Source: Verrucomicrobiales bacterium
GTDB taxonomy: Bacteria; Verrucomicrobiota; Verrucomicrobiia; Limisphaerales; UBA11320
Direction: 5' to 3'
DNA length: 43,392 nucleotides
NCBI GenBank assembly: GCA_016793885.1
Contig: JAEUHE010000004.1
Span: 1-43,392, forward strand
The translations under genes were made by a program, and so were the position numbers. Every line of letters starts with the position of its first letter. Positions within the stretch are counted from its first letter, which is position 1. The notes beneath the pieces are model-generated. The model was not told the DNA's origin. It worked only from the letters and a program-made list of their open reading frames with translations, and ran no database searches. This document shows positions 1 to 43,392 of this stretch, in pieces.

Positions 1-89
1 CCAGGGTAGCTCGTTCCTCCCAACCCTGGGCTTTGAGGCGCAATCCCGTTGGGATAGGGAGGAAGCCCTCCGAACTTGTGGGTAATGCT
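1..89. repeat. Palindromic intergenic repeat, copy A
   Basis: Positions 1-28 form a hairpin (ccagggt pairing with accctgg). A second small hairpin lies at 43-55 (atccc, loop gtt, gggat). Positions 41-89 are nearly identical to 29611-29660 in the same orientation, differing only around position 61 and by one base in the gaagc-ctcc stretch. The left partner of the palindrome seen at the other copy would lie outside the window, so this copy looks cut by the window edge or partial. It has no coding potential. It resembles the REP/MITE-like elements common between genes in Verrucomicrobiota; that family assignment is from memory and was not searched. Confidence 0.6.
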
Positions 90-429
90 CAGGGCACGAC
101 ACCGCTTTTCCTCCACGCCACAAATCCATGAGCGATCCACCCTGCCAAAGGTCCCACACGAACCCCAAGGAAGACCGCGACCTCTGAGGGGTAGAAACAG
201 TCCCATTTCCGTCATCCCTCCCGGCTCCGCATCGCGTCCATTGCGTCCATCGCGGTTTAAAACTCGGGCCTTCCGTGTCCGGCCGTGCCTTAGTAGCTTT
301 GTGTGATAAACTCCCTCACAAAAGACCCGAGTGCCCCATTTCAAGGCAGCCGCCCCACAGAAAAGCGCCTCGCCGCAGGGTCTGGATTCGGAAGCCCCTG
401 ACACCCTTTGATTTTGACCAAAAAGAGCC
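90..429. other. Intergenic stretch without a recognisable gene
   Basis: No open frame here has a credible start, ribosome binding site or protein-like composition. The stretch at about 228-310 (gcgtccattgcgtccatcg, then ctttgtgtgata) resembles the degenerate cgtgg/ctttgtg-type text also seen at 3541-3572 and 6631-6650. It may be decayed repeat DNA. Confidence 0.4.
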
Positions 430-457
430 TTGCCATTTGATCGAAAGAACCTTTAAT
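430..457 (+). promoter_or_regulatory. Probable sigma-70 promoter of tRNA-Phe
   Basis: TTGCCA at 430-435 matches the -35 consensus at 5 of 6 positions. TTTAAT at 452-457 matches the -10 consensus at 5 of 6. The spacer is 16 bp. The -10 box ends 17 nt before the first tRNA base, leaving room for a short leader. Confidence 0.5.
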
Positions 458-474
458 TGGGGGCTCTTCTTGGC

Positions 475-550
<76 letters not shown>

Positions 551-646
551 CTTTCAAAAACCCCAATCGATCGGCGGATCGATACCATCGGAAGACGATC
601 AGGCAGAAACATTGAAATGCGTTCGGAGGTGCGGTAAGCATCGCGT

Positions 647-1207
647 ATGCTTCACAAGATCCTCCTGGTTTTGGTGGCCTGGGTCACAAGTTCATCCGTC
701 GCACTCGCAGTCACCAACGAGCCCGTGCGCGTCTTCATGCCCGACGGCCAATTCAAGTCGCATTTGTTGCGGGTGTTCGTCACCAAGGATCTTACGCAAG
801 CTGACAAACCCGTCCTGAGCCTGCTGTCGGGAGAATACCTCCTCAAGCAGCGGGCGAATGGTTTTGCACAGGAGGCGCCAGCCGTTGAAGTCGCTCGATT
901 TCAAAACTGGACGGAGCAGAGCCCGACCGGAATCCACATCCCGCACACCGGCACGCTACTCCTTTTCGATCTGCGAGCGACCCCGTTTCCGTTCATCAAG
1001 GCATGCATCAGGCCAGACGACCTACATGCTGCCCAAGTTTCTGGACAAACCAAAGTGAACCGGTTGGTGAAGGATTTCCACCATCCGAATTACGGCGCGT
1101 GCTCGAGACGACTGCGATGGATGTGGAGTCGGAGGTGTAGGCTCTGCATCAACTCCGTTACGGTTCTGTGGTCGAGGATCGCGCAGGGGGAGGGGGTTTG
1201 TCCTTAG
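647..1207 (+). CDS. Hypothetical secreted protein, possibly frameshifted at its C-terminus
   Basis: An ATG 15 nt after a GGAGGTG stretch opens a protein with a clear Sec signal peptide: a short basic start, a hydrophobic core to about residue 20, then an Ala-x-Ala-like end. Residues 22-118 have ordinary protein composition, but no family was recognised. The last third (about residues 150-186) is rich in Arg, Trp and Cys and looks like out-of-frame translation. The other plus-strand frames over 1000-1180 give more protein-like text (for example TTYMLPKFLDKPK and then ELRRVLETTAMDVESEV). One or two frameshifts, making this a decaying gene, are therefore plausible. No functional call is possible. 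Confidence 0.45.
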   Translation: MLHKILLVLVAWVTSSSVALAVTNEPVRVFMPDGQFKSHLLRVFVTKDLTQADKPVLSLLSGEYLLKQRANGFAQEAPAVEVARFQNWTEQSPTGIHIPHTGTLLLFDLRATPFPFIKACIRPDDLHAAQVSGQTKVNRLVKDFHHPNYGACSRRLRWMWSRRCRLCINSVTVLWSRIAQGEGVCP

Positions 1208-1319
1208 AAACGATGCACAACCTTGAATCTGTTTTTAGGTGATCCCTTAGGTGATCGGCCCCTTCGCCGATACCTCATTTGTGGAGACTCGAATCAAAAC
1301 ATCACTCAATCGCGTCAGG

Positions 1320-2483
1320 ATGACCTGCACCTCAGCATTAGCCATCCTCTTACTCCTGGCAAGCGCCCCGGACAGTCATGCCAAGAAGCAAAACTGCGAG
1401 CTTTGCCAGCGAGCCATCGCCGACGGCGACAATATCATGATCATGAAGGACAAAGTTCGCAATGTGAAGAAGTCCATTTGTGAAACCTGCTCCAAGCTGG
1501 AACATACGTGCACGTTGTGCAACATGCCGATCTATGACAAAAACTATACCGATCTTGGGGACGGCCGGATCTTTTGCAGCCTCGACTCCAAAGATCTCAT
1601 CATGGATGACGCTCAGGCGGGGCCGATTTTCGACGGGGTCAAAATTGACCTGCAACGCATTTTTGCCCAGTGGGCGCCTGTCCCCGATAAAGGGATAAGC
1701 ATCCATGTGGTCAGCCAGAAGGAGTTTATCAACGCTCACCGGGACAGCCCCTACAGCCCCGATGCAGACGGATTGCTCGGCATCACCATCTCCAGGAAAC
1801 CCTCCGCCACCGAATGGGTTCACCAGATCTACATCCTCAAAGGACTCGGAACGGCCCAGTTTACCGCCGTCGCTGCCCACGAAGGAGCCCATGTCTGGCT
1901 CAATGAACATGGCACTAGAATTCCTGCTTTGCACGCCGATGCTCGTGAGGGCTTCTGTGAGTTCATCGCCCGCCAAGTGATGTTAGACCGGTCAGTCGGC
2001 GATGAGGTGAAGCGCATTGAGAAGAACAACTATTCCCGCGGACAAATCGATGCGTTTATTCAGGCCGACACCCGTTATACGTTCCATCGGACCATTGACT
2101 GGGTGCTCAATGGTGCGGACACCTACCTCAACACAGACAAGCTGGATCGCCTGCTGGTGCTCCGAGAAGGAGTCAAGCCCCTCCAGCCCCATCAACCGAA
2201 GGAAGCCATCTCCTCCATCCCTTCAACGGTGACGCAACCCTCCGCGCCCACAGCAACATCCCCACCGGTTCCTGACCAGCTGGTGCTCAAGGGAATCAGC
2301 CGCGCGGGTCGTAGCTCGTTGGCCTTGATCAATAATCGAACTCTGGGAGTTGGAGAACAGGCAAAGGTGCGCATCGGGGAGAGTTCCGTGGTCATCAAAT
2401 GTCTCAGCATTAACGCCCAGTCGGTGGTGGTTCAGTGGGAAGGCACAAATCGGAAACAGGAGCTCGTGTTGAGCGGGCCGTAG
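1320..2483 (+). CDS. Secreted LIM-like zinc domain plus DA1-like metallopeptidase
   Basis: The start is taken at the ATG at 1320 because a textbook signal peptide begins there (hydrophobic core ALAILLLLASA); the frame is open back to 1251. A LIM-type zinc ladder follows: C26-x2-C29, C54-x2-C57, C64-x2-C67, C86 and a CxxD end. The DA1-like peptidase domain comes next, with the zinc-protease motif HEGAH at residues 187-191 and downstream Glu residues in AREGFCEF (about 208-217) as candidate third ligand. The C-terminus after a Pro/Thr linker (about 300-320) is a small beta domain reading LVLKGISRAG...LALINN...GE, like GspC/PilP-type modules. Plant DA1 proteins pair LIM and this peptidase in the cytoplasm; here the pair is exported. 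The substrate is unknown. Confidence 0.8.
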   Translation: MTCTSALAILLLLASAPDSHAKKQNCELCQRAIADGDNIMIMKDKVRNVKKSICETCSKLEHTCTLCNMPIYDKNYTDLGDGRIFCSLDSKDLIMDDAQAGPIFDGVKIDLQRIFAQWAPVPDKGISIHVVSQKEFINAHRDSPYSPDADGLLGITISRKPSATEWVHQIYILKGLGTAQFTAVAAHEGAHVWLNEHGTRIPALHADAREGFCEFIARQVMLDRSVGDEVKRIEKNNYSRGQIDAFIQADTRYTFHRTIDWVLNGADTYLNTDKLDRLLVLREGVKPLQPHQPKEAISSIPSTVTQPSAPTATSPPVPDQLVLKGISRAGRSSLALINNRTLGVGEQAKVRIGESSVVIKCLSINAQSVVVQWEGTNRKQELVLSGP

Positions 2484-2806
2484 CCCCACGGTTCGCCCAC
2501 GTCGCGGTGGGTTAACGGTCGAATCCTGACTCCGATCATGCTGCCCAACGCGCCTGACAATCCATAAGCTGCGGTGGATATTTGAATCCAGGACGGACCT
2601 TAGTCCCAACCGACCCGGCGATGGAGCTTTCCTCGATGGAGTAACTTTCACGCCAAGTGCGTCCATGCGTCCAAGAATCCTGGTGCAACCGCGGGGCGGG
2701 GATGTGGAATCAGGAAGCAAGGCATCCGTATTCGTAACCAAAACCCAACCTGCCCCCGAAATAACGCGGAAGAAAAAAGGCACGACGAGGTTCAAGCTCT
2801 CCAACT
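2484..2806. other. Intergenic, convergent genes; nothing identified
   Basis: This lies between the ends of the DA1-like gene (plus) and the two-pass membrane gene (minus). A weak 5-bp hairpin (cccac/gtggg, 2496-2511) follows the stop, without a T-tract. No convincing small gene was found. Confidence 0.35.
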
Positions 2807-3295
2807 TCATTCCACTCCCGATCTCCGAGAGCGTCTCAGTTCAAAGACCATGATGACGCCAGCCATCAATGGGAGGCCGCAGGGCAGAATTCCAGCGACA
2901 ATCAGCATGCGCTGAGGGTCGGTCTCACCAACCAGCCTGACTTCTTCCGTTCGATCCCCCGAAAAGTGGAACTGGATGCGACTAGGGAAGTCGAAGAGTT
3001 TGTTTTGAGCGAGAACGGCTTTGACTGTGAACAGTTCGTTCTCGGGCTGGATGACGTAAACGGGGCGCTCCAGGACCTTAAGAAAGGGAGCGCGATACCG
3101 GTCGATGACAACACCCTCCACTACCGCATACAATCGCTTTCGCTGGAATGCCCGATACTCTTGATAGGTGGCGTAAATCACTGGCGCCAGCGGCAAGGCA
3201 CCCAAAAGGAAGAGGATGATCATCGACCATGCCGGATGCCTCAACATGCCGGCTCGAACTTGCCTGCGCGTCTCCTCAGAAACTTCAATATACAT
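2807..3295 (-). CDS. Two-pass membrane protein, DUF3592-like
   Basis: The chosen ATG at 3295 has AAAGG four bases upstream. The longer frame to 3385 would need a TTG start with no ribosome site. The 162-residue product has one hydrophobic helix near residues 22-42 and a second near residues 128-150. Between them is a beta-rich extracytoplasmic stretch beginning with a YAVVEGVVIDRY-like strand. This helix, beta domain, helix order and the VxGxV strand resemble DUF3592-type membrane proteins; the match is by general pattern and is not certain. It stands alone between two intergenic gaps, so context gives no role. Confidence 0.65.
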   Translation of the reverse strand: MYIEVSEETRRQVRAGMLRHPAWSMIILFLLGALPLAPVIYATYQEYRAFQRKRLYAVVEGVVIDRYRAPFLKVLERPVYVIQPENELFTVKAVLAQNKLFDFPSRIQFHFSGDRTEEVRLVGETDPQRMLIVAGILPCGLPLMAGVIMVFELRRSRRSGVE

Positions 3296-3297
3296 CG

Positions 3298-3304
3298 CAC
3301 CTTT
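3298..3304 (-). promoter_or_regulatory. Ribosome binding site fixing the start at 3295
   Basis: Read on the minus strand this is AAAGGTG, followed by CG and then ATG. It supports the internal ATG rather than the upstream TTG at 3385. Confidence 0.55.
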
Positions 3305-3650
3305 GAATCCTAGGAACTCTTCATCAGATGATGAGGACAGATTTATCTGTTTTCGGTAGGTTGGCGAACCAAAAGAGATCCGCAAAGGCTTGAGGGCCTT
3401 AGGACGGATCCCTACGAACGAATTTCTGAGCCTAGCCCCTCACCCACCCTGTATCCGTCCGCCTCTTTCGTCTCCTTTCGTTTCTTGCGGCTAATGCTGG
3501 AGTCCCTGCTAACAAGGCCCTCGGTTATGAGTAACAGATCCCTTCGTGGCTTTGTGGCTTCGTGTGATATATTCGGCCGTCCCCTTGGGCATCCCACCGA
3601 TAGGCCGAGACGGCCCACACTACAATTGTGGCGTCGTCCGGAGGCTGAGC

Positions 3651-6185
3651 TTACCGCTCACTCCGCAAACGATAGAATCGCTGCGACGCTACCCGGGCAT
3701 CCGGATCCGCGTAGGTGCTGAACCCGGGGGCTGCTTCTTCGTGAGCGACGGGCTGCCAGTCCATCAAATCATCCGAAGCTTCGACGGTGATCATCCCCTG
3801 CCCTCCGATCCATTGAATTTGGAAGGAGCCATCCGGGAGCAGGCTCCCTGAACTGATGAACTCCAGGGGCATCGGTGGACCCACCACCAGTTCCGCAGCC
3901 TCACTGAGGACGCCTCCTGCGCTGTTTTTCACCAGGACGGTATAGGATCCAGCATCGGAGGCCGAGACCCCATGCAGGGTGAAACCAGCATTGGTCGCCC
4001 CCGAAAGTGCCACTTTGTTTTTGGACCACTGGTAGGTGGGGCTGGGTCGGGAGTTGACCGCCACGACGAAGGTGGCGCTCTGGCCGAGCGGCACGATTTG
4101 GTTGGTGGGCTGTTGGGTAATCACCGGCAACACCGCCGGCTTCACGGTAAGCACTGCCGCCGTGCTGGTAACACTCCCAGCGCGATCGCTCACGACCACC
4201 GTGTAGGAACCTGCGTCGGTTGTCTTGGTGACCGGGAGTGTGTAGACCGATCCTGTCGCACCGAGGATGTTCGCGGTGCCTTTGCGCCATTGATAGCTCA
4301 ACGGAGCATTCGCTGTGGCGGTGACGTTGAAAGTAGCGCTTTCTCCGACCACCACCGTCAGATTCGTAGGTGCCTGCGTGAGGGTTGGGGGAAAGATCAC
4401 GGTCAAGCTCGCGTTGGTGCTGCTCACTGAGCCCGCCAGGTTGGTGACGGTCACCGAGTAGTCGGCCACATCCGTCGCCTTCACTGCTGCGATGCTAAAC
4501 GTTTGCGACGTCGCTCCCGTGATCCGGATACCTCCTTTGAGCCACTGATAACTTAGAGGTGCGGTGCCGGTCGCCAGTACACTGAAGCTGGCGGTCTTGC
4601 CTAGGTTCACGATGAGGTTGGTGGGCTGCCTGGTCAGCTGAGGCGGGACTAACACCTTTAACGTGACGCTAGTGCTGGTCGCTTTTCCAGCCACGTTGGT
4701 CACCACAACGGAGTAGCCGGCTGCGTCCGTTACCTGAGCGCTCGGAATGAGGTAACTGGCACCCGTTGCTCCCGGGATGGGAACCGTGCCTTTGAGCCAT
4801 TGATAGCTCAGCGGCGCATTGGCCGTTGCCGTCACCGTAAATAGGGCACTCTGACCTAGGATGACGGTGAGGTTGGTGGGAGCTTGTGTAATCGTTGGTG
4901 GCACCAGGACCGTGAGCGTGGCGTTGCTGCTGGTAATCCTCCCAGCCACATTGGTGACAGCAACCGAGTAGTCGGCAGCGTCCGTTGCCTTGGTTACCGC
5001 AATGCTAAACGTTTTACTGGTAGCTCCCGCGATCTTTACTCCTCCCTTGGACCATTGATAGCTCAGCGGCGGGGTGCCGGCCGCAGTGACACTGAAGCTG
5101 GCTGCCTTGCCGACGATGACCGTAAGATTGGTCGGCTGCTGGATCAACGAAGGAAGGGCCAGGATGGTAACCGATGCGACGCGGCTGGTGACGCTGCCTA
5201 ACGCGTTCGAAGCCACACATCGAAACTGGTGGCCCGACAGGTTCGTGGTCGTGTTTGGCAACACTAACTGAGGCGATGCCGCTCCCACAAAAACCTCACT
5301 GTCAACAACGTTGCTCCACACCGATAGGCTCACCGGTTTCCGTTGCCATTGATAAGTTGGCGCCGGGTTTCCCGTCGCAACCGCCGATAAGGCGAGGGTC
5401 TGGCCGACGAGAGCTGTCTCGTTGGTGGGTTGCTCGCTAAAGCTGGGGGAGATTCGATTGGTGAGGGTCCGCACATCAAGTCCACCGACTGTTCCGGACA
5501 CGAGATCCCACCAGCCGAGAAAATTCTGATTCGCATCAATGGCTGCTTCTCGGACGGGTCCCACTTGGGGAGCAAGAATGAATGCCTGCGTGATCAACGC
5601 CGCCGTCCTCCCCGGAACGCTCACCCGAAGATCCCATTTCAACTCTCGACAATCCACAAAATCACCCGCCGGGACAGTGACCCCGCCAATCAGGCCTATC
5701 GTTGAAGTGAGTGAGACCACGCCCCCAGGGATAAGACTGCCACCCACCAGCAATTGGGAGCTGGATATTAGAGAACCCCCGCGCAGCGCAGTTGCCGCCG
5801 TCAAGATCTGAAGCCCGGGCCTGAATTCGATCAGGAAACCGGAATCCGTAAGGGACTCCAGACGCAACACCCCATCGCCTGTCGAGAGCCGCGCGACAGT
5901 TCCGCCCTCAGTGATGCTGAAAATCCGCCGAGTTCCTGCGGACCCGCTCATTGCTACTTGTTCCTGCAAGCTTTGACCCGCGAACTGAAAATTCCGGACA
6001 TCACCCTCGTTGAGAGGAAACCAAACCTGCACCGGATCCTGTGCCCGACAGACCGATGAGAACATCAACGATAGAGCGAAGACGCAGGTCCAGCCGATCG
6101 GAACTCCGGCTCGTTCGCGGAGTCCGAAAAGGTCGAAACAGAGCTGAGGTTTCGATTGACTCAGCTGCCCATTGCTTGCAGTCAT
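3651..6185 (-). CDS. Large secreted protein with six Ig-like domains
   Basis: The start is the ATG at 6185, which has GGGAG seven bases upstream; the frame also reaches a GTG at 6242. The 844-residue product has a signal peptide (hydrophobic core near residues 32-48), an N-terminal beta-rich domain of unknown type (about 50-245), then six I-set-like immunoglobulin domains (about 248-770). Each carries the QQPTN..V..G..A.F.V...G..PLSYQW.K core and the DAG.Y.V.V.N..G end strand. The last 65 residues (VEASDDLMDWQPV...DPDA...RFYRLR) form a C-terminal module shared with two other secreted giants in this window. Ig arrays usually act as spacers or adhesion surfaces. A polymer-binding or matrix role is inferred, with no catalytic residues seen. 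Confidence 0.85.
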   Translation of the reverse strand: MTASNGQLSQSKPQLCFDLFGLRERAGVPIGWTCVFALSLMFSSVCRAQDPVQVWFPLNEGDVRNFQFAGQSLQEQVAMSGSAGTRRIFSITEGGTVARLSTGDGVLRLESLTDSGFLIEFRPGLQILTAATALRGGSLISSSQLLVGGSLIPGGVVSLTSTIGLIGGVTVPAGDFVDCRELKWDLRVSVPGRTAALITQAFILAPQVGPVREAAIDANQNFLGWWDLVSGTVGGLDVRTLTNRISPSFSEQPTNETALVGQTLALSAVATGNPAPTYQWQRKPVSLSVWSNVVDSEVFVGAASPQLVLPNTTTNLSGHQFRCVASNALGSVTSRVASVTILALPSLIQQPTNLTVIVGKAASFSVTAAGTPPLSYQWSKGGVKIAGATSKTFSIAVTKATDAADYSVAVTNVAGRITSSNATLTVLVPPTITQAPTNLTVILGQSALFTVTATANAPLSYQWLKGTVPIPGATGASYLIPSAQVTDAAGYSVVVTNVAGKATSTSVTLKVLVPPQLTRQPTNLIVNLGKTASFSVLATGTAPLSYQWLKGGIRITGATSQTFSIAAVKATDVADYSVTVTNLAGSVSSTNASLTVIFPPTLTQAPTNLTVVVGESATFNVTATANAPLSYQWRKGTANILGATGSVYTLPVTKTTDAGSYTVVVSDRAGSVTSTAAVLTVKPAVLPVITQQPTNQIVPLGQSATFVVAVNSRPSPTYQWSKNKVALSGATNAGFTLHGVSASDAGSYTVLVKNSAGGVLSEAAELVVGPPMPLEFISSGSLLPDGSFQIQWIGGQGMITVEASDDLMDWQPVAHEEAAPGFSTYADPDARVASQRFYRLRSER
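4140..5160 (-). repeat. Intragenic tandem duplication of an Ig-Ig unit
   Basis: Ig domains 2 and 3 (about 4651-5160) resemble domains 4 and 5 (about 4140-4650) more than they resemble each other. Domains 2 and 4 share GKxASFSV, ATSxTFSIA and ADYSV. Domains 3 and 5 share TQAPTNLTV and NVTATANAPLSYQW-type text. This indicates duplication of a two-domain unit of roughly 510 bp. Confidence 0.7.
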
Positions 6186-6700
6186 AAACGCACTCCCGGT
6201 TTCCACCACCGTCGCAGCATTGCTCACGATCGGCGGGTTCACCGTTCAGTTTAGCTGACCTGGTGCGTCACTCTTCGCAGCTGTTGTGAAAGGTCGGTCA
6301 CATCTTGTTCGCCGCTCTTAACGGGGCTTCAACCTGAAAAACAGATGACTCTCCTCGAGACTGTTCGTGATCACAAAGCGACTACCACGTAGCGTCGCAG
6401 TAACCATCCATCGGGCGACGCGTGCTTCGTGATGAAGGCCCTCCATATACCGCAGACCCTAACTGAAATCGCCGAGAGCCTCCACACAAGATTGCAAGGT
6501 CTCGAACTCTGGCTCCTTCAGCTCCAAGTCCGACACATATCAGGAAGGGTTTGAGCCACGTTTGAACGGAAGACCGTAATCCCTCTCAGAGTGATGAGCT
6601 GATCCATCCAAATCCTTGCCCCTCCGCGCGATCCGTGAAATCCGTGGTTACAACACCGTTTTCAGGTTGAACGCTTGCCTGATCGAGAGTTGAATAGGTC
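6186..6700. repeat. Intergenic region bounded by 13-bp inverted repeats
   Basis: ttcaacctgaaaa at 6328-6340 recurs as its exact reverse complement at 6659-6671, bounding about 344 bp. Inside, at about 6631-6650, is atccgtgaaatccgtggtta, a phrase that recalls degenerate repeats of this phylum. No gene is visible. The element could be a short non-autonomous insertion. Confidence 0.4.
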
Positions 6701-7075
6701 GTGCGCTTGGCCCGGTTTACATCGCTGCTTCTCTTCGCAGCCTGCTGGCTTTTCCTTGGAACAGCCGCGGATCGTGCCGTCCCCTCAGCGCACCTGACCC
6801 ACAGGCTGTCCGTTTCGACTCGCGAGGAGATCCAAACCTCTCAACAGACGGTTCCACATCGCCAGCTCAGCATCGCGTCAACCAGTCTCAAACAGCAATG
6901 CCTGCTGCCGAATAGTATCAAGTTTTCGTCGCCTGTCCGATGGGAACACCGATCCTTGGAGTGCAAACCCGCGTCGTTCGCAGCGGTCGAAATTTCCGCA
7001 CCACCCGAGTTCGCGAATACCTGGTATTTTACTCTCCGGACCGCGCTCCACCCCCGAGCGCCTTCTCCTGGCTAG
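6701..7075 (+). CDS. Small hypothetical secreted protein
   Basis: The frame opens with GTG after a weak TAGG and encodes 124 residues with a good signal peptide (LLLFAACWLFLGTAA) and a low-complexity, Ser/Gln-rich middle. It ends in a W-F-T-L-R-T-A-L-x-P-R-A-P-S motif. I have an impression of similar short proteins ahead of membrane-protein genes in this phylum, but did not check this. No function can be given. The following 48-residue membrane protein lies 185 bp downstream on the same strand, so the two may share a transcript. Confidence 0.45.
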   Translation: MRLARFTSLLLFAACWLFLGTAADRAVPSAHLTHRLSVSTREEIQTSQQTVPHRQLSIASTSLKQQCLLPNSIKFSSPVRWEHRSLECKPASFAAVEISAPPEFANTWYFTLRTALHPRAPSPG

Positions 7076-7260
7076 TCTTTCCTTTCTTAACGTTCCTGCG
7101 GGTCACTCTCTCACGCGCCCCCTCCCGATCGCTCACGCGCTCAGTGGACGCCTTCCTCGTAGAGACCTGCACTCACATTCGAATGACGGCGGGCGATTGC
7201 TTACCTGCGCCTCATTGCACAGGCACCTCATCCGTCAACAACCTCAACTCCATTTGATAC

Positions 7261-7407
7261 ATGAAAAACGAGACCTGGATACTCCTGATACTTGCAGCAT
7301 TGCTGCTAGGCACCCCCCTTTGGACGTCGATTTCCGAACGCATTTTTGGCGCTAAGAAACCGAGTCCCCCCAAGAACGATGACATGACGAAAGAGCCTCG
7401 AGAGTAG
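7261..7407 (+). CDS. 48-residue single-span membrane protein
   Basis: A short frame opening with ATG at 7261: a charged start (KNE), a strongly hydrophobic segment of about 14 residues (WILLILAALLLGTPLW), then a polar tail rich in Lys, Pro and Asp/Glu (KKPSPPKNDDMTKEPRE), ending in TAG. The amphipathic order and clean composition argue for a real gene although it is tiny. No good ribosome site is visible. A stable hairpin follows 12 nt after the stop, which fits the end of a transcript. Function unknown. Confidence 0.5.
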   Translation: MKNETWILLILAALLLGTPLWTSISERIFGAKKPSPPKNDDMTKEPRE

Positions 7408-7419
7408 CCAGCTGGTTAG

Positions 7420-7482
7420 ACCAGGGATGGCTTATAGAAGCGGCGAACGACACCGATACGCCGCCCTCGAGCCATCCCTGGT
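7420..7482 (+). terminator. Long nested hairpin, possible terminator or palindromic repeat
   Basis: accagggatggct (7420-7432) pairs perfectly with agccatccctggt (7470-7482). Within the loop, gcggcg pairs with cgccgc (about 7439-7465). It lies right after the 48-residue frame. There is no T-tract, so rho-independent termination is not assured; a REP-like element or mRNA-stabilising structure is equally possible. Confidence 0.4.
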
Positions 7483-7632
7483 TAAACATGGAAACGTGTC
7501 GGGGAGGAAGATTCACCGTTCTTTGATAATCCAGCTGCTCATCCTGAGAGCGCGCCGAGTTGACCCCAGGCCTGGAGGCAATACGTTCACCAAGACCGCC
7601 CCAGCACTCCAACCCCGATTTCCTGAACATCT

Positions 7633-8577
7633 ATGAGCGCCCAATTTCCTTCAGAAGAATCAACCGATGGCAGTTTTCAGCGGCAGGAGGACGCGTTCCG
7701 AAATTTCGTCGCTGCGGATGCCTGCTCCGCCTTCCCCCTGGAAGCCGGCCGCTACCATCTTTATATCTCCCTCGCTTGTCCCTGGGCGAGTCGCACGCTG
7801 ATTGTCCGCAACGTCAAAGGGCTTCAGCAAGCCGTGGGGGTGACGGTGGTGGATCCTGTTCGCGATGAGCGCGGCTGGGCTTTTCGGGACGGACCCGGAC
7901 ATAGTCGCGATCCCATCAATGGCTTCAACTTCCTAAGCGAAGCCTACGCCGCCTCCAATCCCAATGTAGCGGGGCGTGTTACTGTCCCGGTACTTTGGGA
8001 CAAGCAGTCTCGACAGATCGTCAACAACTCCGAGGATGACATCTGCCGAATGTTCAACGACACCTTCGACGCCTTGGGCTCCGGCCAGGTCAATCTATTC
8101 CCCCAGGGCATTGAAGCCGAACAGGCGAAGCTTTCGACCTTCCTTTACGAATCCGTGAATATCGGAGTCTATCAAGCGGGTTTCGCGACCACCCAGGCTG
8201 CCTATGAGAAACCATGCCGGAAGCTTTTTGCCGCCCTCGACGCGTTGGACGAGCGCCTGGCCACGCGACGATTCCTCTTCGGCGCTCAGATCGTGGAGGC
8301 GGATTGGAGGCTCTTTTGCACGCTCATTCGATTTGATGCGGTCTACCATGGGCACTTCAAATGCAACGTCCGAAGAATCATAGACTATAAAAACCTGCAG
8401 CCCTACCTCATGGATCTCTATCAGCAGCCTGGCATAGCCGAGACTGTCAATTTCGATCACATCAAGCGTCATTACTACATCACTCATCCGGACATTAACC
8501 CGACCCGCATTGTTCCGATCGGCCCGGTGCTGGATCTCATGAAACCACATGGCCGTAACTCGATGGAGGCCTGTTGA
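7633..8577 (+). CDS. yqjG: Glutathionyl-hydroquinone reductase (Xi-class GST, YqjG/ECM4 family)
   Basis: The product reduces glutathionyl-hydroquinones back to hydroquinone with glutathione, in the cytoplasm. The catalytic cysteine is C49 in ISLACPWASRT, the signature of this class; ordinary GSTs use Tyr or Ser there. The N-terminal thioredoxin-like half contains VTVPVLWDK and the NNSEDD glutathione-binding turn. The helical C-terminal half contains the RFLFG.Q..EADWRLFCTLIRFDAVY block and the YKNL..Y..DLYQ.PG signature. At 314 residues it is full length. The gene is monocistronic, and its last 41 bp overlap the end of the convergent receiver-kinase gene. Role: quinone/aromatic detoxification or redox defence (family knowledge). 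Confidence 0.93.
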   Translation: MSAQFPSEESTDGSFQRQEDAFRNFVAADACSAFPLEAGRYHLYISLACPWASRTLIVRNVKGLQQAVGVTVVDPVRDERGWAFRDGPGHSRDPINGFNFLSEAYAASNPNVAGRVTVPVLWDKQSRQIVNNSEDDICRMFNDTFDALGSGQVNLFPQGIEAEQAKLSTFLYESVNIGVYQAGFATTQAAYEKPCRKLFAALDALDERLATRRFLFGAQIVEADWRLFCTLIRFDAVYHGHFKCNVRRIIDYKNLQPYLMDLYQQPGIAETVNFDHIKRHYYITHPDINPTRIVPIGPVLDLMKPHGRNSMEAC

Positions 8578-9865
8578 CATTGGGCAGGGTGAAATGGAAG
8601 GTTGCGCCTTCTCCCAGTTCCCCCTCCGCCCAGACCTGGCCGCCGTGGCGATTCACGATACGACGAACATTAGCCAAGCCGACTCCGGTTCCATCGAAAT
8701 CCCGAGCCGCATGAAGGCGCTGAAAGAGACCGAAAAGCTTGCTGACGTAACGCATATCAAAGCCAGCCCCGTTGTCCGCAATGATAAATTCCAGCTCGTG
8801 ACTTCCCCGCGGCTCACAGCTTACGTCGATGATCGCCAGCTCCCGGAGGCGCGTGTACTTGACAGCATTGGAGAGAAGGTTCACCCAGACCTGCTTAAGG
8901 AGTCCACGGTCCGCGAGCACCTCTGGCATCTGGCCGATGCGCCACTCGATTCTTCGATGACCTGTGTCCCTTTTGAGTTCGACCAAAACCTCTTCAAGGA
9001 GCGAGTTCAAGGAGAACACGGCTGGCTGCAACGGCACACAGCCTAAACGGGAAAACGCGAGCAGATCATCGATCAGGAGCCCCATGTTCTTGACCGACTC
9101 CCTCAGACGCTGCAAATAACCTCGACCCTCCACGCTCAATAAGGACGTTGAGTCACCTCCCAACAGTTCCGCGTAGGCATCGATATGGCGCAAGGGCGCA
9201 CGCAGGTCATGCGCTACGGAAGCGTTGAACGCCTCAAGTTCACGGTTGGCATGTTCGAGCTGCACGGTCCTCTCGATGACGCGCTTCTCGAGATCCGAAT
9301 TGATCTGGCGCAGTTGACGCTTCGCCTCCTCCAGCTCCGTTGTCCGGAGAACCAGCTTTTCATTCGCATCAAGGAGCTGATCGCGCGAGCGTTCCAATTC
9401 GAGGTTGCCTTGCTCCAGCTTGTCTACCAGAAGCTCGCTGTATTCCTTCATGACCAGCAGATCAGCTCCCAGGCCAGCCGCCACGGGCTCCGAGGGCCGG
9501 ACCGTCGTGGTGATCACATTCAGCGAATGCAGAATGGCCTGCATCGAACTAGGCTTGCTGATGAACTCATCGGCTCCAACCTCACGCGCCAGTCTCTCAT
9601 CGGCTGAAGACGTATGACTACTCGTGTAGACGATGAACGGGAGCCGTTTTAACTTAGGGCTTTTTCGAATCTCATGACAGAGCCTGTACCCATCCATACG
9701 GGGCATGAGTATGTCGGAAACAACCGCGTCTACCGGCTGATTTTCCAGGACGTGCAGGGCTTCAACGCCATCGGCCGCCTGCAACGCGGAGTGACCTTCC
9801 GCTTCCAAGTTGAGGCGAAGTAGTTTGCGGCTTATTTCGTGGTCATCGACAATAAGGATATTCAT
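8537..9865 (-). CDS. Receiver-histidine kinase hybrid
   Basis: The start is the ATG at 9865, which opens exactly at the first strand of the receiver domain; the frame runs back to 9943 but those residues look non-coding. Residues 1-120 are a CheY-like receiver (acid pocket D7-D8, phosphoacceptor D51, T81, K104). A coiled-coil linker follows (about 140-210). Next is a HisKA-type dimerisation domain with H219 in SVAHDLRAPLRH, then an HATPase_c domain with N, G1 and G2 boxes (NLLSNAVKYT, DNGAGFD, GTGVGLA). There are no membrane segments, so it is cytoplasmic. Receiver-first kinases of the phytochrome-like/bacteriophytochrome-downstream type often act midway in a phosphorelay. It is the third gene of the operon. 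Confidence 0.9.
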   Translation of the reverse strand: MNILIVDDHEISRKLLRLNLEAEGHSALQAADGVEALHVLENQPVDAVVSDILMPRMDGYRLCHEIRKSPKLKRLPFIVYTSSHTSSADERLAREVGADEFISKPSSMQAILHSLNVITTTVRPSEPVAAGLGADLLVMKEYSELLVDKLEQGNLELERSRDQLLDANEKLVLRTTELEEAKRQLRQINSDLEKRVIERTVQLEHANRELEAFNASVAHDLRAPLRHIDAYAELLGGDSTSLLSVEGRGYLQRLRESVKNMGLLIDDLLAFSRLGCVPLQPAVFSLNSLLEEVLVELKRDTGHRRIEWRIGQMPEVLADRGLLKQVWVNLLSNAVKYTRLRELAIIDVSCEPRGSHELEFIIADNGAGFDMRYVSKLFGLFQRLHAARDFDGTGVGLANVRRIVNRHGGQVWAEGELGEGATFHFTLPNVNRPPSSYGHVVS

Positions 9866-9936
9866 ACGTGCTATACTGTCAGCAGCCGCGCCGAGCAGGA
9901 CCCCTCGAGTGCCCTGGGCTTCAGCGGGATCGCTCC

Positions 9937-10359
9937 CTAGCACAGCTGCTGTCGTCGCCGCCAGGTCTGTTCAATAAACTCAGCGATCTGCGGAAGGATC
10001 CGACGGGTATCGATGGGTTTGGAGATATACGCATCACAGCCTGCGTCCAGCGCCTTCTGCTCATCTCCCTTCATTGCAAACGCCGTAAGCGCAACGATGA
10101 AAACAGGCACACGCAGCACCTCGGCTTTCAACTTGCGCGTCAGGGTCAGGCCATCCATGCCCGGAAGTGCGATGTCCATCAGAATGAGTTCCGGAGTCAT
10201 CTTCGTCAGGAGTTCGAGCGCAGATTCCGCATCAACCGCCCCACAGACTGTATAGCCCTCGAAGCTGAGCAGTTCAGTGATGAGCTTCAGGTTCGTTGGA
10301 TGGTCGTCAACAACGAGGATCGTCGATTTGACGCTAGGAATCTCGGGACGTGTGTTCAT
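9937..10359 (-). CDS. Single-domain response regulator (CheY/DivK-like)
   Basis: A 140-residue protein consisting only of a receiver domain: acidic pair D18-D19 in VVDDHP, phosphoacceptor D62 in LILMDIALPGMDG, and conserved Thr/Ala and Lys (ALTAFAMKGDE, YISKP). No output domain is attached, so it likely passes phosphoryl groups or binds a partner. It lies 12 bp after the ethylene-receptor-like kinase and just before the receiver-kinase hybrid. A phosphorelay kinase, carrier, second kinase is the simplest reading. Confidence 0.92.
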   Translation of the reverse strand: MNTRPEIPSVKSTILVVDDHPTNLKLITELLSFEGYTVCGAVDAESALELLTKMTPELILMDIALPGMDGLTLTRKLKAEVLRVPVFIVALTAFAMKGDEQKALDAGCDAYISKPIDTRRILPQIAEFIEQTWRRRQQLC

Positions 10360-10371
10360 GGCACAAAATGC

Positions 10372-11925
10372 TTAGGGCTTCCTGTTCATGTCGGCTGCGC
10401 TCAAGGGCAGCAGCACGGTGAAGGTGCTTCCCTTACCCGGCTGACTTTCCACGCTAATACTGCCACCCTGAAGCTCCACTAATCGCTTCGTAAGCGCCAG
10501 ACCCAAGCCAGTTCCCTCGAACCTGCGACCCTCACCCGCGTCCAACTGCTCGAACTCTTTGAAAAGTCGATCCAGATCCTCACGTCGGATCCCGATACCA
10601 CGGTCGGTTACCTCGATCCGTAGCGCGCGACCCTCTTGTGCACTTGCAGTTATGTCCACTTCACTGCCGGGTTGGCTGAATTTCACGCCATTGGAGAGAA
10701 GATTGTAGAGCACCTGCTTAAACTTCTGCTGATCGAGCCTGACCTCGCCCAGCTCCGGAGAGATGTTCATAACAGTGGAGACCTGCTTCTTGCGCGCCGC
10801 TCCTTGAATGACCGCCCGAACCTCATCGATCGCCTGTCGAATTTGAAATGTTTCCGGCGACACATCCATTTTGCCCGCTTCGATTTTCGCCAAATCCAGC
10901 ACATCATTGATGAGCTGGAGCAAATGGCCAGCGCTGTGGAGCACGTCTCCCAGATACTCTTTTTGTTTCAAATTTAAGCTTCCAGGTTTCTCGTCCACGA
11001 GGAATTCGGAGAACCCGATGATGCCGTTTAGCGGGGTCCGCAACTCATGCGACATGTTTGCGAGGAATCGGTTCTTGGCCTCAGCTGCGTTCTGCAGTTC
11101 CAAATTCCGTTGATGAAGGTCTCGCTCAATACGCTTACGATAGGTGATATCCCGAATCGCGCTCATGACGAGCCTTCCTTCGCTGGTGTCGAGCGGGCTG
11201 AGGCTAATCTCCACCGGAAACTCTGTCCCATCCTTGCGCAGTCCTCGAAGTTCAAGCCCCGCGCCCATGGCCCGGGTTCGGGGCTCGGCCGAGAAAGCGT
11301 CGCGGAATCCGGGATGACGTTCTCGGAAGCGTTGCGGTATCAAGATCTCGATGGGCTGCCCCAGCAATTCCTGTCTTGTGTAGCCAAATAAAAGTTCCGC
11401 TTGGGAGTTGACCAACACCACCTTGCCCGTTTCGTCAACGATCACCATTCCATCAGGCGCCGCCTCCAAGAGGCTTCGGAACTTTTCCTCCACCTTCATC
11501 CGCTCTCCCATTTCTCGCTGGGAGGCTTCGTGGGCGGCCCGCAGCTCGGACGGACTGGGTAATGCCAAAGCATGCGGCACCAGCCTGGCAAGTAAGACGG
11601 CGGTGGGCACCGACGCCAAAGCCGTGATCGCCTTAATGGTTCCGCTCAACCAATACGTTGGATACCAGATGCTCCACACTTCCATCAGATGCGTGGCGCC
11701 ACAGGCCACGATAAACACCGCGAAGCAAAGAAACATCCAGTTGAAAGGGAGGTCCCGCCTCCTGCGAATAAAGTAAATCAGCGTAAACGGAATGGAGAAA
11801 TAGGCCAGCGTGATGAGCAGGTCGGAAATGATGTGAAGCGAAAGGATGCCAGGCTGCCAGAGATAGCAATGACCATGCGGCATGAAACCGTCGGAAGAGA
11901 ACAGTTTTTCAAGCATGCCTGCCAT
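10372..11925 (-). CDS. Ethylene-receptor-like membrane histidine kinase with PAS domain
   Basis: The start is the ATG at 11925, after GGGAGGACCG; ATGs at 11940 and 11916 are alternatives. Residues 25-115 form three membrane helices matching the ETR1 ethylene-binding domain. D35, Y42, I45, P46, I72, C75 and H79 sit at a constant offset of +10 from ETR1 D25, Y32, I35, P36, I62, C65 and H69; Cys and His are the Cu(I) ligands. A PAS domain follows (about 145-265, ending in RDITYRKRIE), then HisKA with H293 in FLANMSHELRTPLNG, then HATPase_c (NLLSNGVKFS, DRGIGI, GTGLGLAL). It is first of a three-gene operon. Whether it senses ethylene, copper or something else is not shown by sequence. Confidence 0.9.
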   Translation of the reverse strand: MAGMLEKLFSSDGFMPHGHCYLWQPGILSLHIISDLLITLAYFSIPFTLIYFIRRRRDLPFNWMFLCFAVFIVACGATHLMEVWSIWYPTYWLSGTIKAITALASVPTAVLLARLVPHALALPSPSELRAAHEASQREMGERMKVEEKFRSLLEAAPDGMVIVDETGKVVLVNSQAELLFGYTRQELLGQPIEILIPQRFRERHPGFRDAFSAEPRTRAMGAGLELRGLRKDGTEFPVEISLSPLDTSEGRLVMSAIRDITYRKRIERDLHQRNLELQNAAEAKNRFLANMSHELRTPLNGIIGFSEFLVDEKPGSLNLKQKEYLGDVLHSAGHLLQLINDVLDLAKIEAGKMDVSPETFQIRQAIDEVRAVIQGAARKKQVSTVMNISPELGEVRLDQQKFKQVLYNLLSNGVKFSQPGSEVDITASAQEGRALRIEVTDRGIGIRREDLDRLFKEFEQLDAGEGRRFEGTGLGLALTKRLVELQGGSISVESQPGKGSTFTVLLPLSAADMNRKP

Positions 11926-12384
11926 CGGTCCTCCCAACATCAGTCCTCACGCCTAGCCTCCTGCCCAAGCTTGGAATGAGTGCTCTCCGCCTCCGGCGGA
12001 GACCCAAGGTCTCGTTTTGTGCCGATATCATCTTCATGATACATAGCCTGGTTTGGCAGAGTCCCCTGCGCCCTGGTCACGAGAAAAAGCTCGTATCGAC
12101 CAGTCCAATCTTGCTCTGCCTATGACAATAAATGTTCAGTTCGAAGTAAACTGGCAAGCTAATTGACCAGCATCGCAACGATTGCCGTATTATCGTGGAG
12201 AGAAGAGCGGGACCACCCAGCTGCAGGAGTTGAGTTGAAACCACCCGCAGACCGCCACCCATCGAAGCCATTTTAGCCAGGAACTCACCTACGGATGCCC
12301 TCGATGAAAAAGCGGAAACAAGAGGCACAAGTCACTGCCTGCCCCTACACGGCTGATGGCCAGGGCTTTTTTAGGGATCTTACC
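11926..12384. other. Leader region of the signalling operon, no gene seen
   Basis: This 459-bp gap lies between the end of the giant copper oxidase gene and the kinase start, both on the minus strand. It holds two adjacent small perfect hairpins: ctccgcc/ggcggag at 11985-12001 and gagacc/ggtctc at 11999-12013. They overlap by three bases, so they could be alternative structures. An 83-codon minus-strand frame (12077-12328) has no domain, signal or ribosome site and was not accepted as a gene. The operon promoter presumably lies here. Confidence 0.4.
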
Positions 12385-15300
12385 TCACGGCAGCGGGGAG
12401 GCCACCCGGAGTCGAAAGAAAACCTTGGCATCCCCCGAAAGCTTCGAGATCCGCATCTGCACCCCTCCGGCCCCGGGCAGAATCGCGGGCTCTTCCTCAA
12501 AGGGGGACGGCAGGCGCCTCCAATTCAACAGGTCGGAGCTGACTTCAAGGGTCCATGCACTAAAATCCGCCAGCGGAAGATCAATCCGGAGACTGAGGGT
12601 GGAGGTTCCATCCGATTCCAACCGCAGAGTGGGTCGAAATTCTTGATGGTCATCCAACTGACGCAGGTAGGCGGTGAGGTTGGCTAGGTCGGTCGCCGAA
12701 AGGCTCACTCCACGATGGGCCAACACGGCATCGGCAAGGGTCGCCGCCGAGCCATCATGCAAATAAGGTGGAGTCGACCACAGCCCGCGCAGAGTCGGGG
12801 TGTCCAAGCCAGCCAGGGGCGATCCCAATCGGCCTCCGCTCGATGGCTTCAGGGTTCCCACGTCATGGGCGACCCCAATGGCACTGTCGGTCATCTGGCT
12901 TCCAGCGTGGCAGCTGGCGCATCCCTCCCGCTGAAACACCATTTGTCCAGCGATGCCGGCAGCACTCAGGCTCCCACCCGAGTTGCGTTCGGGGCTGGTT
13001 CCGTGGGACGTCAGCGATTCCAAATAGGCCGCCAAGGCATCCAGGTCAGCACTCAGACCGGCTTTGCGATCTCCCATCGACTGAGAGCGGGTACCCCCAT
13101 GAAAATCAGCGTCCGCCATGAGCCCCCTGCCCAAGGCGAATCCTCGGATCTGTCCTTCGAAATCCTGCACCTCGTCAAAGTTTCCCGTCCAGTGCAACGG
13201 ACCTTGCGCCGTCCCGCCGTGGCCTCGGAGAACAATGGTGTTGCGAAGACCTTCCCCAAATTGGGTGAAATCCCAGGTCCGACCATCCTGCCCACCTTCG
13301 TTGTGACAGCTCGCACAGCTCATGTACTGCTGGAAAGCCAGGCGGGCATCGCGGGCGTCGTAAAACAACTGCTTACCGCGGAGAACAGCCAAAGGAAGTT
13401 TCTCCTCGCCGACGCACTCCAGGATGACGGGCGCGGGCGGAGGCTGTTCCGCTCCGTTCTGAAGTGCAGCCACATCATGCACGGTAACAGTGCGGTCCAT
13501 GAAGTTGTGCGCAAAGAGGGTCGAACCGTCAGGCGACAGGACCACCCCCTGAGGTGCGCGGCCCGCCGGGAACCGAAGGATCTCTCGCTTGCTCCAGGCA
13601 TCCACCACCGCAACTTCCCGACTTCCTTCAAGGGCCACAAAGAGAAACAGCCCGGTCGGATCAAAGACGGCGGCGCTGGCCATCCCCGCATTATCGAAGT
13701 CCACCCGACCCGCCAAATCCTCCACACCCGTCCCGATCACCACCCGGGAAACGATGCTGCGCAGGGTCATGTCATGGGTCAGCGGAGTTCGGCTTCGCAA
13801 CATCCCACGCAGGATGTTGTCCTGCTTCGATGGGATCCAAGCGGACAAGCCGTCCGGCGAAATGGCCGCGGCACCAAGATAGTTGGGAACCCCTCGCGCC
13901 GAGTTGGAAGTGTCCGGTCGCTCGCTGTGATGAAGAATGTTCGTGGCCAAGATGGCCAGGCTGGATGGCTGGAGAACCAGCATCTGCCCGCCAAAGGAAA
14001 CGCCGCCCACCCGGGACTGAGGTGTAGCTGTCTGCTCGCCCGGCTGAGGTGGAGTGATAAAGCGCGTCGCCAACAAGCGAGTCGCCCCCGCCGAAAGCGA
14101 CAGATGCCGCACATGCAAACCCACTCTCGCTGAAGCAAGCACTTCTCCCGTCGAGGGCCGAAGCTGCAGGATCTGCCCCCCCAATTCCAGAGCCACATAG
14201 GCGCGCGTACCGCCGGGATCGAACACGAGGCCGAAGGGCCTGGACCCCGCCGGTAACTCCAGCGTGCGAACCAAGGAAAAGTCCGACCTGAAGACACTGA
14301 TCGTGGCGCTCTCCGAGTTCACCACCCACACGCGACGATCCGGGCCGAGGGCAACTGTGCGCGGTTCCCTTCCAACCGGCACCTCCGCGAGACGGGACCG
14401 AGTCGGCACATCAAAAATGGAAACACTATCGTTGTCAGGGTTGACAACCCACAGCCGCGGAGACACTCCAGTCTGTTCCTCATACAGCAAACTCGCGGAA
14501 GCCACCGGACGGCCGGCAGTGGGCGACCCAAACACGCCCTGTCGAAAGCTGGCCGTCACCTGACGTCCCGTGTCGTCTCTTGCGGTGACCACGACCAGGA
14601 ACCGTCCGGGCGTCGAGAAGGTGTGACTCACCGAAGGAGAATCCGAGAAAACGGAGTCGGGGGTGCCATCCCCAAAGCCCCACTTGTACTTCACGTTCAA
14701 TCCCCCGTTGGCTCGCGCGGTCAGAGATGCCGCCGTATTGACACGAATCGCCGGCCCGGCCAATGGATCCAAGGTCAATGTCGGTTTGACCTCCCACGCC
14801 AGCTCGACCCTGACCGCAGGGGTGTTGCCGTCCGAAACGCTGATAATCGGCGTGTAACGGCCCGAAGCCGTCGCAGCACCCGAGATCAATCCCGAAACAG
14901 GATGGATCGTGAATCCCGGGGGAAGGTCAGTGGCGCTCCATTGCAGTGGGTCGCCGTTCACGTCGGATGCCTGCATCTGCAAGACGAACGGCGCACCCAC
15001 CACCGTAACGGGGCTGGACGGCGGAATGAGGATCGGTGGGGAGGGGGGTGCCAGGGTGTTCACCGTAAGGCTCCACGACTCAATGTCGTGATGATTGGTC
15101 AATCGCCCCGTCGCTCCGGCAAACCCGAACCACGCCTGCTCACCAACCGTGGCCGGCAAATCGACCTCAACCGTCATCACCGAGGTGCTCGGACGCTGGC
15201 TAACGACGCCTTCAGCTAAATACACCTCAAGCCGCCGAGCGGGTCCATCGTAGGTTACCCACAGGGTGTGGCTCTGTTCATTCTCCAAATCCCAGCCCGG

Positions 15301-17589
15301 CGTCCAAGTCGCGACATGATTCGTGGTGACTCCATTCAGCAGGATACCCAGATGATTGCCATTCGGATCTCCGGATCCCTGATGGTTGTCAACCTCCACT
15401 GCCACGCTCCGTTCCACCCCGCGATACGCCAAATTCCCACCCGTTCCGCCTAGAGCATCAGGGCCATTGCCCTGAACCACAAACGCAAGCCCGTCCGCAC
15501 CGTCGGCCGCACCGTGAATGCGAAAAACCCAGCGCGTCGCAAAAGAGGTGTCGGCCCCCATGGGAATGGCCGAGGAAAGGTAAGCAGAGCCCGCTTGAAG
15601 GGCGGCATTGGTGGCGAGCTGGAGCACCGAGCCGAGGATCGCGGCCTTACCGTTGAGGGTGAGTCCGGTGGCATCAGCAAAGTTGGCGAACTGCCGGTGC
15701 AGATGAAAGGGATCCACCACCCACCGGAAGACCGCCGTATCCGTCGTGTTTCCATCCGTCAAAGTAACGGTCACACGAGCCGACGCAGTCACCGCTGGAA
15801 CACCGGTAATGAGCCCCGTACCCGGATTCAATGAAAGCCCGCTCGGAAGCCCGACGGCCGTCCAGGTCAAAGTGCTGCCTTCTGGACCGCTGCCCACGAG
15901 TTGCAAGTTGATTGCCCGTCCCGCCGACGAGTTTTGATCCCCTAGCGACCCAATGTGAACCGCCGGATTCGGATCTACCTGAACAATCTTGGAAATCGAA
16001 TGGACGCCCGCTGAATCGAGGCCGAAGAGCATCCAATACCCTGGGGTCATCACGTTGAGGTTGGATCGGGCAGTAAGGTGGTAGACTCCGGGGGCCGACT
16101 CCACAAACGGAAGCGAGAGATAACGAAGATCGGTGTTCACCGAGTGGGTCATGGCCGACAGCTTGATGAAGCTGAACTTGCTCATCCCAGGCGTCCCGGA
16201 AACCGTGAACGTGGTCGCGACGCCGATCTTCAATGGAGCGGTGTCCAACCGAGGACGGCTCGCCAGGCTGCCATCCGGATTGAACAAGTTGGGGGGCGTG
16301 TAAATCTGCGCATCCCGATGGTCCGCGGAGTTTCCCGCCAGCCCACCTCCACCCGACAGAATTCGACCATCCGGTAGCAAGAGCGCAAACGAATGGTAAT
16401 TTCGGGGAACCGAGGCGTCGGCGGCGGGCCGCCACCTCCTCGTGCTAGGGTTCCAGATCTCGGGTGTCAGGATCGACCCCGTGTCGCTGAATTTACGTCC
16501 CGAGGTGTTGCCGCCGAATACCATCACCTCGCCGTTGGGCACGAGGACCGAGTTGGCAAATTGCCGGGGAAAGGCCATGGAGGCGTTGGATGCAACCGTG
16601 GGGGGAGTCGCGCTGAGGTCGATGGTGAAGGAAGAACTCGAACTGGTTCCGGTGGTGGTGTCATTGGGATTTTGAGTCGTGTTGACCCCTCCGCCGGCCA
16701 CCAAGATCTTCCCCTCGTCGTACAATGCCCACACGCCCTCCTTGGGATACAGGCTTCCCGGCACTCGCGCGCCCGCAGTGGTGAGGGCTCCCCCTCCATC
16801 GGAGTCGATCCAATGCATGGTGCGGGTTGGCCCGAAGTGCAACAATCGGCCGTTGGGCGCCAGAACCAAAAAAGGATGCCAAATGTTGATGTATCCAGGC
16901 TCCCTTAACACGATGTTCCAATCGATGCTCGGCAGACGGCTCCAGCCAACGGACTCATCCCAAAGCTCAGTGGTGCTAGATCCTCCGCTGCCGCTGGCGG
17001 TGAACGCTTGACCGCTGGGTAGCGCCACAGTGGTGTTGTACCAGCGACGGTCGTTCATGTCCGTAAGCGGCGTCCAGGTGTTGCTCCGCCAATCAAAGAA
17101 ACTGGACAGGACTGTCACACTCCGACCGCCATTCACTAAAAGCCGCCCGTCGGGTAACAACACCAACCCACCGCAGAACATATCATGCGAAGGATGATTG
17201 TATTCCTCAAATCGTCCGGTGGCCGGATCCCAAGTGGCGGCATAGGTAAACTCCGGTCCGTCAGGAAAAGTGGTCCTCTCATTCGAAGCAAAGCTGAGGA
17301 TGCGTCCGTCCGGAAGAGTCGCTACCGAGACAGGAATATGCGGCGTCCACCGGATGACGGCACTCCAGTCTCCCAACACGATCCGCTGGGTGGGAAGTGG
17401 TGGCGGGGGCGCCGGCGGAGGCGGAACAGCGGGCAACAACGACGCTACCTCCGCGGCAAAACGATCATCTTCGGCATGGCTTTCGAAGTCAGCGTACAAC
17501 CACGCGGGTGTGAGCAAGACAACATAACAAGCCAATACGACGCCGAAATCGAGGGAACAGCAACCGTGGTTTGCAGTGATGCGGTTCAT
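12385..17589 (-). CDS. Secreted copper radical oxidase fused to L-type lectin, PKD, beta-propeller and di-heme cytochrome c domains
   Basis: 1734 residues with an N-terminal signal peptide and Pro-rich linker (51-66). Residues 70-540 are a galactose/glyoxal-oxidase Kelch domain plus C-terminal Ig-like cap. The Cys-Tyr cofactor pair fits C139 (HDMFCGG) and Y184 (RRWYNTT); copper ligands fit Y398-H399 (RNYHS) and H482 (MTHSVNTD). Putative Ig domain: 540-627. L-type lectin domain: 628-845, with VAVEVDNH and DPNGNHLGIL. Second Ig-like domain: 850-935. PKD: 940-1010. YVTN-type propeller: 1030-1385. Di-heme module: 1390-1650, with CxxCH at 1425-1429 and 1557-1561 and the TPPYLHDGS turn of cytochrome c peroxidase/MauG relatives. 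The end carries the C-terminal module shared with two other giants. Galactose oxidases make H2O2, so an oxidase-peroxidase pairing is inferred. Confidence 0.88.
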   Translation of the reverse strand: MNRITANHGCCSLDFGVVLACYVVLLTPAWLYADFESHAEDDRFAAEVASLLPAVPPPPAPPPPLPTQRIVLGDWSAVIRWTPHIPVSVATLPDGRILSFASNERTTFPDGPEFTYAATWDPATGRFEEYNHPSHDMFCGGLVLLPDGRLLVNGGRSVTVLSSFFDWRSNTWTPLTDMNDRRWYNTTVALPSGQAFTASGSGGSSTTELWDESVGWSRLPSIDWNIVLREPGYINIWHPFLVLAPNGRLLHFGPTRTMHWIDSDGGGALTTAGARVPGSLYPKEGVWALYDEGKILVAGGGVNTTQNPNDTTTGTSSSSSFTIDLSATPPTVASNASMAFPRQFANSVLVPNGEVMVFGGNTSGRKFSDTGSILTPEIWNPSTRRWRPAADASVPRNYHSFALLLPDGRILSGGGGLAGNSADHRDAQIYTPPNLFNPDGSLASRPRLDTAPLKIGVATTFTVSGTPGMSKFSFIKLSAMTHSVNTDLRYLSLPFVESAPGVYHLTARSNLNVMTPGYWMLFGLDSAGVHSISKIVQVDPNPAVHIGSLGDQNSSAGRAINLQLVGSGPEGSTLTWTAVGLPSGLSLNPGTGLITGVPAVTASARVTVTLTDGNTTDTAVFRWVVDPFHLHRQFANFADATGLTLNGKAAILGSVLQLATNAALQAGSAYLSSAIPMGADTSFATRWVFRIHGAADGADGLAFVVQGNGPDALGGTGGNLAYRGVERSVAVEVDNHQGSGDPNGNHLGILLNGVTTNHVATWTPGWDLENEQSHTLWVTYDGPARRLEVYLAEGVVSQRPSTSVMTVEVDLPATVGEQAWFGFAGATGRLTNHHDIESWSLTVNTLAPPSPPILIPPSSPVTVVGAPFVLQMQASDVNGDPLQWSATDLPPGFTIHPVSGLISGAATASGRYTPIISVSDGNTPAVRVELAWEVKPTLTLDPLAGPAIRVNTAASLTARANGGLNVKYKWGFGDGTPDSVFSDSPSVSHTFSTPGRFLVVVTARDDTGRQVTASFRQGVFGSPTAGRPVASASLLYEEQTGVSPRLWVVNPDNDSVSIFDVPTRSRLAEVPVGREPRTVALGPDRRVWVVNSESATISVFRSDFSLVRTLELPAGSRPFGLVFDPGGTRAYVALELGGQILQLRPSTGEVLASARVGLHVRHLSLSAGATRLLATRFITPPQPGEQTATPQSRVGGVSFGGQMLVLQPSSLAILATNILHHSERPDTSNSARGVPNYLGAAAISPDGLSAWIPSKQDNILRGMLRSRTPLTHDMTLRSIVSRVVIGTGVEDLAGRVDFDNAGMASAAVFDPTGLFLFVALEGSREVAVVDAWSKREILRFPAGRAPQGVVLSPDGSTLFAHNFMDRTVTVHDVAALQNGAEQPPPAPVILECVGEEKLPLAVLRGKQLFYDARDARLAFQQYMSCASCHNEGGQDGRTWDFTQFGEGLRNTIVLRGHGGTAQGPLHWTGNFDEVQDFEGQIRGFALGRGLMADADFHGGTRSQSMGDRKAGLSADLDALAAYLESLTSHGTSPERNSGGSLSAAGIAGQMVFQREGCASCHAGSQMTDSAIGVAHDVGTLKPSSGGRLGSPLAGLDTPTLRGLWSTPPYLHDGSAATLADAVLAHRGVSLSATDLANLTAYLRQLDDHQEFRPTLRLESDGTSTLSLRIDLPLADFSAWTLEVSSDLLNWRRLPSPFEEEPAILPGAGGVQMRISKLSGDAKVFFRLRVASPLP

Positions 17590-17684
17590 TGGAGTTCTTT
17601 CAGGATGCCGCAGCGGCCGTCCTGGCTCATATCAGAGCCATCCGCGCCTGGCAATCTCCGAACACCGGTGGCGTGGGAGTCCGC

Positions 17685-17766
17685 GGGCCAAAGGCCCAAC
17701 ACCATCCCAGCCTGGGGTGACAACCCCAGGTTCCTTCCCCCCACACTCGCTGAGGGCTGACAGCCC
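17685..17766. repeat. Triple-hairpin palindromic repeat
   Basis: Three perfect hairpins stand in a row: gggcc/ggccc (17685-17697), cctggggt/accccagg (17711-17730) and gggct/agccc (17754-17766). They lie between two genes read in the same direction. The design is typical of REP-like elements; a role in mRNA stability is possible but inferred. Confidence 0.6.
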
Positions 17767-17836
17767 GCACCATCACGGGAATCACCCGCTGAATTCACCC
17801 TAAATCTCTCCCACTTCCAAAAACACCCGCTCTCCC

Positions 17837-18871
17837 TCACGGCTTCGCCAAGATCGGTCCGATATACTCGGTAGCTACCACCACGTCATCGAACCAAACC
17901 TGAATTCGATGCCCGGACTCCTTCTGGGTAAACACATAGAGCCAGACATAGTTCACCTTCAGTTCGGGCACGGTTCGCCATCGATAGCCCTCGAAAGGGG
18001 CGCCACCTTCCGGCACGGTAATATATTCCCGATCCCCCTTGGCATCGCTCCAACGAACCCCATTGCCACCCTTACCCGGCTCGAACTTGTCGAAAGTCCA
18101 ACGGCCTTTGGGAAATCCTTTCCCGAGATGGGCAACGAGTTTGCCATCGATCCATAAAGCCTGCTCCCCGTTGGATTCACCCACATCGTTCATCTGGATC
18201 ATCTGTTCGATGCATATCCAGCGCCCCTTCTCGACCTTGAGCTTGGGATCATGGATGAAGCTGTTGCCCCAGGTTTGACCGCGCGGCGGACTTCCACGCA
18301 TCTCGCACCAATAAGTATAGAAATCCCAGGTCCACGCTTTGCCAAAGGGTTCAATTCCGGACCAGAATGACTTCGCGCCATCGTTACGGATTCCAGCCTT
18401 CACACTGGGCCAAGGGGTCGCCGGAAAACTGCCGCCCAGACATGCCCCAAAATGATGCAATTCACCCGAGTTCGTGGCGAACTTCACGTAATAGCGGGCG
18501 AAGATGCGATCATACCCGAAGCCGCCCTTGGTGTTCTTGAGGCGCCGATAGAGAGATCCGCCCGGCCCACTCTGCCGGTCCATCAGCAGCGAGTGCCTGC
18601 CCGAGCTGCCCAGCGGAACGTCGTCCGCGAAACTCAGATCACGCTTCGCTCCTACGTTCTCCCATTGGGCCGCCAACGTCGCCACGTCTGCTTGTTCAAA
18701 CGCCTCCACCTGAACCACCCGAGGATCGCCTGCAAGCCCAACGTCGCCAGGATACTGAGATGCCAGTCCCGGCCCGGAAGGAAGCCCAGCGGCGCCGCTA
18801 AGGCTGCCAGAGACCAAGCCAAATGTGATCACCACCACCATCGCCCACAACTGACTGGGGGCAGGCTTCAT
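17837..18871 (-). CDS. Secreted concanavalin-like (polysaccharide-lyase-like) protein
   Basis: The ATG at 18871 starts a standard signal peptide (hydrophobic AMVVVITFGLVSGSLSGA); an ATG at 18916 would add 15 residues. The mature part (about 320 residues) is rich in aromatic residues and beta strands. It has the blocks RIFARYYVKFA, GELHHFG, KAGIRNDG, WDFYTYWCEMRG and IQVWFDDVVVATEYIGP, which recall the jelly-roll proteins annotated as polysaccharide-lyase or laminarinase-like in Planctomycetota and Verrucomicrobiota. The exact family was not recognised and no catalytic residue can be assigned. It lies 247 bp upstream of the lectin-containing copper oxidase on the same strand, which suggests related substrates. 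It could also be a pure carbohydrate-binding protein. Confidence 0.65.
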   Translation of the reverse strand: MKPAPSQLWAMVVVITFGLVSGSLSGAAGLPSGPGLASQYPGDVGLAGDPRVVQVEAFEQADVATLAAQWENVGAKRDLSFADDVPLGSSGRHSLLMDRQSGPGGSLYRRLKNTKGGFGYDRIFARYYVKFATNSGELHHFGACLGGSFPATPWPSVKAGIRNDGAKSFWSGIEPFGKAWTWDFYTYWCEMRGSPPRGQTWGNSFIHDPKLKVEKGRWICIEQMIQMNDVGESNGEQALWIDGKLVAHLGKGFPKGRWTFDKFEPGKGGNGVRWSDAKGDREYITVPEGGAPFEGYRWRTVPELKVNYVWLYVFTQKESGHRIQVWFDDVVVATEYIGPILAKP

Positions 18872-18916
18872 CTGGGTTTCCAGGATTAAGGGGGAACCAA
18901 TCGTTCGTCGTTTCAT

Positions 18917-19286
18917 GAATTCTTAGTGGAGATCGAGGGAACTCGAAAACCTTATCACGACGCTGCACCATTCCAAGCGCGATCAGCTCCCTCCCAGGAA
19001 CCACGCCTCACCACGCGGCAAACTCTGCCCGCCCCCTCAGAGAATCCCCCCATCACCAGGCTCAGGCCCTCGGGATCGGCTGATGGTTGATGGCTGATGC
19101 TGGTCCAACAAAAATAGACTCGCCTAAGCCCAGCCCACGCCTCTATACACGGTGCATCGAAATTACCCCCGGAACGAGTTGTGAGGGTCCAAACTCGTCG
19201 CAGTTAACCCAAGTGTTGGAAACCGCAGCGAATCTGCATCCGAACGTGATTCCAGCTCCAGCAGCAATCCAAACCTGCACCTAGCC
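18917..19286. other. Divergent intergenic region
   Basis: This 370-bp gap separates the lyase-like gene (minus) from the JmjC cupin (plus), so it must hold two promoters; I cannot place either with confidence. The stretch near 19076-19104 contains short direct repeats of ctgatggttgatggctgatg type. Confidence 0.3.
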
Positions 19287-20228
19287 ATGGCTACTTCATC
19301 GACACCATCCACCTCAACAATGGACCCTGCCCCCTCCCTCTCCACCCAGAAGGTGCTCCAACTGGAGCGGCGTCGCGGGTTGTCCTATCGCCAGTTTATT
19401 GAGGAGCACGCGATTCCACGCCGACCCGTTGTTCTGGAGGATGCCATCAAGGACTGGCCAGCCCTCAAAAAATGGTCGCCCGACTTTTTCCGTACAAGAT
19501 ACGGGACCCGACAAGTGACCATCGACCGGAAGACCCACTCCCTCGCCGAGATCATCGACCTGGCCGAAAGATCCACTCCGGACAACCCGGCGCCTTACTA
19601 TCGCAACATCGTGGTCCACGAGGCCTACCCGGAGCTCCTCTCAGACCTGAGCCCCATGCCAGATTGCTGCACTCCCAACTGGTACCACAGCGCAGGGTTC
19701 GTCCTGCTCCGCAAACTCAAGCTCATGATGGGCGGAGGCGATTATGAGTTGTTTATCGGAGGAGCCGGCAGATCTTTCCCTTACCTTCATTTCGATGCGC
19801 CCGGTGCACACAGCTTTCTCAGTCAAGTCTACGGCCGAAAGTTGCTGGTGCTCTTCTCGCCTCAGGATACCCCGTTTCTCTATGCCAAAAAAGGCGGCAA
19901 CTTCTTCAGCTCCGAGCTGAACGACTTGGATCGGCCGGATCTCACACGATTCCCTCTCTTTCCTCAAGCCACGCGCATCGAAGCGGAAGTTCATGCGGGC
20001 GATACCTTGTTCATACCGTGTGGCTGGTGGCATAGCGCTCGGATGCTTAGCTTCTCCATCACTCTTGGCATCGACGTGGCAAATGCGACGAACTGGGACT
20101 TTGTCACAGACTTTATGTCGAAAGTGGCCTACCGCCAGAAGCCGATCCTAGGCCGGCCCTACATCGCCTACGTGCGTGCGGTAGGCGCCTTAAAAATGTG
20201 GACCGAGTCGCTCGGTCGCAAAAAGTAA
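19287..20228 (+). CDS. JmjC-type cupin (cupin_8) 2-oxoglutarate/Fe(II) oxygenase
   Basis: 313 residues matching the cupin-8/JmjC hydroxylase fold. The N-terminal part has PRRPVVLEDAIKDWPAL.KW and F...YG, typical of the family. The metal triad is H168-x-D170 (PYLHFDAPGAHSF) and H249 (FIPCGWWHSA). K185 in YGRKLLVLFSP is the likely 2-oxoglutarate anchor. Family members hydroxylate protein side chains or small molecules; the substrate cannot be told here. It is cytoplasmic, with no signal peptide. The start is the ATG at 19287, but an ATG at 19320 would keep all domains; neither has a clear ribosome site. The gene stands alone, converging on the giant coiled-coil gene across a repeat-containing gap. 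Confidence 0.85.
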   Translation: MATSSTPSTSTMDPAPSLSTQKVLQLERRRGLSYRQFIEEHAIPRRPVVLEDAIKDWPALKKWSPDFFRTRYGTRQVTIDRKTHSLAEIIDLAERSTPDNPAPYYRNIVVHEAYPELLSDLSPMPDCCTPNWYHSAGFVLLRKLKLMMGGGDYELFIGGAGRSFPYLHFDAPGAHSFLSQVYGRKLLVLFSPQDTPFLYAKKGGNFFSSELNDLDRPDLTRFPLFPQATRIEAEVHAGDTLFIPCGWWHSARMLSFSITLGIDVANATNWDFVTDFMSKVAYRQKPILGRPYIAYVRAVGALKMWTESLGRKK

Positions 20229-20390
20229 GGACCACCGAGGCCTGGCCGGGAATGAGAGTGTGATTCATTCCGAGTGAGAGCAGACGAGATCCCCCTCCGG
20301 GGTCCCGGAAATGCGGTCGACGGCTTTCGTCTTTACCCCCAATAGACAAGTTGGGCAACGCTAACGTTTCTCACTTTGTCGGCAGGGCCC

Positions 20391-20645
20391 GAACCCGCAG
20401 GGTTCAAAGAGATGTAGCCGGGGGTGCTCGCACCCCCGGGACTGTTAAAATGACGGAGCATCGCGCAGCGATGCCACCGGCTTCTGAGACTTCCATCACC
20501 CGACTCAAGGAACCTAAGCAGTTCGACAGTCCGTTCGCCGACCGGTAGCACGCCTTTCAGGGTGCTTTTCAACAGAGGGGCGACAGACCGGGGGGGGGTC
20601 GCGGCGCCCCACGCCCCGGCGAATCTCTTTGAACCCTGCGGGTTC
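20391..20645. mobile_element. MITE-like element with 23-bp perfect inverted ends
   Basis: Positions 20391-20413 (starting gaacccgcaggg) are the exact reverse complement of 20623-20645, bounding a 255-bp non-coding element. Just inside the left end, 20418-20439 is a perfect 9-bp hairpin (ccgggggtg/cacccccgg) with a four-base loop. No target-site duplication could be made out. No transposase is inside, so it would have to be mobilised in trans. Confidence 0.65.
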
Positions 20646-20794
20646 CCGGCCGCGGATTCAGGAACTCGTTCGAAGAAGTGAGCATCTCCTGCATCTGGTC
20701 TAGTCCGGCTTTTTGGAGGTAAAGCTCAGAGAGCGCTACCGCACTCCACATTCGTCATCTGCAACGCAAAGCGCACTAGAGCATGGGCGGTAAC

Positions 20795-20828
20795 GAAAAC
20801 CGGGGTGCTCGGTTTCCCAGGCACCCCG
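20795..20828 (-). terminator. Rho-independent terminator of the giant secreted-protein gene
   Basis: Read on the minus strand, an 8-bp stem (cggggtgc at 20828-20821 with gcaccccg at 20808-20801) with a 12-nt loop lies about 30 nt after the stop codon at 20857. It is followed by GTTTTCGTT. Stem strength, position and T-run all fit. Confidence 0.6.
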
Positions 20829-20856
20829 ATCGCAACTTAGCAGCATCGCTGCGTGT

Positions 20857-23800
20857 CTACTGGACTCGAACTCGGAAGAACCCGACCGCAGGCCCAGTTG
20901 TATCCCGAGTGAACTGGAGCGTACTCCCATCACCTGCCCTGGTCTCAAGAGTCGACCAGGTCGCTGTGCTCAGATTGGCCTTCCCTTCCAGAACATAGCT
21001 GCTGCCCGGCTCCGAAACGAACTCGAACCGGAGCTGACCGGAAGGAGACGGGACTGGCGTGAGCACAAGATCGCTCGCCTTGAGCCGGTAGCGAGCCTCC
21101 AGCGAGGTGTTGTCCAGCAGCAGCAACGATACCGCCGTCGCAGCGGCGGCCTGGGGCTGATTGTTGATCACCCAGCGATCGAAGGCATACCGGCCATACT
21201 CCTTCGGAGCCTCGAGTGTGACTTGCGAGAAGGGCGTGAAGACTCGCAGAAAATCTCCCTGCCCATCCTGCCGGTTGTTCACGTCGGACTGACTGACAGT
21301 AATGACGGGTTGAAGGTCCTTTGATACCTTGACGGCCAACTCACGAACATTGCTTCGGGTGGGTGTGTAGTCGTACTGAATCTCAAACAGCAGATCGTCG
21401 ATGATGAAGTCGGTTCCGTTGTCGCTGGTTACCTGCTTGGTGAGCAGGATCTCGGCATGGGCAGCCGGCAACGAGTAGAACACGACGTCCGTGATTGGCA
21501 CCGGCAGTTGTCCCAGCAGCACGCCGATCAGGGACTGCTGCGCCGCGCTGAGTGTGCTGTTCACCGTCTGGCCGGTCTGGCCGTCATGGATGGCACTCCA
21601 TGTGATGGGATTCACGTTCTCGCTTTGATAGTGCCGAAACAGGAGGGTTCGTCCCCCGGTGGTCAGCCGTGAGTCACCCTGATGCTCGTAATTCAAGCGC
21701 ATCAACGCCAAGGATCCGATCGGGCCGTCAGGTCGAGCCGCCAGCACCCGGGTCCGCAGATCAGCCAAACGCACATTCTCATCACCCGCATTGATCAGGC
21801 CCAGCTCCTTTAAGTTGAGCAAAACAAACCCCTGCTCATTCAGCTGCTGGCGCTGTTGGGTGCTGAGCCGATAGCTCTTGGGCAGCGAACGGGATGGCGC
21901 ATTCACATTGTCGAGCGATTGAGCCACCAGGTCGCGCAGCTCGCTGATAAAAATGCCCTTGAGCGTTTCAAAATCGGCCGCGGAAAGAACATGCGATGTA
22001 TTCGCTTCGACCAGCTGCTGGAAGCGAACGAACAGCCGATTGAGCTGCAGGTTCCCGTTGAACGGACGGAGCTGCCGATATTGGTAAGCCTTCGCCAGAA
22101 GATACTGGTATTTCACCATTCGATCCCGCGCGCGACGTTCCATTTCCTTGATGTGCATCAACGCTCCATGGTCCAGGACGTTCAACCGCGCGCTGATCCG
22201 ATCCTCCAGCTCGTGCGTCGCCACCAGGTTCTGGGCGATGCTGCTGTTGAACGCGCTCACCAGCTGCAGGGATCCAGCCAGCTCCTGAGCATACGCCTCC
22301 TTCTCCGCGCTCAAGGATTCAACCTCCTCGGCCATGCCCTGCATGTCCACATCCGCGGCTTTCAGCTTCTCGAGTTCGGCTGCCATCTCCTCGCTGTCCA
22401 CCTTGGCGGTCTTGAAAATGGCTGCCAACTCCTCGAGTTTACTGCCCGCGAATTTGGCACACTGCCCCAAACGCTTGAGCCGCTCCTTGCGTGTCTCCTT
22501 GGCCTCCTCCGACAGTGCAACCAAACCGGAGGTCTCCTCGGCAGGAGGAGCATTGGTCTTGAAGCAGAACGTAATGTTTACGTTGGTCGATAGTTCCATC
22601 GCCTGGGGAGCCAGCGCCTTGGCGCTCTCCACCGGATGCTCCGTGTCCACCTGGGCTAGCAAGCCCAGGCCCGCCCCGACGATACCCACCGCCGGCTGAC
22701 CAACCGGGACGAGTTGAGCAACAACCGATAGCGCCCCAGCAATCTTTTTCCAGGCAGGAACCCGATGCCTTTCTCGCACGTTCCGCCGCGCCCGATCCTC
22801 CAGCTCAGCCAGCCTCTTGGCGATGTTGCTGGTCGTCATCGAGATCCGGAATGCCAGGCTCTCAGCGTGACTCTTCAGGCGAGGAATGGCTAACTGCGCC
22901 TCGTCGAACTCCGTCTCCAGCCGATCGCGTTCCGCTTCCAGTCCGGAACGCGCCTGCTCCGTCGCCACCAGGGACGCCTGGAGGTTGGTGGCCGCATGGT
23001 TGAGCCAATAGGTCAAATACAGGATGGGGACGGACTGGTTCACCTCATTCTGAAACGCCAGCAGATTAGCCTCAAAGGAGAGCATCGGCACCCACCCCGC
23101 AGGATTTCCGAAATAGTCGAGGTTCGAGTCGAGACGATAGATAAGACTGCCAATCTCAGTTTGAAGCTGACCCAGATTCAGTCCCTCCGAAAACTGCTCC
23201 TCCGTCGTAAGCGAGGTCGGCAACTCGGCGGATTCATACGCTCGCAGCAACTCACGATACTGCCCCAGGATTCGACGAGCCTCTTCGAAGCGGCCATTCA
23301 GGTAGGCATCCTTGGCGTACTGAACGACGCTATGAACGGAATAGGAGTGCAACCATGATCCCGGGGTTGGCAAGAGCTCCACTCGCCCCGGCTGCCCAGC
23401 GACGCCGGCCGGAGGAGCAGCCGCTAGTCCCGGTTGCTTGTCAGCGGTTTTGTCCTCGTTGGTGACCTTCTCGGCCCCGTTCACTATTCGAGTATTGGTC
23501 ACCCGGTGTATAAACCGGTTGGTCAGCGGTGCGCCGCCCTGATACTGGATTCCAACGGGCCCAGCCGCGCCTCCCGCCAAAACCGCGAATTCACCAAGAC
23601 TCAGAGTGGACCGCAGAATGCCACCGCGCCCACCAGTTCCGGGAACCCCGGCAGGCACCCCGTTCTCCCCCTTTGCCGGCACCGCGTTTCCACATACTGA
23701 TAGCGTCCTTCCATTGAGCGTCTCCCTCCAATACATCAGGACGGCAGACTGCCCGTGAAATCCGCAGATTTCGATCCCAGCACGCACAGTCAAGTTGGTC

Positions 23801-25158
23801 CAATCAGCTGACCCAAACTCGATCTCCTCGCCATTGCGCCCATCCCTCCCCTCTCCCCCGGGACCCCCGTCGCCGCCGCCGAGTACGAAACGATTCGAAG
23901 CGTTGTCACTCGAAAAGAACCTTTCCACATGGACCGTCACATCCCCAGCGTCATGACCGGAATATCCAGGGTTTCCCACGCTCAGGTTGTCGCCCCACAC
24001 CGCCCCCGCAGGACGCGCTGTCCGTGCGAGCGGCGTCGTGTCAATGCGACCCTCGCCTTCAAAGTGAAGCTCACGCGCCCGAATGACGACCTCCGTCTGT
24101 GGCAAAACCAATGGATGCCGAATGATGATCTTGTCCGCATAAAGGTTGACCCGGCGCAGATTCCGCCGACGGTTGAACTGCCTCAGAAGCCCCGCCGGAT
24201 GATCCTCCGCGAAAACCAGTGTCTGTCCCGAAATGCTCACCTCATAGGTCTCCGCTGTCGCATTATTGAAGCTCACCACCCCTCGAGGTATCTCGCTGAT
24301 CTGCATGTAGTCCCGGCTGGTGTCATCCGGCATCGGCCGCTCGTACTGCAACACCGAGTCTTCCGGAGTCAAAGATCGAAGCGGAGTCACCTCGAAGCTC
24401 CCAACCACACCCCGCGGAGTGACCAGACGAACCTCAAAGGGTAGCCGATCGCTTGAAACCGGCAGATAACTGATCCGGCCGCTGGCCGGATCGTATTCGA
24501 GGTCTCCCACCGGATTGGGAACCGCTACCAACTGCAAAGCCGCACCTGGCCCCGGACTCTCCGGATCATCCGCATTGTCCGTGTGCACGATCAGCTCGAG
24601 CCGGCTCCCGATGCGCACGCGTTGCTCCGGTACCTCCCGGAAATAGAACCGTGGGAGACGTCGATAACTGACCGTGATACCGGTCTCGCCCCCCCCTATG
24701 ATCATCACCTCCTCCGGTGATGGCTCCACCCATCCAGGTAAATCCTGGAAGGTCAGAGAATGATTCCCCGCTCCCATATTGGTGACCGACGTCCCGGATG
24801 ACTGGAATGCCCCTCCGTCGACTGACCACCCCGCGCCATCAGCAACCGCTTCCACCGGCTCTACCATCACCCGAACCGCTCCAGGAATGCTCAGCAGGCC
24901 TGAAGCCGCCGACGATCGTCCAGGCATCAGGGCGCCGCACAATAGGCCCAACCACAGAGCCAATGTGCACAACTCCCATCTCAGCACGTTCCCGCAAGGC
25001 GTGGAGCGCGGAGGAACATTCGGTTGAATCCACGGCAGATGGCGTGGCGTGGGTCGGGAGTTCCCCAAGGGTGCCGGACGTTGGGGACAGAGCTCGGTTG
25101 CTTTTTGTTTCTGTGGAGAAGGATTCTTCGATGGACGACTCGTTTTGTGCTGGTTCAT
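20857..25158 (-). CDS. Giant secreted protein: beta and glycine-rich N-terminal half, long coiled-coil, C-terminal beta module
   Basis: Starting at the ATG at 25158 gives 1434 residues with an unusually long polar start before a signal-like hydrophobic stretch (about residues 60-85); a GTG at 24987 would put that stretch at the N-terminus. Then come an Ig-like region (about 130-270), a parallel-strand-like region (about 320-420), Gly-rich loops (about 425-450, 510-530), a TPR-like helical pair (about 612-650) and long charged heptad coiled coils (about 730-1010). A beta-rich domain follows (about 1100-1330). Last is the module (YVLEGKANLSTATWS...FFRVRV) shared with two other giants here. No enzyme motif was seen. 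The helical core followed by a beta tail faintly recalls Tc-toxin A proteins; that is only a guess. It is the last gene after a sigma factor and a kinase. Confidence 0.75.
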   Translation of the reverse strand: MNQHKTSRPSKNPSPQKQKATELCPQRPAPLGNSRPTPRHLPWIQPNVPPRSTPCGNVLRWELCTLALWLGLLCGALMPGRSSAASGLLSIPGAVRVMVEPVEAVADGAGWSVDGGAFQSSGTSVTNMGAGNHSLTFQDLPGWVEPSPEEVMIIGGGETGITVSYRRLPRFYFREVPEQRVRIGSRLELIVHTDNADDPESPGPGAALQLVAVPNPVGDLEYDPASGRISYLPVSSDRLPFEVRLVTPRGVVGSFEVTPLRSLTPEDSVLQYERPMPDDTSRDYMQISEIPRGVVSFNNATAETYEVSISGQTLVFAEDHPAGLLRQFNRRRNLRRVNLYADKIIIRHPLVLPQTEVVIRARELHFEGEGRIDTTPLARTARPAGAVWGDNLSVGNPGYSGHDAGDVTVHVERFFSSDNASNRFVLGGGDGGPGGEGRDGRNGEEIEFGSADWTNLTVRAGIEICGFHGQSAVLMYWRETLNGRTLSVCGNAVPAKGENGVPAGVPGTGGRGGILRSTLSLGEFAVLAGGAAGPVGIQYQGGAPLTNRFIHRVTNTRIVNGAEKVTNEDKTADKQPGLAAAPPAGVAGQPGRVELLPTPGSWLHSYSVHSVVQYAKDAYLNGRFEEARRILGQYRELLRAYESAELPTSLTTEEQFSEGLNLGQLQTEIGSLIYRLDSNLDYFGNPAGWVPMLSFEANLLAFQNEVNQSVPILYLTYWLNHAATNLQASLVATEQARSGLEAERDRLETEFDEAQLAIPRLKSHAESLAFRISMTTSNIAKRLAELEDRARRNVRERHRVPAWKKIAGALSVVAQLVPVGQPAVGIVGAGLGLLAQVDTEHPVESAKALAPQAMELSTNVNITFCFKTNAPPAEETSGLVALSEEAKETRKERLKRLGQCAKFAGSKLEELAAIFKTAKVDSEEMAAELEKLKAADVDMQGMAEEVESLSAEKEAYAQELAGSLQLVSAFNSSIAQNLVATHELEDRISARLNVLDHGALMHIKEMERRARDRMVKYQYLLAKAYQYRQLRPFNGNLQLNRLFVRFQQLVEANTSHVLSAADFETLKGIFISELRDLVAQSLDNVNAPSRSLPKSYRLSTQQRQQLNEQGFVLLNLKELGLINAGDENVRLADLRTRVLAARPDGPIGSLALMRLNYEHQGDSRLTTGGRTLLFRHYQSENVNPITWSAIHDGQTGQTVNSTLSAAQQSLIGVLLGQLPVPITDVVFYSLPAAHAEILLTKQVTSDNGTDFIIDDLLFEIQYDYTPTRSNVRELAVKVSKDLQPVITVSQSDVNNRQDGQGDFLRVFTPFSQVTLEAPKEYGRYAFDRWVINNQPQAAAATAVSLLLLDNTSLEARYRLKASDLVLTPVPSPSGQLRFEFVSEPGSSYVLEGKANLSTATWSTLETRAGDGSTLQFTRDTTGPAVGFFRVRVQ

Positions 25159-25326
25159 AGGACAGTAACAATCCGTTGGTGATGCGTACTGAGGTGTGCG
25201 AATTCCGGTTCCGCACGTGATGCTCAAATACTTCACACTCCTCTCCCACGCCGTTGGAGAAACGTTACAAGAAATGCGCGAAGGGTTTCTCCCTTGGAAG
25301 GGCAACGGACGCGCTCAAGGCCACCA

Positions 25327-28300
25327 TCAGCGGCTTGGCCAATCCACACCAAGCTCGACCATTTGTTGGCGCAGAAGCTGCCAGTCCCAAATCTGTAACC
25401 TCTCCAAATCCACTGTCACCGCCAAAAACCGGCCGTCTGCGCTCACCGCCCGCGGAGCATACCCCGCCGGCAGTTGAAGCCAGGGCTCGAGGCTGCGGAT
25501 GCCGTAAAGCCCTGAATCCAAGACGTCCTGCGTCAACCATACCCCCGCGCCACCAGGCTCAAACAGAAGCTCAGAACTCGGCTCCAAGGGGAGGCTCAGG
25601 GACCGCACTGGCCTCCATTCCCTGGCATCCAAGAAGGTGACGCCACTTCGGCTGGTGACCGCTAATTCGCTGCCATCGGGGACAAAGGCATGAGCAATGA
25701 CGTTCATCCTAAAGTCGACCCACTGGCTTTCTCCCCAGGGCGCCACCCGATAGATCTCCACGCCAGTCCGCCGCCGGGCTGCCATCCACTCCCCGTCCGG
25801 CGAGACGATTCCTACCATGAGACCCAGGTAGGGGGATCTCCAAACATCCAGCTCCGCAGCGCCAATCGATGAACTAACGAACCCGGACTCAACCGAGAGA
25901 ACAAAGCGATTGGAGGTGAATTGTGCCCAGTAAACACGGTCGACTTCAGGCACGCGAAGCGGAGTCAAGAGGGGCGCAGCAGTACCACCTCCAACCGACC
26001 GCTGAATCCGCCACCGGGCCAACGCCCGGCGCGAATGGCACCAGAGCTCCTGGCTGTCAGGGGAAAACAAGGGACGAGAATGCTCATCCTCCAGAGGAAA
26101 AATCGGGGGCGCATCCGTGTCCAAACTCCACAAACCGACCCGACTCAACCCACCCGCCGCAAGCCAACGGCCATCCGGGGAGAAGGAGACGTGCTTCAAA
26201 CGATTTCCTAAATGGCCAACCAACTCGCGCTGGGGGGTGACGAATTCTGGCGTGTAGATCCGCAGCCCGGTCCGGGTCCATGTCGCCCACCGCCGCCCGT
26301 CCGATCGGAATTGGATCTGCTCTCCCCGCAACGGAACCGTCAGGGCGCGACGCTGGGTCCGGTAGTCCCAGCCAACGATCTCCCGCTCGTCGCTGCCCGT
26401 GAACAGAAAGTTTCCGTCCGGACTGAAGACGGCGGAGCGAACAGAATTTTTGTGGCGGCCGATCGGGCGGGTGTCATCGGAAATCCGGTCATGCACATGG
26501 ACTTCACCATTGCGAGCACCGGCCACCAGGGAGAGGCCGCTGGGATGCCACGCGAGACTGTCAACCCAAGCCGTCAGCTTGGATTTCACGACCTCTCCCG
26601 AACAGAGGTCAAAGATGGTGGTGAACCATGGCCGATGGACCCGATGCTGCGCCACAAAGCTTCGTCCGCCGGGGGCGAACTCGAGGTGATGAATCGAACC
26701 CAGAATAGGGAAGGTCGCCATAACCTTCCCTCGTTCCAAATCAAACAAGCTCGCCTGGCTCTCGCCCGCATCAGCCAGTATTTGCGGCAAGGAAGGGTGA
26801 AAAGAGAACGCTCCGAACTGGGTCTGAGGAAGCTCCAGCAGCAGTCGCTGCGCGTCCACATCCCATACCTGGACACGAAACGAACTCGAACTACCAGGTG
26901 GCTTCAACCTCACGCCTAGAAAGCGGCCGTCCTGGCTCCAACGCGCGCTCAGAACCGTTTGACCGCCTCGCAATGGGAAGGCAGAGGTGAGATGCAAATC
27001 GGCGGCCGAACGAATCTCGATGGCGTTGGTTCCGTCCCCAGCAGCGAACCGCAAGAAGCCGGGATCGAGCACGGCGAAAGTGCAGCTCGGGCTGAGGGCA
27101 ATCTCCCGATCGAACCGCAGATCGGGCAACGCCAACGCAGCCAATGCCTCGCGACGGAGTTCCACCGAGTTGGAGATCCCCGCCGCGGAGCGCACCGCCT
27201 GCAAGGCCTGAACACGCTGCCCCAAAGAGCCGCTGCGCACTGTAGCTCGAGCCTCACCCAGAAGAGCCCCGTACAGCTGGTCTTGAGCTGTCCTCTCCGC
27301 CGCCTCCGCCCGCGCCCGCAGACGGGTCTCCTGCCACCGAGCCGACTCGGCGGCATCACGTTCGCTCTGAATGCGCACTACCGCCAGCGACGCCCCCCAG
27401 CCGCCAGCCACCAGGAGAAGAATAATTGCCAGAATCGATGCTGCCAACGCCGGCTTGCGCCGACACCAGCGGGCGGCCCGCTCGAACCAGCTCACCGGAC
27501 GAGCCTGGATGGGCTCCTTCCGCAAGACGCGTCCTAGCTCATCCGCCAGCACCTGTGCCGAGCCATAACGACGCTCCGGCGCCTTCTCCAGGCACTTCAG
27601 ACAGATGGTCTCCAAGTCCCGCGACACCGACGGATTCAACAGTCGGGGCGCTACCGGATCAGCCTCCACCGCTAGGCGCAGCGTTTGGGCCACAGTCTCT
27701 GCCAGATGCGGAGGACGCCCCGTGAGCAGATGGTAAAGAATGGCCCCCAGGGAATAGATGTCGCACCCCGGTCCGGACGGACCGCTTCCACCGTTGGCCT
27801 GCTCCGGAGCCAGATAGTTGGGCGAACCCATGACCTGTCCCGGCAGCGTAAGCTCCGAATCCTCTGCCACCCGCTTCGCCAGACCGAAATCCGTGATATG
27901 CGGTTGGCCATCGTCATCCACCAGAATGTTGGACGGCTTCAGATCGCGATGCAGCACCCCGCGCTCGTGCGCATACTGCACCGCCTGAGCCAAAGTCCTG
28001 ACCAGCCCCACCGAGGAACCCAGAGAGGGTGAGTTGTCCCGGCTCAAGTCGGCCAAACTCTTGCCCGTAATCAGCTCCATGGAGAAGAAGGGTTGCCCTT
28101 CACTCTCTCCAACCTCGTAGATCGAGACAATGTTCGGGTGGCTCAGGCTGGCCGCAGCCTCCGCCTCCCGCTGAAATCTCCTGAGAAATGCCTCACTGGC
28201 AAAGGCGCCTCCCAGCAGCACTTTCACGGCGACCTCGCGGTTCAAACTCACCTGGCGAGCCCGATACACGACCCCCATGCCTCCTCGGGCTATCAGTTCC

Positions 28301-28476
28301 AGGATTTCATAATCTCCCAAACGACGCCGCAGGGCCTCCACGCCAGCCCCATCAGTCTGAAAAAGGCCATCCCCGCTGGCATCGCCCAAGTCCAAAAGGC
28401 AGATGGGGCACAGCCCATCCATCCAGTGAGACTCGGGTAGTCCACAGGAGGAGCAGTTGACGAACTCTTGGCTCAT
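25327..28476 (-). CDS. Membrane Ser/Thr protein kinase (PknB-like) with WD40 sensor half
   Basis: The ATG at 28476 is preferred over an in-frame TTG at 28515. Residues 8-26 hold a four-cysteine knuckle (C8-x2-C11, C23-x2-C26). The kinase domain spans about 57-320: glycine loop ARGGMGVVYRAR, ATP lysine K85, HRDLKPSN at 176-183, DFG at 196-198, GSPNYLAPEQ activation-loop end. A single membrane helix (LAASILAIILLLVAGGWG) follows at about 340-360. The rest (about 430-1049) is a WD40/YVTN-type propeller with repeats such as SVRSAVFSPDGNFLFTGSDEREIVGWD. This order is typical of planctomycete and verrucomicrobial kinases. It sits 84 bp downstream of an ECF sigma gene, so a partner-switch or phosphorylation link with that sigma is likely by analogy. 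Confidence 0.92.
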   Translation of the reverse strand: MSQEFVNCSSCGLPESHWMDGLCPICLLDLGDASGDGLFQTDGAGVEALRRRLGDYEILELIARGGMGVVYRARQVSLNREVAVKVLLGGAFASEAFLRRFQREAEAAASLSHPNIVSIYEVGESEGQPFFSMELITGKSLADLSRDNSPSLGSSVGLVRTLAQAVQYAHERGVLHRDLKPSNILVDDDGQPHITDFGLAKRVAEDSELTLPGQVMGSPNYLAPEQANGGSGPSGPGCDIYSLGAILYHLLTGRPPHLAETVAQTLRLAVEADPVAPRLLNPSVSRDLETICLKCLEKAPERRYGSAQVLADELGRVLRKEPIQARPVSWFERAARWCRRKPALAASILAIILLLVAGGWGASLAVVRIQSERDAAESARWQETRLRARAEAAERTAQDQLYGALLGEARATVRSGSLGQRVQALQAVRSAAGISNSVELRREALAALALPDLRFDREIALSPSCTFAVLDPGFLRFAAGDGTNAIEIRSAADLHLTSAFPLRGGQTVLSARWSQDGRFLGVRLKPPGSSSSFRVQVWDVDAQRLLLELPQTQFGAFSFHPSLPQILADAGESQASLFDLERGKVMATFPILGSIHHLEFAPGGRSFVAQHRVHRPWFTTIFDLCSGEVVKSKLTAWVDSLAWHPSGLSLVAGARNGEVHVHDRISDDTRPIGRHKNSVRSAVFSPDGNFLFTGSDEREIVGWDYRTQRRALTVPLRGEQIQFRSDGRRWATWTRTGLRIYTPEFVTPQRELVGHLGNRLKHVSFSPDGRWLAAGGLSRVGLWSLDTDAPPIFPLEDEHSRPLFSPDSQELWCHSRRALARWRIQRSVGGGTAAPLLTPLRVPEVDRVYWAQFTSNRFVLSVESGFVSSSIGAAELDVWRSPYLGLMVGIVSPDGEWMAARRRTGVEIYRVAPWGESQWVDFRMNVIAHAFVPDGSELAVTSRSGVTFLDAREWRPVRSLSLPLEPSSELLFEPGGAGVWLTQDVLDSGLYGIRSLEPWLQLPAGYAPRAVSADGRFLAVTVDLERLQIWDWQLLRQQMVELGVDWPSR

Positions 28477-28560
28477 GCTCAGACGCGACAGTGGTTCACT
28501 CAACTGTTCTCTCAAAAAGCAGAAACGTTACCAAAAGGTTGTCGACTCAAGACCACCCGT

Positions 28561-29337
28561 TCACTCGCTCAATACCCGCCGTAGATACCGCAATTCCTCA
28601 TCCACCTCCTCCGGAGAAGCCACTGTCTGCTGAATCTCCTGGCGCAACAGCTCGCCAAACCGACGGCGAAGGCGATGAACAGCGACCCGCACCGCCCCCT
28701 CCCCCATTCCCAACCTCCGGCCCAACTCAGCCGCCGAGGCAGCCCCGCGATCCCCCGATAGCTGGGTGCGGAGTTCCTGGAAGAGACGCTGACGTCCATC
28801 GGACCTAAACTCAGCCTCCAAGGCCTTCATCGCCTGGCTTAGCACCGTCAAGGCCCACTGATGGAGAAACGCCTTCTCCGGAGTTCGCGCCGGGTCGACG
28901 GTCTCCGCCTGGTAACGCTCCTCAAGCTCCGGCCCATCCAGTGAAACGAATCGAAACTGACCCCCACGCTTTTGCCGATGCGCTCGCGTCCATTCCCGAG
29001 CCAAGAAATAGTCCAGGAAGGCCAGCAAAAAGGTCCGGAACCGTCCCTTGGTTCGGTCGGCCAGACGCACTTGATCCTTCGCAATAAGCTGGGCAAAAAA
29101 CTCCTGAGTTAAATCCTCGGCATCATCGGGGCCATACCCTCGGCGACGCACATACACATAGATGGGAGCCCAGTAGGCTTGGCATAAAGTCTCCAGTGCC
29201 AGACGAGAGGTAACCGAATCGGACTCGCCCGCGCTGAGCACCACAGTCCAATGCGTCGTCGCAAAGATCCGCCTTCCCGGCGGGATCGCATCGGCCGTAG
29301 CCCGGAAAGAATTCGCAAACTCATTTGCCGTTAACAT
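28561..29337 (-). CDS. ECF-type RNA polymerase sigma factor, kinase-linked group
   Basis: 258 residues starting at ATG 29337. The N-terminal FATTHWTVVLSAGE phrase and the region-2 block YVRRRGYGPDDAEDLTQEFFAQLI are typical of the large ECF group encoded beside protein kinases in Planctomycetota and Verrucomicrobiota. Region 4 is a helix-turn-helix at about 205-235 (AAELGRRLGMGEGAVRVAVHRLRRRF). The linker between regions 2 and 4 is long for an ECF factor. No anti-sigma gene is adjacent; the Ser/Thr kinase downstream probably takes that regulatory place. Together with the giant secreted-protein gene it forms a three-gene run on one strand. Confidence 0.9.
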   Translation of the reverse strand: MLTANEFANSFRATADAIPPGRRIFATTHWTVVLSAGESDSVTSRLALETLCQAYWAPIYVYVRRRGYGPDDAEDLTQEFFAQLIAKDQVRLADRTKGRFRTFLLAFLDYFLAREWTRAHRQKRGGQFRFVSLDGPELEERYQAETVDPARTPEKAFLHQWALTVLSQAMKALEAEFRSDGRQRLFQELRTQLSGDRGAASAAELGRRLGMGEGAVRVAVHRLRRRFGELLRQEIQQTVASPEEVDEELRYLRRVLSE

Positions 29338-29577
29338 TCGTAGTCAGCTTCTACCACGCTCCCTCCACCTCGGCAAGGGGGGGTGGCCGCTCACCCCACG
29401 CCAAACGCAACGCAATACACCAAAAGGGGCAGCGCCTGGGTATTGATTCCAGGTCCGGCGTTGGCACAACAGCTGAGGCTCTCGACTGCGTCGGGTCGTG
29501 AAACGCTGTGGCGGGATGCAGCAGACCCAGACGCTTCGGGAGGGGCTTGACGCGTGGGAGTGCTGCAGCCCTCCCTA
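29338..29577. other. Intergenic upstream of the sigma factor
   Basis: No gene was accepted. The minus-strand frame at 29391-29639 runs across the palindromic repeat and has no domain-like text. The promoter of the sigma-kinase operon is expected here but was not located. Confidence 0.35.
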
Positions 29578-29660
29578 AGCATTACCCACAAGTTCTTCGA
29601 CCAAATGCTAGAATCCCGTTGGGATAGGGACCGAAGCACTCCGAACTTGTGGGTAATGCT
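29578..29660. repeat. Palindromic intergenic repeat, copy B, with 18-bp inverted ends
   Basis: agcattacccacaagttc (29578-29595) is the exact reverse complement of 29643-29660, giving an 83-bp palindromic element. The small hairpin atccc-gtt-gggat lies at 29613-29625. The right part (29611-29660) is nearly identical to 41-89 at the start of the window. A non-autonomous mobile or REP-like repeat is the likely nature. Confidence 0.65.
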
Positions 29661-29803
29661 GTGAGCCCTCTATAGCTTTTCCGCCCCCCCAAGCCCTCTC
29701 GTTACGAGTCTTCTGGCGTTGGTCAAGTGGAGCCCCTAGAGTAGACCGGCGCGCGAACGACGCGGCGGCAGAGCGCCTCGCGGTCGAGCCCCGGGGATAC
29801 CAA

Positions 29804-31837
29804 ATGCATCACGTTACGTTTCTTCAGGATTTGGCGATGGTGATGATCGTGGCCGCGCTGGTCACGATTCTCTTCCATCGTTTTAAGCAGCCAGTGGTTC
29901 TCGGCTATATCCTCGCCGGAGTCATTATCGGCCCGCATACCCCTCCCTACCCGCTCATCCACGAGGAGGATACGATCAAAACCTTGTCCGAGCTGGGAGT
30001 GGTTCTCCTCCTGTTCTCCCTCGGTTTGGAATTCAGCCTGCGCAAGCTCAAGGAAGTCGGAGGCACCGCCTTCATAGCGGCATTCCTGGAGATACTTCTC
30101 ATGGTTTGGGTGGGATACGAGATCGGCATCTTCTTTGGCTGGTCCACCATGGATAGCTTGTTCCTTGGGGCGATCCTGTCTATCTCCTCGACCACGATCA
30201 TCGTCAAGGCGCTCGGCGAATTGGGCAAGACCAAGGAGCGCTTCGCTCAGCTCATCTTCGGCATTCTGATCATCGAGGACATCCTCGCCATCGCAATGCT
30301 CGCACTGCTCTCAGGCATCGCCATGACCGGAGGCCTCCATGCGGAGGAAGTGGGACTCACCTTGGGCAAACTCGCCATCTTCCTGGTCGCCGCGCTGGTC
30401 GCTGGGCTGCTGGCTGTCCCCCGCCTGCTGGCATACGTCGCGCGGTTTCGAAGTAATGAGATGATGCTGATTACCGTGCTTGGCCTGTGCTTCGGCTATT
30501 CGCTGCTCGCGGCAAAGCTCGGCTATAGCGTGGCTCTGGGCGCATTCCTTATCGGGGCTGTCATTGCCGAGTCCCGCCAGATTCACCAGATCGAGCGACT
30601 CATCGAGCCGGTTCGGGACATGTTCAGCGCCGTTTTCTTCGTATCGATCGGGCTGCTGATCAACCCCGCCATGCTGAAGGAGTATTGGATCCCGATCCTC
30701 GTCATCACTGTGGCCGTCGTGGTCGGAAAGATCATCGCCTGTTCCTTCGGGGCGTTCGTGGGAGGACACGACACTAGGACCTCTCTCCGCGTAGGCATGG
30801 GGCTGGCGCAGATCGGTGAGTTCTCCTTCATTATCGCCTCGCTGGGCCTCACTCTGAACGTGACCAGCAAGTTTCTCTACCCGGTCGCCGTCGCCGTCTC
30901 AGCCCTCACCACCCTGCTCACCCCTTACCTGATCAAGAGCGCCGATGGGGTGATCAATCAGTTCGACCGCATAGCGCCGAGACCCCTGGTCCATGCGCTC
31001 GAACTCTACACCGAATGGTTGGGCCGGCTCGGCCAGCGACACTCAAACATGGCCACTCGCCTCCGACGTCGCTGGATGGCTCAGATGGCTCTCAATGCCG
31101 CCCTCATAGCGGCGGTGTTCATCGCGGTGTCGTTCTTCGCGCAGAACCCTCCCGGCTGGCTTCGTCAACTTCAGATCGGCGAGGACTGGCTTAGGGCGGT
31201 TCTCTGGTTGCTTGCCGTGATCCTCTCCCTGCCGATGTTCATTGCCACGTCAAGAAAGCTCCAAGCACTGGGGTTGCTCATCGCCGAGACCAAGATTACC
31301 GAACTCTCCGACCGCCAACGCACGCAAGCCGTTCGATCGGTGGTCGCCGCCGTCATTCCCATGGCGGGCACCGTGGTGCTGGGCCTCTACGTCATTGTCC
31401 TAAGCTCGGCACTGCTGCCCACGTTCAAAGTGTTCCTTGGGTTGCTTCTGGCTGCCGGCCTGATTAGCTGGGTGCTGCGGCGTTCGTTTATCAAGGTGTA
31501 TGCCTCGGCCCAAGCTGCACTGCAGGAAACCCTGTCTCAACCAGCGGCCGAGGACGAGGAGGCTACTCGCGAGACCGCCGCCAACCCACTGCGTTCGCTG
31601 CTCCGGGAGGCAGACCTGGGTAAGGTCGAAATCCCCAAAGGTTCATCTGCCGTCGGAAAGCTCATCCGCGATCTCCAGATTCGGACCCATACCGGGGCCA
31701 GCATTGTGGCCATCGAGCGCGCGGGGGAAAGCGTGGTCAATCCCGGTCCCGAAGTGCAACTCCGCGAAAATGATCAGGTGCTGCTGCTGGGCACCCAGGA
31801 ACAACTCGAGTCAGCCACCCGACACCTCTCCGGTTAA
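29804..31837 (+). CDS. CPA2-family monovalent cation:proton antiporter with TrkA-C domain
   Basis: The start is ATG 29804. Residues 1-390 hold about twelve membrane segments of the Na+/H+ exchanger (KefB/YbaL) fold, with the signatures LGAILSISSTTIIVKAL and ILIIEDILAIAMLAL (acidic pair in the ion path) and GAFLIGAVIAES. Further hydrophobic helices (about 425-560) lead to a cytosolic TrkA-C/RCK_C domain (about 600-677: LREADLGKVEIPKGSSAVGKLI...ENDQVLLLGTQEQLES). The usual NAD-binding TrkA-N domain is absent. It likely exchanges K+ or Na+ for H+ across the inner membrane. It precedes the DUF3817-like gene by 71 bp on the same strand. Confidence 0.92.
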   Translation: MHHVTFLQDLAMVMIVAALVTILFHRFKQPVVLGYILAGVIIGPHTPPYPLIHEEDTIKTLSELGVVLLLFSLGLEFSLRKLKEVGGTAFIAAFLEILLMVWVGYEIGIFFGWSTMDSLFLGAILSISSTTIIVKALGELGKTKERFAQLIFGILIIEDILAIAMLALLSGIAMTGGLHAEEVGLTLGKLAIFLVAALVAGLLAVPRLLAYVARFRSNEMMLITVLGLCFGYSLLAAKLGYSVALGAFLIGAVIAESRQIHQIERLIEPVRDMFSAVFFVSIGLLINPAMLKEYWIPILVITVAVVVGKIIACSFGAFVGGHDTRTSLRVGMGLAQIGEFSFIIASLGLTLNVTSKFLYPVAVAVSALTTLLTPYLIKSADGVINQFDRIAPRPLVHALELYTEWLGRLGQRHSNMATRLRRRWMAQMALNAALIAAVFIAVSFFAQNPPGWLRQLQIGEDWLRAVLWLLAVILSLPMFIATSRKLQALGLLIAETKITELSDRQRTQAVRSVVAAVIPMAGTVVLGLYVIVLSSALLPTFKVFLGLLLAAGLISWVLRRSFIKVYASAQAALQETLSQPAAEDEEATRETAANPLRSLLREADLGKVEIPKGSSAVGKLIRDLQIRTHTGASIVAIERAGESVVNPGPEVQLRENDQVLLLGTQEQLESATRHLSG

Positions 31838-31908
31838 AGCCTAGGTTCCGTGTCCGATGCCCAAATAGTTTTGTGCCCCGCTCTCGAATTGTGCTACCAT
31901 GACGCTCC

Positions 31909-32238
31909 ATGTCACCGAAAGGATCCAATCCAATTTCGATGCTGCGAAAGATCTCGCTGGCTGAAGGTATCTCCTACCTGCTGCTGCTGGGCATCGCCAT
32001 GCCCCTGAAATACTGGGCGGGCCTCCCGCTGGCCGTCAAGATCGTGGGGTCGATCCACGGAGCGCTATTCGTGGTTTTTTGCGCAGCCCTGCTGCGCGCG
32101 CTCGTGGTTGCCCGCTGGCCGCTCACACGGGCAATGTTGGTCTTTGTGGCCTCCCTGATTCCGTTCGTGCCGTTCTGGCTTGATCGGCGAATGCGGGTTT
32201 GGGAATCGGAGTTCCCAGGTGGCCGGAAGGACGCATAA
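31909..32238 (+). CDS. DUF3817 family small membrane protein
   Basis: 109 residues with three hydrophobic helices (about 20-38, 44-65, 73-92). The arrangement LAEGISYLLLLGIAMPLKYW..LP.AVKIVGSIHGALFVVF matches DUF3817 (YdzA-type) proteins: a Glu-Gly in helix one, a conserved Pro-Lys-loop and the GxIHGxLF signature. Length is normal for the family. The function is unknown. It lies downstream of the antiporter with a 71-bp gap that has no terminator, so the two may be cotranscribed. Confidence 0.85.
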   Translation: MSPKGSNPISMLRKISLAEGISYLLLLGIAMPLKYWAGLPLAVKIVGSIHGALFVVFCAALLRALVVARWPLTRAMLVFVASLIPFVPFWLDRRMRVWESEFPGGRKDA

Positions 32239-32327
32239 GCCGCGACGTCTGAAGGGACGCAGAACAGACCAGTTCCAGAGAAACCTAAGAGTTCACGGAG
32301 AGAGGGCCGTCGGAACCGACCCATCCC

Positions 32328-32522
32328 TTACTCCACCACCCACTGATCGCCCGCCTCGTCACGCTCGTTTTGATCGATACCCAAATAGGACCGAGCTTCA
32401 CGCAACGCCCGCTCATAGGTCTGTGCGTCCAGCCTCATCCGATTCTTCCGCCCCAGGGTATCCTCGTACTCGAGGGAATACTGGTCTTCTCCCTCGTCCA
32501 AAATGATTGCCCACTTTGTCAC
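32328..32522 (-). CDS. Small acidic hypothetical protein, coupled to the Sel1 gene
   Basis: 64 residues, soluble and charged, with WAIILDEGEDQYSLEYEDTLG at the start (a beta pair) and a helix RALREARSYLGI. Its ATG overlaps the stop of the upstream Sel1 gene by four bases (ATGA at 32522-32519), a classic sign of translational coupling. Composition is balanced and typical of a real protein. No family was recognised. Confidence 0.65.
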   Translation of the reverse strand: MTKWAIILDEGEDQYSLEYEDTLGRKNRMRLDAQTYERALREARSYLGIDQNERDEAGDQWVVE

Positions 32523-33085
32523 GATGAGGCCAAGGGGTTGGAGGGAAACTCAGCCGAAACGGGGCGGATCAAAAAAGCCGCGACCCGCTCGTTTCCATCG
32601 GTCACTTCTTCGCGGGTCATACCCAAAGCCAACCGTTCACACTGCAAGGCCGAGCCATCGTAGCCCTGCCCTGCAGCCAGATGATACCACTTGTACGCCT
32701 CAATCCGCGACTCCGCATGGTCCATTAAGTCGGTGCCGACGCTGTGACGGTGATAGCGGGACCCAAGGTTGAATTGCGCCCCCGCATCGCCCCCCTCGGC
32801 AGATCGGCGAATCCAGTGCACTGCCGTCACATCATCCTGCGGCCGCCCTTGCCCGTGCGCAAACATTTGACCCAGATTAAACTGCGCCAAGGGATGATTT
32901 TGATCAGCCGCCTTCCGATACCAATGAGCTGCTTGGTCCAGTTGAGGCGCGGCAGTGGTTCCGCTGCTGTAGTGTAAACCCATGGCAAACTGCGCATCCG
33001 GATCACCCGCTTCCGCGGCAACCTCGGTAGCCTTTACCCCCGCACCGGTCGGTGCGGACTGAAACAACCGTCGATACCAAGACAT
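32519..33085 (-). CDS. Sel1-repeat protein
   Basis: The ATG at 33085 is chosen because AGGAG lies ten bases upstream; the frame reaches back to 33166. Residues about 20-140 carry three Sel1 repeats (EAGDPDAQFAMGLHYSSG; HPLAQFNLGQMFAHGQG; DAGAQFNLGSRYHRH) and a fourth, weaker one containing EAYKWYHLAAGQGYDGSA. These helical solenoids bind other proteins. No signal peptide is evident from this start. It is followed by the overlapping 64-residue gene. The binding partner is unknown, and that small protein is a fair candidate. Confidence 0.85.
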   Translation of the reverse strand: MSWYRRLFQSAPTGAGVKATEVAAEAGDPDAQFAMGLHYSSGTTAAPQLDQAAHWYRKAADQNHPLAQFNLGQMFAHGQGRPQDDVTAVHWIRRSAEGGDAGAQFNLGSRYHRHSVGTDLMDHAESRIEAYKWYHLAAGQGYDGSALQCERLALGMTREEVTDGNERVAAFLIRPVSAEFPSNPLASS

Positions 33086-33198
33086 CAAGCCCATGCTCCT
33101 GAGGATCTGCCGATCCAAGGGGATAACAAGCAGCATTTTCCGAATTCCAATTTTGGGTCCATTCACCCAAGCTAGCCCAGCAACAGCAACACCCCGCC

Positions 33199-34563
33199 AT
33201 GAAACCCTCCACTCTCACTCGACGTCAATTCGTAGGCCGTTCGATCCTCACCAGCGCCGCGCTGGCCACTCAGTCCGCATCGCTGGTGAGCCCTGGGCGC
33301 AGCCACGCCCAAAACTCTCCTGGCGACCGGGTGATTCTGGGCCTCATAGGCGCCGGAGGCCGGGGCGCAAGCCACGCCAACGCCATGAGCAAGCTACCCA
33401 ACGTGGAATTCAGGTATATCTGTGATGTCTCTCAGGATCGTGGAGGCGATCTGGCCAAGGCATTGGAGAAGAATCAAGGGCGTGCCCCTCAACGGGTCAC
33501 CGACATGAGACGGGTTTTCGAGGATCCCCAGGTGAACGCAGTGGTGATTGCCACGCCCGACCATTGGCACGCCTTGGCAACGATTTGGGCCTGCCAAGCT
33601 GGGAAGGACGTCTACGTCGAGAAAAGCCCCTCTCTCACCGTTTGGGAAGGCCGGAAGATGATTGAAGCCGCGCGGAAGTATCAACGCATCGTTCAGGTGG
33701 GTTTTCAGAATCGCAGCGGTCCCTATGCTGCTTCCGCCCGCGAGTACATTCAAACCGGCAAGTTAGGAAAGATTGTCCACGTCAAAGTGTATAACTTGCT
33801 GGAGGGCCGCAAATGGGAGCCCAAGCCAGACAGCGAAGCTCCCGCTGGGCTCGACTGGGATGCTTGGCTCGGGCCGGCTCCTTACCGGCCATACAATGCG
33901 GGCCGTCATCTCGATTGGCACCCCTGGTGGGATTATAAGGGAGGGGCTTTGGTAGACGATGGAAGCCATCAACTGGATTTGACCCGAATGGTTCTTGGAG
34001 ATCCGAGCCATCCCAAGTCAGTCCTATGCGTAGGCGGCAACTATGCCTTCGGTTCTCGGCGGGAGGTTCCTGAATTCCAATGTATCACATACGACTACGG
34101 AGACTTCTCCATGACTTGTGAAAGCGGCAACGCCACTGGCTATATGCGAAAGTTCCCGAGCGAAGTTCGCTATGGTGACAAATGGCCGCACTGGCCTACG
34201 AGTGCGACCCGGGTGGAGATTTATGGGACCAAAGCCTTGATGTATCTCGGTCGACACGGATGTGGTTGGCAGGTTATGGAGGAAGGCGGAAAAATTGTAG
34301 CTCAGGACAAGGGCTATTTCCCTGACAAGTGGCACCAGCCCAACTTTATCGATTGCCTGCGTTCTCGCCAGCGACCCAACGCCGACATCGAGCAGTCCCA
34401 TTTCTCTGCGTGCCTGGTGCACTTAGCGAACACGTCCTATCGGATTGGCCAGACGCAGCTGTTATTTGATGGTGCCACTGAACGTTTCACGAACAGCGAA
34501 GCCGCGAACCAGCTTCAGAAGCCCAACTATCGAAAGCACTACCGGATCCCAGAAACCGTCTAA
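33199..34563 (+). CDS. Tat-exported Gfo/Idh/MocA family oxidoreductase
   Basis: 454 residues beginning with a twin-arginine signal (TRRQFVGRS at residues 7-15, then an Ala/Ser/Leu core ending near residue 37). The NAD(P)-binding Rossmann fold starts at GLIGAGGRGASHANA (about 49-63). The family helix VVIATPDHWHALATIWACQAGKDVYVEKSPSLTVWEGRKM follows in separate blocks, with EKS as the usual EKP-type catalytic Lys motif. The C-terminal beta sheet includes the WDYKGGALVDDGSHQLDL block. Such Tat-exported members are very common in this phylum and act on sugars or sugar derivatives in the periplasm. It is divergent from the Sel1 gene. Confidence 0.92.
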   Translation: MKPSTLTRRQFVGRSILTSAALATQSASLVSPGRSHAQNSPGDRVILGLIGAGGRGASHANAMSKLPNVEFRYICDVSQDRGGDLAKALEKNQGRAPQRVTDMRRVFEDPQVNAVVIATPDHWHALATIWACQAGKDVYVEKSPSLTVWEGRKMIEAARKYQRIVQVGFQNRSGPYAASAREYIQTGKLGKIVHVKVYNLLEGRKWEPKPDSEAPAGLDWDAWLGPAPYRPYNAGRHLDWHPWWDYKGGALVDDGSHQLDLTRMVLGDPSHPKSVLCVGGNYAFGSRREVPEFQCITYDYGDFSMTCESGNATGYMRKFPSEVRYGDKWPHWPTSATRVEIYGTKALMYLGRHGCGWQVMEEGGKIVAQDKGYFPDKWHQPNFIDCLRSRQRPNADIEQSHFSACLVHLANTSYRIGQTQLLFDGATERFTNSEAANQLQKPNYRKHYRIPETV

Positions 34564-34620
34564 ACCCAATCCTCCATCCCCCATGCACCTTAGCCCGTGT
34601 CCCGCAGCGCCCCATCCCAG

Positions 34621-34725
34621 CAGGGACAGGCCTCTTCCAAGCCTGCCTCGCAGACAACGATTCGAACTCTGCCCGCCAACCAGATCGGGTTCATCCGGAA
34701 AAGGATCGATCAGGGACAGGCCTCA
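34621..34725. repeat. Two direct copies of a 14-bp RAYT-end repeat
   Basis: cagggacaggcctc occurs at 34621-34634 and again at 34711-34724, 90 bp apart. The same 14-mer is found at 42016-42029, next to the RAYT transposase, and 12 bp of it recur in inverse orientation at 43375-43386. The first copy can fold as caggc/gcctg (34626-34645 region). This gap is non-coding; the long frame running through it belongs to the downstream gene only by chance. Confidence 0.6.
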
Positions 34726-34860
34726 TCGGACGAATGCCAACTTCAAGCTCAGGCCCGCGAGGAAGGAACACGAGGGACTCCTCTGATTCGATCTGGTTTC
34801 ACGAGAGAGCTACGGGACGGGGCATCAAACCCGATGCAACAATTTTATATACAAACTTCT

Positions 34861-36801
34861 ATGGTCAAGCAACTTGCCGCTATAATCGCGTGTCTAGCCT
34901 GGATTAATCCCCTTGCCGCAGCCCTTGCATCCGAGGCAGTCCTGGCCCCCCACGCAAGCGGACCAGAAGCCCTCATAGGGTATACCCAGCTGCGTACCGA
35001 CTTGCCGGGGGGACGCCATGCGAACGTCAGAACCATGCGAGCCTCCGTAGCCAACCTCGACGGGACGGCAAATCGGATCGTTGCGGGGACGCTGGTTGAT
35101 GGGCCCGATGCTTGGACCCAATTCGCCGGTTGGTCGCCCGATGGGAAGCAAGCGATCATCTCGCGGGGATGGCAAAGCCCTGAGAACGCGCGCTGGGAGG
35201 AGGAGCATAAGAGCTTTCGGATGGAACCAGGCCAATGGGCGTTGGACTCCTATCTCCTGGATCTCGAATCGGGACTACTCGCAAACGTCACGGGAATCGA
35301 TCGGGTAAGTCACTACAACGGGGGATTGTTCTTCTTGCCGGATGGTAAGAGACTGGGGTTCACCCCCTTGATGAATGGTCGTTCTAGGCCGTTCGTGATG
35401 GACCTGGATGGACGCAACAAGCAGGACGTTTCGGGAAAGGAGGCCGGTTTTGCCTACGGATACAGCTCGTCGCCAGACGGACAGCTGATCAGCTATCATG
35501 AGGACTATCAGATCTTCATTGCCAATCAGGATGGATCGTCAAAGCGCCGCATCGAAACGGGGAACAGCTTCAACTTCGGGCCTCAGTGGTCTGCCGACGG
35601 CAACTGGTTGCTCTTCCTAAGCGGGGTAAGAGGCAACAGCCATCCATATGTGGTTAAACGTGACGGCACAGGGTTGAAAAAACTAGCGGATCTCAACGGA
35701 TACCAGGGATGGATTTTGTTTCTGGATGTGCCCGACTTTCACGAAGGAAGCAGCGATGTGCCGGTCTGGTCCATCGATGGCCACATGGTCTTCTACACTG
35801 CCAAAACCAACCAGAGTGTAGAAATTTATCAGGCAAGCCTAGATGGGACCATCAAGCAGCTTACGAAGTCGGCCCCTGGAACCTTGCACTACCATCTCCA
35901 ACCTGCTCCGAATGGAGAATCGCTTCTGTTTGGTTCCAAGCGGCAGGGGGTCCGACAAATCTACACCATGAGCCTGGCAGATCACACCGAACGCCGAATC
36001 ACTCATCTCCAACCAGGCCATGCCGCCATGTGGCCGCACTGGAGGCCAAGTGTTAAGGCGACCAAGACCCCGTCGAAAGTCTTACCGTTGAAGGGGACAA
36101 CCATGAGAATCAAAGGACACGAGGCTTTCTTGATAGCTCCACCGGATCCTGGCTTCTCCAGGACCAAGCGCTGGGTCTGGTACGCGCCCACCCTTACCAA
36201 CCTGCCCGGAAAGGAAGAGCGATGGATGTTCGAACAACTCCTGAAAGAGGATATCGCCATTGCAGGCATAGACGTAGGGGAATCATACGGCAGCCCCGAT
36301 GGCCAGACGTTGTTCTCCGAGCTCTATGAAGAACTCGTTCAAAAGCGTGGGTATGATCACAAGCCGGTGCTTCTGGGACGGAGCCGTGGGGGACTGATGA
36401 CCCTGAGTTGGGCAGTCAACAACCCAGACAAAGTAGGTGGCTTTGCCGGAATCTATCCCGTATGCAATCTCGTAAGCTATCCAGGCTTGGCGCGAGCCAG
36501 CGGAGCCTATCATCTCAGCGAATCGGAACTGAAGGAGCATCTGGGGACCCATAACCCTATCGAGAACCTTCAGGCGCTGGCCCAAGCCAGAATTCCACTA
36601 TTTGCCATTCACGGGGATAAAGACACGGTAGTCCCGCTCGACGCAAACTCTGGCCTGCTGAAGGCCCGCTACGAGGCTCTGGGAGGCGGCATGCAACTCA
36701 TTGTACCACCAGGCCAGGACCACAATATGTGGGAGGGCTTCTTCCAATCCCAGGAGCTGATACGTTTCATCGTCCAAACACTTAAATCACCCAACCGCTA
36801 A
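34861..36801 (+). CDS. Secreted TolB-like propeller plus alpha/beta hydrolase
   Basis: The start is placed at ATG 34861, which opens a clean signal peptide (LAAIIACLAWINPLAAALA). The frame extends upstream through REP-like repeats and should not be translated; ATG 34834 is an alternative. Residues about 30-420 form a TolB/WD-type propeller with repeats such as FAGWSPDGKQAIISR, GPQWSADGNWLLFLSG and DVPVWSIDGHMVFYT. The C-terminal hydrolase (about 440-646) has nucleophile S508 in LLGRSRGGL, acid D586 or D588 in HGDKDTVVP, and H621 in GQDHNMW. The order matches acylaminoacyl-peptidase/prolyl-oligopeptidase relatives; an esterase role on plant or algal glycans is also possible. Confidence 0.85.
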   Translation: MVKQLAAIIACLAWINPLAAALASEAVLAPHASGPEALIGYTQLRTDLPGGRHANVRTMRASVANLDGTANRIVAGTLVDGPDAWTQFAGWSPDGKQAIISRGWQSPENARWEEEHKSFRMEPGQWALDSYLLDLESGLLANVTGIDRVSHYNGGLFFLPDGKRLGFTPLMNGRSRPFVMDLDGRNKQDVSGKEAGFAYGYSSSPDGQLISYHEDYQIFIANQDGSSKRRIETGNSFNFGPQWSADGNWLLFLSGVRGNSHPYVVKRDGTGLKKLADLNGYQGWILFLDVPDFHEGSSDVPVWSIDGHMVFYTAKTNQSVEIYQASLDGTIKQLTKSAPGTLHYHLQPAPNGESLLFGSKRQGVRQIYTMSLADHTERRITHLQPGHAAMWPHWRPSVKATKTPSKVLPLKGTTMRIKGHEAFLIAPPDPGFSRTKRWVWYAPTLTNLPGKEERWMFEQLLKEDIAIAGIDVGESYGSPDGQTLFSELYEELVQKRGYDHKPVLLGRSRGGLMTLSWAVNNPDKVGGFAGIYPVCNLVSYPGLARASGAYHLSESELKEHLGTHNPIENLQALAQARIPLFAIHGDKDTVVPLDANSGLLKARYEALGGGMQLIVPPGQDHNMWEGFFQSQELIRFIVQTLKSPNR

Positions 36802-36833
36802 CCTCACCTGCGAAACTGGGCGGTCCAAAACAC

Positions 36834-38813
36834 TCAAGGTTTAGTTTCAGCTTCAGCGATCAATCGATGAAATCTACCCATCCAGTAGGGTAGCAAGAAC
36901 GCCGCACCGTCATCCTCCAACCGCCCGTCCCCACCCGCATCGGGAAGGAATGGATCCGCATTCCACTTCTTGAAACACCGCTCATCAGCGGGCAACGCCT
37001 CGAGCAGCACTCGGTGTCCGAAACGATTCCGTCGTGACGAAAAACTTAGATCCGTACGATGGCTATTCTCCTGCCGCCAGGTCCGACGATCGGTAGGAAT
37101 CTGATGCAAGTTTTCGATGGCACCGGGCAAATCCACAAATCCCGGGTCCACGCTCCCGTAAACGAACGTGTAGAACGAGGATTTCTCACGCTTGACGAGC
37201 GTGTAGTGACGGCGTGCGGCCTGAAGAAGTGCCGCACGATAGCGCGGGTCCTTCTCCAGCTGCAGAATTGGATACCAAGCCACAAAGCCAAGTTGATTGT
37301 CTGAATGATTCTCCTCATCAGGAAAAACCTTCTTTGAAAGCAGGACATTGTTCAAGTAGCCGTGCTCGTGAATCAGCTTCTGGTAGTGCTGTGAGTATTT
37401 CGAGTCGCCCGTGATCGAATGTGCGACCTTGAGAAAGGAAAGAATCTGCAAGCTGTTCAACCCGTTCTCTAGATAGTCCTCTGGAACTCCGTTGAGCGAT
37501 TCCGGATTCCAAAATCCCCAACGCGTTCGCTTGCCATTCCAATCGATCAGCTGATAATTGTTGTCCACAATGTAGTCCGTGATCGCTCGGACTTGACGGA
37601 CACAAAGCTCCCGTTCAACCGGATCATGACGGGCGATGTGCTCGAAATAGACATGGAACGCAAGATAGTGACCATCAATCTCATCGCTCGAGGTGTCGCT
37701 TTTCCAATAGACTGCACCATCCAAAGTGGGTCGCCATTGGGCAGACTTCGTTCGGCCAATTTCAGCAGGAACTATACTGCGAGCCACAAGCCCAGGCTTG
37801 CCTGAAATATTTTGGAGACGATACAGGGCATGCATGCTCTGTCGCGCGGAACCTCGAGCGCCTTCCTCGCCAGTAGCCCCGAAACAGAGCGACATCGCCG
37901 CGACATGATACGCAGTCCAAAGGCCATCATTGTCATCATCCTCAATCAAGCAATTTTGAGGACGACGCGCATCATCGAGCACACAATCCGCCACCAACCC
38001 GAGTCGTCGGTGCCGCTCGTTGAGCCGCGCCTCCATCACTCGGGCCTTTTCCTCCAACCGGATTTCAACAGCCTCAATCTTGCCAACACCCTGATCGGTC
38101 AGGAAATACGCAGGCATCCCGCCGGGAGCCAACTGGATTGAACGAACTCGATCCCCGGGGAGATACCGCAAACCCTGTCGATACCACCAGCGTCGCCCTT
38201 CAGCATATGGACGGTGCAGAATGGCTCCTTTCGTGGTGCCAATCCATAGGTTGTCCTGAGGATCCATGGCCAGGGCGGTAACCTCCTCCACGGGCAATCC
38301 ATCACGTCCACGAACGTGGGTCCAATCACCACTAACGGCGCGAAGACTCAACCCAAGGGGAGTTCCCACCCATAAAACCCCCTTCGAATCGACGGCTAAC
38401 CCGGTGATGCGAGTGGCCAACGGCCCTCCTAATCCGTAATGCTCGTGACGGATCGGGATACTTGGATCGGAACGAGCTTCAAACAGACCCTGACCGGTCC
38501 CGATCCATTCCCCCCCGCTGCCATTGGTCACGGAGCACAAAACATCGGGAAGCGGAACCCGGCTCGGGTGTGTACCCAACACCGCCACAACTTGCCCCGC
38601 GTGGAATTCCAAACGGTTGGCGACCTTCCAAATGGACGGAAGAATCGAGTCGACCGGCGACCCACGATGCTCGACCGCCGGCAACACGGTAATCGGCAGA
38701 TTACGAGGGACTGCGACGTCCTTCCAGGGAGGCATTACATTCGACAATCGAAGTGGCAATTCCGCAGCACCCACCGCGCTGGCCAGAAATCCCCAGAGCA
38801 AAATTGTTTTCAT
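36834..38813 (-). CDS. Secreted protein with two-component-type propeller repeats and alpha-toroid domain
   Basis: The ATG at 38813 follows AGGA with a good gap and begins a signal peptide; the GTG at 38828 is less likely. Residues about 80-235 hold Reg_prop-like repeats (ITGLAVDSKGVLWVGTPLGLS, then VTALAMDPQDNLWIGTTKGA). The rest (about 255-655) is helix-rich and aromatic, with blocks DDDNDGLWTAYHVAAMSLCF, SSDEIDGHYLAFHVYFEH and NGLNSLQILSFLKVAHSITGD. This suggests an alpha/alpha-toroid fold as in glycosidases and lyases. A DGLWTA / SSDEIDGH acid-rich set would suit an active site, but none can be assigned. It converges with the propeller-hydrolase gene and diverges from the sulfatases, fitting glycan breakdown. 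Confidence 0.75.
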   Translation of the reverse strand: MKTILLWGFLASAVGAAELPLRLSNVMPPWKDVAVPRNLPITVLPAVEHRGSPVDSILPSIWKVANRLEFHAGQVVAVLGTHPSRVPLPDVLCSVTNGSGGEWIGTGQGLFEARSDPSIPIRHEHYGLGGPLATRITGLAVDSKGVLWVGTPLGLSLRAVSGDWTHVRGRDGLPVEEVTALAMDPQDNLWIGTTKGAILHRPYAEGRRWWYRQGLRYLPGDRVRSIQLAPGGMPAYFLTDQGVGKIEAVEIRLEEKARVMEARLNERHRRLGLVADCVLDDARRPQNCLIEDDDNDGLWTAYHVAAMSLCFGATGEEGARGSARQSMHALYRLQNISGKPGLVARSIVPAEIGRTKSAQWRPTLDGAVYWKSDTSSDEIDGHYLAFHVYFEHIARHDPVERELCVRQVRAITDYIVDNNYQLIDWNGKRTRWGFWNPESLNGVPEDYLENGLNSLQILSFLKVAHSITGDSKYSQHYQKLIHEHGYLNNVLLSKKVFPDEENHSDNQLGFVAWYPILQLEKDPRYRAALLQAARRHYTLVKREKSSFYTFVYGSVDPGFVDLPGAIENLHQIPTDRRTWRQENSHRTDLSFSSRRNRFGHRVLLEALPADERCFKKWNADPFLPDAGGDGRLEDDGAAFLLPYWMGRFHRLIAEAETKP

Positions 38814-38854
38814 AAGAATCCTACCCACAAGTCAGCAGGGCTAAAACAATCCTC

Positions 38855-38928
38855 CCAGACATAAGTCTGGCGGGCAAGCTGCGTAAGCGGGCAACGAACC
38901 CGCGAATTTGGCTCGCACGCCCGGTGCG
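38855..38928. repeat. Cluster of three hairpins in the divergent sulfatase promoter region
   Basis: ccagac-ataa-gtctgg (38855-38870), gcggg/cccgc (38887-38903) and cgcac/gtgcg (38914-38928) stand in series between the divergent genes. They could be a REP-like element or operator structure. The third hairpin reaches the GTG at 38928 and speaks against that codon as sulfatase start. Confidence 0.45.
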
Positions 38929-38948
38929 TGATCCGTCATAGCTTCCGT

Positions 38949-40325
38949 ATGCCCTCTGTGCTAGTGCGAACGTGGATCAGCCTTTTCCTGGGCCTTGGTA
39001 TTCTCGGGATTGGACGCACTCGGGAAGTCCAGGCTGCCTCATCACGCCCCAATTTCCTGATCATCCTAACAGATGACCATGGTTATGGAGATGTATCTAC
39101 CTATGGTGAGTCCGACGTGCGAACGCCCAACCTCGACCGACTCGCGCACGAGGGCATGCTTTTCACACACATGCGGGCCAACGCAACCGTCTGCTCTCCT
39201 TCGCGAGCGGCGCTGTTGACGGGGTGCTACCCGGACCGAGTTGGGGTTCCGGGCGTCATCCGCTCAGACCCCACGGACTCCTGGGGCTGGTTCGCACCTC
39301 AGTCCGCGACCCTGGCGCACCATCTACGAGTTGCCGGGTATCGCACCGCAATGGTTGGGAAGTGGCACTTGGGTCTGAACTCACCAAACCTCCCAAACGA
39401 ACATGGATTTCATCACTTTCAAGGATTTCTGGGCGACATGATGGACAACTACACCAACCATCTTCGGCATGGCGTCAATTACATGAGGCTCAACGGGAAT
39501 CCGATCAGACCCGTGGGCCATGCGACCGATCTTTTCACCCAGTGGACTATCGACTACCTGAAGAGCCAGGCCAAGAGCCGCAAGCCATTCTTCCTCTATG
39601 TCGCTTACAATGCGCCCCATTTTCCGATGGAACCGCCGGCTGAATGGCTTGAACGCGTGAAAAATCGAAGTCCTGAGTTGACCGAAGCGCGCGCCCGCAA
39701 TGTTGCCCTGATCGAGCACTTGGACGACGGCATTGGAAGGGTGCTGGAAACGCTGCGCCAGAGCGGCTTGGCCCATAACACCCTGGTTGCGTTCAGCGCG
39801 GACAACGGAGGATCGAAGGCTCACGCGCAAAGCAACGCACCGTGGCGGGGAGGCAAGCAAGACCACTATGAAGGAGGCTTGCGGGTGCCCTTCATCATTC
39901 GGTGGCCAGGCACGGCGACCGCTGGCTCTCGCAGTGCCTATGCCGGGCTTGTTTTCGACCTATTTCCGACACTAATGGAGGCGGCAAACTTGAGGATGCC
40001 TCCCGGGCTGGATGCTGTGAGCCTGCTCCCCTTAATCAAAGGGTGGCCCCCACCGGCAACTGAGCGCGATTTATATTTTGTACGCCGGGAAGGAGGATCC
40101 ACCTATGGTGGGAAAACCTACGAGGCACTCATCAGAGGAGATTGGAAATTGCTGCAGAACTCACCATCTCTCCCCATGGAACTCTACAACCTGCGTGAGG
40201 ATCCCTTCGAAAGGCATGACCTGATCAAGACACAACGAGCAAAGGCGGCCGAGCTTGGAACGGCCTTGCGTAGTCACATTCAACGCGGCGGGCGAACGCC
40301 GTGGCAGCCACCGTTACAACGATGA
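38949..40325 (+). CDS. Secreted type I sulfatase (S1 family)
   Basis: The ATG at 38949 begins a signal peptide (ISLFLGLGILGIG); a GTG at 38928 is the alternative. The formylglycine signature is C82 in TVCSPSRAALLTG, the Cys type that needs a formylglycine-generating enzyme. Metal-binding D42-D43 lie in LTDDHGYGD, the second block is MVGKWHLG, and the late metal site is FSADNGGS. The 458-residue length is normal. It removes sulfate esters, most likely from sulfated polysaccharide outside the cytoplasm; the exact substrate class cannot be told. It ends in an ATGA overlap with the second sulfatase, so the two are translationally coupled. No maturase gene is in the window. Confidence 0.93.
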   Translation: MPSVLVRTWISLFLGLGILGIGRTREVQAASSRPNFLIILTDDHGYGDVSTYGESDVRTPNLDRLAHEGMLFTHMRANATVCSPSRAALLTGCYPDRVGVPGVIRSDPTDSWGWFAPQSATLAHHLRVAGYRTAMVGKWHLGLNSPNLPNEHGFHHFQGFLGDMMDNYTNHLRHGVNYMRLNGNPIRPVGHATDLFTQWTIDYLKSQAKSRKPFFLYVAYNAPHFPMEPPAEWLERVKNRSPELTEARARNVALIEHLDDGIGRVLETLRQSGLAHNTLVAFSADNGGSKAHAQSNAPWRGGKQDHYEGGLRVPFIIRWPGTATAGSRSAYAGLVFDLFPTLMEAANLRMPPGLDAVSLLPLIKGWPPPATERDLYFVRREGGSTYGGKTYEALIRGDWKLLQNSPSLPMELYNLREDPFERHDLIKTQRAKAAELGTALRSHIQRGGRTPWQPPLQR

Positions 40326-41977
40326 ACCCCCTGATTCTCATTTCTCTACCCTGTTATGTAGCCATCCTGGTGCTAGCAACCGCCGCGGCTCCTGTGGCGA
40401 ATCGAGTATCACAGAAGCCGAACATCGTCCTGATCCTTGCTGACGACCTCGGATTCTCAGATCTTGGTAGCTATGGAAGTGAGATCGAAACTCCCAATCT
40501 CGATAGCCTAGCCAGCGGAGGGCTGCGATTTACTCAATTTTACAACACCGCACGGTGCTGGCCATCGCGGGCCGCTTTGCTCACCGGATACTACGCCCAA
40601 CAAGTTCGGCGGGACGCCGTTCCCGGTGTGCGCAGTGGTGGACAAGGGATTCGTCCTTCATGGGCCAGACTGCTGCCAGAGATGTTGAAGCCCCTTGGCT
40701 ATAGATCCTATCATTCAGGAAAATGGCACGTGGACGGAGCTCCTTTACAACAGGGCTTTTCCCATTCCTACCGATTGGAGGACCACGACCGGAACTTTTA
40801 TCCGAAACTGCATTTTGAGGACGACAAACCGCTTCCGCCGGTCCAGCCCGGGACCGGTTACTACACCAGCACGGCCATCACCGACCATGCCCTAAAATGC
40901 TTGGACCTGCACAGCCAGACCCAACCGGGACAACCCTTTTTTAGCTTTGTAGCGTACACATCCCCTCACTTCCCACTCCAGGCTCCGGAGCAGGATGTGG
41001 CCAAGTATAAAGACCGGTATCTCAGCGGCTGGGATAAATTGCGGGAACAGCGCTGGCAGCGCCTCAGAGCCATGGGCCTCGTGGATGGCCACCTGTCCGC
41101 GCCAGAGCGCGAAGTCGGCCCCCCTTATGCGTTCCCTGAGGCCATCACCACCCTCGGATCCAACGAGGTGAACCGTGCAGTCTCCTGGGACAGTCTCACT
41201 CTGCCGCAGCGTCGTTTCCAGGCCGACAAGATGGCAGTTCACGCTGCTATGGTTGACCGCATGGATCAGGAGATCGGAAGGATCATGAATCGAGTCCGCT
41301 CCTTGGGCCAGTGGGAGAACACCTTGTTCTTATTCCTTTCGGATAACGGCGCGAGCGCTGAGATGATGGTGCGGGGAGATGGGCACGATACCGAAGCGGT
41401 GTGTGGTACGGGGGCGACTTTTCTCAGCCTCGGGCCTGGATGGTCAACGATGGCGAACACCCCCTTTCGCCGTCATAAAACCTGGGTCCATGAGGGAGGG
41501 ATTTCGACCCCGCTCATTATGCATTGGCCGCAAGGGATACCTTTGTCGAGCCGAGGAACGCTCCGTCACTCTCCGGGCCATCTTGTCGACCTGGTTCCTA
41601 CTCTGCTCGAAGTCGCGGGCGGCAGATCCCTGGACACATGGAATGGGGAACCAGTTCCGCGGCCGCCCGGAGTGAGCTTCCTCCCGGTGCTGAACCATGA
41701 CCGTGCCGTGGATCACCCTGCCATTTGGTGGCTCCACGAGAACAACCGCGCTCTACGTCTTGGTGATTGGAAAATAGTCGCCTCCGGAGCCAACGGAGAC
41801 TGGGAACTCTATCATCTCAGCGTCGATCGAACCGAGACCCAGAATCTAGCTCAGATTAAACCGGAAAAGCTGAAGGAGCTAAGCCTCATTTGGTCGCGGA
41901 TGACCTCGAACCATACCATGACTGCCCGAAGCGATTCCAAGCATCCCACGACGCCCTCCGCAGGCCGAGTCCAGTAA
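40322..41977 (+). CDS. Secreted type I sulfatase (S1 family), second copy
   Basis: The start is ATG 40322, whose bases overlap the TGA of the first sulfatase (ATGA). This fixes the start and implies coupled translation. A signal peptide (ILISLPCYVAILVLATAAA) precedes the mature 520-residue enzyme. The formylglycine site is C79 in ARCWPSRAALLTG. The metal-binding DD is in LADDLGFSDLG (about residues 41-42), with SGKWHVDGA and FLSDNGASAEM further on. The CWPSR variant with the large insertion after residue 130 is typical of arylsulfatases of the planctomycete/verrucomicrobial type. It differs clearly from its neighbour, so the pair is not a fresh duplication and probably attacks different positions of one substrate. 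Confidence 0.93.
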   Translation: MNPLILISLPCYVAILVLATAAAPVANRVSQKPNIVLILADDLGFSDLGSYGSEIETPNLDSLASGGLRFTQFYNTARCWPSRAALLTGYYAQQVRRDAVPGVRSGGQGIRPSWARLLPEMLKPLGYRSYHSGKWHVDGAPLQQGFSHSYRLEDHDRNFYPKLHFEDDKPLPPVQPGTGYYTSTAITDHALKCLDLHSQTQPGQPFFSFVAYTSPHFPLQAPEQDVAKYKDRYLSGWDKLREQRWQRLRAMGLVDGHLSAPEREVGPPYAFPEAITTLGSNEVNRAVSWDSLTLPQRRFQADKMAVHAAMVDRMDQEIGRIMNRVRSLGQWENTLFLFLSDNGASAEMMVRGDGHDTEAVCGTGATFLSLGPGWSTMANTPFRRHKTWVHEGGISTPLIMHWPQGIPLSSRGTLRHSPGHLVDLVPTLLEVAGGRSLDTWNGEPVPRPPGVSFLPVLNHDRAVDHPAIWWLHENNRALRLGDWKIVASGANGDWELYHLSVDRTETQNLAQIKPEKLKELSLIWSRMTSNHTMTARSDSKHPTTPSAGRVQ

Positions 41978-42015
41978 ACCGAGCCCCCCACTCCCAAGAC
42001 CAAACCACGAACGGC

Positions 42016-43386
42016 CAGGGACAGGCCTCACTTAGTGGTCCTCTGAACACAGTGCCTATGTGTGCCCCTTTTGGACATCAGCCCTGTGTTGTTGATTGCC
42101 TGCGGTTATTCGAGCCCAGCCAACGGGCTGGATGCCGTTGCGTTCGAATCGCTTGAAGTCTCCTAGCGGCCAAACCTGGCGGTTTGCCCAGCTCATCCTT
42201 TACCTTCTCCCCTTGCTCGTTCCCTGGTTCCTCGCCCCGATCCACCTCTCACCCAAAGATCTCACGCCCTAGTTTTCTCAGTGAATACAACTCCTGTCTC
42301 AACCCCGCCACCCTGGGAGGCTCCCTATCGCTCACCCTCACACCTATCCGTCCTTGGTTTCCCTCGATCAACTCCTTCATGAACCGTCGACCTCCTAACA
42401 CCGCCCCATCGCTCAAATACCGGATCCGGCAGGTCACATAGTCCACCATGTCCAGTCTTCCCTCATTTCTCAACACCTCCAGCACCGCTCCGTGATCGAT
42501 TACTCCCCTGACTGCTTTACCCGCCTGGTCCAACGACTCCCGCTGTTCATCCCCCGTCCGGTAAAGCGCCATCCGATACTCCCTCAAGGCCTCCTCCTCA
42601 CTTATTCCTGGCCGTCTACCCGCTGACTCCACCAGCCTTCGAATCCCCTCCCGAGCTCGACCATCACCCCCTACCGCCCGGCCATACCCGCTCCACCGGT
42701 AATCCTTAGGATCTTTTACCTTCCCAGCTCTCACCGAATTCAAATCCACGTAAAGTCCGGCCATCAGTAGCGCCAGTTCGTCCCCCTCCACCACAACGCT
42801 TTTGAACCGTTCCTCCCATAGAGTCCCCTTGCGCTCATGCCGACGGTTGTAGCTTTGAGAATACCTCTGCTTGACCTCCTTCATGAACTGGCTGATGTCC
42901 CACATCCTCGCCCAATACTTCCCCAAGAAGCGCTTCTCCCCTTCCTCATCCTGGCGCTGTCGATAGTTGGCAATCCGCCGCTCGATCCGTTGGATATCGG
43001 GGGGATGCTTGAGTTGCTTGAGTTTGCCGATCAGCTCCTCAGCCGAGGGCAGGAGTTGAGGCCGCCGCGGAACCTCCACTACCAGGTGAAAATGATTGTC
43101 CATAAAGCCAAAGGTCAACACTTTCACCCCGCAAAAGATCTCCGCATCACGCATGATCGTGTGCAGCCGCTCCTTCTCGTCCTCCGTAAATATGAATTGT
43201 CGGTCCACCACTCGCGACATGCAGTGATAGTAGCCCACCGCGTGGCTGAGGGGAACCTTTAGGCGTCCTTGGCGCATAAAGCGGCCGTAACTGATCACGC
43301 CCCCTCAGGTCTGCGCAAGACTTTTTACCAACAATTCAGCAATCATGCGGGAGTGGAGCTGCCACACCCAACCTAGGCCTGTCCCT
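42016..43386 (-). mobile_element. RAYT transposon unit with 12-bp inverted ends
   Basis: agggacaggcct at 42017-42028 is the exact reverse complement of 43375-43386, and the transposase gene lies between. The longer 14-mer of the left end also occurs twice at 34621-34724. About 220 bp between the left end and the stop codon (42029-42248) hold two small hairpins (agccc/gggct near 42113-42130; caaacc/ggtttg near 42165-42186) and no gene. The element may extend past the window. Confidence 0.55.
42249..43277 (-). CDS. REP-associated tyrosine transposase (RAYT, Y1/HUH family)
   Basis: ATG 43277 gives 342 residues; a GTG at 43298 with GAGGGGGC just ahead is a real alternative. The HUH single-strand nuclease motif is H62-F-H64 in GFMDNHFHLVVEVPRR. 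The probable catalytic tyrosine is Y139 in KQRYSQSYNRRH, followed by the family block GTLWEERFKSVVVE. After it come GLYVDLNSVRAGKVKDPKDYRWSGYG and a C-terminal extension of about 140 residues. Short RAYTs are about 150-200 residues, so this is the long form. The family cuts and joins DNA at hairpin (REP) ends. Key residues are intact, so it may be active. Confidence 0.9.
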   Translation of the reverse strand: MRQGRLKVPLSHAVGYYHCMSRVVDRQFIFTEDEKERLHTIMRDAEIFCGVKVLTFGFMDNHFHLVVEVPRRPQLLPSAEELIGKLKQLKHPPDIQRIERRIANYRQRQDEEGEKRFLGKYWARMWDISQFMKEVKQRYSQSYNRRHERKGTLWEERFKSVVVEGDELALLMAGLYVDLNSVRAGKVKDPKDYRWSGYGRAVGGDGRAREGIRRLVESAGRRPGISEEEALREYRMALYRTGDEQRESLDQAGKAVRGVIDHGAVLEVLRNEGRLDMVDYVTCRIRYLSDGAVLGGRRFMKELIEGNQGRIGVRVSDREPPRVAGLRQELYSLRKLGREIFG

Positions 43387-43392
43387 TCTCCT

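Follow-up and report, generated by a model that had tools for sequence, protein, structure and literature searches.

A bacterial protein family that joins a predicted copper radical oxidase to a di-heme cytochrome c domain in a single chain

RESULTS

One reading frame encodes an AA5-type oxidase domain, accessory modules, and a di-heme domain

The window, by which we mean the whole stretch of 43,392 nucleotides that was analyzed, is an entire contig (JAEUHE010000004.1) of an 8.7-Mb genome assembly from a Verrucomicrobiales bacterium. On its minus strand, which carries every feature of the gene described below, positions 12385..17589 (-) form a single uninterrupted open reading frame (ORF) that starts with ATG and encodes 1734 amino acids in the order copper radical oxidase–Ig–lectin–Ig–PKD–propeller–di-heme, with a short C-terminal tail after the di-heme domain. 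The hydrophobic N terminus (residues 1-33, 17491..17589), recognized by reading the sequence, is likely the signal by which the 1734-residue protein is exported.

Pfam searches bore out the domain reading of an earlier note made from the letters of this DNA, which had named the oxidase, Ig, lectin, PKD, propeller, and di-heme parts. The AA5-type copper radical oxidase domain (residues 70-540, 15970..17382) consists of a Kelch propeller, whose repeats were matched, and a cap at residues 445-538 that matches the galactose-oxidase-like early set (PF09118, E = 7.5e-16). Behind it lie an Ig-like (He_PIG) domain (residues 548-625, 15715..15948), the He_PIG model matching two stretches of the protein; an L-type (legume) lectin domain (residues 633-848, 15046..15693; E = 1.7e-32); a PKD domain (residues 947-1010, 14560..14751); and a YVTN-type beta-propeller (residues ~1040-1385, 13435..14472), to which a lactonase-type propeller model matches weakly (4.2e-5). 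The chain closes with a di-heme domain of the CCP/MauG/hydrazine-synthase-gamma clan (residues ~1395-1650, 12640..13407), in which CCP_MauG (PF03150) matches residues 1405-1472 (E = 3.6e-7, 31.3 bits against a cutoff of 25.6) and a cytochrome c model matches as well.

The earlier note had named a frameshift or sequencing join as what would overturn the single-chain reading. The frame is intact, and a join can be ruled out because protein P0001 covers 100% of the 1734-residue protein at 95% identity, the same genome holds a second copy of the gene at 63% identity, and 72 of the 80 relatives kept from a genome scan show the same fusion.

The copper site retains the residues of the Cys-Tyr radical cofactor

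By sequence, the best solved structure for residues 73-538 is galactose oxidase 9g8h/9g43 (298 bits, E ~7e-88). In register with it, and where the earlier note had placed them, are Cys139 (17173..17175), the cross-link cysteine; Tyr184, the radical tyrosine, in the pair Trp183-Tyr184 (17038..17043); and the copper ligands Tyr398-His399 (16393..16398) and His482 (16144..16146). A protein search yielded 2232 homologs among 7981 scored candidates. Among the 120 homologs listed, C139 and Y184 are each kept in 119, with one gap each, and Y398, H399, and H482 are kept in 120/120.

Of the features by which AA5 enzymes are recognized, the domain has the Cys and Tyr of the cross-linked radical cofactor (C139, Y184), the axial Tyr with two His copper ligands, and the Kelch propeller with its early-set cap. 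The stacking Trp at the place of galactose oxidase Trp290 is absent, the residue there being Gly in the 1734-residue protein; AA5 membership stands nonetheless, because Trp290 is a galactose oxidase feature that is not common to all AA5 enzymes. The neighboring Trp183 may take over from Trp290. It is found in 67 of 70 rows, the three Gly183 rows carry GGSW in the Trp290 loop, and one Trp183 row has an additional Trp in that loop. Structure alignments comprised the 1734-residue protein with either 50 of 67 loci (A2; L095 was removed, its stretch extending past a stop) or 25 loci (A3). In a predicted model of L117, a relative 44% identical to the 1734-residue protein, 457 residues of the copper domain superpose on galactose oxidase at 1.9 A (core model of 1192 aa, pTM 0.82). 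This speaks against the other refuting condition of the earlier note, a model whose five residues do not meet at a common site. The NCBIfam GlxA model scores 150.9 bits against a cutoff of 800. We predict an H2O2-releasing oxidase activity for the copper domain. In galactose oxidase, the cross-link forms unaided with copper and O2.

The di-heme domain combines an inter-heme Trp position with an altered heme 1 pocket and a His at the second-heme ligand position

The two CxxCH motifs expected at the end of the chain are there, both reading CASCH (residues 1425-1429, 13303..13317, and residues 1557-1561, 12907..12921), and both are kept in 120/120 listed homologs. Profile comparison matched the domain to 5c2v_C and 3o5c_A with E = 1.4e-22; MauG and MbnH models matched weakly, at 37 bits each and far under the cutoff. 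Over 70 rows, this is the most conserved part of the protein, with a mean p-distance of 0.40 against 0.50 for the copper domain and 0.50 for the propeller. Folded alone, it gave a poor model.

Alignment places Trp1467 (13189..13191) at the inter-heme Trp position of CCP and MauG. By profile, its counterpart in CCP 9qdt is the FWDGR Trp; a separate alignment with hydrazine synthase gamma pairs it with a His, by offset His144, a position at which CCP and MauG are described as carrying Trp (PMC12758564). It is present in 71/71 rows of the locus set with a residue there and in 223/224 protein-search rows, and would be the Trp that lies between the hemes in the CCP/MauG manner.

At the distal ligand position of the second heme stands neither the Met of CCP nor the Tyr of MauG, but His1625 (12715..12717), likely a ligand of that heme. 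In profile alignments, residue 1625 falls on the Met of CCP 3o5c and on MauG residue 294 (profile positions 206-238 against chain residues 264-296, equal lengths taken as ungapped), identified as Tyr from the structure entry title "Y294H-MauG". His1561 and His1625 are conserved and may together make the second heme bis-His. A His at the corresponding Tyr463 of BthA, as in MauG Y294H, is described as abolishing the bis-Fe(IV) signal, and BthA Y463H as still reducing H2O2 (PMC6405878). By analogy, the His found here predicts peroxide reduction rather than the bis-Fe(IV) chemistry of MauG.

The distal Glu of CCP, MauG, and BthA was not found at its usual spacing: a Glu 6-14 residues after Q1480 occurs in 12/224 rows, and none occurs there in the 1734-residue protein. 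This spacing is that of MauG Gln103/Glu113 in structure entry titles, with Q1480 equated to that Gln by motif reading. Nearby, H1466, E1473, D1476, Q1480, and R1482 are identical in 224/224 rows and E1478 is kept in 223/224; in the locus set, Q1480 is present in 70/71 rows. E1473, D1476, or E1478 may substitute for the distal Glu. Given the missing Glu and these conserved neighbors, a heme 1 that reacts with peroxide, as it may, would do so through a changed pocket. Classical CCP has a distal His on heme 1; here such an invariant ligand was rejected because a His lies between the first heme motif and R1449 in only 34/72 rows and the 1734-residue protein has Gln at that position. The label "peroxidase-type" in the earlier note amounts to no more than family resemblance; the inter-heme Trp is retained, the distal Glu was not found at its spacing, and His takes the MauG Tyr294 position. 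We infer a peroxidase activity for the di-heme half and go no further, because the usual distal Glu is missing and because this half is common without an oxidase, as described below.

The fusion is maintained in a patchy but wide range of bacteria

A genome scan with two patterns, both drawn from the copper domain, found 120 relatives, and we retained the 80 that best matched the full-length query. In 72/80, a single frame carries the copper domain, the propeller, and the di-heme domain, so the joining of oxidase and di-heme module in one chain, noted earlier for this gene, holds in several phyla. (Four of these 72, L052, L076, L088, and L107, have a copper domain truncated by the contig start.) Both heme motifs are present in 71/72, the exception, L122, ending with its contig. 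Among the 8/80 that lack the complete fusion, L056, L057, and L108 meet contig ends, L051 contains an N run, L073 and L075 have an in-frame stop, and L059 and L123, the latter a broken copy in an alphaproteobacterium, are split into overlapping frames according to their ORF coordinates.

Because relatives were ranked by full-length match, unfused ones could be present in the 40 that were left out. To avoid this bias, the copper domain alone was searched against 288 genomes of the phylum (E <= 1e-30); 9 matches came from 8 genomes, one of which is that of the window. Eight of the nine (two in the window genome and six elsewhere) share a frame with a propeller and a two-CxxCH di-heme domain; the remaining match is truncated at the start of its contig. 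By record titles, the hosts of the 80 loci belong to Verrucomicrobiota, several gamma- and betaproteobacterial groups, Chloroflexota, Trueperaceae, Blastocatellia, and Myxococcota. These host groups, together with the 288-genome result, make the distribution of the fused gene patchy yet wide.

The propeller and di-heme domain are present in 72/72 full relatives, and PKD in all of them except L114; tails and inserts are very variable. The lectin domain occurs in only 12/72, and we therefore rejected it as a defining part of the family. The carbohydrate docking proposed earlier does not generalize; the lectin, and with it sugar docking, is accessory.

Distance matrices of the copper and di-heme domains are correlated (Mantel r 0.67, 0/999 permutations), yet the nearest neighbor by copper domain is also the nearest by di-heme domain in only 31/70, so strict co-inheritance of the two domains was rejected.

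Both halves occur apart, and a second fusion is apparent

The PKD-propeller-di-heme half is common without the oxidase, which is absent from 119/120 listed matches of a sister family. That family is large, and other front ends stand where the oxidase would be; the half can thus serve another role. Unfused relatives of the copper domain also exist, and no ORF with two CxxCH motifs was found in the 20 and 13 kb around them.

Among the 120 listed sister-family matches is P0338, a protein of 2267 aa that keeps the copper motifs and both CxxCH. Unfused oxidases are the closest relatives of its copper domain, at 276 bits, with the fused family reaching 215. For its propeller and di-heme domain, the closest relatives belong to the oxidase-free sister family, which scores 399 and 387 bits, respectively, where the fused family scores 268 and 314. 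On these scores P0338 is apparently a second, independent fusion. It is a single metagenome record; if that record is sound, copper and di-heme functions have been joined at least twice.

Loss of the cross-link Cys is associated with change at the second-heme ligand position

We compared residues 139 and 1625 across 305 aligned fused rows, which include duplicates (a gene present both as a locus and as a protein record, and overlapping loci) and 10 rows gapped at 139. With Cys at 139 and a residue called at 1625, the latter is His in 260/261 rows, and the sole exception is P0338, another chassis with a displaced His. In the 31 Ala139 rows, position 1625 holds Met in 15, His in 9, and Asn in 7, with Y184, Y398, H399, and H482 kept in 31/31. 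The oxidase-free sister family has no His at 1625 proper; a His lies in the same loop after a short insertion in 115/116.

The association extends to few other positions. Across 224 protein-search rows with Cys or Ala at 139 (P0338 left out), 204 positions are conserved at >=97% in the 197 Cys139 rows, and only eight of these fall below 80% in the 27 Ala139 rows: C139, H135, R409, P452, R1324, G1499, D1596, and H1625.

A tree of 110 rows (29 of them A139) was built from the propeller, with rows from the L080 search taken first. By parsimony, position 139 changes 3 times on it, as separate losses or as fewer losses with regains, and position 1625 changes 4 times, by our reading of the tree always on A139 branches. 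Those branches make up 14.9% of the tree length, giving a naive probability of 0.149^4 = 5e-4 if rates are even. All of these changes fall in one 31-row part of the tree, inside which P0138 and P0146 keep Cys and His. An independent-pairs test found 2-3 pairs (median p 1), too few to reach significance, since a sign test would need six or more. H2O2 channeling or electron transfer, put forward in the earlier note, may occur, and the co-variation supports some coupling of the copper cofactor and the heme-2 ligand position. Confined as it is to one clade, it suggests, without proving, a mutual tuning of the Cys-Tyr cofactor and heme 2.

Many relatives adjoin a second di-heme gene

Another CxxCH gene, matching MauG/MbnH-type seeds, is present in 37/80 loci and, by row count, is directly adjacent in 35/37. 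The adjacent partners lie upstream on the same strand in 28 cases, downstream on the same strand in 6, and downstream on the other strand in 1 (L074); the remaining two loci are L059, whose main gene is frame-broken, and L091, where the partner is 2.3 kb away. Among the 65 loci with at least 1 kb of upstream sequence, 26 have the partner directly upstream on the same strand. Many partner genes overlap the oxidase gene start by 4 bases (gap -3).

The four Verrucomicrobia-type partners scanned (L041, L051, L114, and L119) are MbnP-MauG/MbnH fusions (PF20243 + PF03150). In Gammaproteobacteria, YtkA-like and CCP_MauG domains are combined in one protein (L100, L103) or encoded by two adjacent genes (L067, L074, the YtkA match of L074 falling below the cutoff). 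Partners beyond the scanned ones are defined by their BLAST match to the seeds. By analogy, a copper-binding MbnP beside a copper enzyme fits a role in copper supply or maturation. The second copy in the window genome (L041) has its partner, with an overlap of ~30 bases; the copy in the window lacks one, and no other window ORF of at least 80 aa holds two CxxCH.

The neighbors of the gene in the window were considered as conserved partners and rejected, with hardly any matches among the ORFs of 126 loci. In that set, the sole match of the PL14-like protein was itself; the sigma-factor-like protein had matches in L003 and L039. No match at 1e-10 was obtained for the cupin, a 1482-aa ORF, or the Na/H exchanger, and an ethylene-receptor-like kinase, for which only longer matches were considered, had one match over 400 aa (25%, in L047). 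The window also encodes another histidine kinase and a Ser/Thr kinase.

DISCUSSION

The modules of this protein are known; their constant combination, their spread, and the co-variation between them appear to be new. No fusion of a copper radical oxidase to a cytochrome or di-heme domain was found among the matches listed in the open-licence full-text literature, judged by title and abstract opening. PMC11267884 cites a fusion between an AA5 enzyme and a CE3 domain that is inactive. With AA5 copper radical oxidases (galactose oxidase 1gof, 9g43/9g8h; alcohol oxidase 5c86; GlxA 4unm) the protein shares the five cofactor residues and, in the L117 model, the fold; it differs from them in its fused hemes, in the Trp183 that adjoins the radical Tyr, and in lacking a Trp where galactose oxidase has Trp290. 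Some fungi pair a copper radical oxidase with a class II peroxidase, which has one b-type heme. In this tandem of peroxidase and alcohol oxidase in Colletotrichum and Magnaporthe, the two activities likewise form a functional pair: the heme peroxidase is described as activating the copper enzyme by oxidizing it toward the radical form, and a model sets the peroxidase heme facing the copper (PMC9770985). The fungal partners are two secreted proteins, whereas here a c-type di-heme domain lies in the same chain.

Hydrazine synthase beta-gamma (5c2v), like its environmental homologs (PMC12758564), also has a propeller followed by a CCP-like di-heme domain, and is among the nearest solved relatives of both halves. 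The present family differs in the copper oxidase at its front and in carrying, by alignment and with numbers set by offset, Trp1467 for gamma-His144 and Leu1490 for gamma-Cys165. Those two residues of heme I, whose meaning is taken from PMC12758564, are thus replaced here, and the NCBIfam hydrazine synthase beta-gamma model scores 74.4 bits, below its cutoff of 1250. With CCP, MauG, and BthA the di-heme half shares two CxxCH, a PYLHDG-type motif, and the inter-heme Trp (which BthA lacks); it differs in having no distal Glu at the expected spacing, a His at the Met/Tyr ligand position, and no existence as a separate protein. The methanethiol oxidase operon mtoX-SCO1-mauG, in which an H2O2-making copper enzyme is accompanied by a MauG-like di-heme gene, parallels the neighboring gene described above; there the copper enzyme is unrelated and the hemes are not fused (PMC5739008).

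How might the two redox sites work together? Copper radical oxidases are described as slipping into a non-radical state and as being harmed by H2O2, and peroxidase systems as restoring them (PMC10928124, PMC9770985). Glyoxal oxidase, for instance, loses activity at high H2O2 and regains it with peroxidase plus ABTS (PMC10928124). The reading we favor, tentatively and at somewhat under an even chance, is that the copper and di-heme domains form one redox unit in which the hemes would consume copper-made H2O2 and keep the Cys-Tyr radical active and oxidized. The exported oxidase would oxidize an alcohol or aldehyde at Cu(II)/Cys-Tyr, reducing O2 to H2O2, which would travel to heme 1, perhaps along the propeller. 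This path is a guess modeled on hydrazine synthase, where such a route has been proposed for small molecules and a loop of the beta-propeller is described in the tunnel that links the gamma and alpha active sites (PMC12758564). Oxidized heme 1/Trp1467 would then draw electrons, through or near heme 2, from inactive non-radical copper centers, re-activating them, and from outside donors too. The lectin and Ig parts would be exchangeable docking modules, and the adjoining MbnP- or YtkA-linked di-heme gene of many relatives would aid copper loading or maturation.

In favor of one redox unit are the complete copper site, which in L117 lies on a galactose oxidase fold, the retention of the fusion in 72/80 and 8/9, its apparent second origin in P0338, and the co-variation. 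The proposal is weakened by the distal Glu that was not found, by the frequency of the di-heme half without oxidase and the existence of unfused oxidases, by the restriction of the Cys change to one clade (3 changes) with 9/31 A139 rows keeping His, and by the single record behind P0338. The potential of a bis-His heme can also be low: a hydrazine synthase table lists ~-310 mV for what is, by EPR, likely heme gamma-II (PMC12607021), a value poor for oxidizing Cys-Tyr and thus against this proposal. A more specific form of it, possible if doubtful, would make the protein a widespread, self-activating copper radical oxidase. Cys-Tyr radical and bis-His heme would be tuned to each other and exchange electrons, peroxide made at copper would, by way of a hydrazine-synthase-gamma-type di-heme relay, re-arm the site that made it, and, once the cross-link Cys is lost, the heme ligand would drift to Met or Asn.

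Four other explanations were weighed. In the first, the di-heme domain would merely reduce H2O2 with electrons from a periplasmic donor, protecting oxidase and cell and exchanging none with Cys-Tyr. The same Pfam and profile evidence speaks for it, as do the retention of H2O2 reduction with an outside donor in BthA Y463H (PMC6405878) and the inactivation of glyoxal oxidase by high H2O2 (PMC10928124). We consider it unlikely, since it does not predict the co-variation of Cys139 and His1625 and would also have to do without the distal Glu.

Quinohaemoprotein dehydrogenases are usually built as a catalytic propeller fused to c-type hemes. If the present fusion followed that design, the hemes would take electrons from reduced copper and pass them to a soluble cytochrome, making the protein a dehydrogenase that yields little H2O2. 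The co-variation fits such direct electron exchange. The heme domain, on the other hand, belongs to a two-heme peroxidase clan with a kept inter-heme Trp, unlike a single-heme outlet, and the copper site retains the five cofactor residues of O2-using oxidases; we regard this explanation as rather unlikely.

The large sister family with its other front ends, and the very variable tails and inserts, would suit a third explanation, in which the common PKD-propeller-di-heme unit is exported to do a task of its own and the oxidase is one of several uncoupled front ends. That the fusion is found in nearly all relatives, across phyla, and was apparently made twice, and that the co-variation is site specific, render it improbable. 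Finally, a MauG-like maturase in cis, with hemes that form or mend the Cys-Tyr cross-link, or some other modified residue, at the expense of H2O2 and are structural thereafter, would be in keeping with the weak MauG and MbnH matches, the MbnP/MbnH-like or YtkA/MauG-like gene beside many relatives, and the MauG-like gene beside methanethiol oxidase, but is quite improbable given His rather than Tyr at the MauG Tyr294 position, the missing bis-Fe(IV) signal of MauG Y294H and BthA Y463H, and a galactose oxidase cross-link that forms by itself.

Copper radical oxidases are used as biocatalysts and are assayed or run with added peroxidase, catalase, or mediators (PMC10928124, PMC11267884), because they become inactive and are harmed by H2O2. 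A natural family whose chain includes its own heme partner would reveal a bacterial answer to oxidase inactivation and H2O2 damage, and would offer a single-protein system for probing the coupling of copper radical and heme. It would also give the propeller/di-heme unit of the hydrazine synthase type a further partner, and suggest what is done by a large and mostly unnamed family of proteins in Verrucomicrobiota, Gammaproteobacteria, Chloroflexota, and other groups.

We observed a large sister family in which the same half as in the oxidase protein, comprising the PKD, propeller, and di-heme domains, is retained, and other front ends take the place of the copper oxidase. Among the matches listed, this family includes loci L013, L014, and L015 from other genome sequences and proteins P0229 to P0348. 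Many of these carry a PF08309 front end, which we take to be LVIVD repeats, and we read the front end of L014 as LamG-like.

Separate di-heme genes also lie near many of the fused oxidases. At the locus of the oxidase paralog, the second copy in this genome, one fused gene for MbnP and a MauG/MbnH-like di-heme enzyme (L041:2191-4125, minus strand) overlaps the paralog's start, and genes like it adjoin many oxidase relatives. Two genes upstream of a fused oxidase at another locus lies a 2,368-aa open reading frame (ORF) (L060:1527-8633, plus strand) with a di-heme model match and two CxxCH motifs.

Upstream of the oxidase gene in the window are a weakly matched PL14 polysaccharide-lyase-like gene (17837-18916, minus strand; E = 3.7e-5, 24 bits against a cut-off of 27) and a 1,482-aa ORF (20857-25305, minus strand) for which no Pfam family scored E ≤ 0.01. 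Next to this ORF, at higher coordinates, come a WD40-repeat Ser/Thr kinase (25327-28515) and a weak match to sigma-70 region 2 (28561-29337). Downstream of the oxidase gene is a histidine kinase (10372-11940, minus strand) whose ethylene-receptor-like N-terminal domain (PF25487, E = 4.7e-41) retains a CGATH stretch that resembles the plant copper/ethylene site; among matches over 400 aa, it had one long match near oxidase relatives, a weak one.

Within the copper domain, a Gly precedes the radical Tyr at loci L077, L079, and L120, and the loop corresponding to Trp290, the stacking Trp of galactose oxidase, reads GGSW. Other aligned proteins have the reciprocal arrangement, with Trp at position 183, immediately before the radical Tyr; one of these also has Trp in the Trp290 loop. 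Judging from these alignments, the stacking Trp seems to have relocated between the Trp290 loop and residue 183.
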